Of a stretch of DNA of 64,000 nucleotides, positions 1 through 64,000 are shown in pieces. The notes beneath the pieces were generated by a model, which was not told where the DNA came from, did not search any database, and saw nothing but the letters and a program-made list of their open reading frames with translations. The position numbers and the translations under genes were made by a program. Numbering within the stretch: the first letter of the stretch is position 1; each line of letters starts with the position of its first letter. The DNA is from Fructobacillus papyrifericola (lineage in GTDB: Bacteria; Bacillota; Bacilli; Lactobacillales; Lactobacillaceae): NCBI RefSeq assembly GCF_018437235.1, contig NZ_JAAMFJ010000001.1, positions 248,001 to 312,000 on the forward strand. The letters are read 5' to 3'.

Positions 1-767
1 CTGATGGCAAGGCCGAAGAAGTCGCCACGGCCATGAGCCAGTCCGGTGGCTTGGGCATCGTGCCCGCCATGGAATTGGTTGAAGACCAAGTCGAGGTCAT
101 TAAGGCCATCCGGGCCACCGACGGTGTTAAGCTCTTGGCTGCCGAAGTCTGGCTAACGGCTGACCACAACGAACGGGTCGAGACTTTGGCAAATGAAGCC
201 ATTGACGCTGTCGTACTTTACATGCCTGCCGCCTTTGACCAAAGTACTCTGGCTGATGTGAAGGCAACCAAGGCCCTGATCGGGGATAAGGCCCTGATCA
301 TTGGAACGGTGGAAGATCCTGCCGTTGCTAAGGAATTGGCCAAAGCCGGTGCCGACGCCGTCATTGCCGGTCGGGCCATTGATTCCAAGAAGGCCGACGA
401 CGCCCACTACCGATTCTTGACGACGGTCATGACTTTGGCCGAAGCCTTGGCGGATAGTCAGACGGCCGTAATTGCGCAAGGTGGAATCCACTATTCCGGT
501 GACGTGGTCAAGGCGATTGCCGGTGGGGCCGATGCCGTCATGGTTTCTGACTACTTGGTCAACGAAGCCGTGCCAGCCGACGCCATCTTCCAAATCGATG
601 GTGGCCTGCGCGCTGGAATGGGTTACACGGGTTCACACGATGTGGCTCAGTTGAAGCAGGAGGCCCAATTCGTTCAAATCACGGATAACGGTTTGAAAGA
701 ATCCCACCCACACGATGTGGAGATTACGAAAAAAGCACCGAACTACGTTGAACAGGAAAGAGATTAA
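1..767 (+). CDS. GuaB-like (IMP dehydrogenase family) protein, 5' end outside window, catalytic motifs missing
   Basis: The frame is open from base 3, so the true start lies before the window. The C-terminus is clearly of the IMP dehydrogenase/GMP reductase family: [12 protein letters not shown] is followed by a [20 protein letters not shown]-like tail, and [13 protein letters not shown] matches the phosphate-binding strand. There is no CBS insert, as in short lactobacillar IMPDHs. The catalytic loop normally read as GIGPGSICTTR is absent and there is no Cys in that region. The flap with the Arg-Tyr dyad, normally about 70 residues between the VMLGS-type and GGLRAGMGY motifs, is cut to about 20 residues. 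The usual DTAHGHS substrate segment is also replaced. It lies 2 bp before guaA, so the pair is probably co-transcribed. Family assignment is firm; IMPDH activity is unlikely. Confidence 0.8.
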
Positions 768-769
768 AG

Positions 770-2311
770 ATGGCCATTTCAAATGACAAAATCTTAGTGC
801 TGGACTACGGTTCTCAGTACAACCAACTCATTACCCGCCGCGTCCGCGAACTCGGTGTCTATTCCGAACTGAAGTCAAACAAGATGACAGTTGAGGAAAT
901 CAAGGAATACAATCCAAAGGGCATTATCCTTTCCGGTGGTCCCAAGTCCGTCTACGATGAAGACGCCTTTACCATCGATCCAGAAATCTTCGAACTGGGC
1001 ATCCCAGTCTTGGGTGTTTGTTACGGCATGCAATTGATTGCCTGGCACTTGGGCGGAAAAGTCGAAGCCAACCCAGGCAACGGGGAATTCGGTCAGACCG
1101 AAATCACCTTGACGGCCCCATCCAAGCTCTTTGCTGGCACGCCTGAAAAGCAAATCGTCTTGATGTCCCACTCGGACAACGTGACGAAGTTGCCAGAAGG
1201 CTTCAAGGTGGCCGCTGCTTCCGAGAAGACGCCAATCGCTGCCATTGCAAACGATGAAGCCGGTATCTACGGGGTGCAGTTCCACTCCGAAACGACTTTG
1301 TCAGAGCACGGGAAGGAAATCATCAAGAACTTCGTGATGAACGTGGCTGGTGCCAAGGCAACTTGGTCAATGGCTGAATTCATCGATGAACAAGTGGCCA
1401 AGATTCGTGCCGAAGTCGGCGACAAGAAGGTCCTCCTCGGTTTGTCCGGTGGTGTTGATTCATCCGTTGTTGGTGTGCTTTTGCAAAAGGCCATTGGCGA
1501 CCAGCTGACTTGTATCTTTGTTGACCACGGCTTGCTTCGTAAGAACGAGGCCAACCAGGTTATGGAAATGCTCGGTGGTAAGTTCGGCTTGAACATTATC
1601 AAAGTCGACGCCCAAGAACGCTTCTTGTCCAAGCTTGACGGCATTACCGATCCCGAACAGAAGCGTAAGATTATTGGAAACGAATTTATCGAAGTCTTCA
1701 ATGATGAAGCAACCAAGTTGAAGGGCATTGATTACCTGGCACAGGGAACGCTCTACACCGACGTTATCGAATCTGGAACGGAAACGGCCCAGACAATCAA
1801 GTCCCACCACAACGTGGGTGGCTTGCCTGAAGACATGCAGTTCAAGTTGATTGAACCATTGAACACGCTCTTCAAAGACGAAGTGCGTGAACTGGGTGAA
1901 CAGCTCAACATGGACCACGAATTGGTTTGGCGTCAACCATTCCCAGGCCCTGGTTTGGGGATCCGTGTCATGGGTGCCATCACCGAAGACCGTTTGGAAA
2001 TCGTTCGCGAATCCGACTGGATTCTCCGTGACGAAGTGGCCAAGGCCGGTCTCGAAGATGATGTCTGGCAGTACTTCACGGTCTTGACCAATAACAAGTC
2101 CGTTGGGGTCATGGGTGACTTCCGTACTTACGAGTACACGATTGCCATCCGTGCTATCACCTCAATCGATGGCATGACGGCCGACTTTGCCCGTCTGCCA
2201 TGGGACCTTTTGCAAAAGGTTTCCTCACGAATCGTTAACGAAGTGGACCATATCAACCGCGTCGTCTACGATATTACGGCTAAGCCACCAGCAACGGTGG
2301 AGTGGGAATAA
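770..2311 (+). CDS. guaA: GMP synthase (glutamine-hydrolysing)
   Basis: This 513-residue protein converts XMP, ATP and glutamine to GMP, the last step of guanine nucleotide synthesis. The N-terminal class I glutamine amidotransferase domain (about 1-195) keeps the nucleophile in GVCYGMQL and the His-Glu pair in VQFHSE. The ATP pyrophosphatase domain follows, with the P-loop GLSGGVDSS near residue 225, and the C-terminal dimerisation domain ends in the family-typical [11 protein letters not shown]. Length is normal. The ATG follows a GAAAGAG ribosome-binding site and lies 2 bp after the guaB-like stop. Unlike its upstream neighbour, every key residue I can see is present, so this enzyme should be active. 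Confidence 0.97.
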
Positions 2312-2335
2312 AGCCCCACAACTGAGAGAGAAGAC

Positions 2336-2370
2336 AAAAAACGCACACCTTCCAAAAGGATGCGTTTTTT
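2336..2370 (+). terminator. Rho-independent terminator after guaA
   Basis: An inverted repeat (AACGCA...TGCGTT, with CCTT/AAGG inside) is followed by six T, 25 bp after the guaA stop. It closes the guaB-like/guaA unit. Confidence 0.85.
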
Positions 2371-2482
2371 ATGTGCCATTGGAAAAGTCGATAAGTAGGG
2401 CCTTGGTACTCCGCCCCTCACTAATTTAGAAACATTCCAGAAATTTAGAATAATTTTGTGAAACATCACGTAATGAACGCGC

Positions 2483-2603
2483 TATAATAGAAACGTAGAG
2501 AAATCCTAACCAACTGTTTGTATCTACGCCTTAAGCAGACGCCCATACAAAACACTGGCTAAGAACGGTGACTTGCAACCGCAATCCCTTTCTTGGCTTT
2601 TTT
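2483..2603 (+). ncRNA. Structured 5' leader or small RNA with internal terminator-like hairpin
   Basis: A TATAAT box at 2483-2488 starts a leader of about 150 nt before the surface protein at 2640; no good -35 box was found. Just after it, CGTAGA...TCTACG forms a closed stem (about 2495-2527). Further on, GCTAAGAA (2558-2565) pairs with TTCTTGGC (2590-2597) and is followed by TTTTTT, the form of an intrinsic terminator. The leader could therefore be attenuated, or the short transcript could be an independent sRNA. It did not match a riboswitch class I know. The remaining intergenic stretch from 2371 to 2482 is AT-rich, with no gene seen. Confidence 0.45.
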
Positions 2604-2639
2604 GGTTGATTAATTTGGAGTATTTGGGGGATCTTCGAC

Positions 2640-5600
2640 ATGAAGAAGAACGGAACATTAAAAGAACATTTTAAAATGTACAAGGCCGGTAAAGTCTGGC
2701 TCTTTGCTGCAGTAATCGGTTTGACACTCGGGGCTGGTGCCCAAAGCGTCTCCGGCCTGATGACCTTACCAGGCTTCCCAACCGCTATTAAGGCATCGGC
2801 GGATGACGGAACCCGTCCATACTGGTTCGGTCAGAATGTTGATTACTTTAAGCACTATAACGAAACACCTGATAAGACAACGGTTCCCGAGAGCACCCAA
2901 GATGCTTGGCAAGCTGGTAAAACCGCTAATGAAATTGCTAGTTTAAAGAGTGATTCCCAATTTACCTATGATTCGTTGACTTACGATCAATCAACAGGTA
3001 AGTTCACGATGTCCTTAACCTTTAAAGTACCAACATTGGCAACCAATGGTGCTTCGCGGTCATCGTACTTTGATTTGGCCTTTTCACAGTCACTGACCTC
3101 AAAGATTAAGAGTACGCCAAGCTTTACGGCAGCTTCTGGTAGTCATGCGGACTTGAATTTTACCAATAATGTTTACAGTAACAGCTTTAACGCGGGTTCA
3201 ACAGTTGGTGGAACTTCGAAGATGTCACTGGTTATCGATCCTGTTAAGATTACTTCTAGTGATCAAATTACTGGAATGTTCTCGTCGGATACTGGAACTA
3301 CTGGTTATCACCCGATTTTCTCAGTTGTCCGTACTTTAGGTTACAACGACTTTGGTAATGCCTTTAACACACAGTTGTTGAATCAATTGAAGATCAATTC
3401 AAACGGTAAAATTGATAACCTGAACCACTTGAATGATGATCAAAAGAATGATTTCCACAATCAGATTAATAACGAAAACACCAACAATGACTTCGTTAAC
3501 GATTTGGATAACATTGATAAAAAGGCGGCAGATGCAGATAGCAACGCCGCTGGTTTGGTGACTGCAAAGACGGCTGCCAAAGCCGCAGTTGATCAGGCTG
3601 CAACCAATGCCAAGGCAAAAATTGATGGGATGAGCGGCCTTACTGACGATCAGAAGAAAGCCGCGAAGGCTAAGATTGATGCCGATGACGCTGCGGCCGA
3701 TAAGAACATCGATAATGCCACTGACACGGATGGTATTAACAACGCCCAGACAAACGGCATCAACCAAATCAACAGTGATGCCGACAATGCACAAGCTAAA
3801 GCTGACGCAAAGTCTGCAATCGATTCTGCCGCCACTGATGCCAAAAACACGATTGATAACACGCCTGGACTGTCTGATACGGATAAGACCAATGCGAAAA
3901 ATAAAGTCGATCAAGACGAGCAAACGCTAAGACTAACATTGATAACGCCACTGACAGTAAGGGAATCGATGATGCGAAGACGGCGGGTATCGCTGCCATT
4001 AAAAAGGACGCCGATGATGCCGCTGGCCAGGGTGAAGCAAAGACCAATGCCAAGAAGGCCATTGATCAGGCTGCAACCGATGCCAAAAACAAGATTGATG
4101 CGCTAAACAATTTGACGCCCGACCAAAAGTCAGCCGCCAAAGCCAAAATTGATGCTGACGCTGACGCTGCCAAGAAGAATGTCGACAATGCGACCGACAC
4201 AGACGGCATCAACAAGGCCCAAACCGATGGGACGAACACAATCGATAACGATGTCAAGGGTTCGACTTTAGATGATGACAAGGCCGGTGCAAAGAATGAC
4301 ATTGACAAGGCTGCAACCGACGCCAAGAACAAGGTTGATGGTTTGAGTAACCTGACTCCTGCTCAAAAACAGGCCGCTAAGGATAAAATCGATCAAGATG
4401 CCACCGCTGCGAAGACGAACATCGACAATGCCACTGATTCCAACGGTGTGGATAAGGCGAAAAGTGACGGAATTGACGCCATCAACAAGGACATTGCCGA
4501 CAACAACGACGCCAACAACATCAACGGTGCCAAGAGTGATGCCAAAGCCAACATCGACAAAGCCGCAACCGACGCTAAGAACAAGATTGATGGCCTCAAC
4601 AATTTGACGCCCGACCAAAAGTCAGCCGCCAAAGCCAAAATCGATGCTGACGCTGACGCCGCCAAGAAGAACGTGGACAACGCCACCGATACTAACGGCG
4701 TGAACAATGCCACAAACGATGGCACCAACAACATCAACAATGATGTTAACGGGGCCTCACTTGATAACGACAAGGCTGGTGCCAAGAACAACATCGATAA
4801 CGCCGCAACCGACGCCAAGAACAAGATTGACGCCCTCAACAATTTGACGCCTGACCAAAAGTCAGCCGCCAAAGCCAAAATCGATGCTGACGCTGACGCA
4901 GCCAAGAAGAATGTCGACAGCGCCACCGATACTAACGGTGTGAACAATGCCACGAACGATGGCACCAACAACATCAACAATGACGTCAAGGGATCGACCC
5001 TCGACGACGACAAGGCCGGTGCCAAGAAGGCCATCGATGACGCAGCCAACAAAGCCAACTCAGATATCGATAACTCCGACATGCCAGATGCTGACAAGAC
5101 AGCTAAGAAGGCCAAAGTCGCCCAAGACGCCAGCGATGCTAAGAAGGCCATCGACGACAGTGACAATAGCGACGATGTGAACAAGAACCAAACCGACGGT
5201 GTTAATAAGATCAAAAGCGATTCCGACGACACACCATCCGATGCCGAAAAGAACAAGGCAAAGCAGGCCATTGACGATGCAGCCAACGATGCTAAGAAAA
5301 AGATCGATGGTTTGAACAACTTGACCCCTGACGAAAAAGCCAAGGCAAAGGCCAAGATTGATGCCGATGCTGCCAAGGCCAAGGCAGGTGTCGACAATGC
5401 CAAGACGCCAACTGACATGAACAAGTCCCAGGACGATGGCACCAACGACATCAACAATGACATAAAAGACGGTGTCAAAAACGACATCGACAACAACGCC
5501 AAGAATGCCATTGATAAAGTCAACAACATGAGCAACCTGACGCCCGATGAAAAGCAAAAGGCCATCGATAAGATCAAGGCCGATGCCGACAAGGCCAAGG

Positions 5601-6115
5601 GCGATGTTGACAATAGTTCCAACGGCGATGACGCAGTCAAAGCTGGCGGCAACGGTAACAACAATGTCTTTGACGATACCAAGGACGCCGGTCACAAGGA
5701 CATCGACAACGCCGTCACCAACGGCATTAACAAGATCAATAACATGAACAACCTGACTCCAGCCGAAAAGCAAGCTGCCATCGATAAGCTCAAGGCCGAT
5801 GGAAAGGCTGCCTCGGACGACTTGGACAAGAGTGGTTCGCTCTCTGATATCACCAATGCACTGATCACTGGCGATGCCAAGTTGAAGGTGGACATTAAGG
5901 ACAACCAGACGACCAACGACGATCGTCATACTGCCGCCACTCCAGCTGCCAAAGTTGCTGCGCTCACAGCGCCAGTCATGGCCAAGGCAGCCGCAATGCC
6001 TCACACAGCTGAAGAAATGCTGCAGAACGCTTGGGCCCAAGCACTGGTCCTCGTCGCAGCCATCCTTTCCATGGCCGCTACGGTCTGGACAAAGATCACC
6101 AAGAAGGAAAACTAA
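2640..6115 (+). pseudogene. Large DUF1542-repeat surface adhesin, split by a frameshift near 3918
   Basis: This is a cell-wall-anchored surface protein of about 1,157 codons in two frames. The ATG has a GGGGG-type ribosome-binding site upstream. Residues about 13-21 fit the KxYKxGKxW signal motif (KMYKAGKVW), followed by a hydrophobic segment and a likely cleavage near IKASA. A unique domain of about 230 residues comes next, then tandem DUF1542-like helical repeats of about 80 residues (NLTPDQK..AAKAKIDADAD). The first frame ends at 4106 in non-repeat junk, while the repeat pattern continues without a gap in the next frame from about 3920. Losing one base at 3918-3920 explains this (expected D-D-A-N-A-K). 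The second frame ends with MPHTA, a membrane helix and KITKKEN, an MPxTA-type sortase signal. Frameshift, assembly error and phase-off state cannot be told apart here. Confidence 0.75.
4109..5080 (+). repeat. 240-bp tandem repeats within the DUF1542 region
   Basis: Units begin at 4109, 4349 (252 bp), 4601 and 4841. The 4601-4840 and 4841-about 5040 units are nearly identical in DNA, including a long run starting AATTTGACGCC. The unit length is 80 codons. Such identity favours recombination and copy-number change, and is a hazard for short-read assembly. Confidence 0.75.
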
Positions 6116-6132
6116 TTCTTTCTATGCAAAAA

Positions 6133-6158
6133 GACCAACCGCAAGGTTGGCCTTTTTT
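6133..6158 (+). terminator. Terminator after the DUF1542 adhesin
   Basis: GACCAACC-GCAA-GGTTGGCC followed by TTTTTT, 18 bp past the stop codon. Confidence 0.9.
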
Positions 6159-6163
6159 GTTCA

Positions 6164-6312
6164 TAAAAAAAGTCAGTGCTGGTCGCTGAACCACACTGAC
6201 TAGAAAGCAAAGCCCGCCGTTTTCGAGGGAGGATTGGTGTGTTAAACGCTAAGTGCTGATGGAAGCAGGTTAGCAGACGGTAAGGCCCCAAAGAACGGCG
6301 CGGGTTGCTTAC
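6164..6312 (-). ncRNA. Candidate structured non-coding RNA (6S-like rod) on the minus strand
   Basis: On the minus strand an extended -10 (TGTTATACT; hexamer at 6324-6319) sits just before the proposed 5' end. The transcript would end in a strong terminator: AGTCAGTG paired to CACTGACT (6201-6171) with a run of T. Between them the two arms pair: AG.AAGCA..CCC..GCCG on the 5' side with CGGC.GGG..TGCTT.CT on the 3' side. An inner GCTAA/TTAGC hairpin lies at the apex. A rod of about 150 nt with its own promoter and terminator and no reading frame resembles 6S RNA or another housekeeping sRNA. I could not confirm 6S bubble motifs by eye, so the class is open. The rest of the 6116-6565 gap shows no gene. 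Confidence 0.5.
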
Positions 6313-6512
6313 TCGCTCAGTATAACAGGATTTCAAGCAGCAACTCATGAAGGTTCGGAATATGCAAAGGGGAAGGGGGTGGCAGTTGCCCAAAAACCGC
6401 GCGCAAACACCAACCAATCGACCAGAAATCACCTCCCACCATTCACCAATTCGCACAAGCCTATCACCTTCAAAAGCCGGCACAACAGTGCTAAAAAAGT
6501 CCTTTCACATAC

Positions 6513-6541
6513 TTGACCATGGCTCTTGATAGGACTATTCT
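6513..6541 (+). promoter_or_regulatory. Probable promoter of the small membrane protein at 6566
   Basis: TTGACC (6513-6518), 17 bp, then TATTCT (6536-6541), about 25 bp before the start codon. Confidence 0.5.
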
Positions 6542-6565
6542 TTAATCGAAGGGGGGAATTACTCC

Positions 6566-6805
6566 ATGACACAATTTATCAAAGCACATCTTAGTCGCAA
6601 GCGCGAATGCTTCATCGTTGGCTTCTTCATCGCCATCGTTGTCGTGATTACCGTCGGCTTCGTTCTCGGTCAGCAAAACGGCCACGTCGCTTCCGACGTC
6701 GCCGTCGACCACTCCGTTACCTCACACAAGACTTCGCACATCGAAGCCACCAGCTCCATGGTCGCCAAAGCAAACGGTGACCAGAACAACAAGGGTGAGG
6801 GTTAA
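6566..6805 (+). CDS. Small single-pass membrane or exported protein, unknown function
   Basis: This 79-residue protein starts at an ATG after a strong AAGGGGGG ribosome-binding site. It has a basic N-terminus (HLSRKRE) and one hydrophobic helix at about 16-35 (GFFIAIVVVITVGFVLG). The rest is a hydrophilic Ser/His/Asn-rich tail that would face outward. It has its own promoter-like sequence and a terminator 20 bp downstream, so it looks monocistronic. I do not recognise a family. It lies between two sortase-anchored adhesins, which suggests a surface role, but this is only context. Confidence 0.6.
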   Translation: MTQFIKAHLSRKRECFIVGFFIAIVVVITVGFVLGQQNGHVASDVAVDHSVTSHKTSHIEATSSMVAKANGDQNNKGEG

Positions 6806-6822
6806 AACTTAATCAATCAATA

Positions 6823-6851
6823 AAAGACGAACCGATGTGGTTCGTCTTTTT
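6823..6851 (+). terminator. Terminator after the small membrane protein
   Basis: AAAAGACGAACC-GATGT-GGTTCGTCTTTTT, a strong stem with a U-tract. Confidence 0.9.
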
Positions 6852-6918
6852 ATATTACCCACATAAACACACGACCCACAGCACCTACACCCAAAGCGCC
6901 ATCCACTAAAGGCAGTGG

Positions 6919-6959
6919 TATACTGACCTTAGGAACTACTGGTTAGCAACCAACAGTAG
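6919..6959 (+). promoter_or_regulatory. Extended -10 promoter and 5' UTR hairpin of the 6977 adhesin
   Basis: TGGTATACT is an extended -10 (TATACT 6919-6924). A hairpin follows immediately: CTACTG (6937-6942) pairs with CAGTAG (6954-6959), with GTT/AAC inside, ending just before the AGAGAGG ribosome-binding site. The hairpin could affect mRNA stability or translation. Confidence 0.45.
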
Positions 6960-6976
6960 ACAAGAGAGGCGTTTTC

Positions 6977-8410
6977 ATGATGCACGATCAAGAAAGAAAG
7001 GACTGGAACCAGATGGCCCACAGAGGCCCCTTATCAGCCGTTAAGTGGCTGAAACGAGGCTGTGCACTGGCATTCGCGACAGATATTGCTATTCTAACGG
7101 GTCTTGCCTTAGGCTTTGGACCGGGTAGTCAAGCCTTGCAACAGCCCACTTCTGCTGCCACCATTAACCACGAGCAGGCAACGCGTTCGCTCTCTACTGC
7201 GGACAGTGAAACGCTCAACCAAAATACTGGGGTCGAACCCACAACTTTACCAAATGGTACCTACGACCTGAATCATACCGGTGGACTGAATCAAAAGCTC
7301 TTTACCATTACGGTTAGAGCACAGCTAAACATCCGTGTCGACGGCCAAGTGGTCGATACACGGACCGATTACGCCTCCTTCCACCGTACCTTTAGTGTGC
7401 AGGATGGGGTGGGGACCTGGTCAACTTATCAAAAGCAGCCGGATTACTATGGGGTGTCGACTGACTACGCCAACGGAACCGATGACAATGCCAATTCAGC
7501 AGAATTCCTGATCTTAAATCAGACCAATTACTGGAACGGGGGCATGTTTCCTGGAATTCCGAACTACAGTACCAAGGACTTCTTGGATGAACGCCTGACC
7601 AAGGATCGGGTTCGCTTTGTCTCAAACACGCAGTGGACGGGGGATGCCTTGACCTCTTCCTATGTGGACTACAATGAATTCTCCTTGGTCGATCCGGCTA
7701 ATCCGCGAACGGATATCTACGGGACGAACGGGGCGCCATTGGCAAACTTCCACTCGGCCGATGGCAAGACTTGGTATAGCGATGCAAATCATGATTTGAC
7801 CCATCTGACCTTCAACGTCGACTTTGCTGGAAAAACGTCAACTACGTCGACTACCAAAGTGCATACCCGCAAAATCCACTACCAATTGGCAGACGGCCAA
7901 TCCATCGCTTCTTTACCAGACCAAATCAGCCAAGTAAAGGTGGAAGACCAAAAGACAACCAATCTCTGGTCAAACCAAGTGATTGATGAACACAGCAGCA
8001 TCGCAGCCGACTCGCCAGAAAAATCTTGGTCGGCAGTCGTGCCCGCCCAAACACTCGACAATGGTCGCTATGTCTTAGACCGAGTGATTGATACTAATGG
8101 GCATGAAGTTTCCAATGATGCCATTCCAAGTAAAAATAGCTTCACCGATCAGATGGGGGATGCCAATTACACCGTCATCTACCGAAAGGCGAGTGACCCA
8201 ATCAGACCCGCATCACCTAAGGGGCCAAAACATCTGAAGCTGCCCACCACTGGTCAGCAAGATAATATAAGAGCTAAGACAGCCCTCAGTCGGAAAACTC
8301 GCCATGCCTTGGTTCTACCAGAAACGGCAAAGGTTGGCGGTGTATGGAAGACCGCCCTTTCACCTTTGGCCCTTGGTCTAGCATTGGTCGGCTCTGCTTA
8401 TCTGATTTAA
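6977..8410 (+). CDS. MucBP-type surface protein with LPETA anchor and no charged tail
   Basis: This is a 477-residue exported protein. A basic stretch (VKWLKRG) and hydrophobic helix at about 25-50 form the signal. Residues about 60-290 are a unique beta-rich domain. A MucBP-like unit follows from about 297 (RKIHYQLADGQ), of the kind that binds mucin or glycans in lactobacilli. Near the C-terminus there are two sortase-like motifs, LPTTG (about 425) and LPETA (about 450), the latter followed by a hydrophobic stretch. The chain stops at GSAYLI with no Lys/Arg tail, unlike its neighbours. Either the basic tail has been lost, which would weaken anchoring, or the protein is retained differently. 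Adhesion is inferred from the domain type. Confidence 0.75.
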   Translation: MMHDQERKDWNQMAHRGPLSAVKWLKRGCALAFATDIAILTGLALGFGPGSQALQQPTSAATINHEQATRSLSTADSETLNQNTGVEPTTLPNGTYDLNHTGGLNQKLFTITVRAQLNIRVDGQVVDTRTDYASFHRTFSVQDGVGTWSTYQKQPDYYGVSTDYANGTDDNANSAEFLILNQTNYWNGGMFPGIPNYSTKDFLDERLTKDRVRFVSNTQWTGDALTSSYVDYNEFSLVDPANPRTDIYGTNGAPLANFHSADGKTWYSDANHDLTHLTFNVDFAGKTSTTSTTKVHTRKIHYQLADGQSIASLPDQISQVKVEDQKTTNLWSNQVIDEHSSIAADSPEKSWSAVVPAQTLDNGRYVLDRVIDTNGHEVSNDAIPSKNSFTDQMGDANYTVIYRKASDPIRPASPKGPKHLKLPTTGQQDNIRAKTALSRKTRHALVLPETAKVGGVWKTALSPLALGLALVGSAYLI

Positions 8411-8513
8411 AAAAAGATTGATAAACATTAGTGCTTTATATCTTGAAAAAACTAATGATGTTCTTGACATCTGCTTTCATAGAGTTATTCTAAATTTGAA
8501 AGGGAGGCGGAAC

Positions 8514-8924
8514 ATGCCTGAGAATAGTGCATCTGTTGATCGAGAAACGCAATTTTCAAAGAAGGATACCCATCCAAAGGGTAAGAAGTGGATATGGTCG
8601 GTTGTTGCCATTGTATTGGTGGTTGCAATTGGAGTTGGCGTTGGTTTCAAAATCCATTATGATCAGACTCACTTGTCGGGTGCTTATAGCAATGCCAATG
8701 CTGGAACAACGTTGAAGTTTTCTGGTGACCGGTATTCGGTATCGAGCACTGTAACGAAAACAACTGAATTCTCCGGAAAGTATTTCATTAAAGACGGACT
8801 CTTAGTCCTTTCTTACACGAAGGGCTCGAAGGTTGCTAAGGAAGCTGGAACGCGTGGTGTTGCTGTTGATCTCAGTGACAACCACAAAACCATCACGATT
8901 CAAGGTTCTGATTACAAAAAATAA
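8514..8924 (+). CDS. Membrane-anchored small protein, unknown function
   Basis: I start at the ATG at 8514, which follows the strong ribosome-binding site GGGAGGCGG; an upstream in-frame start at 8418 has none. The 136-residue product has a hydrophilic, Lys-rich cytoplasmic N-terminus (about 30 residues) and one membrane helix (about 28-48, WIWSVVAIVLVVAIGVGVGF). A compact extracellular domain of about 85 residues follows, with alternating beta strands (LSGAYSNANAGTTLKF, FSGKYFIKDGLLVLSY) that resemble a small beta-barrel. I do not recognise the family. It has its own terminator downstream and is probably monocistronic. Confidence 0.65.
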   Translation: MPENSASVDRETQFSKKDTHPKGKKWIWSVVAIVLVVAIGVGVGFKIHYDQTHLSGAYSNANAGTTLKFSGDRYSVSSTVTKTTEFSGKYFIKDGLLVLSYTKGSKVAKEAGTRGVAVDLSDNHKTITIQGSDYKK

Positions 8925-8960
8925 GATAGTCAAACGATAAAAAGAACCTTGGTTCTGACA

Positions 8961-8999
8961 AATACCCCGAAAGTTATCATCACTTTCGGGGTATTTTTA
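8961..8999 (+). terminator. Terminator after the 8514 gene
   Basis: AAATACCCCGAAAGT pairs with ACTTTCGGGGTATTTTT across a 6-7 nt loop. Confidence 0.92.
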
Positions 9000-9070
9000 T
9001 TTTCTTTTTTATTATTGACCGAATCAAACTGGTCGTCGTTATTGTGGTTAAAGACACCATTCTGAAACAT

Positions 9071-9098
9071 TTGAAAAAAAAAAAAAAACGACTACAAT
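9071..9098 (+). promoter_or_regulatory. Promoter of the 9178 adhesin with a 15-A homopolymer spacer
   Basis: TTGAAA (9071-9076) matches the -35 consensus at five of six bases and TACAAT (9093-9098) is a good -10. The 16-bp spacer is almost entirely the A tract 9074-9088 (15 A). Slipped-strand changes of one or two A would move the spacing across the 17-bp optimum. A palindrome ACAATTTAATTGT overlaps the -10. Confidence 0.65.
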
Positions 9099-9177
9099 TT
9101 AATTGTAATTTAATATTCACCTGATGGTCATCCGGCTAATTTTTAACCTCATTTCCACCAGATGGGAAGAAGGAAAA

Positions 9178-12100
9178 ATGAAGTACAATAAGCATTTTCT
9201 AAATAAAGTCGATGACAAGAAGCATTTACGCAAGGTCAAGAAGCAATGGGTCGTCGTTTCGATGGCATCATTTGCTTTGGTTACTGGTGGCGGCCTTGCC
9301 GTATCACAAATTAACCATGTGTTGCCAGGGATTGTGCCAACGTTTATTTCAAATAGCGTCAACCACAAAGCAAGTGCCGACACAACTGATCCGATTCCAT
9401 CTGGTTTAGCACAGGGAACTTATTCTAAGGATAATGTACCAGCTGGGATGGATAAGAAAGAATTTACTTCATGGGGTATGTTCAGCGTTGGTGTGTCTGT
9501 AGATGGTTCTCCTGCAGAGGGAGTGACACATGATACGAATACGGGGCGCGATGTCCATGAGATAACTTTTCAGCGTCAATTAATTGTAGATTCAACGGGA
9601 GCGCATTGGGGTGATTGGACAATGCTCACATCTGATGGCAACGGTGATTTTCAATCTATATTACTAAGTGGTGATTCTGGCATAGTTCATTTTTCTGGAA
9701 CTGCTGTTTCTGACCCAAATTTTGTTGCCCCTACTGGGTTTTATGTTGGGGATGTGAACAAACTAAATTATGTTTCAACTACTAACTATAATTTAACTAG
9801 TTCAGATGCTGTGCCTGTTGTTAGTTCCCCAGATGGTGATCGTTATCAGCTTCAAATTACTAAGACAACGTTGGATACTGGTGTGCCCTTTGCTAATCTA
9901 GATGTTAAGGCAGGTATTGATAAACTGAAAAGTGATTATACTGCTAGTCCTGATTTTAATGCTCCTGAACACTACCTTTTCGGTTACACGGTTAACTTTA
10001 CCTCTAAGACGAAAGATACGACGGAAACAAAAACCTTTACTCGCACCATTAAGTATGTCGACCAATCTGGCAATGAAGTAAAGAGTCCTAAAACAGAATC
10101 GATTACGCTGTCTCGAAAGGTAACTACTAATCTTTATACGAATAAAGTGACAACCGGAGACTGGACCGTCGATGGCACCAACGGTTGGGCAGATAACACC
10201 CCCGTTGACCAAACCATCACCGACAGTAATGGTAATGTCATCTATGACAATCCAAAGTTGAACGGTGCTGCGGTTACTTCCATTCCAGGTAAGACAGCCG
10301 ATGAAATTAATGGTGATGAAACGGATACGGTGGTCTATGGCGATCACACTTCATCCGTCACCCCCGACACACCCAACCTGCCTGACAACATTAAGAAGCA
10401 GTTGGAGCAGGATGTTACCCGTACTATCCACTACCGGAATGCAGCCAACCACGCCGAATCTGTTCACGATGATGTCGTGCAACACGCTACGGCCAAGTTC
10501 TCCGCTCAATACGATTGGAAGACTGGTGAGTTAGTGAAGAATTCTTCTGGTTCCGTTGATAAGACCTTGATTCAAGCGCCAACCTTTGATGGCCAGGCGG
10601 ATCCAACGGTTGCTGGTTGGAAGTTCGTTTCACACGATTCGGCCGATTCCGATCCAACGACGAACTACACAGAAGGAAACAATGGGGACGTTAATCCCAA
10701 CATTTCAAACATTGAATCTTACTCATACTACGATAAGACTTCAACCATTGGTCCCAACGGTCCTGTAAACCCCAACGATCCCGTTATCCCAGATAACAAG
10801 AAGGATACGGTCAAAAACGATTTGTCTCGTACTTACCACCGCACGGTAACCTTGAAAGGCCGTGATGGGGTAGTACTTGGCACAAAGGATGAAACGGTGA
10901 CCTACACGCGGACGGCAACCTTTGATTACGCCACTGGTGAAATCGTTCCTGGTTCCGAAACCGCTTGGACCCTGTCTGGTTCAGACAACAAGTGGGACGA
11001 AGTGACGGGTGACGCCACCATCGATCATGATGGCACGCACTACATCAAGGAATCCGGTGCCGATGGTACGGATCCTGAACCAAACAAGACCTTTAACCCC
11101 GATACGGATGCCTCGATTGCGAACCAAGAAGATACCATTTGGTACGATGCCACGGCTGCACCTTCCGCAACGGACACGGACAAGGACGTTAAGCGGACCA
11201 TCTACTTCAAGGCGGATGATGGCACGGTCTTGGATACCAAAGTCCAATCCGTTCACTTCCACCGCGATGGTTACATCAACCAAACGACCAACCAGTTTGT
11301 GCCAACCTCCGATTGGTACGTTCAGGGCCTGCCAAATGAAATGGCAGCGGTTGGTGCCGAAGACTTTTCAAGTCAAGGCTACGAACCGGATACGTCCAAG
11401 CAGACCTCTGTTTCGGCTTTGACGCCGGACAAGGGCGATACTTCTGAACCCGATCAAACGATTTGGTACAAGGACAAGACCGGTAACATCACGCCCAATA
11501 CGCCAAAGCACAACCCCAACAATGGTCCTGACATTCCACAAGGCATCCTCGATTCCTTGACAAAGAAAGTTACGCGGACCATCCACTACAAGGGGCGTGA
11601 TGGCCAAGACCTGGGTGACAAGGTTCAAACGGTGACCTTCAAGGGGTCGGCCGAATACGATTGGAAGACCCAACAGCTCGTTGGTCCAATCACTTGGGAT
11701 AACGGTGATGGCAACTGGCCGGCAAACGATGCCCCCGCAACCATTCAAAAGGATGGGGCAACCTACCGGAACCCCGACCAACCACACACGGATGCACAGG
11801 ACGTCACGATTAATATGGCCAATGCCGAAGTGACCGTTCTCTACGACAAGACCCGTGACGTGGTCCCATCCGACAATGCGGATACGGACCGGGATAAGGT
11901 CCGGACCTTCCACTTGCTCGATGGTAACGATGGAAACCGGGAGTTTGGCACGACTAAGCAAACGACCCACTTCCACCGGGATGCGCTCTACTTTGATGAA
12001 ACGACGAACCAGATTGTCTATGGTAACTGGTCAGCCGATAACGATTCGAAGTGGGCCGCATACAACGCCCCAGACGAATCGGACAAGGGTTACGTGAATG

Positions 12101-12810
12101 GCACACCGGCTTCCTATGGTGAAGTCGCGCTGAACCAAGATTCACAAAACGCTGATGAAAACTTCGTTTATTCCCACGCTCACGCCAACGTCGGCCCTAA
12201 TGGTCCCGTTAACCCAGGACACGGTGGTCACTTGCCAAACATCCCAGATGATGTGCATTTGAAGGATCAGTTGTCCAAGACGATTACGCGGACAATCAAG
12301 TACGTGGACAAGAATGGTAACGAGATTGCCCCTGAAGTCACCGAAACGGTGACCTATACGCGGACAGCTGACTATGACTATGTCACTCACCAACTGTCGA
12401 ACTTCTCGGCTTGGACCGTGGATGGTTCAGATGAGTGGGCAGAGAAGGATTCACCTGAGATCTCCGGATATAACAGCCCAGATAAGGCGAAGGTCGATGC
12501 TCAAAAGGTCGCCCAAAGCGATCAAGACCAAACAGTCACGGTGACCTATGACAAGGATGCCGCACCGGTTACGCCTGCTCCAGCAGGACCTGCTGGTCCT
12601 TCTGCTCCGGCAACACCAGCAGCACCAGCTTCCGTGCCAGCGGCGGCCGCTAAGGTGATGAAGGTCGCCAAGGCGGTCTTGCCAAGTACGGGTAAGGAAG
12701 CCGCTCATGATGCCGAAATGGCCCTGCCATTCGTGGCGACGACCTTGGCCGGTATCTTCTTCCTGATCTCAAAGAAGCGCAAGGAAGAACAAGAAGACCA
12801 AGCCAACTAA
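9178..12810 (+). CDS. Multi-MucBP cell-wall adhesin with LPSTG anchor
   Basis: I place the start at the ATG at 9178, after GGGAAGAAGGA, rather than the upstream in-frame ATG at 9124; this gives 1,210 residues. The signal region has the basic RKVKKQW followed by a hydrophobic helix, like the other adhesins here. After a unique domain (about 50-275) there are about seven MucBP-like units, each opening with an RTIKYVD / RTIHYKGRDG type strand and closing with a DQTVTVTYD type strand. A Pro/Ala-rich wall-spanning segment (about 1,130-1,160) leads to LPSTG, a membrane helix and SKKRKEEQEDQ. This is the most canonical sortase substrate in the window. The protein should be covalently wall-linked and bind mucin or glycans, as is known for MucBP proteins. 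Confidence 0.88.
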   Translation: MKYNKHFLNKVDDKKHLRKVKKQWVVVSMASFALVTGGGLAVSQINHVLPGIVPTFISNSVNHKASADTTDPIPSGLAQGTYSKDNVPAGMDKKEFTSWGMFSVGVSVDGSPAEGVTHDTNTGRDVHEITFQRQLIVDSTGAHWGDWTMLTSDGNGDFQSILLSGDSGIVHFSGTAVSDPNFVAPTGFYVGDVNKLNYVSTTNYNLTSSDAVPVVSSPDGDRYQLQITKTTLDTGVPFANLDVKAGIDKLKSDYTASPDFNAPEHYLFGYTVNFTSKTKDTTETKTFTRTIKYVDQSGNEVKSPKTESITLSRKVTTNLYTNKVTTGDWTVDGTNGWADNTPVDQTITDSNGNVIYDNPKLNGAAVTSIPGKTADEINGDETDTVVYGDHTSSVTPDTPNLPDNIKKQLEQDVTRTIHYRNAANHAESVHDDVVQHATAKFSAQYDWKTGELVKNSSGSVDKTLIQAPTFDGQADPTVAGWKFVSHDSADSDPTTNYTEGNNGDVNPNISNIESYSYYDKTSTIGPNGPVNPNDPVIPDNKKDTVKNDLSRTYHRTVTLKGRDGVVLGTKDETVTYTRTATFDYATGEIVPGSETAWTLSGSDNKWDEVTGDATIDHDGTHYIKESGADGTDPEPNKTFNPDTDASIANQEDTIWYDATAAPSATDTDKDVKRTIYFKADDGTVLDTKVQSVHFHRDGYINQTTNQFVPTSDWYVQGLPNEMAAVGAEDFSSQGYEPDTSKQTSVSALTPDKGDTSEPDQTIWYKDKTGNITPNTPKHNPNNGPDIPQGILDSLTKKVTRTIHYKGRDGQDLGDKVQTVTFKGSAEYDWKTQQLVGPITWDNGDGNWPANDAPATIQKDGATYRNPDQPHTDAQDVTINMANAEVTVLYDKTRDVVPSDNADTDRDKVRTFHLLDGNDGNREFGTTKQTTHFHRDALYFDETTNQIVYGNWSADNDSKWAAYNAPDESDKGYVNGTPASYGEVALNQDSQNADENFVYSHAHANVGPNGPVNPGHGGHLPNIPDDVHLKDQLSKTITRTIKYVDKNGNEIAPEVTETVTYTRTADYDYVTHQLSNFSAWTVDGSDEWAEKDSPEISGYNSPDKAKVDAQKVAQSDQDQTVTVTYDKDAAPVTPAPAGPAGPSAPATPAAPASVPAAAAKVMKVAKAVLPSTGKEAAHDAEMALPFVATTLAGIFFLISKKRKEEQEDQAN

Positions 12811-12837
12811 AGGTTGGGAGAGTTGGTCAAAAAGACA

Positions 12838-12915
12838 CGGACTACTGTCGTTGATTGTACTTCATTCGGTAGTCCGCAAAGAAGCCTCCAGCACCTTGGG
12901 TGTTGGGGGCTTTTT
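12838..12915 (+). terminator. Two hairpins, the second a terminator, after the 9178 adhesin
   Basis: CGGACTAC (12838-12845) pairs with GTAGTCCG (12869-12876). A second stem, GCCTCCAGCACC with GGTGTTGGGGGC (12884-12910), is followed by TTTTT. The stretch 12916-13020 holds nothing I can identify. Confidence 0.8.
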
Positions 12916-13021
12916 GTGTGGGAATGGGAAAGAAGAGGCGGGTTCAATTGATTGAATGATAGTGGTCGATTACCAACTTTAACAGATTAGGCGTTTCTTG
13001 CTTTTTATTATTTCTAAACAG

Positions 13022-13050
13022 TTACAATTCTATTTGAATAGTGTTACAAT
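13022..13050 (+). promoter_or_regulatory. Promoter of the lectin-domain adhesin
   Basis: TTACAA (13022-13027), 17 bp, TACAAT (13045-13050) preceded by an extended TG (TGTTACAAT). The same TGTTACAAT is used before the 16101 adhesin. Confidence 0.55.
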
Positions 13051-13134
13051 ACTAATGAAGAACCTATTGGAATCAATGTTTCCTGTAGGGGACGATTCTC
13101 ATTCTCATGTAGCATGATGACGATACTTAATGAT

Positions 13135-13168
13135 AAAAGCGTGCTCTTTTGAGAACGCTTTTATTTAT
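13135..13168 (+). promoter_or_regulatory. Terminator-like hairpin in the 5' leader of the lectin-domain adhesin
   Basis: AAAAGCG (13135-13141) pairs with CGCTTTT (13156-13162), with CTC/GAG inside, followed by TTATTT. It lies between the promoter and the start codon at 13200, so it could attenuate transcription or shield the mRNA. Confidence 0.5.
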
Positions 13169-13199
13169 TTAAAAAGTTCAATTAGAAGAGAGATAATAA

Positions 13200-15878
13200 A
13201 TGATGCAGAGCAATCAATTATTTAAATCATATCAAGCAAAGAAATTCTGGGTAACGGGTTTGGCTAGCTTAACACTAATCACTTTGGCCAGTAGTAATCA
13301 AAAGGTGCTGGCGGATGGGTCGCAAGAAACATCGGTTGTTAGCCAATTAGGTAAGCCTGCGGCAAGTGATGATTTGCCTGTGACCGTTACAAAGGATAAC
13401 TTTTTACAGTATTTTAGTCTTGGTGGTACGGCAACCTATGATTCAAGCACGAATAAGGCAACGCTAACGCAAAACGAGAACGGCCAAGATGGTAATATTA
13501 CCCTAAAAACGAAGATCAATGCCAATGTTCCTTTTTGGATCTCTGGAACCATTAACTTGGGAACAAATCTCGATGGAATAACCGGTGGTGATGGCATTGC
13601 CATGGCGTTTCACCATGGTTCGGATGGCCAGATTGGTTTCCAAGGTGGCGGTATTTCGATTAAGGGTTTGCCAAAATCATCTGGTTTTATCTTCGATACT
13701 TGGACTCTAAATCAAGGAGACTATTCGAAGATTTATATGTCAGGGATTCACAGTGATGTGGATCAAACCGATCAGAATGACCCATGGCGTTATGCTGGTC
13801 AACCAGATTATTTGAACGTGTCTGAGATTGCGGGTAAAGATGTGCCGTTCACGCTTACTTATGATGGACAGGGACACATGACAATGTCTTATCTAGGAGT
13901 CAGTCGTACGATTGATGTTGATGACTATCAAGATCCATTGTCCTTGTCGATTGGTGGTTCAACGGGAATTGCGGATAATGTACAGACTGTGTCGATTAAT
14001 TCCTTCCAATTTGTACCAGCGCAGACAAACCCGGCGACACGAACCATCCATTATGTTGATCAGGATGGTAATGAAATCGCTTCGCCAACCGTACAGCAAG
14101 CGGTTTACCGCCGTACGGGAAGACTGCAGGACGGCAAGGCAGTCTATACTGATTGGCAGTTGATTTCAGGTGATCCAAACTTTGCGGCCGTAGAAGCCCC
14201 AACCATTGCCGGCTACACGGTTCAGTCTGGTCAACAAACTTTTTTTGCGGCCACGACAGTGAGTGAAGATTCCGGTTCTTCAAGTTATACAGTTAAGTAT
14301 ACAAAGAATGCGAACCAAGCGACGTTGAACGTCCAAGATAGTACCATTGTTTCTGGGCCTAACGCTAGTTGGAATGCAGCCGATAACTTCCTGAAGGCCG
14401 TTAATTCAGATGGTTCAACCGTCAATTTATCAGATGTCAAGGTTGATGGAACGGTTGATGTTAAGACTCCTGGCGAATATGATGTAACTTATAGTTATAC
14501 GGATAAAAATGGTAAGCTTCAAAAGCAGACTGCTAAAGTGACAGTCATGGCTTCTAAGTCCAACCTTGAAGTGAAGGACTTAACACTTTGGGTTGGTGAT
14601 TCTTGGGATGCCAAGGATAACGTAGTTCGTGCAACGGATGAATACGGAAATAGCTTGAATTTGAAGTATGTCAACGTTCAGGGAAGCGTTGATACTTCGA
14701 AGGCTGGTGTTTATCCACTGACCTATACTTATACTGATACAAGTGGTAATAGCTTTACGAAAACAGCTAATGTTACTGTGAAAGCACTAACAACTACTTC
14801 CACTGAATCAAAGACGGTGAAGGAAAACGTCCACTATCAGTACGAGGATGGCAAGACGGCTGCTGACACCTACACGAAGGAGGTCACTTTCACCCGGACC
14901 GTAACTAAGAATGAAAAGACGGGTGATGTTAGCTATGGTGACTGGTCAGCAGACCAGACCTTTGCTGCAGTCGACAGTCCTTCAATTAAGGGTTACACGG
15001 CAGATAAAGTATCAATTACTTCTCAAACGGTTAATGGAAATTCTGGCGATTTGAATTTTACGGTAACTTATATGGAGGACACGCCGGAAGTAACAACGCA
15101 AAGAACTACGGTTAAAGAAACCATTAATTATCAGTATGAAGACGGCACGAAAGCTGCTCAACCATATACAAAGAATCTTACCTTTACCCGTTCCGTTTCA
15201 ACTGATGCGGTAACAGGTGAAAAGACCTATGGTGCTTGGTCAGCTGATCAAACATTTGACGCCGTTACGAGTCCTTCTATCGCAGGATATACTGCAGATC
15301 AATCGAATGTTGCAGCACAAACCGTTAATGGTAATTCAACCGATTTGAACTTTACGGTGATCTATAAGAAGAACTCCTCTGCTAATAATGGTGGCAACAC
15401 GCCATCGAACAACGGTGGCAACACACCATCGAACAATGGTGGCAACACGCCATCAAACAACGGTGGCAACACGCCATCGAACAATGGTGGCAACACACCA
15501 TCGAACAATGGTGGCAACACACCATCGAACAACGGTGGCAACACACCATCGAACAATGGCGGCAACACACCATCGAACAATGGCGGCAATACACCATCTA
15601 ACAATGGGGGAGACGGAGTAAATAACACGCCAGCCAATAACAATGGCAATGGTGGTTCTTCCTCAAATAGTACTAACACGGTTCTTCCTTCAACCGGTGG
15701 TAATGAAGCTCCTGCTACGTCATCTGCTTCTACTGCTAATGCAACGAAGAATAATAAGGTTTTGCCAGCAACTGCTAAGAAGGTAGCTAACAACGCAACC
15801 GTTCTTGCAGCAATGCTTGCCCTTATTTCAGCTGCTAGCTACGCTTTCTTTACCAAGAAGCGTCGTGAAGAGAAGTAA
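13200..15878 (+). CDS. L-type lectin / MucBP cell-wall adhesin with tandem repeat stalk
   Basis: This 892-residue protein has a signal peptide ending near VLADG (about 38). An L-type (legume-like) lectin domain at about 55-275 carries the typical [11 protein letters not shown] and [16 protein letters not shown] pieces. A MucBP unit (about 278-372), two bacterial Ig-like units (about 374-525, [12 protein letters not shown] pattern) and two further MucBP-type units ([30 protein letters not shown]) follow. Next is an NNGGNTPS repeat stalk at 729-800. The C-terminus has LPSTG at about 829, then LPATA at about 855, a membrane helix and TKKRREEK. The LPATA motif sits directly before the helix and is the likelier sorting signal. 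The protein is probably a wall-linked carbohydrate-binding adhesin. Confidence 0.88.
15384..15599 (+). repeat. Nine 24-bp tandem repeats encoding NNGGNTPS
   Basis: Nine in-frame copies of AACAATGGTGGCAACACNCC-type units differ only at silent positions, and a partial tenth follows. They form the wall-spanning stalk of the lectin-domain adhesin. A copy-number change would lengthen or shorten the stalk without a frameshift. Confidence 0.93.
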
Positions 15879-15890
15879 GTGTGAATGAAG

Positions 15891-15917
15891 AGAGTCCTAT
15901 GTATAGGGCTCTTTTTT
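15891..15917 (+). terminator. Terminator after the lectin-domain adhesin
   Basis: AGAGTCCTAT-GT-ATAGGGCTCT with a T run. It is nearly the same hairpin as at 18213-18241. Confidence 0.9.
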
Positions 15918-15941
15918 ATTGGTGGCACAATTATGGTGTGT

Positions 15942-15971
15942 TTGTGTCAAATGATACAAGCGTGTTACAAT
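15942..15971 (+). promoter_or_regulatory. Promoter of the 16101 adhesin
   Basis: TTGTGT (15942-15947), 18 bp, extended -10 TGTTACAAT (TACAAT 15966-15971). Downstream in the leader an AGAATTGAAT/ATTCAATTCT hairpin (about 15983-16010) lies before the gene. Confidence 0.5.
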
Positions 15972-16100
15972 GTAAAAGACAAAGAATTGAATCGGTTTTT
16001 TATTCAATTCTACGGGATGATTTTGGAACTGTTCGGTACCTGAGGGTTAGAAAATGTTTTCATTTCACGGATGGTATCAGTCCTTAAGGGGGATAGTTTG

Positions 16101-18202
16101 ATGGAATATAAGCACTATAAAATGTTTAAATCTGTCAAGAAATGGGTTGTAGCTTCTGTTGCGGCATTCGCGATGCTTGGCCTTGGACAGGTGACGACGC
16201 AGCAGGGGACACACTTTGGTCAACGTGAAGTGGCCGCAGCTGATGGTACGACTTTGGCAGATGCGCAAAGTGCAGCAAAGACTGCCTTGGAAAGCGCAGC
16301 AGGTACGGCGAAGGATCCGGGAAATGTCAGTTGGACCGCTGATAAGAATAATGGCGTTCGAATGGCCTTTGGTGGCTTGGGACAGGATCTTACCAGCGAG
16401 GACATGCACTTAAATACTTCAGCTAATGTGACGGTGTCCACAGATGACCAGTCTGCCATTCAACAGGTTCTGAGCGACTATGAAAACAAGGTGGCATCGG
16501 CAACCTCGGTTGATGAAGTGACATCTCTGCAACAGGAAGGGACTGCTAAATTGGCCTTGATGGGTGTTAAAATTCAGGCCAAGGCAATGCTCGCTCAAGA
16601 TTATCAAAACGTTTCTTCTGGAACGGTCTATTTGCTGAATAAGGAAGCAGAGGCCGATGCTAAGCAGACGCCAATTCGCTTTGAAACATCCGTTGCTTCA
16701 CAGGACAATTATCAAAATACCATTCAAAATGCCTATCAAGATGCCTTGACTTATATCGATAACTATAGCGGAACCGCACAAGGCCTTTCGGATGAAATGA
16801 CCAGCACGAACATTAGTACTGGTTTAGCGAACAAGATTCGTACACTTTATTACCCAATTATTCAGGCAGAATATCGTAACGATAACCGCTACTATGCTTA
16901 TTCAAACATGGTAAGTACCTATACGTTAATGGGAAATTCCACTGTTCCAAGTGACCAATACAGCACTGTTTTAGATGCTCTGGAAAAGGTGAACGGGGAG
17001 GTGGACGCCACGCCTGTGAGTGCCGGAATTCACAATACGAATTACTGGATGTCGATGGGAAAAGCAATGGCGACAGCGGGCATCCAAGCCTTGACTAAAC
17101 AAACAGAAGCTGTTTCGAGTGAAGACAAGACTGCCATTGAATCCATTGCAAATAAGGGCTTGGCGGATGTTGCGCCGTTAATGATCCAAGTATTGGTTGG
17201 GTTCGTCCTGCTCAAATTTTTGCGCAGGTCAAGTCAGATGTGTTGAGTTTGATTTCAAACAAAACCATTACGCGAACGATTAAGTATGTCGATGCTGAGG
17301 ATCCTAACAAGGAAGTTGCTGATTCAAGGACGGATACGGTGCAACTTAGTCAAGGCTTTACGGTTAATAATTACACTGTGACGTCTAACGGTTGGACCAG
17401 CGGGACTTTTGAAGCAGTGCCATCGCCAGATCTGTCTGCTAAGGGCTACAAGGCAGCTGATCAAGCCACGGTTGATGCATCGACGGTGACAAATGGTGAT
17501 TCGGACCAAACCATTGTGGTGAAGTATGCCCATGATACGGCCGTTCGGACGGCTGATGATCCGGGTTCTTTGCCCGTTAGTGATCTTCAAAAGACGGTGA
17601 CGCGGACGATTCGCTACGTGGATGCTACTGGTAAGCAGCTGGCGGAGCCAACGGTCCAAACGGTTACGTTGAAGCGTGAGGCTACGGAGGACTTGGTTAC
17701 CAAGCAAGTGCTTTCTTATGGTGACTGGACAGTTGCTTCCGGTGACTGGTCAGCGGTGCCTGTGCCCGAAACTTTGGCCAGCGGAGACTATACGACACCA
17801 AAGGTGAATGGTGAAGCAGTTTCGACGGTTACGGCTGATTCCGTAACAGCGGATAGCTCGGACCAAACCGTCACGGTTGTCTATCAAGAAAAGGACGCTG
17901 CGGAAAAGAATAATGCTGGCCAAAAGAATGATCAGAACCAGAGCGGATCTGGTGACCGGAACGTGAATGGTGGGCAGAGCTCGACTGGAACGAACGCATC
18001 AGCTCAAGATAAGCAGTCTAGGACAAACGATAGCGTTTCTGCAACGGCTACAAGCGCTGTTAAGAAAGTTGAAGCGGTTTCTTCTGGCTTGCCTGAGACG
18101 GCTAAGCAGGTCGTCACGAATCCATTTGGAATTGCTGGTTTGGCTGCGTTGTCAGCCGCTAGCTACGCCTTCTTTACAAAGAAGCGCCGTGATGAAAAGT
18201 AA
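16101..18202 (+). pseudogene. MucBP surface adhesin with LPETA anchor, frameshifted near 17175-17207
   Basis: The ATG at 16101 follows AAGGGGGA. The signal region is SVKKWVVASVAAFAMLGLG. Residues about 45-375 form a helix-rich unique domain with no family I recognise. The first frame then drifts into an unlikely hydrophobic tail and stops at 17246. In the next frame the protein continues (IFAQVKSDVLSL..TITRTIKYVD) with two MucBP units, a Ser/Asn/Gln-rich linker, LPETA, a membrane helix and TKKRRDEK. A small indel between about 17175 and 17207 explains the break. The 3' end, from the anchor helix through the terminator, closely resembles that of the lectin-domain adhesin, so the two genes share an ancestral end. 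Loss of function, phase-off state and sequencing error all remain possible. Confidence 0.72.
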
Positions 18203-18212
18203 GTGTGAACGA

Positions 18213-18241
18213 AAAGAGTCCTACTCGTAGGGCTCTTTTTT
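18213..18241 (+). terminator. Terminator after the 16101 adhesin
   Basis: AGAGTCCTAC-TC-GTAGGGCTCT followed by a T run. Confidence 0.9.
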
Positions 18242-18290
18242 CTGTAGAAAATGGGTATTTGGTGACGAATATATACAATCCGTTACTTTT

Positions 18291-18319
18291 TTGACAACGT
18301 TGTGCCAAAAGCGTATAAA
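18291..18319 (+). promoter_or_regulatory. hdcA promoter with a palindrome over the -35 box
   Basis: TTGACA (18291-18296), 17 bp, TATAAA (18314-18319): a near-consensus promoter. The perfect palindrome ACAACGTTGT (18293-18302) overlaps the -35 and is a candidate operator. Confidence 0.75.
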
Positions 18320-18392
18320 TAAATTAAAGACATCTAAAGTGGAATGTTTCTGAATAAAGATGTTCTTAAAGTAATTGGTATGGAGGTCAACG

Positions 18393-19340
18393 ATGGATTT
18401 AAAAGATTATAAACAAGCAAGGGAAATCGGAATTAACAGTACGGCTTTGAATAACTATGTTGGTTATTCTCGTGGTTACTTGGAACCCGGAAACATCGGT
18501 GAAGGTTATTTGACTGGATTGAAGGTCGATGCCGCTGCCACGCTGTTAACAGATGATACGATGCTTGATAATATTTCGTCCTACGATCGGGCAGAGGCGA
18601 AGAACGCAAATCTCGCACAGATTAACATGGAAACGGCTTCTTCCTTTACGGGTCCACAAGGAAATATCATTGGCTATGACTTTTTACGAAACACGGCGTT
18701 AAAGGATCAAAAGCCCATGTATACGCGAACACAATGGGATGGCTCAGAGCTGCCAATTTATGATGCGAAACCACTACAGGATGCCTTGGTTGAGTACTTA
18801 GGTACTGTCGATGAACCCCGTTTTAAGACTGTTCCAGCCGCTTTTATCACTTGTGCCAATAAGGGGGCAATGGCAAAGCGGCCAAAGGATGATCGGCCAT
18901 TGAAGCCCGGTGAAGGTTATGGTGTCTGGTCCGCAATTGCCTTGTCAATCGCCAATGATCCAGTTCACCACTCTTCAATGTACGTGGAAGATGCTGGGGT
19001 TTGGACCAAGTCTGACAGTGAAGAGGATTTGATCGATTATCTCAATACACGAAAGGCCGCCATGGCCCAATCAATTGCCTACTGTGGTAAGCACGCCAAG
19101 ACGACTTTTAAAGCGACCTACATTGGCTTTGCACACACCATGCTGAAGCCGGGTGAATTTGGAACGGCCATTACGGTCGGCCCATATTTGACCATGCCTT
19201 TTGATGCTGTGCCCGATGCTCGCCGTACCAATGCTTCTGCTGAAGATGCAATGGATACGATGCGTAAGTTGAGCCTGCAAGACTGGTTGAAGGAAATGAA
19301 CTACGAATCACTCGTTGAAAAAAATAACATTACTTACTAA
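18393..19340 (+). CDS. hdcA: Pyruvoyl-dependent histidine decarboxylase proenzyme
   Basis: HdcA decarboxylates histidine to histamine, consuming a proton. The ATG at 18393 follows GGAGG, giving 315 residues, the usual size. The self-cleavage motif TASSFTG (about residues 79-85) is intact, so the chain can split between the two Ser to make the beta subunit and the pyruvoyl-capped alpha subunit. Other family blocks are present: GYLEPGNIGEGY, TQWDGSELPIYDAKPLQDAL, ANKGAMAKRPK and GEGYGVWSAIALS. The Glu of IGFAHTMLKPGEFG lies near the expected active-site segment. It starts an apparent operon with the antiporter and HdcB. With export of histamine the pathway supports acid resistance and a proton-motive force, as known for lactic acid bacteria. 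Confidence 0.96.
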   Translation: MDLKDYKQAREIGINSTALNNYVGYSRGYLEPGNIGEGYLTGLKVDAAATLLTDDTMLDNISSYDRAEAKNANLAQINMETASSFTGPQGNIIGYDFLRNTALKDQKPMYTRTQWDGSELPIYDAKPLQDALVEYLGTVDEPRFKTVPAAFITCANKGAMAKRPKDDRPLKPGEGYGVWSAIALSIANDPVHHSSMYVEDAGVWTKSDSEEDLIDYLNTRKAAMAQSIAYCGKHAKTTFKATYIGFAHTMLKPGEFGTAITVGPYLTMPFDAVPDARRTNASAEDAMDTMRKLSLQDWLKEMNYESLVEKNNITY

Positions 19341-19364
19341 CTCAGTTTCTTTTGGAGGATTCTT

Positions 19365-20825
19365 TTGGCTACAAAACAAGCGAAAAAATTAGGAACGATC
19401 GGCTTAATCGGCTTGATTGTTCCAGCAATGATTGGTGGTGGGGCCTACGACCTGCCCCAAAACATGGCCACGAACGCTGGGCTAATTGGTCAACTACTGG
19501 GATGGGCAGTTTCCGGTGCGATTATTTGGTGCCTGGTTTACTCATTTTTGTTCTTGTCGAAATTACGACCAAACTTCACTTCTGGCCTTTACATGTATGC
19601 AGAGGACGGCTTTGGAAAATTCACTGGATTCTTTGTGAGTTGGGGTTACTGGATTTGTGAGTGTTTTGCAAACATCACCTACTCCGTTCTTCTGGCATCA
19701 ACGTTAAATTCATTTTTCCCCGGTGTCTTTAAAGGTGGTAATAATCTGAATGCCATTATTTTGGGGACGGTCATTCTTTGGTTAATGACTGCACTTGTGT
19801 TGCATGGTATTCAGGGAGCAAGCTGGGTGGATAACATTTCAACAGCTGTGATTTTGCTTTCACTCGTGTTCTTCATTATCAGTATGATCTTTGTCTTCAA
19901 TCCCCATGTGTTTACAACCAATGTAATGGGAAATGAAAGCATTCGCCACTTACAAGATACGAACTTAGGTTCACTTTTCCACCAGATTAAAGACACGATG
20001 ATGGTCACTCTCTGGGTCTTTGGTGGTGTCGAAGGGGCCGTTGTCTTGTCAGGTGATGCGAAGAGTCAAAAAAACGTTCGCAATGCGACAAAATGGGGCT
20101 TTATCATTTGCTTGATCATTTATGCCGCTGTTTCCGTGCTGGCTCTTGGCTTCCGCAGTTATGGTTAGGTTGCCAACATGGCGTCACCATCAACGGGTGC
20201 CCTTCTTGCTGCAATTTACGGACCAATTGGCCGGATTATTATTGGCATTAGTGTCATTGTAGCCGTATTGGCTTCCTGGTTGACCTGGGTTCTGCTTCTT
20301 TCAGAAATGCCACGCGCTGCCGCTAATACGGGCTCCTTCCCGCAGTCATTTAAGAAGGTGAATAAGAATAACATGCCTTCATATTCAATCATCGTCTCAA
20401 CCTTGGTTATGCAGGTTATTTTGTTCTCAACGGCCTTTGCAGGTAAGGCCTTTAATACCATGTTGACGATTGTTGGAACAATGACGGTTCCGCCATATCT
20501 GATTTCGATGATGTACCTTTTTAAGATTAGCTTGAATGAAAAGTCATTTAATCCAACTGGAGCAAAAATTGGCTTCACCCGAACTCGGCCATTGATTTAT
20601 TCGGGCTTGGCTGTTCTTGGAACCCTTTACATGGGCTATTCAGCTGGGATTAAATACACGGCGCTTTCCTTTATCATTTATGCGCTTGGTATTCCGGTCT
20701 ACATGTGGGCGCGCAAGCACACCGCGGGCCAAACAACAAAAGCCATCTTTACCAAGTATGAAAAGATTTTTGTTATTTGTATCCTAGTGGTTGCAGTTGG
20801 CAGTTCGCTTTTGATGTTGCGATAG
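19365..20825 (+). pseudogene. hdcP: Histidine/histamine antiporter (APC family) with an in-frame TAG
   Basis: This is a polytopic amino-acid/amine exchanger of the APC superfamily, about 486 codons, starting at TTG (19365) after GGAGG. Early glycine-rich motifs (IVPAMIGGGAYDLPQNMA) match HdcP/ArcD-type transporters, and about twelve membrane helices are visible over the whole frame. A TAG at 20166-20168 interrupts it after GFRSYG; the frame resumes at once with VANMASPSTGALL, a conserved loop of the family. A sense codon such as CAG before VANM is the simple ancestor. The stop falls after about seven helices, so neither half should transport alone. Unless the stop is a sequencing error or is suppressed, histidine/histamine exchange is broken although hdcA and hdcB look intact. 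The order hdcA-hdcP-hdcB differs from the common hdcP-hdcA-hdcB. Confidence 0.85.
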
Positions 20826-20833
20826 GGTAATCA

Positions 20834-21307
20834 ATGGATAATTTTCAAAAACAAGTGAAACGTATGCTTCAAGAAAAGCGAATCAATCCTGAAAAGATCC
20901 TTTTTGGAATTGACGAAAAGGGGAAAGAGACGGCGGTTTATTTTGATTCGGACTTTCTCTATATTGAGAGTAAAAATCAATTCGAAAAGACGTCCCGTGA
21001 CAAAGCAATTCATACAACGTTTCTTTCCGGTGCTCCAGATGGGGCGCTGGTACTTGAATGCCCGGCGATTAAGCTATCCTTACACGGGATTCATGAGGGG
21101 CGGGTGTTCGACTTTACCCAATCACTGGACCCAAAGTCAATCTACAAGGCTGATTACAATGGTACACAACCCTTGCAAAACAATGTTTTAGTGGATTCTG
21201 AACACGCGGAACTCATCGATCAGCTTCGTTATCAATTGCAGACGGGGCAGATTTCCCAACATGATTATGATTCCTTAAATCCTGTATTACCAAAAGCTGG
21301 TAAATAA
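20834..21307 (+). CDS. hdcB: HdcB, maturation factor for histidine decarboxylase
   Basis: This 157-residue soluble protein lies 8 bp after hdcP in the histamine cluster. Family knowledge: HdcB is needed for maturation of the HdcA proenzyme in streptococci and is found only in hdc clusters. In the sequence I see a mixed alpha/beta protein with FDSDFLYIESKNQFEK and a C-terminal helical region (LIDQLRYQLQTGQISQHDYDSLN), but no catalytic motif I can point to. The assignment rests on length, position and overall resemblance. No hisS copy follows, unlike many hdc clusters; a terminator lies directly downstream. Confidence 0.82.
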   Translation: MDNFQKQVKRMLQEKRINPEKILFGIDEKGKETAVYFDSDFLYIESKNQFEKTSRDKAIHTTFLSGAPDGALVLECPAIKLSLHGIHEGRVFDFTQSLDPKSIYKADYNGTQPLQNNVLVDSEHAELIDQLRYQLQTGQISQHDYDSLNPVLPKAGK

Positions 21308-21320
21308 TTGGAATGATTCG

Positions 21321-21354
21321 AAAAGGACCAGTTCGTTTGAACTGGTCCTTTTGT
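21321..21354 (+). terminator. Terminator of the hdc operon
   Basis: AAAAGGACCAGTTC-GTTT-GAACTGGTCCTTTT, a long perfect stem with a U-tract. Confidence 0.95.
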
Positions 21355-21370
21355 GTTGCCTTTTGCACAC

Positions 21371-21532
21371 AAAAACGGATTCGCCTGGGAAAGGGCGAAC
21401 CCGCTGCTGGAAAGGAGGTGCGCATCTGGTCAGAAACCAAATGCAAAACTTAAAGAAAGGAGAACTCGAGTGCGGGAGTAGCGCGACTCAAGTTTTGAAA
21501 TTGGCTGGGCCAATTTCTGCCTACAGTCTAAC
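21371..21532 (-). ncRNA. Candidate minus-strand small RNA with two CCUCC / CUCCUUUC motifs
   Basis: No gene fits 21355-21632. On the minus strand a terminator-like hairpin (GGTTCGCC...GGCGAATCC then GTTTTTG, 21401-21371) ends a stretch containing UCUCCUUUCUUU (complement of 21452-21463) and CACCUCCUUUCC (complement of 21410-21421). Both are anti-Shine-Dalgarno sequences in otherwise weakly paired regions, a hallmark of many Gram-positive regulatory RNAs. A GAAATTGG/CCAATTTC hairpin lies near the proposed 5' end. I found no clear promoter. The plus strand offers a 42-codon frame (21442-21570) without a well-spaced ribosome-binding site; it is less convincing. Confidence 0.35.
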
Positions 21533-21562
21533 AAAAAACCCTTCATCAAGTGATGAAGGGTT
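21533..21562 (-). terminator. Minus-strand terminator hairpin
   Basis: AACCCTTCATCA pairs with TGATGAAGGGTT; on the minus strand it is followed by TTTTT. It lies between the adhesin terminator and the sRNA candidate, so it may be a second terminator for the adhesin. Confidence 0.6.
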
Positions 21563-21578
21563 GGAATAAGAAAATAGT

Positions 21579-21610
21579 AAAAAAGCACGCATCTTATGAT
21601 ACGTACTTTT
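21579..21610 (-). terminator. Terminator of the minus-strand adhesin
   Basis: On the minus strand GTACGTATC-ATAA-GATGCGTGC is followed by TTTTTT, about 25 bp after the adhesin stop. Confidence 0.8.
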
Positions 21611-21632
21611 CATATGGTTATTGTCTCAAAAT

Positions 21633-23372
21633 TTACTGTTCATTTTTCTTCGAACGAGTAAAGAAGAGAGCAAGTGATGCAGTAGTTACTGATAAGAATG
21701 TAGCAGGAACTGCAAATTTTTCAGTGCGCTTTGCAGTGCTTGGTAAGATACCAGCTACATACTGACTGTGCTTCGTGTTAACAGATTGGCCGCTGTTATC
21801 ACCATTCGTACTTGGCAATACAGCGCTTGGTACTTTGAAGCCGCCATTGCTATTGTTGTTATTGGAACCGTTAGCACCGTTGCCATGATCACCGTTATTG
21901 TTTGGTGTAGGTGTAGGTGTTGGGTTGACTGGTGTTGGAACAGGATTTTCATCCGTATCGTAGGTGATTGTGATTGATGAATCCGTATCAGTATCATCTG
22001 CCTTTACGGTCTTTGCAACGTTTTCCGTTCCATCAACAACGTGATAACCCGATACCGTGTCGTCGACTTTGGCAAAGGTGTCATTATTTGTCTGCCAGTT
22101 TGACGTTGCCGTGAAGTTTCCGTTTTCATCCAAATCACCTTCACGGGTAAAGGTAACTGTTTCAACTTGATCTGGCTTTACTTGATGACCCTTGGTGTCA
22201 ACGAAGTGGACCGTACGCTTGAAGGTCTTAACAACATCACTTTCGTGTCCGTCTGCGTTGTTGGCATTAATCGGCGTCTTTGAAGTCTTGTAGGTGACGG
22301 TCACGTTATTGTTGTTTTGGCTAACGTCGTTTAGCGTCACATCCGAAGTTGAATCTGGGTTGCTGTAGGTGACATTACCGTTCGTGATTTGGCTTGGAAT
22401 GCTGTAGCTTGGTGCGTTACCATCCTCGGTCCAAGTAATGTTGCCTAGAGTATTGTTATTCCAGTCGTATTCAGCCGAACCACTGAAGGTTGCCGTCAAC
22501 GTTTGGGAGCCAAGGTTTTCGCCCTTTGGTCCTTTGAGGGTGACCGTTCGAGAAACTGTCTTGGTCAGCTGATCCTTGATGTTTTCAGGAAGGTTGGCCG
22601 TATTACTGTTGACGGTTGATTGGTGATTCTTCAAGTAGACGTAGACATCGTTTTGGGTGTTGTGGTGACTAGCCGTCCATTGCGTACCGTAGTCTTTGTG
22701 GTTAGGAATTGAATCGAAAGTAGCAATGGAACCGCTGCCCGCGCTCACTGAAGAAATGGCGTTGCCATTTGCATCCACGGCATTGGAGTAACCTTCAATC
22801 GTAGGGATGGCTAAACTATCAAAGTGGTACAGGCCGTCTGAACTTGCTTTAGTGGTACCAGTACCATCGTTTGCTGCAAGGCCGAACGGACCGAAACCTT
22901 CACCTGAGAGGGCGGTTCTTGCGTTGTTTGTCGTCACATAGCGCGTAAGTAATTCGTTTGCGTTTTGAGTGACCGTTTTAATATCAGCGGCATTCGGATT
23001 GTTTTTATCACTATAATTCCGAAAATGAATCGTCCGGACAGGGGTAACGTTCATATCGTCTTTTGAAATTAAATCAGAAGGGAACTGGATGCCCGCGTTG
23101 CTAAGTGTTCCAGAATATGTGCCCGCAGCACCAAACTGGAAGAGTGAGGTACCACTAGTAAAAGTAAAATCTTCATTAGCAAAGATTCCTAAATCGCTAT
23201 TATCCGCTGAAACGGTGGTTGTATTTGGCAAGACCGTTTGATTCGTCATCACATTTGCTGAACCAAGTAGTCCGAGCGTTACAACTGATACGACAACCCA
23301 GTTTTTCTTTACTTTACGTAAAAGCTTGCGATTAACAAGCTGTGTAGAATTTTTCTTTAAATTGTTAAGCAT
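21633..23372 (-). CDS. MucBP cell-wall adhesin with LPSTN and LPSTA motifs
   Basis: This 579-residue surface protein starts at ATG 23372 after AAGGAGG. The signal (RKVKKNWVVVSVVTLGLLGSA) is close in sequence to that of the 9178 adhesin, and cleavage is likely near TVSAD (about 57). A unique domain (about 58-265) is followed by two MucBP-like units (RTVTLKGPKGENLG; RTVHFVDTKGHQVKPDQ). A Pro/Thr/Asn-rich stalk (PTPTPTPNNNG) leads to LPSTN at about 528, then LPSTA at about 552, a membrane helix and FTRSKKNEQ. As in its relatives, the A-type motif abuts the helix. It is intact and convergent with the hdc operon. Adhesion to mucin or glycans is inferred from the MucBP units. Confidence 0.85.
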   Translation of the reverse strand: MLNNLKKNSTQLVNRKLLRKVKKNWVVVSVVTLGLLGSANVMTNQTVLPNTTTVSADNSDLGIFANEDFTFTSGTSLFQFGAAGTYSGTLSNAGIQFPSDLISKDDMNVTPVRTIHFRNYSDKNNPNAADIKTVTQNANELLTRYVTTNNARTALSGEGFGPFGLAANDGTGTTKASSDGLYHFDSLAIPTIEGYSNAVDANGNAISSVSAGSGSIATFDSIPNHKDYGTQWTASHHNTQNDVYVYLKNHQSTVNSNTANLPENIKDQLTKTVSRTVTLKGPKGENLGSQTLTATFSGSAEYDWNNNTLGNITWTEDGNAPSYSIPSQITNGNVTYSNPDSTSDVTLNDVSQNNNNVTVTYKTSKTPINANNADGHESDVVKTFKRTVHFVDTKGHQVKPDQVETVTFTREGDLDENGNFTATSNWQTNNDTFAKVDDTVSGYHVVDGTENVAKTVKADDTDTDSSITITYDTDENPVPTPVNPTPTPTPNNNGDHGNGANGSNNNNSNGGFKVPSAVLPSTNGDNSGQSVNTKHSQYVAGILPSTAKRTEKFAVPATFLSVTTASLALFFTRSKKNEQ

Positions 23373-23392
23373 GAGAAGCCTCCTTGCTTATT

Positions 23393-23411
23393 TAGATTTA
23401 CTCTAAATCTA
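23393..23411 (-). promoter_or_regulatory. Inverted repeat in the 5' region of the minus-strand adhesin
   Basis: TAGATTTA-CTC-TAAATCTA is a perfect 8-bp inverted repeat about 20 bp before the start codon, downstream of a TATAAT box (minus strand, 23428-23423). It could be an operator or an mRNA hairpin. Confidence 0.45.
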
Positions 23412-23532
23412 TCTACAACCACATTATATTACTTTTATTTCGAAAATGGAACAATTTAGAATAGTTTTATTTTAAATATTACGTGACGAAGTGGAGAGGC
23501 TATCGTTACTGTGTCTATGTGATGAGTGGCCT

Positions 23533-23562
23533 TTGACTTTTGTCTAGAAAAACCCGTATAAT
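23533..23562 (+). promoter_or_regulatory. dnaG-rpoD promoter
   Basis: TTGACT (23533-23538), 18 bp, TATAAT (23557-23562). Confidence 0.75.
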
Positions 23563-23624
23563 AGATGCTAGTTGATTGACAGAATTTATGGGCGGAGTAC
23601 GCCCTAAATTGGAAGGGAGGGACC

Positions 23625-25565
23625 ATGGCAGAACGCATTCCACAAGCCGTTATTGACGAAGTTCGCGCCCAGACCAATTTGGTAGACCTGGTCTCTCAGT
23701 ACACTCAGCTGGTGAAGCGGGGCCGGGAATGGAACGGTTCCTGTCCCTTCCATGAAGACCGCAGGCCCTCCTTCTTTGTCGACGATAAGAAGCAGGTCTT
23801 CCACTGCTTTTCTTGTGGACGGTCCGGGACGGCTTTTTCATTTTTGATGGAAAAAGAGGGCTATACCTATCCGCAGGCCATCTTGAAATTGGCCGAAGAT
23901 GAAGGTGTCACGGGCTTGGACAAGTACCAGGGTCAGCCCTCAGCCCGGCAGGAAAAGTTTCAAAAGATTTACGAGCTATACGACGCTGCTCAGAAGTTGT
24001 ACACGCACATCTTGCTGAACACGACGGCTGGCGAGCAGGCCCTTTCTTATTTAAAGGATGACCGGCAGCTGGACGAGGAAACGATTCGTCAGTACGGCCT
24101 TGGCTTTGTGCCAAGCAACAACGTGCTGCTTTCCTACGCCCGTGAGCACAACATTGATGAAAAAGTCATGGCCGAAGCCGAACTCTTCATCGAGCGGGAC
24201 GGAGAACTGACCCGGGACCGTTTCAATAACCGTGTTGTTTGGCCGATTAAAAACGATCGCGGTCAGGTGCTCGGCTTTTCCGGTCGTTCCCTTGATCCGG
24301 ATAATCCGGCCAAGTACATGAACTCACCGGAATCGCCCTTCTTTAATAAGGGAAAGTTGCTTTACAACTTGGACCAGGCCAAGGGGGCCATTCGTTTGGG
24401 TGAACCTGCGATGATCTTTGAAGGCTTCATGGACGTGATTTCGGCGGCCATGGCCGGGGTTGACGGCGCCGTTGCCACCATGGGAACGGCTTTGACTGAG
24501 GACCATGTGAAAGCCCTGACCAAGTTAAATGACAAGATTACGCTCGTTTATGATGGCGATGCAGCCGGACAGAAGGCGGCTAAACGGTCGATTCCACTGA
24601 TTCGTTCGGTGACGCCTCAGGTCGAGATTGGTGTCATTGCCTTGGCTGATAACCGAGATCCGGACGAGGTGCGTCGGGAGCTTGGCTTGCCAGCCTTGAA
24701 GCAGGCGCTGACTCAGGCCACTCAAACGCCAACCGAGTATCTGATTAACGCGGCCAAGCAAGATAAGAATCTGCAAAACCAGGCTCAGTATTTAGACTTC
24801 TTAAAGGAAGTCTGGCCAATTCTTTCTTCGGCTTCGGCCGTTGAACAGGACTACTTCTTAAAGAAGATTAGTGAGGATTACGGTTCTTCGATGGAATCGC
24901 TCCAGTCCGAATTCAAGGACTACTTGGCTGCTCACCCGAAAGGGGGTCAGGGACCACAGAACGCTAGTCAAGCGCCTGGCTTTAACCCGGGTCAAGCTGG
25001 TCCAGGTCAAGCTGCTTCAGGCTGGGATGATTCCTTCATTCCAGACATTGATCCCTTGGCAGGGGCTTCTGACTACGGCAGCCGGGGTGCTTCGGTGCCG
25101 AATTGGCAGGACGCGCCTAAGCCGCAGATCTCGCGGGTTGAAAAAGCCGAGCGGGCCCTTTTGATGGCAATGATTAAGTCGCCGGCGATTCGGCAGCTGG
25201 TCGATGAACGGCCGGACTTTTCCTTTGTTCATCCCGAATACCAGTTGCTCCTGCTTCTCTACGATGCCTTTTCCAAGGAACATGGCAGTGGCGACTTTGA
25301 CCTGGCGGCCTTCATGGACTACGTCCAAAAGCCGGATTTGGGTCAGAAGCTGCTTTCAATGGACCGGGAGTTTGGGACGCTCGAACCGCAAAGGGACGCC
25401 GCCAAGGATTACATGGAAGTAATTATCCGGGTTGGCCCGTACGAAGACCAGCTTAAAAACTTGCAGCAAAAGATTGCCCAAGCGAAGAACCAGCACGATG
25501 ATGCCGCGCTGATTACACTAATGACAGAACTCATCAATCTGAAAAAAGAGCACTTTTCGCAATAG
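23625..25565 (+). CDS. dnaG: DNA primase
   Basis: DnaG makes the RNA primers for lagging-strand replication. The 646-residue product has the CHC2 zinc ribbon (CPFH...CFSC, about 41-66) and a DnaG N-terminal core. The Toprim domain shows [10 protein letters not shown] (acidic Glu, about 265) and [11 protein letters not shown] (DxD, about 308). A linker rich in Gly, Pro and Gln at about 440-490 separates it from the C-terminal helicase-binding domain. GGGAGGGACC precedes the ATG. It is 8 bp upstream of rpoD, the classic macromolecular-synthesis pairing; no rpsU precedes it. All key residues seen are intact. Confidence 0.96.
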
Positions 25566-25573
25566 GAGAAAAC

Positions 25574-26866
25574 ATGGCAAAGATTACAAGTTCAAGTAAG
25601 ATTTCCGATATTAAGGCATATTTAGACGAAAACCACATCGCCTATCACAACCGTGCGCGCAAGGCCGAACTCTTGGCCTTGGCCGAGGGAAAGACGCCGG
25701 AAGAGGCCGCTGAAATTGCCAAGAACGAACCGGCCAAGAAGCCGGCCAAGAAGTCTGGCCCAATCAAGTCAAAGAAGTACGATGCAGCGGTTCGTGAATT
25801 GCTGAAGGAGTACAAGCCCGCTAAGCAAATCGTTTACGCGGAATTGTCAAAGCGTATTTCAGAACCCTTCCACTTGGATTCCGAAAACATCGAACGTCTG
25901 ATGGAAAAAGTCGAAGACGCCGGCATTGCCATCGTCGACGAAAAGGGTGAACCCGCACCCGAAGTCTTGAAGGCCAAGCAAAACAAGCCTTCCGAACAGG
26001 AACGAGAAGCCGCCGATGCCGCTACCGGAATCAAGATTAACGATCCCGTCCGCATGTACCTGAAGGAAATCGGTAAGGTGCCTTTGCTGAAGGGTGACGA
26101 AGAAATCGAAATATCAAAGCGCATCGAAGCCGGTGACGAAGAAGCCAAGCAGGAATTGGCCGAAGCCAACCTCCGTTTGGTGGTCTCCATCGCCAAGCGC
26201 TACGTTGGCCGTGGCATGCAGTTCTTGGACTTGATTCAAGAAGGAAACATGGGGCTGATGAAGGCCGTTGACAAGTTCGACTACACCAAGGGCTTCAAGT
26301 TCTCCACTTACGCCACCTGGTGGATCCGTCAGGCCATCACACGTGCCATCGCCGACCAGGCCCGGACGATTCGAGTGCCGGTCCACATGGTGGAAACGAT
26401 CAACAAGTTGATCCGTATTCAACGTCAATTGCTTCAAGACCTTGGTCGTGAACCAATCCCTGAAGAAATCGGTGCCGAAATGGATTTGACGGCCGACAAG
26501 ATTCGCGAAATCTTGAAGATTGCCCAAGAACCCGTTTCCTTGGAAACGCCAATCGGTGAAGAGGACGACTCCCACCTTGGTGACTTTATCGAGGATAACG
26601 AGGCGGTGTCACCAGCCGATTCAGCCGCTTACGAAATGCTTCGTGACCAGCTCGAATCCGTCTTGGATACCCTGACTGACCGTGAAGAAAACGTCTTGCG
26701 TTTGCGCTTCGGTTTGGAAGACGGCCGCACCCGTACTTTGGAAGAAGTCGGTCGCGTCTTCGGGGTTACCCGCGAACGAATCCGTCAGATTGAAGCCAAA
26801 GCCTTGCGTAAGCTCCGCCACCCAAGCCGCTCTAAGCACTTGAAGGACTTCATGGACGAAAACTAA
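25574..26866 (+). CDS. rpoD: RNA polymerase primary sigma factor with SAP/HeH-like N-terminus
   Basis: The primary sigma-70 factor, 430 residues. Regions run in order: sigma 1.2 ([18 protein letters not shown], about 155), 2 ([14 protein letters not shown]...[13 protein letters not shown], about 195-255), 3 (about 265-345) and 4.2 ([20 protein letters not shown], about 395-415). Before region 1.1, residues 1-60 form a short helical module ([30 protein letters not shown], shown split) resembling SAP/HeH nucleic-acid-binding folds, then an Ala/Lys/Pro-rich linker ([11 protein letters not shown]). The start follows AGGAGAA. It is the second gene of the dnaG operon, followed by a terminator. Confidence 0.96.
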
Positions 26867-26892
26867 TTTTTTGTCTAATAAAGATTTTGATT

Positions 26893-26915
26893 ATCCGACT
26901 CCGGTCGGATTTTCT
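26893..26915 (+). terminator. Terminator after rpoD
   Basis: ATCCGAC-TCCG-GTCGGAT followed by TTTTCTT. Confidence 0.85.
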
Positions 26916-26924
26916 TATGACTAA

Positions 26925-26998
26925 GACCCGGTGAAAGTCGGGTGGCAGTCACCACACAAATCCGCGGTTCGTCGACCATCCCGCGAAAACAAAACTAG
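26925..26998 (+). promoter_or_regulatory. Structured leader RNA upstream of queT, possible queuosine-precursor riboswitch
   Basis: Between the rpoD terminator and queT the RNA can form ACCCG/CGGGT (26926-26943), an alternative GGTGA/TCACC pairing (26930-26953) and a CGCGG/CCGCG stem (26963-26984). An A-rich stretch and the AGGAG ribosome-binding site follow. QueT genes are often controlled by preQ1 riboswitches. The sequence does not match the preQ1-I core by eye, and a preQ1-II match is not clear. The GGTGAAA..GGCAGT core faintly recalls FMN-type elements, but the region is too short for one. Confidence 0.4.
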
Positions 26999-27006
26999 GA
27001 GTATTT

Positions 27007-27561
27007 ATGAATCAATTGGATAAGCGTTCGCTTTCGCGAACACAGAACTTGACTTTGACGGCGGTTGTCGCTGCTTTGTATGCAGCGGTGACCATGATGG
27101 TGGCCCCAATTGGCTTTGGGCCCGTGCAGCTCCGTCTGTCCGAAGGGCTGAACCACTTGGCCGCCTGGAACAAGCGCTACATCGTTGCTTTGTCACTGGG
27201 TGTCTTGATTGCCAACTTGGTATCACCCATGGGTTGGATTGACTGGGTCTTTGGAACCTTGGACACGGTCATCATGACGGCTTTGACCTATTACTTGACG
27301 CGCAAGGTGGGATCAGCCTTGATGAAGATCATCATTTCAACGATTTCGGTTTTGACGGTTGGAATGGCCATCTTGGCAGCCGAATTCACCTTCGCCTTTG
27401 CCATCAACGCCGCTGGTTCCTTCCCGCCTGACCACGCGGGTTCCATCTGGGCCAACTGGTTGTCCTTCTACCTGATGCTGGTGCCGGGCGAATTCGCCTC
27501 ATTGGCTGTAGGTGGAATCGTGATTTACGCTTTGTCAAAGTTTGTTGATTTAGCTAAGTAA
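27007..27561 (+). CDS. queT: QueT-family ECF transporter S component (queuosine precursor uptake)
   Basis: This 184-residue integral membrane protein has about five to six helices. The family block FGPVQLRLSEGLNHLA (about 38-53), then VALSLGVLIANL and GWIDWVFGTLDTV, is typical of QueT/COG4708 S components. These bring in queuosine precursors with a shared ECF energising module. That module (two ATPases and EcfT) is not in this window and would be supplied from elsewhere. The gene has its own structured leader and a terminator, so it is monocistronic. Substrate is inferred from the family. Confidence 0.87.
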   Translation: MNQLDKRSLSRTQNLTLTAVVAALYAAVTMMVAPIGFGPVQLRLSEGLNHLAAWNKRYIVALSLGVLIANLVSPMGWIDWVFGTLDTVIMTALTYYLTRKVGSALMKIIISTISVLTVGMAILAAEFTFAFAINAAGSFPPDHAGSIWANWLSFYLMLVPGEFASLAVGGIVIYALSKFVDLAK

Positions 27562-27571
27562 GAAAACAATG

Positions 27572-27606
27572 AAAAAGTCGTCGAAGCATGCTTCGACGAC
27601 TTTTTT
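27572..27606. terminator. Bidirectional terminator between queT and ilvE
   Basis: AAAAAGTCGTCGAAGCA / TGCTTCGACGACTTTTTT is a long perfect palindrome serving both convergent genes. Confidence 0.92.
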
Positions 27607-27622
27607 GGTGGATTAGATTTGA

Positions 27623-28657
27623 TTACTTCAATGGAACATCGACAACCCAGCCAGCAGGACCCTTTTCGTCCCCATATTGGATGGCAATCAGGCGGTCATA
27701 GAGGGCCTGGGTCTTTGGGCCAACTTCGGTTTCCGAGTAGAAGACGTGCTTTTTGCCCTGGTGGGTGATGGAACCAACCGGTGAAATGACGGCGGCGGTT
27801 CCCATGGCCCCGGCTTCGGCGAACTGGTCCAGTTCATCAATGCCGATTGGCGTTTCAACCGGGTGCATGCCCATTTCTTCGGCCAGTTCAAGCAGGGAGA
27901 ACTTGGTGATCGATGGCAGGATGGACGGCGACTTTGGTGTCTTGAACTGACCATCCTTGGTGATTCCGAAGAAGTTGGCGGAACCGAGCTCTTCAATGTA
28001 GTGGTGCTCGCGTGGATCCAGGTAGACCACCTCTGAGAAACCGGCCCGGTGGGCTTCTTCGCCTGGAAGCATGGAAGCCGCGTAGTTCCCGCCGACTTTG
28101 GCCTGACCAGTACCACCATGGGCAGCCCGGTCAAATTCTGAGGTCACAAAGGCGGTTGGCTTCAAGCCACCAGGGTAGTAGGCGCCAACTGGCGTCACGT
28201 AGATGCGGAAGATAAAGTCCGAACCGGGCTTCACCCCAACGATTGGCGACGTTCCAATCAAGAAGGGACGGATGTAGAGCGAACCACCGGATTCATATGG
28301 TGGGATGAAGTCCTGGTTGGCCTTGACCACTTCTTTCACGGCTTCGACAAAGTCGGCTTCGGGATAGCCAGGCATAAGCAAGCGTTCAGCCGAATTGCGC
28401 ATCCGCTTGGCGTTGCGGTCCGGACGGAAGAGGTTCACGCCACCGTCCTTTCGTCGGTAAGCCTTCAACCCTTCGAAGACTTCTTGTCCGTAGTGGAGCA
28501 CAACGGCTGCTTCGGAAAGGGAAATGTTGGAGTCGGTCGTCAGTTCGCCCGGTTCCCACTTACCGTTATGGTATTCAGCCTGGTAACTATAGGGAAGGTC
28601 CTTATAGGAAAAGTCGAGGGAGTTAAAATCGATGTCTGCTGCTTTTGCTTTGCTCAT
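27623..28657 (-). CDS. ilvE: Branched-chain amino acid aminotransferase
   Basis: A PLP-dependent fold-type IV transaminase interconverting Leu, Ile and Val with their 2-oxo acids. I start at ATG 28657, after a GAAGG site, giving 344 residues; the upstream in-frame start at 28717 would overlap the promoter. Family blocks include HYGQEVFEGLKAYR (about 62-75), the phosphate/substrate segment GKxxxGGNYAAS-like (QAKVGGNYAASML, Lys about 184) and EELGSANFFGI (about 222). All required residues appear present. It is monocistronic, with a promoter upstream and a shared terminator after it. No T-box was seen in its short leader. Confidence 0.95.
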   Translation of the reverse strand: MSKAKAADIDFNSLDFSYKDLPYSYQAEYHNGKWEPGELTTDSNISLSEAAVVLHYGQEVFEGLKAYRRKDGGVNLFRPDRNAKRMRNSAERLLMPGYPEADFVEAVKEVVKANQDFIPPYESGGSLYIRPFLIGTSPIVGVKPGSDFIFRIYVTPVGAYYPGGLKPTAFVTSEFDRAAHGGTGQAKVGGNYAASMLPGEEAHRAGFSEVVYLDPREHHYIEELGSANFFGITKDGQFKTPKSPSILPSITKFSLLELAEEMGMHPVETPIGIDELDQFAEAGAMGTAAVISPVGSITHQGKKHVFYSETEVGPKTQALYDRLIAIQYGDEKGPAGWVVDVPLK

Positions 28658-28688
28658 AGTCTGCCTTCTTTCCTGAGTACTTTGGTCT

Positions 28689-28717
28689 ATTATTAAAATA
28701 AAATGAGAAAATGTCAA
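28689..28717 (-). promoter_or_regulatory. ilvE promoter
   Basis: On the minus strand TTGACA (28717-28712), 17 bp, AATAAT (28694-28689). Confidence 0.6.
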
Positions 28718-28851
28718 GAGTTTTCAGAAAAGAATTTACTTGCTTGGTCCTTTTGAGCCGGAATTCTTGGCCAGGGGCAGCTAAATGAAAGATTCGCTGT
28801 CTGTCTGCCCTATGCTAAAATGAAGAAAGAAGAATTTTACTGGAGGAAACC

Positions 28852-29574
28852 ATGGTGAACTATCCAAAGGGCGTGCACAATGCTGGTTCGTCCGTTTCCA
28901 ATCAAATCAAAGCCGGCAAGCAGTCCAAGCGGGGACTGACCTTCGGAAAGCGAGGGATGGGTCTCGAAGATGAGATCAACGCGGCCAACGACTACTACCT
29001 GGCCGACCACCTGGCCGTGATCTATAAGAAGCCGACCCCGGTTACCATTGTCAAAGTCGACTACCCAGCCCGATCGGCTGCTAAAATTACCGAGGCCTAC
29101 TTTCAAAGACCGTCAACGACCGATTACAACGGAGTTTACCAAGGCCGTTACCTGGACTTTGACGCCAAGGAAACCAAGAATAAGACCTCCTTTCCCATGA
29201 AAAACGTTCACGAGCACCAGGTCCGCCACCTGGCCAACGTGGTTTCCCAGGGGGGCGTTGGCTTCCTCTTGGTTAAGTTTACGACGCTAGACGAGACCTA
29301 CCTTTATCCGGCACCGGAATTGGTGGCTGCCTGGCAGCGCTTGGAAGGGCACCGGTCGCTTTCCTATGCCGAATTAAAGGCGGATGCTTATCTGGTTCCA
29401 GCCAGCCTGACCCCTTCGCTGGACTATCTGAAGGCCGTCGACGACTATTTGGCTGACCTGGCTGCTGGGATTCGCTCGGATCGGCCACAGAGGAAGACGG
29501 CTGGGGCTGACCAGGCAAAAGCTACTTTTGGAAAAGATAGCAGGGCTGATTCAGATTCGGAGCGGCGCTTATGA
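28852..29574 (+). CDS. recU: Holliday junction resolvase RecU
   Basis: RecU cleaves four-way junctions in recombinational repair in Firmicutes. The 240-residue product begins after GGAGG. It has the N-terminal stalk region and the nuclease core: RGMGLEDEINAAN, then Asp in VDYPA and the DFDAKETKNKTSFP segment with the D-ExK signature (about 101-115), and the HQVRHLANV helix. The C-terminal 40 residues are low-conservation. An extended -10 (TGCTAAAAT) lies upstream. It overlaps ypsA by 4 bp (ATGA). The penicillin-binding protein gene usually next to recU is absent here. Confidence 0.93.
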   Translation: MVNYPKGVHNAGSSVSNQIKAGKQSKRGLTFGKRGMGLEDEINAANDYYLADHLAVIYKKPTPVTIVKVDYPARSAAKITEAYFQRPSTTDYNGVYQGRYLDFDAKETKNKTSFPMKNVHEHQVRHLANVVSQGGVGFLLVKFTTLDETYLYPAPELVAAWQRLEGHRSLSYAELKADAYLVPASLTPSLDYLKAVDDYLADLAAGIRSDRPQRKTAGADQAKATFGKDSRADSDSERRL

Positions 29575-30140
29575 GTCGGATTTGGGTAACGGGTTACAGG
29601 GCCTATGAGCTGGGAGTTTTTAAGGATAACGACCCCAAGGTCGCCGTCTTGAAATACGCCTTGAAGCAGCGCCTAGTTGAGCAGTTGGAGCAGGGGATGG
29701 ACTGGCTGATTACCGGTGGGCAGCCCGGCGTCGAACTCTGGGCGGCCGACTTGGCCACCGAGCTGAAGGCGGACTACCCGCAGCTGCAGTTGGCTGTCTT
29801 TGTGCCCTTTGAAGACTTTGGTAAGAACTGGAAGGAGGCCAACCAGGCCAAGCTAGCTAAGGCCAAGAGCCAGGCCGACTTTTTTGCGGCTACTTATAAG
29901 GGCGACTACCAGGGACCCTTTCAGTTGCAAGGCTACCAGGACTTTATTTTGGAGCACAGCGATGGGGCGGTGCTGGTCTACGACAAGGACTTTGAGGGGA
30001 AGCCGGCCTATGATGACCGGGCGATGACGACTTTTCAAGAAAAGGCCCCTTATCCAGTCAATCGGATTGATATGGAAGACCTGCAGGAATACGCCAACGA
30101 CTATCAAGAGGCCATCAACGAGGAAAAGTGGAATAGCTAG
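29571..30140 (+). CDS. ypsA: YpsA family protein (DUF1273, SLOG superfamily)
   Basis: This 189-residue Rossmann-like protein has ITGGQPGVELWAADLA (about 47-62), the glycine-rich nucleotide-binding loop of the SLOG group. VFVPFEDFGKNW and LEHSDGAVLVYDKDFEGKP are typical of YpsA. YpsA affects cell division in Firmicutes, and its biochemical ligand is unsettled (family knowledge). The start overlaps the recU stop by 4 bp, so translation is probably coupled. gpsB follows with its own promoter, the conserved ypsA-gpsB-rnpB order. Confidence 0.9.
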   Translation: MSRIWVTGYRAYELGVFKDNDPKVAVLKYALKQRLVEQLEQGMDWLITGGQPGVELWAADLATELKADYPQLQLAVFVPFEDFGKNWKEANQAKLAKAKSQADFFAATYKGDYQGPFQLQGYQDFILEHSDGAVLVYDKDFEGKPAYDDRAMTTFQEKAPYPVNRIDMEDLQEYANDYQEAINEEKWNS

Positions 30141-30212
30141 CAGCGATTCTAAACTTTAGCGCTCATTTAATCTAGAAAGTAGACAATAGACCTATTGATT
30201 AGCCTGGTAAAC

Positions 30213-30241
30213 TTGCCGACTCGGTTCTTTACTGGTATGAT
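30213..30241 (+). promoter_or_regulatory. gpsB promoter
   Basis: TTGCCG (30213-30218), 17 bp, TATGAT (30236-30241). Confidence 0.6.
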
Positions 30242-30279
30242 TAAATTAATTCAAAGAATGAATTCAAAGGAGTACTCTT

Positions 30280-30651
30280 TTGGCACAAGTAAAGTACACG
30301 CAAAAAGATATTTACGACCGCGTCTTTAAGCAAAAGCGGATGGGCGTTGGTTATGATCCCGAAGATGTTGATGACTTCTTGGATGGCATCATTTCAGATT
30401 ACGGTGTCTTCACGAAGCGCATCAAGGAATTGCAAGACCAAGTTGGTCAATTGCAAAACGCCTTGCAGGAAGCACAAAACCAATTGGCCGGTGGTCAGGC
30501 TGCTGCCCCACAGGCACCGGTTGCACCCGCTGCGCCAGTTGAAGCTGCACCAGCAGCTCCTGTACAGGAAGAAGCGCCAACTAACCTTGACTTGATCAAG
30601 CGTGTGGCAAACTTGGAACGGGCCGTTTTCGGAACGGATCACCAAGCTTAA
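30280..30651 (+). CDS. gpsB: Cell division protein GpsB
   Basis: GpsB is a small DivIVA-like coiled-coil protein that links division and cell-wall synthesis enzymes at the membrane. The 123-residue product starts at TTG (30280) after AAAGGAG. It has the N-terminal DivIVA membrane-binding fold (QKDIYDRVFKQKRMGVGYDP, DVDDFLDGII), a coiled coil (about 45-72), an Ala/Pro/Gln-rich linker (about 75-103) and the C-terminal trimerisation helix (LDLIKRVANLERAVFG). It sits between ypsA and rnpB as in other Firmicutes. Confidence 0.93.
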   Translation: MAQVKYTQKDIYDRVFKQKRMGVGYDPEDVDDFLDGIISDYGVFTKRIKELQDQVGQLQNALQEAQNQLAGGQAAAPQAPVAPAAPVEAAPAAPVQEEAPTNLDLIKRVANLERAVFGTDHQA

Positions 30652-30690
30652 GCAACAACCGATAAATAACGTTGAAAGCCCTTGGCTTTT

Positions 30691-31070
30691 GGCAGGTATC
30701 GAGTAATTGCGCACCGGTTATCCGGTGTGAGGAAGGTCCATGCTCGCACACTCTGCGATGAGTGTAGTGTTTGTGCTGGGATAAACGATAAACCCAGGCG
30801 TGCTTTGCACGACGGCGGTCGAACGGGCTAAGGCTTTGCTATGTCCTATTAGGCCTGAAGGTGCCATAGAAACGTATTTCCAAGTGAAAGCTTGGAACTT
30901 GAGACGAGGTAAACCCCACAAGCGGGCAACCCAAACTTTGGTAGGGGCGGCTGACCTAGTGAATTGAAACGATGGTCGGTATGGCAGCAATGCTTAGATA
31001 GATGATTACTGAAGGTTAGTGTTTCCCCATTGCTAACTGGAACAAAACATGGCCTACAGATACCTGTCGG
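30691..31070 (+). ncRNA. rnpB: RNase P RNA, type B
   Basis: The catalytic RNA of RNase P, which matures tRNA 5' ends. The conserved GAGGAAGGTCCATGCTCGC (about 30729) marks CR-I. GACGGCGGTCGAACG and the 3' block ATGGCCTACAGATACC are the matching distal elements. The 5' GGCAGGTAT pairs with ATACCTGTC at the 3' end to form P1, which fixes both ends to within a few bases. The absence of a long type A P6/P16 arm and the Firmicutes context point to type B. It follows gpsB, the usual place. Confidence 0.94.
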
Positions 31071-31072
31071 GG

Positions 31073-31097
31073 AGCTCGCGTAAGCGGGCTTTTTTAT
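31073..31097 (+). terminator. Terminator of rnpB
   Basis: GCTCGC-GTAA-GCGGGC followed by TTTTTT. Confidence 0.88.
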
Positions 31098-31189
31098 TTG
31101 GAAAAAGATACGGTTAACGCGAAAATCGGGTTTGAAAGTCACCCGCTATCTGTTCTACAATGGAATAGAAATAAAGAAGGAGGCAACAC

Positions 31190-32116
31190 ATGGCAAACAA
31201 TATTTTGCAAGAAACAACGAAGTTATCAAACGGCGTTTCAATGCCGGTCTTTGGTTTGGGCGTTTGGAAGTCAAACAATGCGCAGGCCGCTGAATCTGTG
31301 CAGGTCGCCATTAAAAACGGCTACCGCTTGATTGATACTGCCAAGCAATACGGTAACGAAGCCGGTGTCGGCTACGGAATCCAACAGGCCTTGGTCGATA
31401 ACCGCTTGAACCGCAAGGACCTCTTCGTTACGACGAAGATCTTTAACGGCGACCAGGGTTACTTGTCGACTTTGCACAACTTTGACGAACAGTTGAAGCG
31501 TCTGCGTTTGACCTACGTTGACCTGCTTTTGATTCACTGGCCTGTCGAAGGCAAGTACTTGGACACTTGGACGGCTTTGGAAAAGCTTTACAAGGAGGGC
31601 AAGGTTCGGGCCATTGGTGTTTCCAACTTTGACCAGGATAACTTGGCCGACTTGGAGAAGCTGCACCGCTTGATGCCACAGGTTAACCAAATGGAATTCA
31701 ATCCACTCGTTCAAGAAGAGCACCTCTTCAACAAGATGAACGGCTTGGGTATTGCCATGGAAGCCTGGTCACCACTCGGTGGTGGGGAAGCCCTGAACGA
31801 CCCAACCATCAAGGCCATCGCCGATAAGCATGGCAAGACGACCGCTCAAACCATCCTGCGGTTCGACTATCAAATGGGTGTCATCACCATTCCAAAGTCG
31901 GCTCACGAAGAGCGAATTATCGCCAATGCGGCCATTGACGACTTTGCCTTGTCAGAAGATGAGATGGCACAAATCAAGGCGATGAACAAGGAACAACACA
32001 GCATCTGGCACCAAGACTTTGCTTGGCACAAGGGATCTGAAGATACCGGTGTTAAGGATGAGGTGTCAACTTGGGACGATACTGATGAATACTTGAAGAA
32101 GGAAGTTACTTACTAA
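31190..32116 (+). CDS. Aldo/keto reductase
   Basis: An NADPH-dependent (family-typical) oxidoreductase of 308 residues folding as a TIM barrel. The catalytic tetrad is visible: Asp and Tyr in DTAKQYGNE (about 46-54), Lys in VTTKIF (about 80) and His in LLIHWP (about 116). The cofactor segment IPKSAHEERIIAN (about 237) is the usual IPKS motif. AAGGAGG precedes the ATG. It resembles 2,5-diketo-gluconate/glyoxal reductase-type AKRs, but the substrate cannot be read. It is convergent with the mevalonate operon and shares its terminator. Confidence 0.93.
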   Translation: MANNILQETTKLSNGVSMPVFGLGVWKSNNAQAAESVQVAIKNGYRLIDTAKQYGNEAGVGYGIQQALVDNRLNRKDLFVTTKIFNGDQGYLSTLHNFDEQLKRLRLTYVDLLLIHWPVEGKYLDTWTALEKLYKEGKVRAIGVSNFDQDNLADLEKLHRLMPQVNQMEFNPLVQEEHLFNKMNGLGIAMEAWSPLGGGEALNDPTIKAIADKHGKTTAQTILRFDYQMGVITIPKSAHEERIIANAAIDDFALSEDEMAQIKAMNKEQHSIWHQDFAWHKGSEDTGVKDEVSTWDDTDEYLKKEVTY

Positions 32117-32128
32117 TTTCTTTGCAAT

Positions 32129-32159
32129 AAAAAAGCGACTCATGCCGAGTCGCTTTTTT
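32129..32159. terminator. Bidirectional terminator between the aldo/keto reductase and fni
   Basis: AAAAAAGCGACTC-ATGCC-GAGTCGCTTTTTT. Confidence 0.92.
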
Positions 32160-32164
32160 GTGTT

Positions 32165-33205
32165 TTAAAATTGTTTTTGGCTATTTTGCAGGTCAAGCGA
32201 GTAGAGGCGCTTGGCCTTTTTTAAGTCCGCCGTTGTTTTGGCACCCAGAAGGGTCATGTAAAGGGGCAGTTGCTGCTGCCAAAGTCGGACTTCTTCTTCC
32301 AAGCCAGCCTGGCCTTTGGCCATCAAGGTCTGCAGGAAGTAGCCGGCCGAAGAGGTCAACTTGGCTCCGAGCATTAAGGAAGTTACCACGTCCTTTGCCG
32401 AACGGATGCCTCCAGTTGCAATGACCTGTGTATCAATCCCGGCTGCTTCGGCTGCTAGAAGGGATTCGACCGTAGACAGGCCAAAGGCCGAAAGGTCAAT
32501 CGGATTCTCCTTTTGACGATCCCGGGCTTGTTCGATTTGAGCAAAGGAGGTGCCATTAGCACCACCAAGATTAATGGCGGCCGGCTTGAGCTCGGCTAAT
32601 TGCTTCAAAAGATCTGGTCCCATGCCAAAGCCGACTTCTTTGATGATAACGGGGACTGGAGATTTTGCAATCACATCAGCCAGGTTATCAAGCCAGTAGA
32701 AGGCGCGGTCTCCCTCGGCCATGGCGATTTCCTGACCAAGGTTGACGTGTAGTTCGATGGCGTTGGCATCGATCATGGCAACGGCCGCTTTCACGTTTTC
32801 AATGGGATGGTCGGCGCCTAGGTTCGCAATTAAAAAGCCGTCCGGGTTCTTTTTTCGAACAACGGAGAAGGAGTCGGCCTGCTGGCTATCCTTTAAGGCC
32901 ACCGATTGCGAACCAACCGCCATGGCAATCCCAGTGTTTCGAGCCACAGTCGCCAAATCGGCGTTGACCCGCTTTGTGGCTTCTGAGCCACCGGTCATCG
33001 CTTCAATGTAAAAGGGCCAGTCAAAAGTCTGGTCAAAGAGCTGAACGGATGGATGAACTTCACTGACGGCCAGGTCCTTTAGGGGACTTGGTAGCCAGCG
33101 AACATCGTCAAAGGAAGGGCCGATGACAGGGGTTTGCTGGTCCCGCCAGAGCTTGGTCGCCAGTGACAGGTGTTCGTTTTTTCGATTGGAGTGGGGCGTT
33201 TGCAT
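32165..33205 (-). CDS. fni: Type II isopentenyl-diphosphate delta-isomerase
   Basis: An FMN- and NADPH-dependent isomerase that converts IPP to DMAPP, the last step here before prenyl chain synthesis. The 346-residue TIM-barrel protein has RKNEHL at the N-terminus, FYIEAMTGG (about 65), HVNLGQE (about 153-159), VGFGM and GGANGTSFAQIEQAR (about 210-225), and the phosphate-binding ATGGIRSAKDV (about 262). All are family hallmarks. It is the last gene of the mvk-mvaD-pmk-fni operon, 20 bp after pmk. Confidence 0.95.
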   Translation of the reverse strand: MQTPHSNRKNEHLSLATKLWRDQQTPVIGPSFDDVRWLPSPLKDLAVSEVHPSVQLFDQTFDWPFYIEAMTGGSEATKRVNADLATVARNTGIAMAVGSQSVALKDSQQADSFSVVRKKNPDGFLIANLGADHPIENVKAAVAMIDANAIELHVNLGQEIAMAEGDRAFYWLDNLADVIAKSPVPVIIKEVGFGMGPDLLKQLAELKPAAINLGGANGTSFAQIEQARDRQKENPIDLSAFGLSTVESLLAAEAAGIDTQVIATGGIRSAKDVVTSLMLGAKLTSSAGYFLQTLMAKGQAGLEEEVRLWQQQLPLYMTLLGAKTTADLKKAKRLYSLDLQNSQKQF

Positions 33206-33225
33206 GGCAAAAGGACCTCTTTTTT

Positions 33226-34254
33226 TTAATCAATGACGGTTAGGCCGGCCACCCGGGCGGCCGTTTTCATAGGGAAAAGGGAGTGGGCTTGATCACCAAC
33301 GACAAAGCCGTTATCGCCAAAGCCGGCACCGGAAATCTTACCAGCCAAATCAAGACGGTCTAACAACTGCAAGAAAGTAGCCAGTTTTTCAGTCTGGTAG
33401 CCCTCTGGCAAAGTCTCAATCAAGAGCTGCTGGTTCTCGTTCAAGGCCTTCTTTAGCGCCTCGTAGTCGCTGGCCTCGATGGCTTGCTTAACGGCTAAAA
33501 CGGCTTTTTTAGAAGGCTCGAAGAGTGGAGCTAAATCAATCTTTTGCGCCAAGGCCTTCCGGGTGGAAGCCGGTTGCCGACTAGCCACAATGGCAAAGGA
33601 CCAGTTGCTTGGCCACTCCAGCGCGTCGATTGCCAAAAGTGACCAATCCAAGTTAGTAAAGTCGCTTGGCTCAAAGGCCTTTTGATCAGCTAACCAAGCC
33701 GGTGCCTGGTAAAAAATCGTTTGGTTAAAGGCGGCCGTGGCAATGTCGCCAAGGGAACCGGACCCCTGCACCAGGTAGTGGGCAAAGGCGGCCTCTTTGA
33801 AAACGGCCAGGCGGTCGTCATCTTCTAAGTGGGCGGCGTGTAAGGCGAGCACGATGGCGACGGTCACAGCAGCCGAAGAGCCCAGGCCGAGCTTGCCTTC
33901 CTTGGCCTTCATCGAAGAGGAGATGGTCAGTTCGACGGTGGGCAGGTTGTCAAAGTCGAGTTGTTGCTGACTTTGGTAAAAGACGGCCATGGCAGCACGG
34001 ACAAAGGTCCAGGAACCCGTTTCCAGGTCGGCTGCCCGAATGGCCGAAACCGCTGCCCAGGAAGTCTGGTAGGCTGCCTCGTACTGATCGGAACGGAGAA
34101 TGATCTGACCCGTTGAGCCGGCTGAAAGGTTGGCTTCGATTTGAAGGCCCCGGTCGACGGGCGTGAGGACAGCGGGCTGGCCTGGTTTGGTAACGGCGTA
34201 TTCGCCGGCTAGAAAGAGCTTGCCGGGAATGTGAAAGCGGTGTTTGTTATTCAT
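33226..34254 (-). CDS. Phosphomevalonate kinase
   Basis: A GHMP-family kinase that phosphorylates mevalonate-5-phosphate. I start at ATG 34254 (342 residues, MNNKHRFHIPGKLFLAGEYA); the longer frame from 34389 runs antiparallel sense through mvaD codons and has no family match. The ATP-binding GHMP loop GKLGLGSSAAVTVA (about 100) and the C-terminal KISGAGFGDNGF block (about 305) are present. The start overlaps the mvaD stop by 8 bp, so translation is probably coupled. Position between mvaD and fni matches the standard mevalonate operon of lactic acid bacteria. Confidence 0.93.
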   Translation of the reverse strand: MNNKHRFHIPGKLFLAGEYAVTKPGQPAVLTPVDRGLQIEANLSAGSTGQIILRSDQYEAAYQTSWAAVSAIRAADLETGSWTFVRAAMAVFYQSQQQLDFDNLPTVELTISSSMKAKEGKLGLGSSAAVTVAIVLALHAAHLEDDDRLAVFKEAAFAHYLVQGSGSLGDIATAAFNQTIFYQAPAWLADQKAFEPSDFTNLDWSLLAIDALEWPSNWSFAIVASRQPASTRKALAQKIDLAPLFEPSKKAVLAVKQAIEASDYEALKKALNENQQLLIETLPEGYQTEKLATFLQLLDRLDLAGKISGAGFGDNGFVVGDQAHSLFPMKTAARVAGLTVID

Positions 34255-35206
34255 AGGAAATTCCTGGTCCGGGTGTGGCGATGTCGAATTGAATCTTGCG
34301 GAAACGTTCAGCCAGGTAGGCCTTGATTTTAGGCGCCTGCTCCTGGTTGGTGATAATCTTGACGTTTGGCCCGGCATCCATCGTGGCATAGGCCAGGTAG
34401 CCTTCTTTACGGAGGGCCTTGACCTGTTCTAAGACCTTCATCGTGTCCTGGTTAAAGTAGGTGAAACGACGGTCTGTGGCCGTTAGGTTTAGGTCGTGCA
34501 TGGCCAGGGCGTTTGCCTCGGCTAGCTGCCCAACCCGTTCAAGGTCGGAAGAAAAGAGGGCTTTCTTCATTTCAGCTAATTGCTGGGCAGATTCGTCAAC
34601 CCAGGCTGCGTAATTCGGTGAAGTCTGGGCCCGACGCATGCCATCAGAGGAGGAGACTTTTTTCACCGTACCGGAAATCTTGCAGACGACAAGGGCGATT
34701 GGCAATTCGGGCGTCTTGAATTCCTTGGCGTAGGAGTCGGCGTCGTCCGTTCCCTTTTCCCAAATGGCAAAGCCGGGGAAGAAGGAGCGAGTGGCGGATC
34801 CGGAACCACGACGGGCCAGGCGGGAGAGTTCCTCTAGGGACAAATCCCAGTTGTTAAACTTGGCCACCGCAGCTGTCAAAGCCGCAAAGGAGGAAGCCGA
34901 GGAGGCTAGTCCAGCAGAAAGTGGGACCCGGTTTTCTGAAATGACACGCAGTGGGGGGAAGTCGCCCATTTCCTCGCGCAAGATGTTTAAAAATTGGTGG
35001 ACCCGTTTGCCATCTTGGGGCAGCTCGTTAATCAAGAGGCTGTCTTCTGTGGCTTTTTCGACCCGGGTCTTCGTATAGTACTCATCTAAAGTCAAGGACA
35101 AGGAAGAGGTCGTGGGTAAGTTCAGTTTTGGGTCTGCCTTTCCCCAGTACTTGATGAAGGCGATGTTGGTATGGGCAATGGCCGTTTGGCCTTTTTTATC
35201 AGTCAT
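34247..35206 (-). CDS. mvaD: Diphosphomevalonate decarboxylase
   Basis: An ATP-dependent decarboxylase that makes isopentenyl diphosphate. The 319-residue GHMP-fold protein opens with AHTNIAFIKYWGK, has the phosphate loop LSAGLASSASSFAALTAAV (about 92-110) and RRGSGSATRSFFPGF (about 135), which holds the catalytic Arg region. The C-terminal DAGPNVK block (about 280) is also present. It is the second gene of the operon, about 70 bp after mvk, with AGGAG upstream of the ATG. All key segments look intact. Confidence 0.95.
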   Translation of the reverse strand: MTDKKGQTAIAHTNIAFIKYWGKADPKLNLPTTSSLSLTLDEYYTKTRVEKATEDSLLINELPQDGKRVHQFLNILREEMGDFPPLRVISENRVPLSAGLASSASSFAALTAAVAKFNNWDLSLEELSRLARRGSGSATRSFFPGFAIWEKGTDDADSYAKEFKTPELPIALVVCKISGTVKKVSSSDGMRRAQTSPNYAAWVDESAQQLAEMKKALFSSDLERVGQLAEANALAMHDLNLTATDRRFTYFNQDTMKVLEQVKALRKEGYLAYATMDAGPNVKIITNQEQAPKIKAYLAERFRKIQFDIATPGPGISYE

Positions 35207-35276
35207 GAGCGACTCCTCTTTTTGGGTGAAGGGTGGCGTTTTTGCTTACTATTTTAAAAAATGATGATGCTCTCAA

Positions 35277-36206
35277 TTAAAGCGGTTGAATCCAAGTTTC
35301 TCGAGCACCGGCTTTAGCCAGGGCTCGGGCAATTTTTTCGGCCTCTTTGTCGTTTTCGGCCAGGGCAAACATGGCCCCGCCGATGCCTGATCCGGTTAGC
35401 TTAGCACCCAGTGCACCAGCCTCAAGGGCGGCAGCGACCAATTGGTCTAATTTGGGATGCGACACCTGCAGAGCCTGCAGGTCGTGGTGGGCCGAAGTGA
35501 AGATTTGCCCCAGCGTGACGGGGTCGTTTTCGACCAAGGCTTCCTTGACGGCGTAGGCTAACTTGCCTAAGTGACTGATGGCAGCCCAGCTTTCGTCATA
35601 GTGCTCTTTCAGCTGTTCCTTGACGATGTTGACGGCCCGGACGGTTTGTCCCCGCACGCCGGTATCGGCCAAGATCAAGGTGGCGTCCAGACTGGTTTCA
35701 AAAGTTGAGCAGCGGTGGTCTTGAAACCAAACCGGCTCCTCGGAAGAAACGGTTGCGGCATCAATGCCGGAAGGCGAACCGTGGGAGATGTTTTCGGCCA
35801 AAGTCGTGTAGTGCTGCAGCTTCTCTTCTGAAAGGGGCTTCTGCTGCCAGGCGAAAAAGGCGCGGGTGATGGCCGTCGCCAGGGCAGCCGAAGCGCCGAA
35901 ACCGCGCTCCTGGGGGATGTTGGAGGCGACTTCGAGGAGGAAGCCGGACTCGCTTTGATCGTGATCCTTGAGGAGGGCGACAATCAGCTGGCGAATGCCT
36001 TCGAGATCAGCACCGAGGTCGCTTAATTCGATGGCCTGGCCAGACAAGATGATGGTCTGACTTTCTTCTAGTGATTGGAAGCAGGCGGTTACTTCGAGAT
36101 TTAAGAGGGGGATGGCGACGGCCGGTTGTTGATAGACAACGGCGTGGTCGCCAATTAGGATGGCTTTGGCATGTGCTTTGCCGCTGCCATTAGCATGTTT
36201 TATCAT
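35277..36206 (-). CDS. mvk: Mevalonate kinase
   Basis: The first kinase of the lower mevalonate pathway. I start at ATG 36206 (309 residues), which sits 7-9 bp after a GGAG site; the longer frame begins at a TTG inside that site. Residues near the start (AKAILIGDHAVVYQQPAVAI) are the GHMP N-terminal block. PQERGFGASAALATAI (about 100) is the ATP loop, SGIDAATV (about 145) carries the catalytic Asp region, and KLTGSGIGGAMFAL (about 270) is the C-terminal motif. It leads the operon, behind a promoter at 36234-36263. Confidence 0.95.
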   Translation of the reverse strand: MIKHANGSGKAHAKAILIGDHAVVYQQPAVAIPLLNLEVTACFQSLEESQTIILSGQAIELSDLGADLEGIRQLIVALLKDHDQSESGFLLEVASNIPQERGFGASAALATAITRAFFAWQQKPLSEEKLQHYTTLAENISHGSPSGIDAATVSSEEPVWFQDHRCSTFETSLDATLILADTGVRGQTVRAVNIVKEQLKEHYDESWAAISHLGKLAYAVKEALVENDPVTLGQIFTSAHHDLQALQVSHPKLDQLVAAALEAGALGAKLTGSGIGGAMFALAENDKEAEKIARALAKAGARETWIQPL

Positions 36207-36233
36207 ATTTAAAGACTCCAATTAATTAAACAT

Positions 36234-36263
36234 ATTGTACCGCACAGTCCTAAGTAGTGTAAA
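36234..36263 (-). promoter_or_regulatory. Promoter of the mevalonate operon
   Basis: On the minus strand TTTACA (36263-36258), 18 bp, TACAAT (36239-36234). Confidence 0.6.
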
Positions 36264-36372
36264 ATGGGACTAACCGGTGCTTTTCGATAAATTAGTAAAT
36301 TTAAGGACTTTTCCGTATTTTTATAGAAAAGATTTTCGAAGAAGCACTTAGTGACTAGTGAAAGGAGACCTG

Positions 36373-38793
36373 ATGAAAGAATCAGCCGCCTTTGTCATTG
36401 TTGATTTGGAAACGACCTCGCCGTCTGTTGAAAACGGTGGGCGAATCATCCAAATCGGGATGACCTTTGTGAAAAATAAAAAAATTGTGGAGCATTTTGA
36501 TTCCTTTGTGAATCCGGCTCAACCCATCGATAAGAAGATTCAGCAGCTAACCCATATTTCGCCAAAAGACGTGCAAGACGCGCCATTCTTTGAAGAGTTG
36601 GCTCCATCTCTGCAGGCTCTGTTAAAGGGGCAGGTCTTCGTTGCCCACAACGTGAACTTCGACTTGCCGTATCTGAACGCCGAATTTGCCCGGGTTGGTC
36701 TCCCAGAGTTGGACTTGCAAGCCATTGATACGGTGCAATTAGCCCAGATTCTCTTCCCAACCGCACCGGGCTACCGCCTGTCCGATTTGACTGCCTACCT
36801 GAACCTGCCACTGGTCCAGGCTCACCGGGCCAATGCCGACGCCGAAGCGACGGCTCACCTGCTCTTTGCCATTTGGCAAAAGGCCCAGTCCCTGCCCGAA
36901 AAGACGAAGCGCACGCTGCTCTCCGTTGATTGGGGGCTGATCCGCCAGAGTCAGGACTTCTTGAAGATGGCCGCAAAATCAAAGGGGACCTTTGAAGAAA
37001 ACGAACGGGTAGCCCTAGTACAAGAAACGGTTGAAAGACGCAAAAACCGCAAGCATCAGCGGAAAAACAAGGGGACTGAAACAACGAAGGCTCAGTCCTA
37101 CCCAATCACCGCCGCTGGTAAAGTCGCTTTGCTCGGGTCCGACCTTTTGGTCGATGATGACCGCAACCAAGTCATGAACAAGGTTCACCGGCTCTTGGAA
37201 AGTGGTCAACGGGAACTGGCCGTCTTGCAAACGGCCCCACAATTGAAGAAAACGGTGACTTACTTGCTACCGCTCTTCTTTATGAAGGGCCGGAAGACCA
37301 ATTGGCTGCTGAGCGATGACCTTTCGTTGATTGTCCACCAGAAGCGACTTTTGGCAGAGTTAGCCAAGTGGCTGCCCGAACAGGGACTGCGCTTTGCCTC
37401 GCTTTACCAGCCTTCGGGTTATTTGGACGAGCAGAAGTTCCGTTCGGCCATCAAGCGGGCCAAGGATAAGGGCGGAACCTTCTGGCAGGCCCAGATTCTG
37501 GTTTGGCTGTCCGAAACGCCGACGGCCGCCTTTGCCGAACTGCCCCGTGGGATTCGCTCCCACCCGGATTTGGCAGCGGTGGCAGCCGATGAAGAATCGG
37601 CCTCATTCCAAGCCGCTTATGAAGAAGCCAAGCAGGCCGACGTTGTACTTTCGACCTACGAAACCTTCTTTGCCTGGTCCAAGAAGCTCAATCTGGCCCA
37701 GGGGAAAAAGGAAAAGCCGGTCGTCATTTTGGAAAAGCCGGTCGGTCTGCAAGCCGCCATCCAAAAGAGCCTGGGGCTGACTTTGCCCCTTGGCTTTTAT
37801 CAAGACCAGGTTGCAAGACTGGCCGATCAAGCCGCCCAGCTACCGGCAAAGGCCAGGGGCGTCTGGCAGGTCAACCTGCACAACTGGTCAGTGGCCTGCC
37901 AAAAGATTGATCGGGAGTTAAAGGAAAAGGAAGCCCTGCGAGCTGCAAAGGCTATCCTAGACCGACTGATAGCTATCGAAGAGCTAGCCGACAAGGAAGC
38001 CTTCTCAACCAAGTTGCTGGCCTATGACTTAAACGAAAAGCGGGCCAAGCTCACCTGGCTAGCGGCTCACCAGGAGACAATCAAGCAAACCTACTGGCAG
38101 ATTGATGATGAAAAGAAGCAGCAGGACCTGACTTTTGCGGTGAAGGAGGGGCTGGTTTACCAGAAGTACTTCTTAAAGCAAATCAGTCAGTTACTGGTCA
38201 TGGCTTCCTTTTATCCAAGTGACCTGAAGGACTTCTTAACGGACGCGCCAAAGGGGATTGTTCAAGAACAAGAGGGCCTACCCAAGCCAGACGAAGATCA
38301 TCAGTTAAAGACGGTCTTATCTGCTGAGCGCAACGAAGACAAGCAAATTCAGGCGGTCTTTGCCGCTGGGCGTAAGCACTTGCTCTTCTTGGCCGAGGAT
38401 TTCTCCTCCATGAAGCATTGGTACTATAAGCTTTCCAACCAGTATGGTGACCATTACGTCGTTTATGGTCAGGACCTGTCGGCTCCCTTGAAAAAGGCTG
38501 CCTGGCAGGCCTCTGGCGAAGAACGGTCCATCTTGGTAGCCACACCGGCCTTACTTTCTGAATTGGCCGAACAGAGCCTTCCTTTACCAGAGGTGGTGGT
38601 GTTGCCTAGAGCCAACCGTTGGCTCGATAAGGAGGCTTTGTTGCAGCTAATCATTGCCATGCAAAAGGATCCAAAATCCTTGTTGCTGGCCTCGCTTAGT
38701 CAAAAGCAGGCTAACTTTGTTCAAGACCACTTGAAGGTCTTGAATGCTGGCCGTCGAATTGCCAAAGTCGACAGTTTAAAAGACAGCAAATAA
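36373..38793 (+). CDS. dinG: DinG-type protein: intact DnaQ-like exonuclease, degenerate helicase domain
   Basis: I start at ATG 36373 after AAAGGAG, giving 806 residues, normal for Firmicutes DinG. The N-terminal DEDDh exonuclease is intact: DLETTSP (about 10), AHNVNFDLPYLNAEF (about 95) and HRANADAEAT (about 155). The following SF2 helicase region keeps length and some anchors (DRNQVMNKVHRLLESG, TVTYLLPLFF). The Walker A segment, normally AGTGTGKS-like, reads LQTAPQLKKT, and the DEAH box is replaced by VVILEKPVG. No motif VI (QGxGRxIR-type) is visible near the C-terminus. It probably acts as a nuclease or scaffold rather than an ATP-driven helicase. ypmB, aspB and asnS follow as in Bacillus. 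Confidence 0.85.
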   Translation: MKESAAFVIVDLETTSPSVENGGRIIQIGMTFVKNKKIVEHFDSFVNPAQPIDKKIQQLTHISPKDVQDAPFFEELAPSLQALLKGQVFVAHNVNFDLPYLNAEFARVGLPELDLQAIDTVQLAQILFPTAPGYRLSDLTAYLNLPLVQAHRANADAEATAHLLFAIWQKAQSLPEKTKRTLLSVDWGLIRQSQDFLKMAAKSKGTFEENERVALVQETVERRKNRKHQRKNKGTETTKAQSYPITAAGKVALLGSDLLVDDDRNQVMNKVHRLLESGQRELAVLQTAPQLKKTVTYLLPLFFMKGRKTNWLLSDDLSLIVHQKRLLAELAKWLPEQGLRFASLYQPSGYLDEQKFRSAIKRAKDKGGTFWQAQILVWLSETPTAAFAELPRGIRSHPDLAAVAADEESASFQAAYEEAKQADVVLSTYETFFAWSKKLNLAQGKKEKPVVILEKPVGLQAAIQKSLGLTLPLGFYQDQVARLADQAAQLPAKARGVWQVNLHNWSVACQKIDRELKEKEALRAAKAILDRLIAIEELADKEAFSTKLLAYDLNEKRAKLTWLAAHQETIKQTYWQIDDEKKQQDLTFAVKEGLVYQKYFLKQISQLLVMASFYPSDLKDFLTDAPKGIVQEQEGLPKPDEDHQLKTVLSAERNEDKQIQAVFAAGRKHLLFLAEDFSSMKHWYYKLSNQYGDHYVVYGQDLSAPLKKAAWQASGEERSILVATPALLSELAEQSLPLPEVVVLPRANRWLDKEALLQLIIAMQKDPKSLLLASLSQKQANFVQDHLKVLNAGRRIAKVDSLKDSK

Positions 38794-38800
38794 CGATTGA

Positions 38801-38827
38801 AAAAGACAGTGAAAACTGTCTTTTTTT
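38801..38827 (+). terminator. Terminator after dinG
   Basis: AAAAGACAGT-GAAA-ACTGTCTTTTTTT. Confidence 0.9.
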
Positions 38828-38983
38828 ATTCTTTGTGGGAGCTGGTTGAGAAGTGGTGTCTGAGGGGAGGGCTGCTTTTAAAAGCTTTTTTGAATTTGCC
38901 TTGAAATCGCTGAATTTTAGCGGGATTAGCGGGCGATTTTTGCTATAATATTTAACAGTAGAGCAATTTTTTGAGAGGTCCTC

Positions 38984-39508
38984 ATGGAAATACACGATAA
39001 TTTACGGGTGAACATGGCGCGACCAAGGCGTTTTTCTTGGTCAAAGTTCTTCGTGATCGCCCTGACAATTTTCATCTTGCTCTTTGCCGCCTTCGCCTTT
39101 TACGCCTACATGGCCCTAAGGCCAATGGCAAAGGCCGAAAGCAACGTGCAGGCCGTGGTGAAGCAGAAGACCAGCCTGACCAATCTTCATGACATGACGG
39201 TCGACTACCGGGATGGCTCAACTTACGCCGTTTTGGGTAGTGAAAACGGCCAGTCCAAAGTTGCCATCATCCACGGTAAGGAAAAGAAGGTTCACGTCTT
39301 TGACTACGGCAATGGCTTGACGCGTAATCAAATCAAGCAGTTGTTGAAAAATGATTACCAGTCCAAGCGAATTTATTCGGCCAACCTATCCGAATACCAA
39401 AACACGCTGGTTTGGGAGCTCTCTTACCAGGCCAAGGACGGCAGCCTGAACTACCTAACGATTGATTACAAGAATGGAACGGTCTACCGGGCCGTGAACG
39501 GTATCTAA
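38984..39508 (+). CDS. YpmB-like membrane-anchored protein (DUF5590)
   Basis: This 174-residue protein has one N-terminal membrane helix (about 18-42, FFVIALTIFILLFAAFAFYAYM) after a basic stretch (ARPRRFSWSK). An extracellular domain of about 130 residues follows with two similar beta-rich halves (YAVLGSENGQSKVAIIHG; LTIDYKNGTVYRAVN), as in YpmB/PepSY-like DUF5590 proteins. GAGAGG lies before the ATG. Its position, dinG-ypmB-aspB-asnS, is the strongest support. Function is unknown in the family. Confidence 0.8.
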   Translation: MEIHDNLRVNMARPRRFSWSKFFVIALTIFILLFAAFAFYAYMALRPMAKAESNVQAVVKQKTSLTNLHDMTVDYRDGSTYAVLGSENGQSKVAIIHGKEKKVHVFDYGNGLTRNQIKQLLKNDYQSKRIYSANLSEYQNTLVWELSYQAKDGSLNYLTIDYKNGTVYRAVNGI

Positions 39509-39509
39509 G

Positions 39510-40703
39510 ATGGCCATCGATGAAAAACAATTTTCAAAGCGGGCCCAGGCGCTTCAGCCGTCCGCCACGCTGGCGGTCTCAAAGAAGGCCAAGGAGATGG
39601 CAGCTGCCGGTGAAGACGTGATTAATTTGGGGATGGGCGAGCCGGACTTTGAAACGCCAAAGCCGATTGCAGCGGCAGCGGTGGCGGCCATTCAATCCGG
39701 GCAGACCTCCTTTTACACGCCAGTGGGCGGCACCCTCTCGTTACGAAAAGGAATTGCGCAACTGGCTGAAAGGCTAACGGGACAAGAACTGTCAGCTAAG
39801 CAGGTGACGGTGACGACCGGGGCGAAGATGGCGCTCTATGCTTTGAGCCAGATTCTGGTTAATCCAGGGGACTTGGTCGTTGCAGCCAAGCCCTACTGGG
39901 TTTCGTACGCCGAACAGGTTGGGCTAGCCGGGGGCCGTTTCGAAGCCCTGGGCGACGACCGCTTTGGTAAGCTGACGGTGGCTGCACTGAACGCCTTGGA
40001 CGAAAAGCCCAAGGTAATCTTGCTGAATAACCCGACGAATCCGTCCGGGGTCTTATACAGCAAAGCAGAACTCCAGGCCATTCTGGATTGGGCCGAAGCA
40101 GCCGACTGTTTCTTGATCGTCGATGAAATCTACGGCCGCTTGGTCTACAACGGTGCTCACTTTACTTCCGTCCTTTCTTTGGCTCAGTTAAATAATCGAA
40201 AGTTAATCGTTGTCGACGGGGTCTCCAAATCCTATTCGATGACCGGTTGGCGAATCGGGTGGGCCTTGGCGGACGAACAAATCATTGCCGAACTAAACAA
40301 GGTCCTTGGCCACATGACGTCGAATCCAACTGCCGTTGCTCAGGCCGCTGCCGAAGCGGCCGTGACCGGTGATCAGCAGATGGTAGAAAGTATTCGCCAG
40401 GTCTTCGAGAAGCGGTTGAATACGACCTATGCAGCCATTCAAGAGCTGCCGGGTCTGACCGTTTCCGACAAGCCAGAAGGAGCCTTCTACTTCTTTATTA
40501 AGATTGAAGATGAGCTGTTGAAGCGACTTCATTTGAATTCTTCTGCCGACTTTGCCAAGGTACTTTTGGAAGAAGAAAAAGTCGCTCTGCCAGCCGGTGA
40601 AGGCTTCGGCAAGCCAGGCTACCTGCGCCTGTCCTACGCAAAGGACCAAGCAGCCATTAACGAGGCGCTTAAGCGGATTAAACGCTTCATTACAAAAGAC
40701 TAA
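39510..40703 (+). CDS. aspB: Aspartate (class I) aminotransferase
   Basis: A PLP-dependent fold-type I transaminase, 397 residues, converting aspartate and 2-oxoglutarate to oxaloacetate and glutamate (family role). The motifs are intact: NLGMGEPDFETP (about 35), NNPTNPSG (about 175), DEIYGRL (about 205), the PLP lysine in VSKSYSMTGWRIGW (about 238) and the substrate Arg in YLRLSYAKD (about 373). The start codon comes 1 bp after the ypmB stop, so the genes are coupled. asnS follows after 57 bp. Confidence 0.93.
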   Translation: MAIDEKQFSKRAQALQPSATLAVSKKAKEMAAAGEDVINLGMGEPDFETPKPIAAAAVAAIQSGQTSFYTPVGGTLSLRKGIAQLAERLTGQELSAKQVTVTTGAKMALYALSQILVNPGDLVVAAKPYWVSYAEQVGLAGGRFEALGDDRFGKLTVAALNALDEKPKVILLNNPTNPSGVLYSKAELQAILDWAEAADCFLIVDEIYGRLVYNGAHFTSVLSLAQLNNRKLIVVDGVSKSYSMTGWRIGWALADEQIIAELNKVLGHMTSNPTAVAQAAAEAAVTGDQQMVESIRQVFEKRLNTTYAAIQELPGLTVSDKPEGAFYFFIKIEDELLKRLHLNSSADFAKVLLEEEKVALPAGEGFGKPGYLRLSYAKDQAAINEALKRIKRFITKD

Positions 40704-40760
40704 TTCCGGCCGTTTGGCCAGTAAACCACCGAAGGAGGAGGGGGTTTCCCCCGAGAGGAT

Positions 40761-42071
40761 ATGACAGAAGAACAAATTCCGACAATTCAAATTAAGGATG
40801 CACCAGAATACGTTGGCCAGCGGGTTAAGATTGGTGCTTGGCTGCGTAACAAGCGTGGCTCCGGTAAGATAGCTTTCTTGCAGTTGCGTGACGGCTCCGC
40901 CTTTTTCCAAGGAGTGGTTGCCAAAGCTGACGTGCCTGAAGACGTTTTTGAAACGGCTAAGGAACTGAAGCAGGAAACGTCCATGTACGTTTACGGTGTC
41001 ATTCACGCTGATGAACGTTCCGCTTTTGGTTATGAAATCAAGATCGACAAGATTGACGTCATTGGCGAATCACACGATTACCCCATCACGCCAAAGGAAC
41101 ACGGAACGGAATTCCTCTTTGACGAACGGCACCTCTACCTTCGTCACATCAAACCCTTTGCAACCTTGAAGATTCGCAACACCCTGATTGCGGCCACTTA
41201 CGAATTCTTCAACAAGGAAGGCTTCATTAAGTTGGATGCGCCCTTGTTGACGGGTTCAGCTCCTGAAGGAACGACCGAATTGTTCGAAACGGACTACTTC
41301 GGTCAAGATGCCTATCTGTCACAGACCGGTCAGCTTTACGCCGAAGCCGGTGCCATGGCCTTTTCAAAGGTCTTCACCTTCGGTCCTGCCTTCCGTGCTG
41401 AAAAGTCCAAGACTCGTCGTCACTTGACGGAATTCTGGATGATTGAGCCGGAAATGGCCTTTTACGACCAAGATGCTTCCATGGAATTGCAGGAACGCTA
41501 CGTGGCCTTCTTGATTGAAAAAGTCCTGGAACAAAACGAGCAGGAATTGGACTTGCTTGGCCGTGACAAGGAACTCTTGCGTTCATACACACAATTGCCA
41601 TTCCCACGTGTTTCCTACGATGATGCCATCAAGCTCTTGCAGGACAATGGTTTTGACGTGGAGTGGGGTGTTGACTTTGGTTCACCTGAAGAGACTTTCT
41701 TGGCTAACCACTTCTCAAAGCCTGTCTTTATCGTGAACTTCCCGAAGGCCATCAAGGCCTTCTACATGAAGCGCCACCCAGAACGCGAAGACGTTGTGAT
41801 TTCGGCTGACTTGTTGGCCCCTGAAGGCTACGGTGAAATCATTGGTGGGTCCGAACGTGATACGGACTACGACTACTTGAAGCAACGGATCGAAGAAGAG
41901 GGTCAGAGCCTAGAAGACTACAACTGGTACCTGGACTTGCGGAAGTTTGGTTCCGTGCCGCACTCTGGCTTTGGACTTGGTCTGGAACGCATGGTGACTT
42001 TCGTAACTGGCGAAGAGCACATTCGGGAAGCCATTCCATTCCCACGAATGACGCACCGCTTGCGTCCTTAA
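40761..42071 (+). CDS. asnS: Asparaginyl-tRNA synthetase
   Basis: A class IIb aminoacyl-tRNA synthetase, 436 residues. The N-terminal OB-fold anticodon-binding domain ([20 protein letters not shown], about 20-40) is followed by the catalytic core. Motif 2 is [19 protein letters not shown]-like (about 213-232) and motif 3 is [10 protein letters not shown] (about 405). The [10 protein letters not shown] block favours Asn over Asp specificity. It follows aspB as in Bacillus and ends at a terminator before dnaD. Confidence 0.96.
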
Positions 42072-42080
42072 TCGAAAATC

Positions 42081-42114
42081 AAAAAGCGCCCAGGCAGGAC
42101 TTGGGCGCTTTTCT
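42081..42114 (+). terminator. Terminator between asnS and dnaD
   Basis: AAAAAGCGCCCA...TGGGCGCTTTTCT. dnaD starts only 20 bp later, so partial read-through probably drives it. Confidence 0.85.
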
Positions 42115-42132
42115 ACGAAAAGGGGTCGATGG

Positions 42133-42831
42133 ATGGAAGAGAACGTCAAAACCTTATTAAACGCTGGACAGACCGCTGTCCACAATTATCTACTGAGCCA
42201 TTACCGAGACATCGGTCTCGATAATGACGACTTGGTCATCTACTTACAAATCACCCGCCTGCAAAACCAGGGCGACCAGGCGAGCCCAAAGCTCTTGGCG
42301 GCCACGATGAAAGTCACCGAGCAGGCCGTTTCCGAACGGTTGAAGGGCTTTGTCCAACGGGACTTAATGACGGTCTCCAACCTTGGCAATCGCCAGGAGT
42401 ACTTTGACTTTACCCCATTGTTTGACAAGCTCTTGTCCGGTAAGGCCGTCAAAGTCGATAACCCGGTTGTGTCAACTGGTGAGCAGAGCCGGCGCCAAGT
42501 TGTCCGTGTTTTGCAGGGCGAGTTTGGTCGACCTCTGTCGCCAATGGAGCTGCAGACGATTAACCAGTGGTTTGATATCGAACATTTTGATCCGAACATG
42601 ATGGTCTTAGCGATTCGCGAAGCCATCGCTAATAACGCGCGGTCACTGCGCTACATTGAGAGTATCTTGATTAACTGGCAAAAGGCCAACCTGAACTCGG
42701 CCCAGGCCGTCCAACTGGAAAAGGAACGGCGACGCGGAGTGCACTACAATGCCAAGAGCCAATCGACGCAGAAGCAGGCGGCAGTAAAAAAGCAGCCAAC
42801 GGTGCCCATCTTTAAGTTAGATGACCTGTAA
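42133..42831 (+). CDS. dnaD: DnaD replication initiation protein
   Basis: DnaD takes part in primosome assembly and chromosome replication initiation in Firmicutes. The 232-residue product has the N-terminal winged-helix DDBH1 domain (about 1-105, AATMKVTEQAVSERLKGFV). The C-terminal DDBH2 domain (about 120-200) ends in the YxxxIL-type motif RYIESILINWQ (about 178-188), and a Lys/Gln-rich DNA-binding tail follows. Gene order asnS-dnaD is conserved; nth, the usual next gene, is absent. Confidence 0.9.
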   Translation: MEENVKTLLNAGQTAVHNYLLSHYRDIGLDNDDLVIYLQITRLQNQGDQASPKLLAATMKVTEQAVSERLKGFVQRDLMTVSNLGNRQEYFDFTPLFDKLLSGKAVKVDNPVVSTGEQSRRQVVRVLQGEFGRPLSPMELQTINQWFDIEHFDPNMMVLAIREAIANNARSLRYIESILINWQKANLNSAQAVQLEKERRRGVHYNAKSQSTQKQAAVKKQPTVPIFKLDDL

Positions 42832-42848
42832 GCTGCTGAATTCTTTGG

Positions 42849-43148
42849 CTATTTAATGACAATCGTGCCGTCTTCGTTTTGGTGAAAGCCTAAAACGGGC
42901 GTCGCCTTGTCAGCGATTAGGCAGAAGAGATTGGCCTTGTCGCCGACTTGTGAAAGTCTGGTTTGGGCCTGTTCGAGGGAGAGCGGGCGACCGCTCTTGT
43001 TCAGAACCAAGGCCACCTGGCTGTCATCTTCTAAAAAGCGCAGGGCCGTGATTGGCAGGATGTGGTCACGACTTTCATCGGATTGCCCGTAAAGGGGCGT
43101 TTGACCGTCAATGTAGGTTGTTAGCGAGAAGAAGTCAAATACATTCAT
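42849..43148 (-). CDS. Small soluble protein, unknown
   Basis: I use the ATG at 43148 (99 residues, MNVFDFFSLTTYIDGQ), because the longer frame from 43250 runs into the divergent methyltransferase gene and looks like a shadow. The chain is a mixed alpha/beta domain without membrane helix or recognisable motif. The ribosome-binding site is weak. It is divergent from the rlmL-like gene, with only 25 bp between the start codons. I do not recognise a family; it could be a genus-specific protein. Confidence 0.5.
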   Translation of the reverse strand: MNVFDFFSLTTYIDGQTPLYGQSDESRDHILPITALRFLEDDSQVALVLNKSGRPLSLEQAQTRLSQVGDKANLFCLIADKATPVLGFHQNEDGTIVIK

Positions 43149-43173
43149 AATAGCTTTATTATAAAGGAAAAAG

Positions 43174-44313
43174 ATGGAAAAGAAATACACCATAATGGTT
43201 ACGGTTGCGGCGGGTTTGGAATCCGTTGTCGGCCAGGAACTAAAAAACATGGGCTACGATGTCCGGGTTGATAACTACCGGGTCTTCTTCGAAGGAACCC
43301 AGGCAGACATACTCCGGGCCAACCTCTGGCTGCGGACTGCCGACCGTGTCAAAATCGTGATTGGTTCCTTTGAGGCCAAAACCTTTGAAGAACTCTTTCA
43401 GGGCATCAAGGCCTTGCCGGTCGAAGATTATCTGAACTATGATTCGGAATTTCCCGTGGCTGGCCGTTCGCAAAAGTCGGTTCTGCACTCGGTGCCAGAC
43501 GTTCAATCAATCACCAAGAAGGCCATCGTTGAGAAGCTGCAAGAGGCTTATCACGTGCGGACCCGGCTGCCCGAAAACGGCTTCTTTGCCCAACTTGAAG
43601 TGATGGTTGCAAAGGACCAAGTTATGCTGGTCTTAGACACGACCGGTCCTTCGCTATTCAAGCGGGGTTACCGTGTCGAAAAGGGGGCGGCGCCTTTGAA
43701 GGAAAACTTCGCCGCTGCCCTGATTTTGCTGACTAACTGGAAAAAGGACTTGCCCTTTGTCGATCCAACCTGTGGATCTGGAACCCTGGCCATTGAAGCA
43801 GCCTTGATTGGCCGCAACCTGGCCCCTGGCTTGACGCGGACTTTTGACATCGAAAAGATGGACTGGTTTGACCAGGAGCTGTCCGATACGATTCGTGACG
43901 AAGCCGAGGACAAGGCCGATTACGAAAGTGAACTGGACATCCATGGTTACGATATCGACCCTCGCATGGTGGCGATTGCAAAGGAAAACGCCAAGCACGC
44001 TGGGCTTTCACAAGACATTACCTTTGAAACAATGGATTTGGCCGATTGGCGGCCGGAAAGTGAAAGCGGTGTCTTAGTCGCTAACCCTCCTTACGGTGAA
44101 CGTCTGGGTGAGTTGGAGGAGGCCGAGAAACTTTACAAGGTGATGGGGGAACTCTACCGTCCCTTGACCCACTGGTCCAAGTACATTTTGACCTCCGATT
44201 TGTCCTTTGAAAAAGTCTACGGACAAAAGGCGACAAAAAAGCGGAAACTGTATAACGGTCAGCTGCGCGTTGACTACTTCCAATACTGGGCAAAACCCTT
44301 GGCTAAAAAATAA
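43174..44313 (+). CDS. THUMP-domain rRNA methyltransferase (YpsC/RlmL N-terminal type)
   Basis: This 379-residue class I SAM-dependent methyltransferase probably makes m2G in 23S rRNA, by analogy with the RlmL methyltransferase half. The N-terminal ferredoxin-like and THUMP domains (about 1-160) include the typical GLESVVGQELKNMGY. The Rossmann core follows with VDPTCGSGTLAIEAALIG (about 195) and the catalytic NPPYGERLG (about 306). A ribosome-binding site AAAGGA precedes the ATG. In Bacillus this gene follows gpsB-rnpB; here about 12 kb of other genes separate them. Confidence 0.92.
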   Translation: MEKKYTIMVTVAAGLESVVGQELKNMGYDVRVDNYRVFFEGTQADILRANLWLRTADRVKIVIGSFEAKTFEELFQGIKALPVEDYLNYDSEFPVAGRSQKSVLHSVPDVQSITKKAIVEKLQEAYHVRTRLPENGFFAQLEVMVAKDQVMLVLDTTGPSLFKRGYRVEKGAAPLKENFAAALILLTNWKKDLPFVDPTCGSGTLAIEAALIGRNLAPGLTRTFDIEKMDWFDQELSDTIRDEAEDKADYESELDIHGYDIDPRMVAIAKENAKHAGLSQDITFETMDLADWRPESESGVLVANPPYGERLGELEEAEKLYKVMGELYRPLTHWSKYILTSDLSFEKVYGQKATKKRKLYNGQLRVDYFQYWAKPLAKK

Positions 44314-44367
44314 TTTAAGCTAAATTGGTATAGTAAAATTCAACCAAGACAATTCAAAATTATCAAA

Positions 44368-44391
44368 AGATCGCGGGCGCGGTCTTTTTTT
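44368..44391 (+). terminator. Terminator after the rRNA methyltransferase
   Basis: AGATCGC-GGGC-GCGGTCT-like stem followed by seven T. The AT-rich stretch up to 44605 holds an extended -10 (TGCTATATA, about 44560) for the next gene and nothing else clear. Confidence 0.8.
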
Positions 44392-44605
44392 CTTTGATTA
44401 AAATTCCCGTGTGATTTCGAATTTCTTTTATTTATTTGAAAAACGGCCGGTCAATTAGTTTTTAAATATCAAGTTATTTATTATACATTGTAGACCAATC
44501 AGTCCTTTTAATTATCAAAAATTAAAAATTCTTGTTTTGTTTTTAAAATTTAATGCTATATACTGTAAGCAAGATTTTGAAAGAAAAAGAAAAGGATAAA
44601 GACAT

Positions 44606-47600
44606 ATGATGACGAAAAAGACTTTGTTTTCACTCGTACCAGATAAGAAGACTTGGTTATTGGCCTCCACGGTCTTGCTTTCGGCCGGCCTTTCGGACGT
44701 GCTGAAGAACCAGCACCGGGTTTCAGCCGACGAGCAAACCATGGAACAACCGTCAAAGGAGAGTGCCGGCCAGTTCTCACCAACTAATCCGACCGAAAAG
44801 AAAAGGTAAGAAGTTGGAAAAAATTTGGAAGAACAGGCGTCAGCTGCTGTTTCTAATGAACAGAAGGAAGACCAATCGAATCAGGCCGATCAAAAGGTCA
44901 GCGATTCGAACAAAGCTCTGTCAGTAGTAAGAACAGAAGACCAACCGAAAGAAAAGACGGAAGAAGCAACTGGCGATGCCGTTGGAGTGGCACTTGGTCA
45001 GTCCCATCAGCAGGACCAAGAAGTCTTACCAGCTTCTGACCTGATTGTGAGTGAGCGGAATAAGCGGGATCTGCAGGACGTTGCCCGGTCCATCATGACC
45101 ATGGTGGAAGACAAGATTAAGCAGGCTTCGGGCCAGGCCCAAACGACTTCTTCGAATCCGAATAACGATCCACTGACGCCTTTGTATCAGGCAACCAAAA
45201 CGAGTACTTACGAAGAATTAGTTACGGCTTTGGGAAACTTCTTGCCCAACTTTGCCCATCCTGGTGAGGGAACTTTGGACGTCAACCATGAACACGTGGA
45301 TAAGCCAGGGGTGATGACTTTTGGTGTGCCAGATTACGCCTGGTTTGGTTATGGTAGCCAACGAAACGATTATTCCAACGTTTCCTACATGCGCTTAGTC
45401 ACCGACAAGAGCTTTGTCCGTTCAGTGGCCGACCATCTTTTCTCCTTGTTGGGCACTCCTTATAAGGGAACGAAGACCAATTACATGCCTGAAAACAAGG
45501 CCCTGGCCTTTTCGGGTGGCTTCCCATTTTACGCCGTCATCCAATCGAGTAACGGTTCGCTCTTGAGCCCGACTTATTACTTTGGCCAGTTGAACCGGAC
45601 CTTGCAAGCCATTACCAACCTCTTTACCTTTGGCTTGATTGATAACGAGTTGAATAACAACTATAACGACGGCCAATACGGAATTTATTTGCGTATGGAA
45701 GTACCGGACGGAACGGATCCGGACACCTTCGTGAAGACCTTGAACCTGAACAAGACGAAGTTTGGGGCGCAGATGGACTTTAACGTGAACCTGAGCATCG
45801 ATGAAATTCTGAACCGAATTCCAGGTGTTCGGACCCTGGTCTCCTCATCGCTTGGTGTGCCAATTTCTGGTTACGCCGGCTCGATTGTTGATTACCTGCT
45901 CGGTTCGGTGATTGACCAGGTCAACGAGAAGTATGGAACCGATTTGAAAGTCCGTGGCGTCGACAGTCCCTTCTACCCAATCACTCTTTATCCAAAGGAC
46001 ATTAAGACCAATGTTCAAGAGGATCCGAAGGGGATTTACTTCCTCGTTCGTGGGGCGGAGCTGAAGGACTTTGATTCCCTTTATCTCCAGGCTAAAATTC
46101 TGCTGACAAAGTTCTTTATGAACGCCTTATCCTGGGGCGGTAACATCGTTGGTGGCGCCTATGGTTATCTGAACTTTGACATCGATCAATACCCGGGTAA
46201 CCTGTCTTCAAAAGAGATGAAGAAGCTATATGGCAGTGCAGCTGACTCGAAAGTCTTGGCCGGCTTTGCCGACAACAGTCCCTTTAAGATTTTGACCCGT
46301 GGTCAGCTGCCACCACAGCCGGGTGGCCAATTGCAATTAGCGTGGAATTCAATCGATGCCAACGCCATGCTGTCGAAAGAAAGTCAGTACTATGATCATG
46401 GGGACCTCGGCCGTGATTTAGCCGTTGATCGCAACAAGATTCATGATAATCAGATGGTCACTGACAGTATTACCACCTGGCGGGCTTACATTTCACCCTT
46501 TGATCAAATGGGTGACTATAATCAAAAGGCCATTGCTTCATCCGTTGCCGAATTTGAGGAAGTCAAGGGCGTTGACCGGGTGCTTCCAGGACGTGATTTA
46601 GATCACCGAGAACTGGTCTTTTCAGCCGGTGAATCCTTCTATCAGGAACGAGACCGCTTTGACCGCGTGATTGATTACTTTGACGGCAAGGTGCTGCTGG
46701 ATGGCCAGGGTGTTCATCCAACAGATAAGGTCAAAAATGTGCATCTGGTCAAGTCCCTTGATCCAGAAGGGCGTTTTACTAAGGAGAGCGACTTTGCCAT
46801 TTATGACCGGGCCTTTACCGTTTACTACAGCGGTGATATGGAATTAGCTAATGGCAAGCGGATTGCGCTGCGACCAACCAAGGTTTCGGTGACGCAAAAG
46901 TCCGGGGCGGTCAACCATGAGCAGGTCAACAACCGAATCCAGGCCTATGGACAAGTGGCTAAACAGGCCCGCTTTATCCAAAAGACCGTCGAAAATTTGA
47001 CTCCTAAGCTGGCTGACTACCACGTGGCAAACGTGACCCACCTCTTACATGAGCGTTTAGTGGTTGCCAACCAGGCCATCGAATTGGCTAAAACCAAGGA
47101 AGAATGCGCCATTGCTGCCGACGTTGCCATTAAGGAATTAGTCAAGATTCAAGAAGAGGCCGTCCGTCACCATGACTTGGATACCGCCATTCAGCAATCG
47201 GCCCGTCAGTTGGGGCAGGTGGCCGTGGTGAAGGCCGCCTTTAATGAGAAAATTAACATTTCTGACGCCAGTGAACTGGCTAAGTCGAAATTGGCTAGCC
47301 TGCATGAGCAGGTACAGGTAGTGAAGGAAAACGTTGTCTCCAAATTGGCCAAGCTTGTCCAAGTTGATGAACAGAGTGGCCGTCTGAAGCGTTCAACCGG
47401 CCGTTCCCTGTCGGAAATCTTAACCGAAATTGAACGAGAAACAGCGGCTGGAATTCGCGAGATTAACAACATCTACATTCCAACTGCCATTCGTGACAAA
47501 GCCGTTGCTGAATTGACTGAAAGTGCCGACGAACGGAAGCAGGTCTTTGAAAAGATTGCCTTTGTCGATCCAGTAAGCCTGAAGCGATAGTCGAGCTTGG

Positions 47601-50600
47601 TTCAATCGAACGTGGAACTTTACGAGCGACGGATTCGAACGGCTAAGACGATGGAAGAAATTGATGCAGCAAAGGAAAAGGGTCTTACGGCCATTGATCA
47701 CGTTGCCGAACCAATCCGTCAAGAAGGCTATGAAGATGCGACAAAGCTGGACCGTGATACGGCCAAGGCTGCTCTGCAAGATTCTGCCGATCAAAAGACA
47801 AAGGCCTTTTCCGCCATTGAACACGTTGATGCCGATTCCTTGAAACAGCAGTTAACGACTTTGGCTGAAATGCTGGCCGATGCAAAGCAGGAAATTGACC
47901 AGGTCAAGACCAAGGGCGAGGTGAAGGCAGCCCTGAAGCACGGCTTAGCCATGCTGGACACGGTTACCGAGCCGGAACTCGAATTGGCCTACCAGGCCGT
48001 TGATGCCATTTCCCGTCAAAACGCCCGCGACGCCATCGATGCGGCTGCAAAGAACAAGCAGGCTTCGATGAACAAAGTCGCCCATGTTGATCAAGAGTCT
48101 TTGACAGAGCAGAGCACGCTCCTGCAAGAGATTGTGACGGCTGCCGCCAAGTCCATCGACGAAGCCGTTAACATGGCGGTCTTACGGGATGCCTTGACCA
48201 AGGGGCTTTCCGACATCGATAGTCTTGCCGATCCCGTTCGGGAGGCAGCTTACCGAAAGCCGGCCGTAGCTGATCAAGAAGCGGCTAAAAAGACTTTCCA
48301 GGAAGCTGTTTCTGAGAAGAAGGATGGCTTTAGTCAAATCGACGGCGTTGATGAAGATGGTTTGAACCAGGCCAAGGCCAGTCTCGATGGCATTTTGAAG
48401 GATGCCTTGGATGCGGTTAACCAGGCCAAAACGGCGGCAGACTTGGAGAAGGTCTTCCGCGATGCCTTGAATAAGATTGACCAGGTACCGGTACCTGCCG
48501 TGATTGAGGGAAAGCAAAGCGCGACGGACGAAGATCGTGACAAGGCGGTTAAGAAGGTTCAGGCTGCTGCAGCTAAGAAGCAACAAGATTTTGACCAGAC
48601 TGCCCACGTCGACGCCGAATCCTCCAAGCAGCAAAAGAAGGCCATTGAACGGGCCGTTCAAAAGGCCATCGATGCTATTAATCAGGCAAAGACCAAGGAT
48701 GACTTGGCCAAGACTTTGGCAGACGCCTTAGCAGCCATTGACCAAGTGGCGGCACCGAAGTTAGAAAAGGCCTATCGTCCGGTTAGCGAAGAAGCAAAGG
48801 CCGATGCCCACACGACTTTGAACCAGGCAGCGGCAGATAAGAAAGTCGCCATGGCTGGCGTCGAGCACGTTGACGCCAACTCGCTTGCAACACAAAAGGG
48901 CCTGGTCGATGACTTGTTATCCGATTACGGTCAACAAATTGACCAGGCTAAGCTGGAAGGCGACTTGCAAACAGCCCTCCAGAACGGCTTGGACGCCATT
49001 CAAAACGTGGCGGCACCGAGTCAAGAAGAAAGCTATCAACCGGCTAATGACAAAAAGAAAGCAGAAGCCAAGCAGACGATTGAAGCGGCCGTTGCTGAAA
49101 AGAAGCGGGCCTTTGAAAGCGTTGACCATGTCGATGCCGACAGCCTAAAGAAGCAGGAAGACGAGCTGACAACAATCCAAGAAAAGGGAAACAAGGCCGT
49201 TGATGAGGCTGATTCAAATGGTGCTGTTGACCGAAGCGTGGCCGATACTTTGGCCGAGCTGGGGCGGGTTGCAGAACCAGTACTGGAAGCCAACTATCAA
49301 CTGGCTTCGGAGTTAATGAAGGACATGGCGAAGCAGGCTCTGGTTTCCGAAGCGAAGGCGCAAGAAGAACGCTTTAAGGGAATTGCCCATGTTGATGAGG
49401 ACGATTTGAAGCAGCAGGTTAGCCTTTTGCAAAAGGTCTTGCAAGAAGCAGTGGCTGGGGTTGATCAAGCAAAGACACGCGGGAATGTGAAGCAGGCAGT
49501 TGAGAACGGCCTGGCCGCCATTGATGCCATCGCCGATCCAGTTGTTCAAGCCGATTATTTGCCAGTTTCTGATGATGAGCGTCAGGCGGCTTTGGACCTC
49601 TTGGACCGGGCTTTGGTGCATAAGCAGCAAGACTTTGACAAGATTGCCCACGTTGTCCAAGATAGTTTGGCTGAACAGAAGCAAATTCTTGCTCAGGCAG
49701 CCGACCAAGCAAAGCAGGAAGTATCCAAAGCGACGATTCATAGTGAGCTGGCCACTGCCTTGGACCGTGGCCTGAAGGCCATTGCAGCCGTAGCCGATCC
49801 AGCCATTGATTTCGTTTACCAACCGGCCGATCCGGATTCAAAGGATGCGGCGAACCAGGGAATCGATGATGCCGCCAAAGTCAAGAAGGACGGCTTTGCA
49901 AGCACTGACGGCGTGGATGAAGCATCCGCTAAGAAACAGGCGGATGCCGTTGACCAAGCTGTTTTGGATGGTAAGAAAGCGGTGGCGGCTGCCGGTAATC
50001 TGGGGGAGTTGGAAAAGGCTTTCCGCGATACATTGTCCGCTATCGATAAAGTCCAAGCACCGGCCGTTATTGAAGAAAATCAGACGGCAACGACTGCTGA
50101 TAAGGAACAGGCCAAGCATAAGTTGCAAGTGGCGGTCACAAACAAAAAGACGGCCTTTGAAGCGATCGAGCACGTTTCTTCCGATAGTTTAGCAGTGCAG
50201 AAGGGACTGCTTAATCAGGCCGCAAGGGATGGCGAGCAAGCCATTGACCATGCAGTTACCAAGGGGGATGTGGCGAGTGCCTTACAGAAGGCCCTTGCAA
50301 AGGTCAACCAGGTCAGCCAACCAAGTTTGGAAGCCCCTTACCAACGGGCGAGTCAGGCTGAAAAGAACCGGGCCATTGCCCTGATTTACCAAGCCGTTGA
50401 CCGGAAAACGAAGCGCTTCGAAGGAATCGACCATGTTGATGCCGTTAGCCTGAAAGTGGCCAAACAAGCCCTTGCTAGTGCTGAAAGCACGGCTGTTTCC
50501 GCCATTCAGGACGCAGCGACTCGCGGTGCCGTTGATCAGGCTTTGAGTCAGGGATTGGCTGCCATTAATGGGGTCAAGACGCCACAGATTCAACGGGCCT

Positions 50601-52915
50601 TCCAAGCGGCAACGGACGAGAACCGTGAACAAGCCGTTCAAGTTGTCAAAGCCGTAGGTGAAGCCAAGGTAAAGGCCTTTGAGGGCATCGCCTATGTTGA
50701 TCGCGATTCCCTAGAGCAGGCCAAGCAAACGGTGCACGGCATTGTGGACAAAGCCGTTCAGGACATTGCGGCCAGTCAGACAAAGGGCGACTTGGATGCT
50801 GTGGTCAGCAAGGCGGTTGATCAGATTAGTTTGGTTGCCGATCCGACTGTTGATGCACGCTATGCACCGGCTGATGAAAAGCAGCGTAAGCTTTATCAGC
50901 AGCTACTGAGGAACCGGGCGCTTTCAAAAGAAGTTGCCTTTGAACAAATTGCCCACGTCATGGTCAGCAGTTTGGCTCAGCAGAAGCAAGAAGTTGAAAG
51001 GGTCTTGGAAAACGCGCTGCGGGAAGTTCGTATCGCTGAAACGGGTGGTGAACTGAATCGGGCCTATGAGAGCGGTGTCTTTGCCATTGATCAAGTGGCT
51101 GAACCAAGCTTAGAACTTGATTTCCGTGCGCCAACGGATCAAGACTTACGCCAGACCAAGGCGACTTTGGAGCAGGAAGGACTGAAGCGAAAGCTGGCCT
51201 TTAAGGCCGTTAAACGGGTCGATCCAAAGAGCTTGGTTAAGCAAGAAGCAGCGGTCGATGCCCTCGTGGCCGAACGGACAAGACTCTTTGACCGGATGAA
51301 GACCCGTGGTGAATTAGGACGGGCCTTCCAGGATGCGATTCGGGCGGTCAAGGCGATTGCCTTACCAGCGGTTTTGCCTGAAGACCAGACACCGAGTCAG
51401 CAGGAACGGGCTAACGCCAACCAAAGCTTACAGGAAGCATTTGATCAGCGGACAAAGGCCTTTGAGGGCATTGCCCATGTCGATCCAGTTGAGTTGGTTA
51501 TTGCAAAGCAGATGCTACAAACTGAATTTGACAAAGCAAAGGATGCCATTTCTGAAAGTCAGACGAAGCAAGCCTTGCACGAGGCCTTGGCCGATGGTTT
51601 GGCTAGCCTTAACCAGGTGGCAGAACCCGGCTTAGAAGCCGATTACCGGCCGCTGACAAGTCAAGCAAAGAACCGGGCCATTACCGGTTTGACGGGCTTG
51701 GTTGACCAGCGAAAGGAAAGCTTTGCAGGACTCCTTGGCGTTTCACCGCTCTCCTTAAACAAGCAGGAGGGGCAGCTCGACCGTGCCCTCGCACACAGCA
51801 AGAACAGCATCTTAGCCTTGCGCCGTCAGGGTGAATTGTTACCAGCCGTTTTGACTGGACAAGAAGAAATCAAGGCCGTGGATGAACCAGATTTGCTTCG
51901 GGCCTACCAGCTGCCGACTGCTGAAGACCGTCAACAGGCCCTCGACCGTTTGGCGGCCAGTGCCGATGAAAAGAAGCGTAACTTTGACGAAATGGTTGGC
52001 GTTCAGCCGGAGTCACTGAAAACTCAAAAGGCGAAAGTCGACCAGGTTGAAGAAGACTACGGTAAGCAACTTCAAGAAGTTCAAACCGTGATGAATCTGG
52101 ACACGACTTTGTTAGAAGGGCAAGACAAGATTCACCAAGTCGAAAGCCCTGTGTTAGACCGTGATTACCGTCCTGTAACGACCGCTGACCTGGCCGCTGC
52201 CAAGAAGGAAGTCGAAGCAGCTGCCAAGAAGCGCAATGCCGATATGGTGGCCATTGACGATGTTGATCCAGACAGTCTGACTGCCCAGCAAAACAAGGTG
52301 AACCAGTTGTTAAGCACCTATGAGCCAACGCTTGACCAGGCCAAGACACTGGGTGAACTTGCCCGGACTAAGAACATTGTTTTGGCTCTGATCGAAACCG
52401 TCAAGGATCCGGAACTGCAGGCAGACAACTATAGCTTCGACTATTCAAACAGTCAGCCAGATGCAAACGCGGTTACTGACCGTGACGAAGCGGATGACGA
52501 ATCCACGACTGTCCTTGGAGAAACGGGGCAGGGGGCTGACTCGTCGAAAGCGACTAACACAGTCTCTGGCGATGCTGATGCTGCAGTGGCTAGTCAGGAA
52601 GAAAGTGCAAGCCGTGAAGAAGACAGTGGAACCAATGGAAAGCCGGCAAGAGAAGCGGGTGATCAGCCGCTTTCTGAAGATGCGTCGGCACTTCCAGAAG
52701 ATGTGCCGGCTGATTCCGCCGCCAAAGTCTCGCCAATGCTTGCAGCTGAGGAGCAAGAAGGCAAGTCGGTTGATATCAAGCCAAACGCTTCAGCAGCTAC
52801 CATGCCGGAAACGGCCAAGGTTCATGAGCAAAAGCGGAGCGGGGCCTTTGCCCTCCTTGGCATGACCTTCCTATCGACTTTGGCCTTTGTGAAATCGGGT
52901 CGCTCAAAGGAATGA
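44606..52915 (+). pseudogene. Giant repeat surface adhesin (about 2,770 codons) with two in-frame stops
   Basis: One reading frame runs from the ATG at 44606 to the TGA at 52915 with only two stops: TAA at 44807-44809 and TAG at 47588-47590. The first segment holds a signal peptide (KKTWLLASTVLLSAGLS, cleavage near VSADE). The second (44825-47590) holds an acidic Gln/Glu-rich linker and a globular domain of about 550 residues that I do not recognise, then helical repeats begin. The third has 18 more units of about 87 residues (HVDADSLKQQ ... GLAAIDQVAEP..E..YQ), and ends with MPETAK, a membrane helix and KSGRSKE, an MPxTA-type anchor. The TAG falls exactly where most units have Gln, so CAG to TAG is the simplest origin. 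Separate restarts would lack signal peptides. Confidence 0.8.
47570..52420 (+). repeat. Nineteen 87-residue helical repeats in the giant adhesin
   Basis: Units are marked by HVD.DSL-like turns and a GL..ID.VA.P..E..Y half. They are divergent at DNA level, unlike the 240-bp units at 4601-5040, so they look old. They resemble DUF1542/FIVAR-type three-helix bundles and would form a long stalk. Confidence 0.75.
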
Positions 52916-52947
52916 TTTGATTAAAGAAAGGCTTTTAATAAAGCGAG

Positions 52948-52984
52948 GTCCAACCCTGAATAAAAGGGGGTGGGCTTTTCTTTT
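52948..52984 (+). terminator. Terminator after the giant adhesin
   Basis: GTCCAACCC...GGGGGTGGGC stem followed by TTTTCTTTTT. Confidence 0.75.
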
Positions 52985-53141
52985 TGGCGGCTTTTTCACC
53001 CTTGCTGGAGGGAGCCTTTTTCTCTTTCACAAGTTCTTTTAATTTCTGGTGGAAGATTCGAATTTCTAGTGCTATAATTGCACTTTGATGATTGAGAAGA
53101 AAGGAGCCGCACGTTTTATTTGAAGCGTGCAAAGAAGAATT

Positions 53142-53681
53142 ATGCCAGCAGTATACATGCGCCGCGCGAAGGCTCGCGACATTGATGAAATTGTCGAGAT
53201 TTTACAAACAGCCAAAGGTTTTTTGAAGGAACAGGGACTGGACCAGTGGCAGGGTGACTACCCAAACGCCAACACGGTTCAAGAGGACTTGGACAAGCAC
53301 CAGGCCTTTGTTTTGATGGTCGGTGATCAGGTTGCCGGTTACGCCGCTGCCTTTGAAGGGGAAGACCCACTTTACACGGCTTTGGAAGACGGCTCTTGGT
53401 TGAAGGAAGGCCACGATTACGCCTCCCTTCACCGGGTGGCCATGTCGGATAAGTTCCGTGGTCAGCGATTGACTCCCCGTTTCATTACGGCATTGATTTC
53501 ATATTTCTACGCACAGGGCGCCCGTGATTTCCGAATTGATACACACCCTGGCAACCTTCCAATGCAAAAAGTCATTGCTAACAACGGCTTTGAACAGCGT
53601 GGAACGGTTCACATGGAAGAAGCCCCACACATTTCAACTGCACGTTGGGCATACCAACTCTTGATTGAAGACGAAGATTAA
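53142..53681 (+). CDS. GNAT family N-acetyltransferase
   Basis: An acetyl-CoA-dependent acyltransferase of 179 residues from the ATG at 53142 (an in-frame GTG at 53127 is also possible). RRAKARDIDEIVEIL at the N-terminus, the central AGYAAAF strand, the acetyl-CoA loop segment SDKFRGQRLTPRFITAL (about 103-119) and NGFEQRGTVHM near the end give the GNAT pattern. The loop reads R-G-Q-R-L rather than the common RGxGxG/A. The acceptor substrate cannot be inferred. It stands alone, with an upstream AAGGAG region and a terminator. Confidence 0.82.
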   Translation: MPAVYMRRAKARDIDEIVEILQTAKGFLKEQGLDQWQGDYPNANTVQEDLDKHQAFVLMVGDQVAGYAAAFEGEDPLYTALEDGSWLKEGHDYASLHRVAMSDKFRGQRLTPRFITALISYFYAQGARDFRIDTHPGNLPMQKVIANNGFEQRGTVHMEEAPHISTARWAYQLLIEDED

Positions 53682-53683
53682 TA

Positions 53684-53721
53684 AAAAAGCTCCCTTGGTC
53701 ACATGACCGAGAGAGCTTTTT
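53684..53721. terminator. Bidirectional terminator between the GNAT and RNase H-like genes
   Basis: AAAAAAGCTC..TTGGTCACATGACCGA..GAGCTTTTT. Confidence 0.85.
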
Positions 53722-54111
53722 CTATTGTTGGTTTAATCTTTGCCAGGCAAGCTGATGGGGACCCTTGTTCTGACCATCTCTGACCCAAACGAAAAAGGTG
53801 AGTTCCGGATTGGGTAGCAGATCCAAAATGGCGTCGACCTCTTCTTGATAATGCTTGGCATAGCGCTTTTGCAAAGAGGAGACGAGTAGCTTGGAATCGG
53901 ATTGAATTTCGATTAGTGAGCCGTCTTTGAGTTCTTCTTGAACTTGTTTTAGCCCCCAGATTAAGGCTAAGAATTCAGCCTGGTGGTTATCTTGGCAGGG
54001 GGGTAGCGGCCCCTTTAGTGCCTGCTGGATTTTATCTTTGACAAAGACGATGCCTGCGGCCGCTTCTTTCGTATCCTGACGAAAGGCGGCGTCCGTTTGG
54101 ATTTGAATCAT
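53722..54111 (-). CDS. RNase HI-like protein, fourth catalytic carboxylate replaced
   Basis: This 129-residue protein has the RNase H fold of the short YpeP/ARI-type family. Asp in IQTDAAF (7), Glu in HQAEFLAL (about 46) and Asp in QSDSKLLV (about 71) are in place for metal binding. The last motif, usually NxEADxLA, reads NKGPHQLA, so the final Asp is His. Activity could be lowered or lost. In lactobacilli a gene of this family (sometimes called ebsB) lies near ebsA and rluD, which fits the neighbours here. Confidence 0.8.
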   Translation of the reverse strand: MIQIQTDAAFRQDTKEAAAGIVFVKDKIQQALKGPLPPCQDNHQAEFLALIWGLKQVQEELKDGSLIEIQSDSKLLVSSLQKRYAKHYQEEVDAILDLLPNPELTFFVWVRDGQNKGPHQLAWQRLNQQ

Positions 54112-54205
54112 GCTTTTCTCCTGTTATTTACCAGTCTAACCATAACAGAAGCAGTCGGAAAATGGTAAAATAAGAAGAGTAAATTCTGCTGAAAGGGTGT
54201 TTTTG

Positions 54206-54607
54206 ATGAAAGCCAAGTTCTATTATCAACCAATATCGGATTGGGCGAAGATGGGTGAACTCCTCTTACTTTGCCTGCTTTTCATTAGTCCCATTTGGGC
54301 ATCGGAGCTTTTCTACAATGTGAATGGCTACTGGCTGGCCTATACTTTGGTCATTGTGGCTTTGTACGTCCTGCTCTTTTTCAGCCGCTTTGTCATGATC
54401 CAAGACGGGACTTTCACCTTACACCGGCTCTTCTTGAAAAACGTTCAGATTGATCTTCGCCGATCATCTGCCAAGCTGGCTTTTGGCCAGCACAGCGTCA
54501 GGATTCAGGACGAAAACCAGCAAGTAATCTATCTCTTTCTCAGTAAAAAAGCCATCCAAACGTTAAAGGAAAACAGCAATGGGCAAAACCATGAAGATCA
54601 CAATTAA
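54206..54607 (+). CDS. EbsA-like membrane protein
   Basis: This 133-residue protein has two N-terminal membrane helices (about 15-35 and 42-65), then a cytoplasmic or surface domain of about 65 residues with short beta strands (FVMIQDGTFTLHRLFLKN). I start at ATG 54206, after GAAAGGG; an in-frame GTG lies three codons before. Length, topology and position upstream of rluD match the EbsA family of lactic acid bacteria. Function is not established. It overlaps rluD by 29 bp. Confidence 0.6.
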   Translation: MKAKFYYQPISDWAKMGELLLLCLLFISPIWASELFYNVNGYWLAYTLVIVALYVLLFFSRFVMIQDGTFTLHRLFLKNVQIDLRRSSAKLAFGQHSVRIQDENQQVIYLFLSKKAIQTLKENSNGQNHEDHN

Positions 54608-55499
54608 AGAGGGCGGCAAGCGCCTCGATGCCGCCCTAGTAATGGCCGGACTGGAACAGTCCCGGTCGACTTTGGCCAGTTGGATTAAGGACGGACAGGT
54701 GCTCGTTAACGATGCACCGGTCAAGAGTTCCTACAAGGCCAAAGCCGGTGACCAAGTCAGCATCACGGTTCCCGAGACCAAGGAAACGAGTCTTGAGGCC
54801 GAAAATATCCCGTTAGACATTGTCTATGAAGATGATGATTTAATCGTCGTCAACAAGCCCCAGGGCATGGTTGTTCACCCGGCGGCAGGACACGCGACCG
54901 GGACTTTGGTGAACGCTCTTTTATACCACGCACCACTTTCAAGCATTAACGGGGAATTCCGTCCGGGAATCGTCCACCGGATTGACCGGGATACCTCTGG
55001 GCTCTTGATGGTTGCTAAAAACGACCAGGCCCACCAAGCCCTGGCCGAAGAACTGAAGGCCCACAAGACCGAGCGCTACTACTATGCCTTGGTGAAGGGA
55101 AACTTTACAGAGGACGAGGGGACGGTCGACGCACCGATTGGTCGCCATCCAAAAGATCGCAAGAAACAGGCCGTTGTGCCGGGTGGTCGCGATGCCGTGA
55201 CCCACTTTAAAGTCCTCGAACGCTTCGACGGCTTTACTCTCCTGCGTCTGGCCTTAGAAACCGGTCGGACCCACCAGATCCGTGTCCACATGCAATACAT
55301 CGGTCACTCAGTCGTCGGGGATCCAACTTATGGCCACCAGCAAAAGATTGCTGGCATGACCTTAAAGGGACAGCTTTTACACGCTAAGACCCTGGTGTTA
55401 ACTCATCCGACAACAAAGGAAACGATGACCTTTGATTCGGATTTGCCAAAGACTTTTGAACAGGTCTTAACGGCGTTACGAACAGAACAAAAGCAGTAA
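54579..55499 (+). CDS. rluD: 23S rRNA pseudouridine synthase, RluD family
   Basis: Isomerises uridines to pseudouridine in 23S rRNA. The 306-residue product has an N-terminal S4 RNA-binding domain ([20 protein letters not shown]). The catalytic domain shows [12 protein letters not shown] (about 90), the catalytic Asp in [12 protein letters not shown] (about 132) and [13 protein letters not shown] (about 226). The ATG at 54579 has AAGGA upstream; an ATG four codons later is an alternative. It overlaps the EbsA-like gene and lies 23 bp before pyrR, so all may form one transcript. Confidence 0.92.
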
Positions 55500-55522
55500 G
55501 CAAGGAAGTGAAAGGAAGAACC

Positions 55523-56050
55523 ATGGCAAATAAAATTGTTTTAGATCAAGCCTCCATGCAACGAGCCTTAACGCGAATTACTTATGAAATTTTGGAACAC
55601 AATAAGGGTGGCCAAAACCTGATTTTGGTTGGGGTGAAAACCCGTGGCGAATACCTGGCCCACCGGATTGCCGACCGTTTGGAACAGCTGGAAGGCGTTC
55701 AGATTCCGGTCATGGCCATCGACATTTCGGACTACCGCGACGACCGTTTGAACAAGCACAGCAAGCTTGGCTTGGATGAAGAAGACCAGGTCAACATTAT
55801 TGATAAGAACATTGTGCTGGTCGACGATGTCTTGTTCACGGGTCGCACGACTCGTGCGGCCTTGGATGCCCTGATTCAAATTGGTCGTCCAAAGACGATT
55901 TCACTGGCCGTTCTGATTGATCGTGGTCACCGTGAATTGCCAATTCGGGCCGACTTTGTGGGAAAGAATATCCCAACGGCCCAAAACGAAAAGATTCAGG
56001 TTAAAGTCAAGGAAATTGACGAGGTTGACGAAGTGGAAATCGTCCACTAA
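55523..56050 (+). CDS. pyrR: PyrR bifunctional regulator / uracil phosphoribosyltransferase
   Basis: PyrR binds UMP/UTP and pyr mRNA to attenuate pyrimidine genes, and has weak uracil phosphoribosyltransferase activity. I start at ATG 55523 after AAAGGAAG, giving 175 residues. The PRPP-binding motif [19 protein letters not shown]-like (about 95-113) is intact, and the basic [13 protein letters not shown]-contact region is present. No PyrR-binding antiterminator/terminator pair was seen between pyrR and carA, so if it regulates, its targets lie elsewhere. It leads pyrR-carA-carB. Confidence 0.95.
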
Positions 56051-56091
56051 GCTGACCTGTTCACTGACCTTGTTTGATAGAGGGGAGCCCG

Positions 56092-57171
56092 ATGGAACGG
56101 CACTTGATTTTAGAAGACGGGACCGTCTTTTCAGGCCAGGGGTTTGGCGCACCAGCCACGACTTTTGGCGAAATCATTTTTGATACAGCAACTTCTGGCT
56201 ACCAGGAGACCATCACCAACCCAATTTATGACGGGCAGATGATTGTCTTTGCCATGCCGGTCGTTGGCGCCGATGGGATTCACGCGGAAGCCTACGAGTC
56301 CATCCAGCCAAAGATTCGGGGGATGATTGTCCACGACTTGGCCGAGGTTTCAACCAACCGACAACGGCGGATGAACTTGGACCGCTTTTTGCGTCAGCAT
56401 AACGTCCCCGGCCTTTACCAGGTTGATACCCGTAAGCTGATCCGTCACCTTCGCGAGACCGGTTCGCAGAAGGCAACGATTGTCGATGTGGTCGATGACC
56501 ATGCTAGAGACCAGCTTCAGGCCACGGTCTTGACCAATAAGCAGGTGCAAAATACTGCTACCAATAAGGCTTACGCTAACCCGGGCCGCGGCTTTCACAT
56601 TGTCGTCATTGACTTTGGCTTGAAGAACGGGATTCTACGGGTGCTGGGGGATTACGATGCCAACGTCACGGTCCTGCCATACACCACTTCGGTTGACGAA
56701 GTCTTGACCCTGGATCCCGATGGGGTGATTTTCTCAACTGGTCCCGGCAACCCCGAGGACTTGCCTGAAAGCGTGTTGACTTTGATTCGCGTTCTGCAAT
56801 CGAAGGTACCGCTTTTAGGAATCGGCCTTGGCCACGAGCTTTTTGCTCTGGCAAATAACTCGGCCTTAGCCGTCTTACCCGCTGAATACCACGGGATGAA
56901 CCATCCCATTCAAGAAATCATTTCGCAAGAAATTCTCTATGCAAGACAGGGCCGGGGCTACGTGGTGGATCCAGAACAACTGGATACGAAAAAGCTCTTC
57001 GTGACCCACCGGGACTTGGTCGACCAATCGATTCAAGGCCTGCGTCACCGGGACTATCCTGCCTTTTCCGTCCAGTTTTTCCCCGATGGGGCACCGGGCC
57101 CACTTGAAGCAAAGCGCGTTTTTGCGGACTTTTTCGAAACGGTAATCGACTATGTACAAAAGAACAACTGA
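56092..57171 (+). CDS. carA: CarA-like protein (carbamoyl-phosphate synthase small subunit) without catalytic triad
   Basis: I start at ATG 56092 after GAGGGGAG, giving 359 residues, the usual CarA length, and the family match runs end to end. N-terminal: LILEDGTVFSGQGFGAP, then TSGYQETITNPIYDGQ. The glutamine amidotransferase half shows GVIFSTGPGNPED. The nucleophile motif GICLGHQ reads GIGLGHE (Cys to Gly). The QYHPE motif reads QFFPD, so His and Glu are Phe and Asp, and the usual SQNHGY strand reads ARQGRGY. It cannot hydrolyse glutamine by the known mechanism. The frame is intact, which argues against simple decay. It overlaps carB by 20 bp. Confidence 0.9.
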   Translation: MERHLILEDGTVFSGQGFGAPATTFGEIIFDTATSGYQETITNPIYDGQMIVFAMPVVGADGIHAEAYESIQPKIRGMIVHDLAEVSTNRQRRMNLDRFLRQHNVPGLYQVDTRKLIRHLRETGSQKATIVDVVDDHARDQLQATVLTNKQVQNTATNKAYANPGRGFHIVVIDFGLKNGILRVLGDYDANVTVLPYTTSVDEVLTLDPDGVIFSTGPGNPEDLPESVLTLIRVLQSKVPLLGIGLGHELFALANNSALAVLPAEYHGMNHPIQEIISQEILYARQGRGYVVDPEQLDTKKLFVTHRDLVDQSIQGLRHRDYPAFSVQFFPDGAPGPLEAKRVFADFFETVIDYVQKNN

Positions 57172-59686
57172 TGAAAACTTAAAGCGCATTCTCTTTTTGG
57201 GATCTGGCGAAACGGACTTTGGCTTGCAGGGTGAAAACGATGCGGCCGTCTACCAGGTTTTACCTATCCTAAAGGCTCAGGGATACGCCCTTTTCTTAGT
57301 TGATGACAATCCCTATTCGCTGGCCTTGGAATCCGCTGATGCCGAAACCATTGTGGCAACGTTGACCGTTCAAAACATCAAGGCCATCATTAAAGAAAAG
57401 CAGATTGACGCGGTTTTTCCGGGCTTCGCCGGAATCCGCGGCATTCGCCTTTGGCAGCAAATCATCGCCGAATGGCGAGAAGAAGATGGCCCACGGCCGG
57501 TTGGCCTTGGCATGCCAGATTCGACGGTGTCCTTGTTGAACAATTCGGCGGCCCTCTTTGAACGTTTGGAATCGGCCGGCTTGGCCATGCCTAAGGCAAC
57601 GATTGTCCGCAGCCAGGCCGAAGCCAACGAATTGTTGCGCGATTTGGAACTGCCACTGTTGGTTCGGGCGCATAACCCTGCCCAGGGCACGACCCGGCGC
57701 ATTGTGCGTCGCTTAGACGACTTTGAGAGTGCGGTCGACGAAGTCTTGGAGCAGTCACTGACGAAAGAGGCGGTGATTTCAAAGGCTATCAACGGTTTGA
57801 AGGAAGTTTCTTTGCTGGTCTTACGAGACGCGGCGGGTAACACCATGCAAGTGGGTGCCTCTGAAGATATGGATCCAATTGGCATCCACACGGCCGATTC
57901 GCTTTCCGTAGCGCCGGTTTTGACCATTTCCGATCAAGTTCTCCAGGAGATGCGGACACAGGCCTTCTTGGTGGCTGACATTTTGGGTATTCAGGGGCCC
58001 GTGCACGTGCAGCTGGCCTTAAACGAAAAAACCAACCAGTTATACATTATTAAAGTCTCGCCATACCTGGACAACCTGTCGAATCGGATGGCCCTGCTAA
58101 CCGGTTATCCTGTCATGCTAGTGGCCGCTCAACTGGCCACGGGCCGGCTAATTCAAGACGTTGAATTGCCAGCCTCTTATCACGAGAAGACGGCTATGAT
58201 GGAACCGGTCATGGACCACATTGTCGTTAAATTACCAGTCTTTTCCTTCGGTGACTTGAAGGCGGCCGGCATTGAGGTTAAGCGCCAGCTGAACTCCATT
58301 CAAAAGTCGGTTGGGTCAGCTCTTGGATTCGGTCGGACTTTTATCGAAGCCATGGAAAAGGCCATCCGAGCGGCTCACTTTAACAACCGCTCCTTCTCGC
58401 CCAAGTACATGAAGCACGTGACCGACGACGAATTGATTCAGCAGCTGATTCATCCGCAAGACAACCGGGTTCTGCTGCTCTTAGAAGCACTTCGCCGGGG
58501 CTATGAAGTCGATGAATTAGCCGAACTGACCAAGATTGATGAATTCTACTTCTACCAGCTGAAGCACTTGCTGGAGATTGAAGGGCAGATCACCAATGGG
58601 GAGCCTAGCCAGGAATTGCTGAGAGAGGCCAAGTCATCCGGCTTGTCCGATGGTTTGTTGGCCCGTTTCTGGGAGAGCGACTTTCAGGCGATTCGGGAGC
58701 TGGCCAAGCAGGCTGGCGTCATTCCAACTTACAAGGCCCTGGAGCCGTCGGCTGGGGAGTTCCCGGAAAACGCCCACCAGTTCTTTGCGACTTTTGAAGA
58801 GGAAAACGAGTCGGTTCCGGTTTCCAACCGATCAATTTTGGTCATTGGACCAGGAGCCTTTCGAATGGGTGATGGCTCGGCGGCTGGTTACGCCACCTCG
58901 GTTGTCTTGTCCGAGTTGCGCAAGCTAGGCTACCAGACCGTCATCATGAACAACAATGCCTCAGATGCTTCCTTGCTCCCGCACTTGTCGGATAAGCAGT
59001 ATTTGGAGCCTTTGGAGGTGTCGGACGTCATGGCCGTTGTCGACCAGGAAAAGCCGGAGGGCATCGTGGTCCCCGGTAACCGACGGAAGTTGATTGAAGC
59101 CCTGGTGGCCCTTGGCCAACAAGTCATTGTCCTGCCAAAGGAAAAGCACCAGCCGGCCGGCCCTGAGGAAGGTGAGTCGGAGTTTGCTTTGAACCTCTTT
59201 TACGATGGGGAACGAGCCTATCCGCTTGTTTTGACCCAGCACCAGGCCGGTGAAATCCGCTTGATTGACCAAGACGTTTTCGATGCGGACTTGGGCAGTG
59301 TCAAGCTGCCTTATTCCGGTGTTTACCAGTTGATTTGGCGAGAAAATCGCAGTGATTGGGCCAGGGAAGTGACCTTGCCGGACTTTGCCGTGGACTCCTG
59401 GTTGCGCCCAATGCCATACGGCCAGGTCGCCTTCCTATCAAAGATTCTCCAAGTTTCCTTGATTCGTCTGGTGGTCCGCTCCTGGAAGCAGGGCGGCTTG
59501 ACCAACGATGACTTGGAGGCCCTGGTGGCCCACATGCCCGCTTTGAAGGGTTCGGACTTTGCCATGGTTTCTGACCGAACGGACTTTGACCTGCACTTGC
59601 GGCCGGCTTCACCCATTGATAGCACCCGCTTTGAAATGGGGGCCAAAATTGTCCGCTTAGAGGGGGATGACGATGGCCAAGGATAA
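57152..59686 (+). CDS. carB: CarB-like protein (carbamoyl-phosphate synthase large subunit), eroded and shortened
   Basis: This intact 844-residue frame is family CarB, normally about 1,060. The first half keeps the outline but not the motifs: the start GSGPIVIGQ-type loop reads GSGETDFGLQ, the GGQTALN-type motif reads PGFAGIRGIR, and the NPR.SRSSALASKATGYP block reads SPYLDNLSNRMALLTGYP. The linker domain (about 400-545) is recognisable, as is the start of the second half (VIGPGAFRMGDGSAAGYATS). Most of the second ATP-grasp domain and the allosteric MGS domain are missing; only PYGQVAFLSKILQVSLIRLV recalls RTVPFLSK. ATP-grasp chemistry looks impossible. It overlaps carA at the start and the next small gene at the end. 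Confidence 0.88.
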   Translation: MYKRTTDENLKRILFLGSGETDFGLQGENDAAVYQVLPILKAQGYALFLVDDNPYSLALESADAETIVATLTVQNIKAIIKEKQIDAVFPGFAGIRGIRLWQQIIAEWREEDGPRPVGLGMPDSTVSLLNNSAALFERLESAGLAMPKATIVRSQAEANELLRDLELPLLVRAHNPAQGTTRRIVRRLDDFESAVDEVLEQSLTKEAVISKAINGLKEVSLLVLRDAAGNTMQVGASEDMDPIGIHTADSLSVAPVLTISDQVLQEMRTQAFLVADILGIQGPVHVQLALNEKTNQLYIIKVSPYLDNLSNRMALLTGYPVMLVAAQLATGRLIQDVELPASYHEKTAMMEPVMDHIVVKLPVFSFGDLKAAGIEVKRQLNSIQKSVGSALGFGRTFIEAMEKAIRAAHFNNRSFSPKYMKHVTDDELIQQLIHPQDNRVLLLLEALRRGYEVDELAELTKIDEFYFYQLKHLLEIEGQITNGEPSQELLREAKSSGLSDGLLARFWESDFQAIRELAKQAGVIPTYKALEPSAGEFPENAHQFFATFEEENESVPVSNRSILVIGPGAFRMGDGSAAGYATSVVLSELRKLGYQTVIMNNNASDASLLPHLSDKQYLEPLEVSDVMAVVDQEKPEGIVVPGNRRKLIEALVALGQQVIVLPKEKHQPAGPEEGESEFALNLFYDGERAYPLVLTQHQAGEIRLIDQDVFDADLGSVKLPYSGVYQLIWRENRSDWAREVTLPDFAVDSWLRPMPYGQVAFLSKILQVSLIRLVVRSWKQGGLTNDDLEALVAHMPALKGSDFAMVSDRTDFDLHLRPASPIDSTRFEMGAKIVRLEGDDDGQG

Positions 59687-59960
59687 GTACGAAACAGCGA
59701 TTTTATTTGGCAAGCCCCTGCAAGAAGACGCTTCGGGTCAGCTTTTTGTTGAACCAAATGAAAAAGTCCACCCCTGGCGGATTGGTAAGCACACTAAGGG
59801 CAAGTTGATTGGCCCGGGCCAGGTCTTTTTGACCGAGCAAAACCAGAAGGTGCTGCTCGTGCGAGTCGAAGCGCTGGCCTTTAAAAACCGCCACGACTAC
59901 CAGCCGATGGGCCGCTTTACAAAGGTAGTCCTGCCTCTGGCAGAAGAAAAATCAGAATAA
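59673..59960 (+). CDS. Small protein overlapping the carB end, unknown
   Basis: This 95-residue soluble protein starts at ATG 59673 (or 59667), after AGAGGGGG, and overlaps the carB stop by 14 bp, so it is probably co-translated. It is a small beta-rich chain (YETAILFGKPLQ; KVLLVRVEALAFKN) with no membrane segment. I recognise no family. Its place as the last gene of the pyrR-carA-carB unit suggests a link to that operon, but nothing in the sequence shows what it does. A terminator follows. Confidence 0.6.
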   Translation: MAKDKYETAILFGKPLQEDASGQLFVEPNEKVHPWRIGKHTKGKLIGPGQVFLTEQNQKVLLVRVEALAFKNRHDYQPMGRFTKVVLPLAEEKSE

Positions 59961-59966
59961 CCATCA

Positions 59967-59990
59967 AACAGCCTTTTTGGCTGTTTTTTC
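59967..59990 (+). terminator. Terminator of the pyrR-car unit
   Basis: AAACAGCC-TTTTT-GGCTGTTTTTT. Confidence 0.85.
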
Positions 59991-60067
59991 TTTTGCCTTT
60001 GTATTGGTCGGCCGGCTTTTTGTATAATAAAGAGACGAACATCTGTTTGCAAAATGAAGGAGGGGCC

Positions 60068-61246
60068 ATGCTATCGTTTATTCACGCCGGGGATGTCCAT
60101 TTGGGCAATCCCATGAGCGGCCTATCGAGAAACTTACCCAATAATTGGCAAGAAGCCGTCCAATCGGCCGGCTATCAGGCCTTTGACAAGCTGATCGACG
60201 CAGCAGTGAACCAGCGGGTCGACTTTGTTCTCTTTCCCGGTGATCTCTTGAACGGGGCAGGGCAATCCGCCAAAGTCCAGGCCACTCTCTTGCGTGGCTT
60301 TTTGAAGCTGCAAAAGGCCGGTGTTCAGGTCGTTCTCTCCTTTGGTAACCACGATTATGAAGCCTTTTCGGAAGCTTCCCTTGCCTGGCCCGAAAACGTT
60401 CACGTCTTTGGCCATGAGGTGGAAGAGATTGTTTTAAAGGCAAAAGACGGTCAGCGGGTGGCCTTTGTTGGCTTCTCCTATGCCGACCGGGCCGAACGAC
60501 GGGACCGCTTGGCGGACTTTCCAAATAAGGGGGCCAATGTGGATTACGCCATTGGCCTCTACCACGGCATGCAGGGAAAGCCAGGGGACGACTACGCAGC
60601 CTTTTCACTGGATGCTATGCTGAAAAAGGGCTACGATTACTGGGCCCTTGGGCACATCCACCAACGGGCCGTCCTTCACGAAGAGCCGACCATTGCCTAC
60701 TCGGGCAATCTCCAAGGATTGAATCGCAAGGAGACCGGAGCCAAGGGGGCTTACTTGGTAAAGGAAGAAGGTGGCCGCTTGCTTTCGACTTTCTTGGATT
60801 TGGCACCGCTTCGCTTTGAAGAAAAAGTGCTGGATAATCCCAGTGGGTTGCTTGACCTGCTAAAGGAGCTGCAGGGCACGTCCTTTGAGCAGCCGACCTT
60901 GCTTTCCCTGCGCCTTCAAGGGAGCATTGGGGAAGAGTTACGGCTGGCAGCAGCTCAGGGCGATTTGCTGGAAAAAGTCCAACAGGCCTTTCTTGGGTCG
61001 ACCGACTTTTGGCCCATTCATTTTTTTGTTGAGGAGAAGGTCAGCGTGTCAAAGCCGGCCTTTGCCGCCATTGACTTTGATGAAGCAATTGAGCAAACGG
61101 TGGGGACCGAAAGCCTTTTGAACTTATTGTCCGACGAGGTACCGCTGGCCATCCGGGAATACTTCAGTGAAGAAGAAGGACAGGCGGCCGTGACTTTGAA
61201 ATTACGACAGCTCTTTGAACAGGGGGAGGGCAGTGATGAAAATTGA
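60068..61246 (+). CDS. yhaO: YhaO-type metallophosphoesterase (SbcD/Mre11-like DNA repair nuclease)
   Basis: I start at ATG 60068 after GAAGGAGG, giving 392 residues; a TATAAT box lies at 60023-60028. The calcineurin-like metal-binding motifs are complete: HAGDVHLG (about 6-13), FPGDLLNG (about 58), FGNHDY (about 93), LYHGM (about 163) and LGHIHQ (about 197). The C-terminal capping domain follows. YhaO pairs with the ATPase YhaN, like SbcD-SbcC, in handling DNA ends. It overlaps yhaN by 11 bp. Confidence 0.92.
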   Translation: MLSFIHAGDVHLGNPMSGLSRNLPNNWQEAVQSAGYQAFDKLIDAAVNQRVDFVLFPGDLLNGAGQSAKVQATLLRGFLKLQKAGVQVVLSFGNHDYEAFSEASLAWPENVHVFGHEVEEIVLKAKDGQRVAFVGFSYADRAERRDRLADFPNKGANVDYAIGLYHGMQGKPGDDYAAFSLDAMLKKGYDYWALGHIHQRAVLHEEPTIAYSGNLQGLNRKETGAKGAYLVKEEGGRLLSTFLDLAPLRFEEKVLDNPSGLLDLLKELQGTSFEQPTLLSLRLQGSIGEELRLAAAQGDLLEKVQQAFLGSTDFWPIHFFVEEKVSVSKPAFAAIDFDEAIEQTVGTESLLNLLSDEVPLAIREYFSEEEGQAAVTLKLRQLFEQGEGSDEN

Positions 61247-63641
61247 AGAAATTCAGATTTCTGGCTTTGGTAAGTGGTCATCTGCCCACTTCACTGTCGA
61301 CCAGGACTTTCAAGTCTTGACCGGGCCAAACGAGTCGGGTAAATCCACCTTAAAGGCCTTTGTGCTGGGCGTTTTCTTTGGCTTTCCAAAGGGGCGCAAA
61401 AGCGACCAGCAACTTTTTGAACCACGGTCGGGGGCTCGTTATGGTGGTTCTCTGACAATTGCTTGTCAAAAGGGCCGTTACCGCATCGAACGGATGGGCC
61501 GAACTCAATCGACGCTAACGGTTACCTCGCTTTCAAACGGCCTAGACTTACCCAATCCCGAGGACTTTTTAAAGGCCCTCTTTGCACCCTTGGAGGCGGT
61601 TGATTACCGGCAGATTTTCTCCTTCGATGAAGGCGAATTAAGCCAGGTGGCCAACTTGACGGCTGGCGACTTTGACCAGGTTCTGCTGGCCTACACGAGA
61701 CCCCAAGCCCAGCGTTTCTTAAACTGGGCGACTGAGCAGAAGAAACTGGCGGAAAAGGCCTTTGCCAGTGGAAAGAATGGGAAGCGGCCACTGAATCTGG
61801 CCAGCCGGGCCTACCAAAAACTATTGCAGCAAAAGCAAGAGGAGGAAGGCAAGTACCAGGACTACCGCCGCTTGCAAGAAGAGGCCAGAAAGCTGGAAAA
61901 GCAGTTGGACCGCTTACATGAGTTAAGGAGTCATCAGCAGGCAAAGCAAGCCGAGCTGCAGGATTTGATTGACAGCTGGCCGCTCTTTGTCGAAAGCCAA
62001 AAGAGACAAGAATCGGATGGCTTGAGCGCTCAGCAGGTGCTGATTTCTCCGGAAGCAGAAGAGCAAATTCGTCGTCTCGATCAGGAGGGCCGTTTCTTAA
62101 AGGAACAGATTCTTCACAATCAAGAGGACTTGCAGACCCTCCAGTCGAGTCTGCAGCAACCCGCAGGAACTGGCGAAACAAGCCAAAACGTTCAGCAGAC
62201 CTTAACGGATTTTGAGAACGTGCAGGCCGAAGGGCAACGACTGCTGAACCAGGTTGCGCTGACCAGTCGACTATTTGAGGGCGCTTTGCCCAGGCCACTT
62301 TCTAAGCGGGAAAAAGAGCTGCTGACGAAGTCAACGAAGGCTTTCTCCGTTGCTGCTTTGGCCTCTGGCCTGTTAGCCCTTTTGGCTTTCTTTTTCGGGC
62401 AGCTCCTCTTTTCTGGCGCTTTTGTCCTGCTGACGCTGCTTTCCTTTACTGGATTGGCAGTCAAAAAGCGGCGACAGAAGCGAATTCTCGAACGCTTCTA
62501 CCCCCTTGATTTGGACGCCGTGCTTGCCGACCAGGAAAAGCTGCAGGCGGCCTGGCGGAATCAAGAAGACTTTGAAAAAGTCAGCTCGGATTTGGCTTTG
62601 AAGGAAGCGAAGCTGAGGGAGCAGTTGGTCGATTTCAACCTGCTCCAAGAGGCCCAGTTGAAAAATCTTTCGACGGCCGCTCTTCAGCAGTGGACGCACC
62701 GTTTTCTTGCTGAAAACACTGGCCAGAAAGAACAGCAACAGCGTCTGCGTTTGCAGGAAGCCCTTCGTCTGCAAAGTCGCTTAGCAGAGAAAAAGGATGC
62801 CCAGCAAAGGGCCCTTTATGGGCTGCTGGCCGAACAGTCGGTTGCGACTTTGGCGGACTTTTATCAGGCTTTGAAAGAGCAGAAACAAGAGCAGCAGGAC
62901 GGAGACCGGGTCCAGTTGATTCGAAGGCAAATTGGTGAAAAACGCCTGGCCAACTTGCAGGCTCGCTTTGAAAAGCATGGGAAGGCGACCGAGCAGATTC
63001 TGCAAACTGAATTGGCCGCTGCCAAGCGGGCTGTAGAAGAGCAGGCGGGGCAGGAAAAGGGGCTTCAACAGGCCCTAGCCAATAACCAAAGTGCTCGGCT
63101 TCAATTGGAAAAAGACGGGGGACTTTCGGCTGTCGAACAGGCCTTGGAAAATCAAGCAAGTGATTTGAAGGAAGACTTTACCAGCTATCTGGCCGAATCG
63201 CTGGCCGAAGAGGTGGTGAAAAAGGCCTTCTTGGGCAAGGATGGGGATCAGGGCCAGGCTGTCTTAAAACAGGCGGGGGCTTACTTGGCGCAGTTAACGG
63301 CTGGTCGTTATCAGGAAATCACACTGGTGAAGGGAAAACTCATCGTCTCGAGCGGACGGGAACAAGGGGACTTTGGCAGTGTGCCTTTTCAGGCCGCTGA
63401 ACTCTCTTCCGGTAGCCGAGATCTGCTCTATTTGGCCATTCGGCTGGCTTTGGCCATGACTTTGACGGTTGAAGAACCACTGCCACTTTTGATTGACGAT
63501 GCTTTTGTCCACCTGGACAAAAAACGCCGGGAGTCCGCACTGGCCCTCATTCAAGAGATCGCCACGGAAAACCAAGTCCTCTACTGGACTTTTGATGAAC
63601 GGTTGGAAAGTAAAAAGGCGCTTTTGTTAAGCAAGCAATAA
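61236..63641 (+). CDS. yhaN: YhaN-type AAA ATPase (SbcC/Rad50-like)
   Basis: I start at ATG 61236 after GGGGGAGGG, giving 801 residues. The N-terminal ABC half has Walker A GPNESGKST (about 33). Long coiled coils run from about 170 to 340 and 430 to 680. They are interrupted by a hydrophobic hairpin (about 368-405) that looks like two membrane helices, a known trait of YhaN. The C-terminal half has the signature ELSSGSRDLLYLAIRLALA (about 718) and Walker B LPLLIDDAFVHLD (about 750). It should form a complex with YhaO in DNA end processing. Confidence 0.92.
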   Translation: MKIEEIQISGFGKWSSAHFTVDQDFQVLTGPNESGKSTLKAFVLGVFFGFPKGRKSDQQLFEPRSGARYGGSLTIACQKGRYRIERMGRTQSTLTVTSLSNGLDLPNPEDFLKALFAPLEAVDYRQIFSFDEGELSQVANLTAGDFDQVLLAYTRPQAQRFLNWATEQKKLAEKAFASGKNGKRPLNLASRAYQKLLQQKQEEEGKYQDYRRLQEEARKLEKQLDRLHELRSHQQAKQAELQDLIDSWPLFVESQKRQESDGLSAQQVLISPEAEEQIRRLDQEGRFLKEQILHNQEDLQTLQSSLQQPAGTGETSQNVQQTLTDFENVQAEGQRLLNQVALTSRLFEGALPRPLSKREKELLTKSTKAFSVAALASGLLALLAFFFGQLLFSGAFVLLTLLSFTGLAVKKRRQKRILERFYPLDLDAVLADQEKLQAAWRNQEDFEKVSSDLALKEAKLREQLVDFNLLQEAQLKNLSTAALQQWTHRFLAENTGQKEQQQRLRLQEALRLQSRLAEKKDAQQRALYGLLAEQSVATLADFYQALKEQKQEQQDGDRVQLIRRQIGEKRLANLQARFEKHGKATEQILQTELAAAKRAVEEQAGQEKGLQQALANNQSARLQLEKDGGLSAVEQALENQASDLKEDFTSYLAESLAEEVVKKAFLGKDGDQGQAVLKQAGAYLAQLTAGRYQEITLVKGKLIVSSGREQGDFGSVPFQAAELSSGSRDLLYLAIRLALAMTLTVEEPLPLLIDDAFVHLDKKRRESALALIQEIATENQVLYWTFDERLESKKALLLSKQ

Positions 63642-63674
63642 AAAAAAGCCACTCACATGAGTGGCTTTTTTAGG
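63642..63674. terminator. Bidirectional terminator between yhaN and prsA
   Basis: AAAAAAAGCCACTCA-CATG-AGTGGCTTTTTT. Confidence 0.92.
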
Positions 63675-64000
63675 TTATTTTGAAATGCCAGCGGTGTAGT
63701 AACCGGAAAGGGCGGTCTTCAAATCAGAATCCTTGACGTTGACGTTGGCCTTGTTCAAGAGCTTCCCGATGATTTGCTTCATCTTGTCTTGGTTATTGCT
63801 GTCGTTGATAAAGTCGTTGGTGATCTTATCCTTTAGCTTCTGCTCAATCTTTGACTGGGCAGGCTTGTCAGCCATCTTGTCCGTGCGAACAACGTAGTAA
63901 GTACCGTTCGAACCTTTGACAGGAGCACTTGAGTAGGCGCCGTCGTCCTGGTTAAAGGCGGCCTTGCGAATTTCGGAATCAACGGAAGTGTTGGTTGAAT
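63675..64000 (-). CDS. prsA: PrsA-type foldase lipoprotein, C-terminal part
   Basis: The minus-strand frame is open to the window edge; only the last 108 codons are here. The visible part includes the end of a parvulin-like peptidyl-prolyl isomerase domain (AAFNQDDGAYSSAPVKG, TYYVVRTDK). The helical PrsA tail follows (KIEQKLKDKITNDFIND ... QIIGKLLNKANVNVKDSDLK). PrsA helps secreted proteins fold outside the membrane, which suits a cell with so many exported adhesins. The lipobox end lies outside the window. Confidence 0.85.
   Translation of the reverse strand, partial: STNTSVDSEIRKAAFNQDDGAYSSAPVKGSNGTYYVVRTDKMADKPAQSKIEQKLKDKITNDFINDSNNQDKMKQIIGKLLNKANVNVKDSDLKTALSGYYTAGISK

Follow-up and report, generated by a model that had tools for sequence, protein, structure and literature searches.

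The promoter region of a putative adhesin gene in Fructobacillus papyrifericola contains a run of 15 adenines, most of which lies between the -35 and -10 hexamers (Table 1). The best reading of this arrangement, to which we give about an even chance of being correct, is that the run is a slippage-prone tract in the main-promoter spacer of a sortase-anchored Muc_B2 adhesin gene, and that changes in its length tune expression of the gene. The window, by which is meant the whole 64-kb stretch of DNA analyzed here, spans positions 248001–312000 of contig 1 in a nine-contig 1.30-Mb assembly (1,296,716 bases, 93% complete) and has a G+C content of 50%. Comparisons were made within the genus (Fructobacillus as delimited by GTDB; 13 genomes including this one, one genome per species) and within the family (397 Lactobacillaceae genomes, this one counted, drawn evenly from a larger group). 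The congener referred to below as F. fructosus is Fructobacillus fructosus KCTC 3544 (G011).

Table 1. Features of the adhesin gene and its upstream region (positions in the window)
Feature	Position	Strand	Basis or remark
Intrinsic terminator of the upstream gene	8960–8996	+	15-pair stem followed by a T-rich tail
-35 hexamer, TTGAAA	9071–9076	+	Last three A's shared with the A-run
A15 homopolymer, candidate hypermutable tract	9074–9088	+	Count of the run
16-bp promoter spacer, A12 followed by CGAC	9077–9092	+	Sequence
-10 hexamer, TACAAT	9093–9098	+	TATACT at the aligned place in F. fructosus, 4/6 identical
25-nt block, -10 hexamer and presumed start-site region	9093–9117	+	21/25 identical in F. 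fructosus
Perfect palindrome TACAATTTAATTGTA, two seven-base arms around one base; possible operator	9093–9107	.	Covers the -10 hexamer
Putative adhesin gene, 1210 aa	9178–12810	+	KxYKxGKxW-like leader, seven Muc_B2 stretches, C-terminal LPSTG signal

Layout of the Probable Promoter

The 15 consecutive A's noted in the preliminary description are present. They had been said to make up nearly the whole of a 16-bp spacer; the spacing is indeed 16 bp, but the -35 hexamer accounts for three of the A's, which leaves 12 among the 16 bases of the spacer. Slips in the run should therefore alter the spacing and nothing else. The TTGAAA/TACAAT pair has 10 of 12 consensus matches and is the only promoter match of at least 9/12 on the plus strand of 8997–9170, a region in which a score of 10 is reached by 5% of 500 dinucleotide shuffles. 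The pair sits downstream of the terminator that ends the preceding gene and ahead of the probable start codon of the adhesin gene. It is the sole good match past that terminator, and the F. fructosus homologue is preceded by a conserved counterpart of the -10 block; position and conservation thus make this pair a credible promoter for the adhesin gene. The predicted fold of 9105–9200 is ordinary (z 0.33), and a search of viral contigs gave no match to the flank.

The Putative Adhesin Gene and Neighboring Surface-Protein Genes

The start codon is most likely the ATG at 9178, which lies behind GAAGGA, rather than the ATG at 9124 of the mechanical open reading frame from which the domain scan was run. 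The leader scores 20.6 bits, under the Pfam cut-off of 23.6, and the Muc_B2 domain (PF17966) is matched at 2.2e-72. As judged by eye, the C-terminus carries LPSTG, a hydrophobic stretch and KKRK, and the Pfam Gram-positive anchor model stays under the listing threshold for the 1210-aa protein. The predicted product is a sortase-anchored Muc_B2 protein, a putative adhesin named from its domain content.

The window holds further surface-protein frames. A surface protein with GA and DUF1542 modules is encoded at 2640–6115 in two adjoining frames; the gene is broken near 4106–4112, inside a 240-bp tandem repeat array, and there is no long homopolymer near the break. The frame at 13200–15878 contains an L-type lectin domain, Muc_B2 and a Gram-positive anchor, and near the 3' end of this gene a 24-bp tandem repeat (15387–15607, 9.2 copies) is a candidate length-variable stalk. 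At 16071–18202, a frame with the leader (16071–17246) adjoins a Muc_B2 frame (17240–18202) in a different reading frame, and the two probably represent one broken adhesin gene; again, no long homopolymer is found at the junction. Beyond it, at 18375–20825, is a histamine-forming cluster: a pyruvoyl-type histidine decarboxylase gene (TIGR00541, 1.6e-123) and, after it, a gene for a histidine/histamine-type antiporter that occupies two adjoining frames (19365–20168 and 20178–20825), so that the transporter is apparently broken. Another surface-protein frame is located on the minus strand at 21633–23372. Farther along, a 921-aa frame with no Pfam match (44825–47590) is separated by an in-frame stop from a frame of 1772 aa that contains six DUF1542 stretches (47597–52915), and 44825–52915 is probably an interrupted giant surface-protein gene. 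Elsewhere in the genome, a paralogue sharing the leader occupies a 1284-codon frame (C1:532313). Consequently, the description of the gene behind the A-run as the largest intact adhesin is arguable, as both the 1772-aa frame and the 1284-codon frame are longer, although the former may belong to a broken gene.

Comparison with F. fructosus and Other Genes Sharing the Leader

Among the other genomes of the genus, the leader is matched best in F. fructosus (70% over 44 residues). The homologue is a 2601-codon frame with ten Muc_B2 stretches in the scanned part, and the tblastn relative of the adhesin lies in the same frame. Alignment of the -10 blocks (TACAATTTAATTGTAATTTAATATT against TATACTTTAATTGTCGTTTAATATT) places them at similar distances from the ATG, 85 bases here and 81 in F. 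fructosus. Their identity is reached by none of 400 dinucleotide shuffles, which give a maximum of 17 (ungapped, matched distance), for a block length of 25 nt that was picked after the alignment was seen. A gapped local alignment of both upstream regions is weakly significant, with its score reached by 9 of 500 plain shuffles; the ungapped test is thus the stronger of the two, but with a post hoc block length. In contrast to the window, the F. fructosus spacer is 18 bp long, from TTGTAA to TATACT (hexamers picked by eye), and contains no A-run. As the -10 block is conserved and the spacer is not, the comparison backs the -10 hexamer, while the A-run has no counterpart in this homologue, the nearest one found.

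Upstream regions of genes sharing the leader could be read for 27 of 29 loci in the 13 genomes, the window's included; the other two (L034 and L039) are cut loci. None of the 26 readable regions other than the window's contains an A/T run longer than 9. Within this genome, no A/T run longer than 7 occurs in the 300–400 bases upstream of the other three genes with the leader, and the sharing of a tract among a gene family that characterizes vlp is not seen. Furthermore, TTG-A12 before a -10-like site is found in none of the other 12 Fructobacillus genomes.

Homopolymer Spacers in the Lactobacillaceae

Across the family, the pattern TTG-A12-N(3-9)-TANNNT is matched in 6 of 397 genomes, against one match for the reversed control (G207). 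Two matches were rejected as support for an adhesin pattern: that in G393 has merely 12 bp to the -10-like site, and that in G291 has no frame of at least 80 aa downstream on the same strand. Three of the six precede one gene in a single genus (g44), whose product is a Thioredoxin_5 (PF13743) protein and which adjoins a gene with a RelA/SpoT domain. We take this protein to be SpxH/YjbH from the gene order in Bacillus; NCBIfam gave no name for it. The gene was found in all 14 g44 genomes searched, and the upstream regions (L084–L097, about 50–90 bases before the match) are readable in 13, while one reads N.

With hexamers picked after the sequences had been read, 11 of the 13 regions have a spacing of exactly 16 bp between TTGAAA or TTGAAT and a -10-like hexamer. 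The longest run in these 16-bp spacers is A14 in three species, T15 in one, T12 in two, T11 in one and 6 to 9 bases in four. The two exceptions, at 13 bp (A11) and 14 bp (T10), are both pure runs. The spacers are A/T-rich throughout, with a run of at least 10 in 9 of the 13 readable species. Since the spacing is kept while the filling varies, a homopolymer in the spacer does not in itself make a switch; at the same time, the exceptions indicate that slips at such spacers still get fixed between species. The promoter before the SpxH-like gene resembles that of the window in that three species have TTG, A14, a short tail and a -10 hexamer at 16-bp spacing, but it differs in serving a non-surface gene and in its mostly conserved spacing across species.

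These observations bear on a different explanation for the A-run, in which the stiffness that poly(dA:dT) gives to the stretch between the -35 and -10 hexamers is what maintains the run, as a structural spacer fixed at 16 bp and not as a switch. The near-constant 16 bp of the g44 spacers despite their changing filling, together with the same spacing in the window, is what such a role would produce. It is less easily squared with the two g44 species in which pure runs have shrunk the spacer to 13 and 14 bp, with the confinement of TTG-A12 before a -10-like site to this genome among the 13 of the genus, and with the F. fructosus homologue, which does without the run. We therefore consider a purely structural role possible but somewhat unlikely. 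A broader proposal, that the Lactobacillaceae repeatedly use A/T homopolymers in the core-promoter spacer as a slippable design, would join the Fructobacillus adhesin with the SpxH-like proteolysis adaptor, for which a 16-bp optimum would be selected and slips would give the 13- and 14-bp variants, presumably of lower expression; this proposal is highly tentative and, in our judgment, improbable.

Rarity of the Run

The assembly contains eight A/T runs of at least 9 bases: six of 9, one T13 and the A15. Runs of 10, 11, 12 or 14 are absent, and the second-longest A/T run in the window is 8. The T13 (C1:315872, 3.9 kb past the window) lies behind a gene, after a short inverted repeat, and, judged by eye, is an ordinary terminator. 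The A15 is thus the only A/T run of at least 10 in the assembly that lies outside a terminator, and the suggestion that it is the only long homopolymer in a promoter, made at first for the window, holds assembly-wide for A/T runs of that length. The genome also has two G/C runs of at least 8. Extending the six 9-base runs at a per-base ratio of 0.2–0.3 (the ratio measured in the window is 0.17–0.34) gives an expectation of 0.0004–0.004 runs of at least 15 bases. A Markov null for run length was trained on the window, which contains the A15, and one order-3 simulation reached 16; for this reason, the rarity argument rests on the run counts. By these counts, the A15 is well beyond chance. Runs of at least 12 occur in three of the 13 Fructobacillus genomes, and only here is the run inside a recognizable promoter spacer; as judged by eye, the 12-base run in G008 is preceded by a hairpin on the other strand, and the 13-base run in G006 has no recognizable -35/-10 pair.

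The same counts weigh on the idea that a short A-run after TTGAAA expanded by chance or neutrally, or that its length was mis-called, and that expression is hardly affected. Short seeds occur widely in the genus: TTG-A7 before a loose -10 is matched 26 times, in 11 of the 13 genomes, vs 16 times for the reversed control. In addition, this is a draft assembly, and reported tract lengths are described as sometimes differing from those of the culture (PMC9187656). However, the absence of runs of 10, 11, 12 and 14 indicates that there is no general drift toward long A/T runs, and the expectation from extension is very small. Expansion without consequence, or a mis-called length, is accordingly an unlikely explanation.

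Proposed Slippage and Tuning of Expression

The palindrome over the -10 hexamer resembles operators of the MarR/OhrR type, and no second exact copy of TACAATTTAATTGTA exists in this genome and none in the 12 congeners. A coupling of the tract to a regulator, in which the palindrome is the operator and its distance from an upstream element depends on the length of the tract, would draw on the perfect 15-bp symmetry and on the altered binding-site spacing that the authors of the R28 work propose (PMC7098570), but it is very improbable, as the left half of the palindrome is not conserved in F. fructosus and no partner site was identified for it.

Under the preferred reading, slippage in the A15 tract, gain or loss of A's would keep both hexamers whole, as the -35 hexamer would retain its three A's at any length. 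Each step would change the spacing by one base, such that 14, 15 and 16 A's would give 15, 16 and 17 bp. Small steps would tune transcription and larger ones would silence the adhesin gene, resulting in a population mixed for the surface adhesin. On this reading, the length of the tract would vary at a useful rate, and this variation would matter to the cell.

In a synthetic promoter library in E. coli, a 17-bp spacer is reported to be best and 16 bp about equal on average, and spacers of 15 to 19 bp are all reported as highly expressed (PMC8695583). If Fructobacillus behaves alike, a single slip, to 15 or 17 bp, would tune rather than switch the promoter, and near silence would need larger changes in length. 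The mutS gene scores over the cut-off in all 13 Fructobacillus genomes, and in this genome a full-length mutS frame is followed by full-length mutL. There is thus no repair defect to boost slippage, and repair should slow it. By analogy with the precedents from mycoplasma and Gram-positive bacteria, the surface-protein target counts in favor of slippage tuning. Counting against it are the mutS and mutL frames, the activity of 15–19 bp spacers in E. coli, the g44 spacers and the lack of a tract at the other genes sharing the leader. The preliminary description had proposed a phase-variable adhesin promoter. The promoter, the position of the tract in its spacer and the surface-protein target are all supported, but an ON/OFF switch is probably an overstatement in view of the E. 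coli data, the repair genes and the g44 spacers.

If the tract varies, this fructophilic lactic acid bacterium would have a contingency locus in the promoter spacer of an adhesin gene, which could connect heterogeneity at the cell surface with living on insects or plants. In the open PMC literature, searched by titles and abstract openings (subscription papers and preprints being outside this scope), no such case was found in fructophilic bacteria, and in the one paper that contains both Fructobacillus and phase variation, the latter is confined to the reference list.

Comparison with Known Systems

In Mycoplasma hyorhinis, the A tract of the vlp genes lies between the -35 and -10 hexamers. 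The likeness to the A15 is one of layout, as both are homopolymeric A tracts in the promoter of a surface-protein gene, and in this respect the comparison with vlp drawn at the outset is apt. It does not extend to a family with the tract on all members, given the 26 other upstream regions described above. Every vlp gene bears the tract and switching is reported, whereas here one gene bears it, as known from the sequence of a single genome with full-length mutS and mutL. Insertions and deletions in the vlp tract are reported to switch transcription of the surface genes, and dinucleotide repeats are reported in the promoter spacer of vmm (PMC10502178).

Another parallel is Spy1336/R28 of Streptococcus pyogenes, where tracts of 9, 10 and 11 T are reported to give three transcript states (PMC7098570). 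Like the gene in the window, R28 encodes a Gram-positive LPXTG surface protein, and its transcript level is reported to follow the length of an A/T homopolymer. Unlike the A15, the R28 tract is described as lying between divergent genes, with a proposed action via regulator binding sites and not via a core spacer.

The Propionibacterium acnes tracts of PPA1880 and HPT_37 share with the A15 a position inside a putative -35/-10 spacer, and PPA1880 is described as a putative adhesin gene with strain-dependent tract lengths (PMC3224659, PMC4746626). These tracts differ in being G or C, and the spacings given for PPA1880 are 18, 20 and 23 bp. The strain reported to secrete the PPA1880 product is one near the consensus spacing length. 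If variation of the A15 is confirmed, the adhesin promoter of F. papyrifericola would join the type represented by vlp, R28 and PPA1880.
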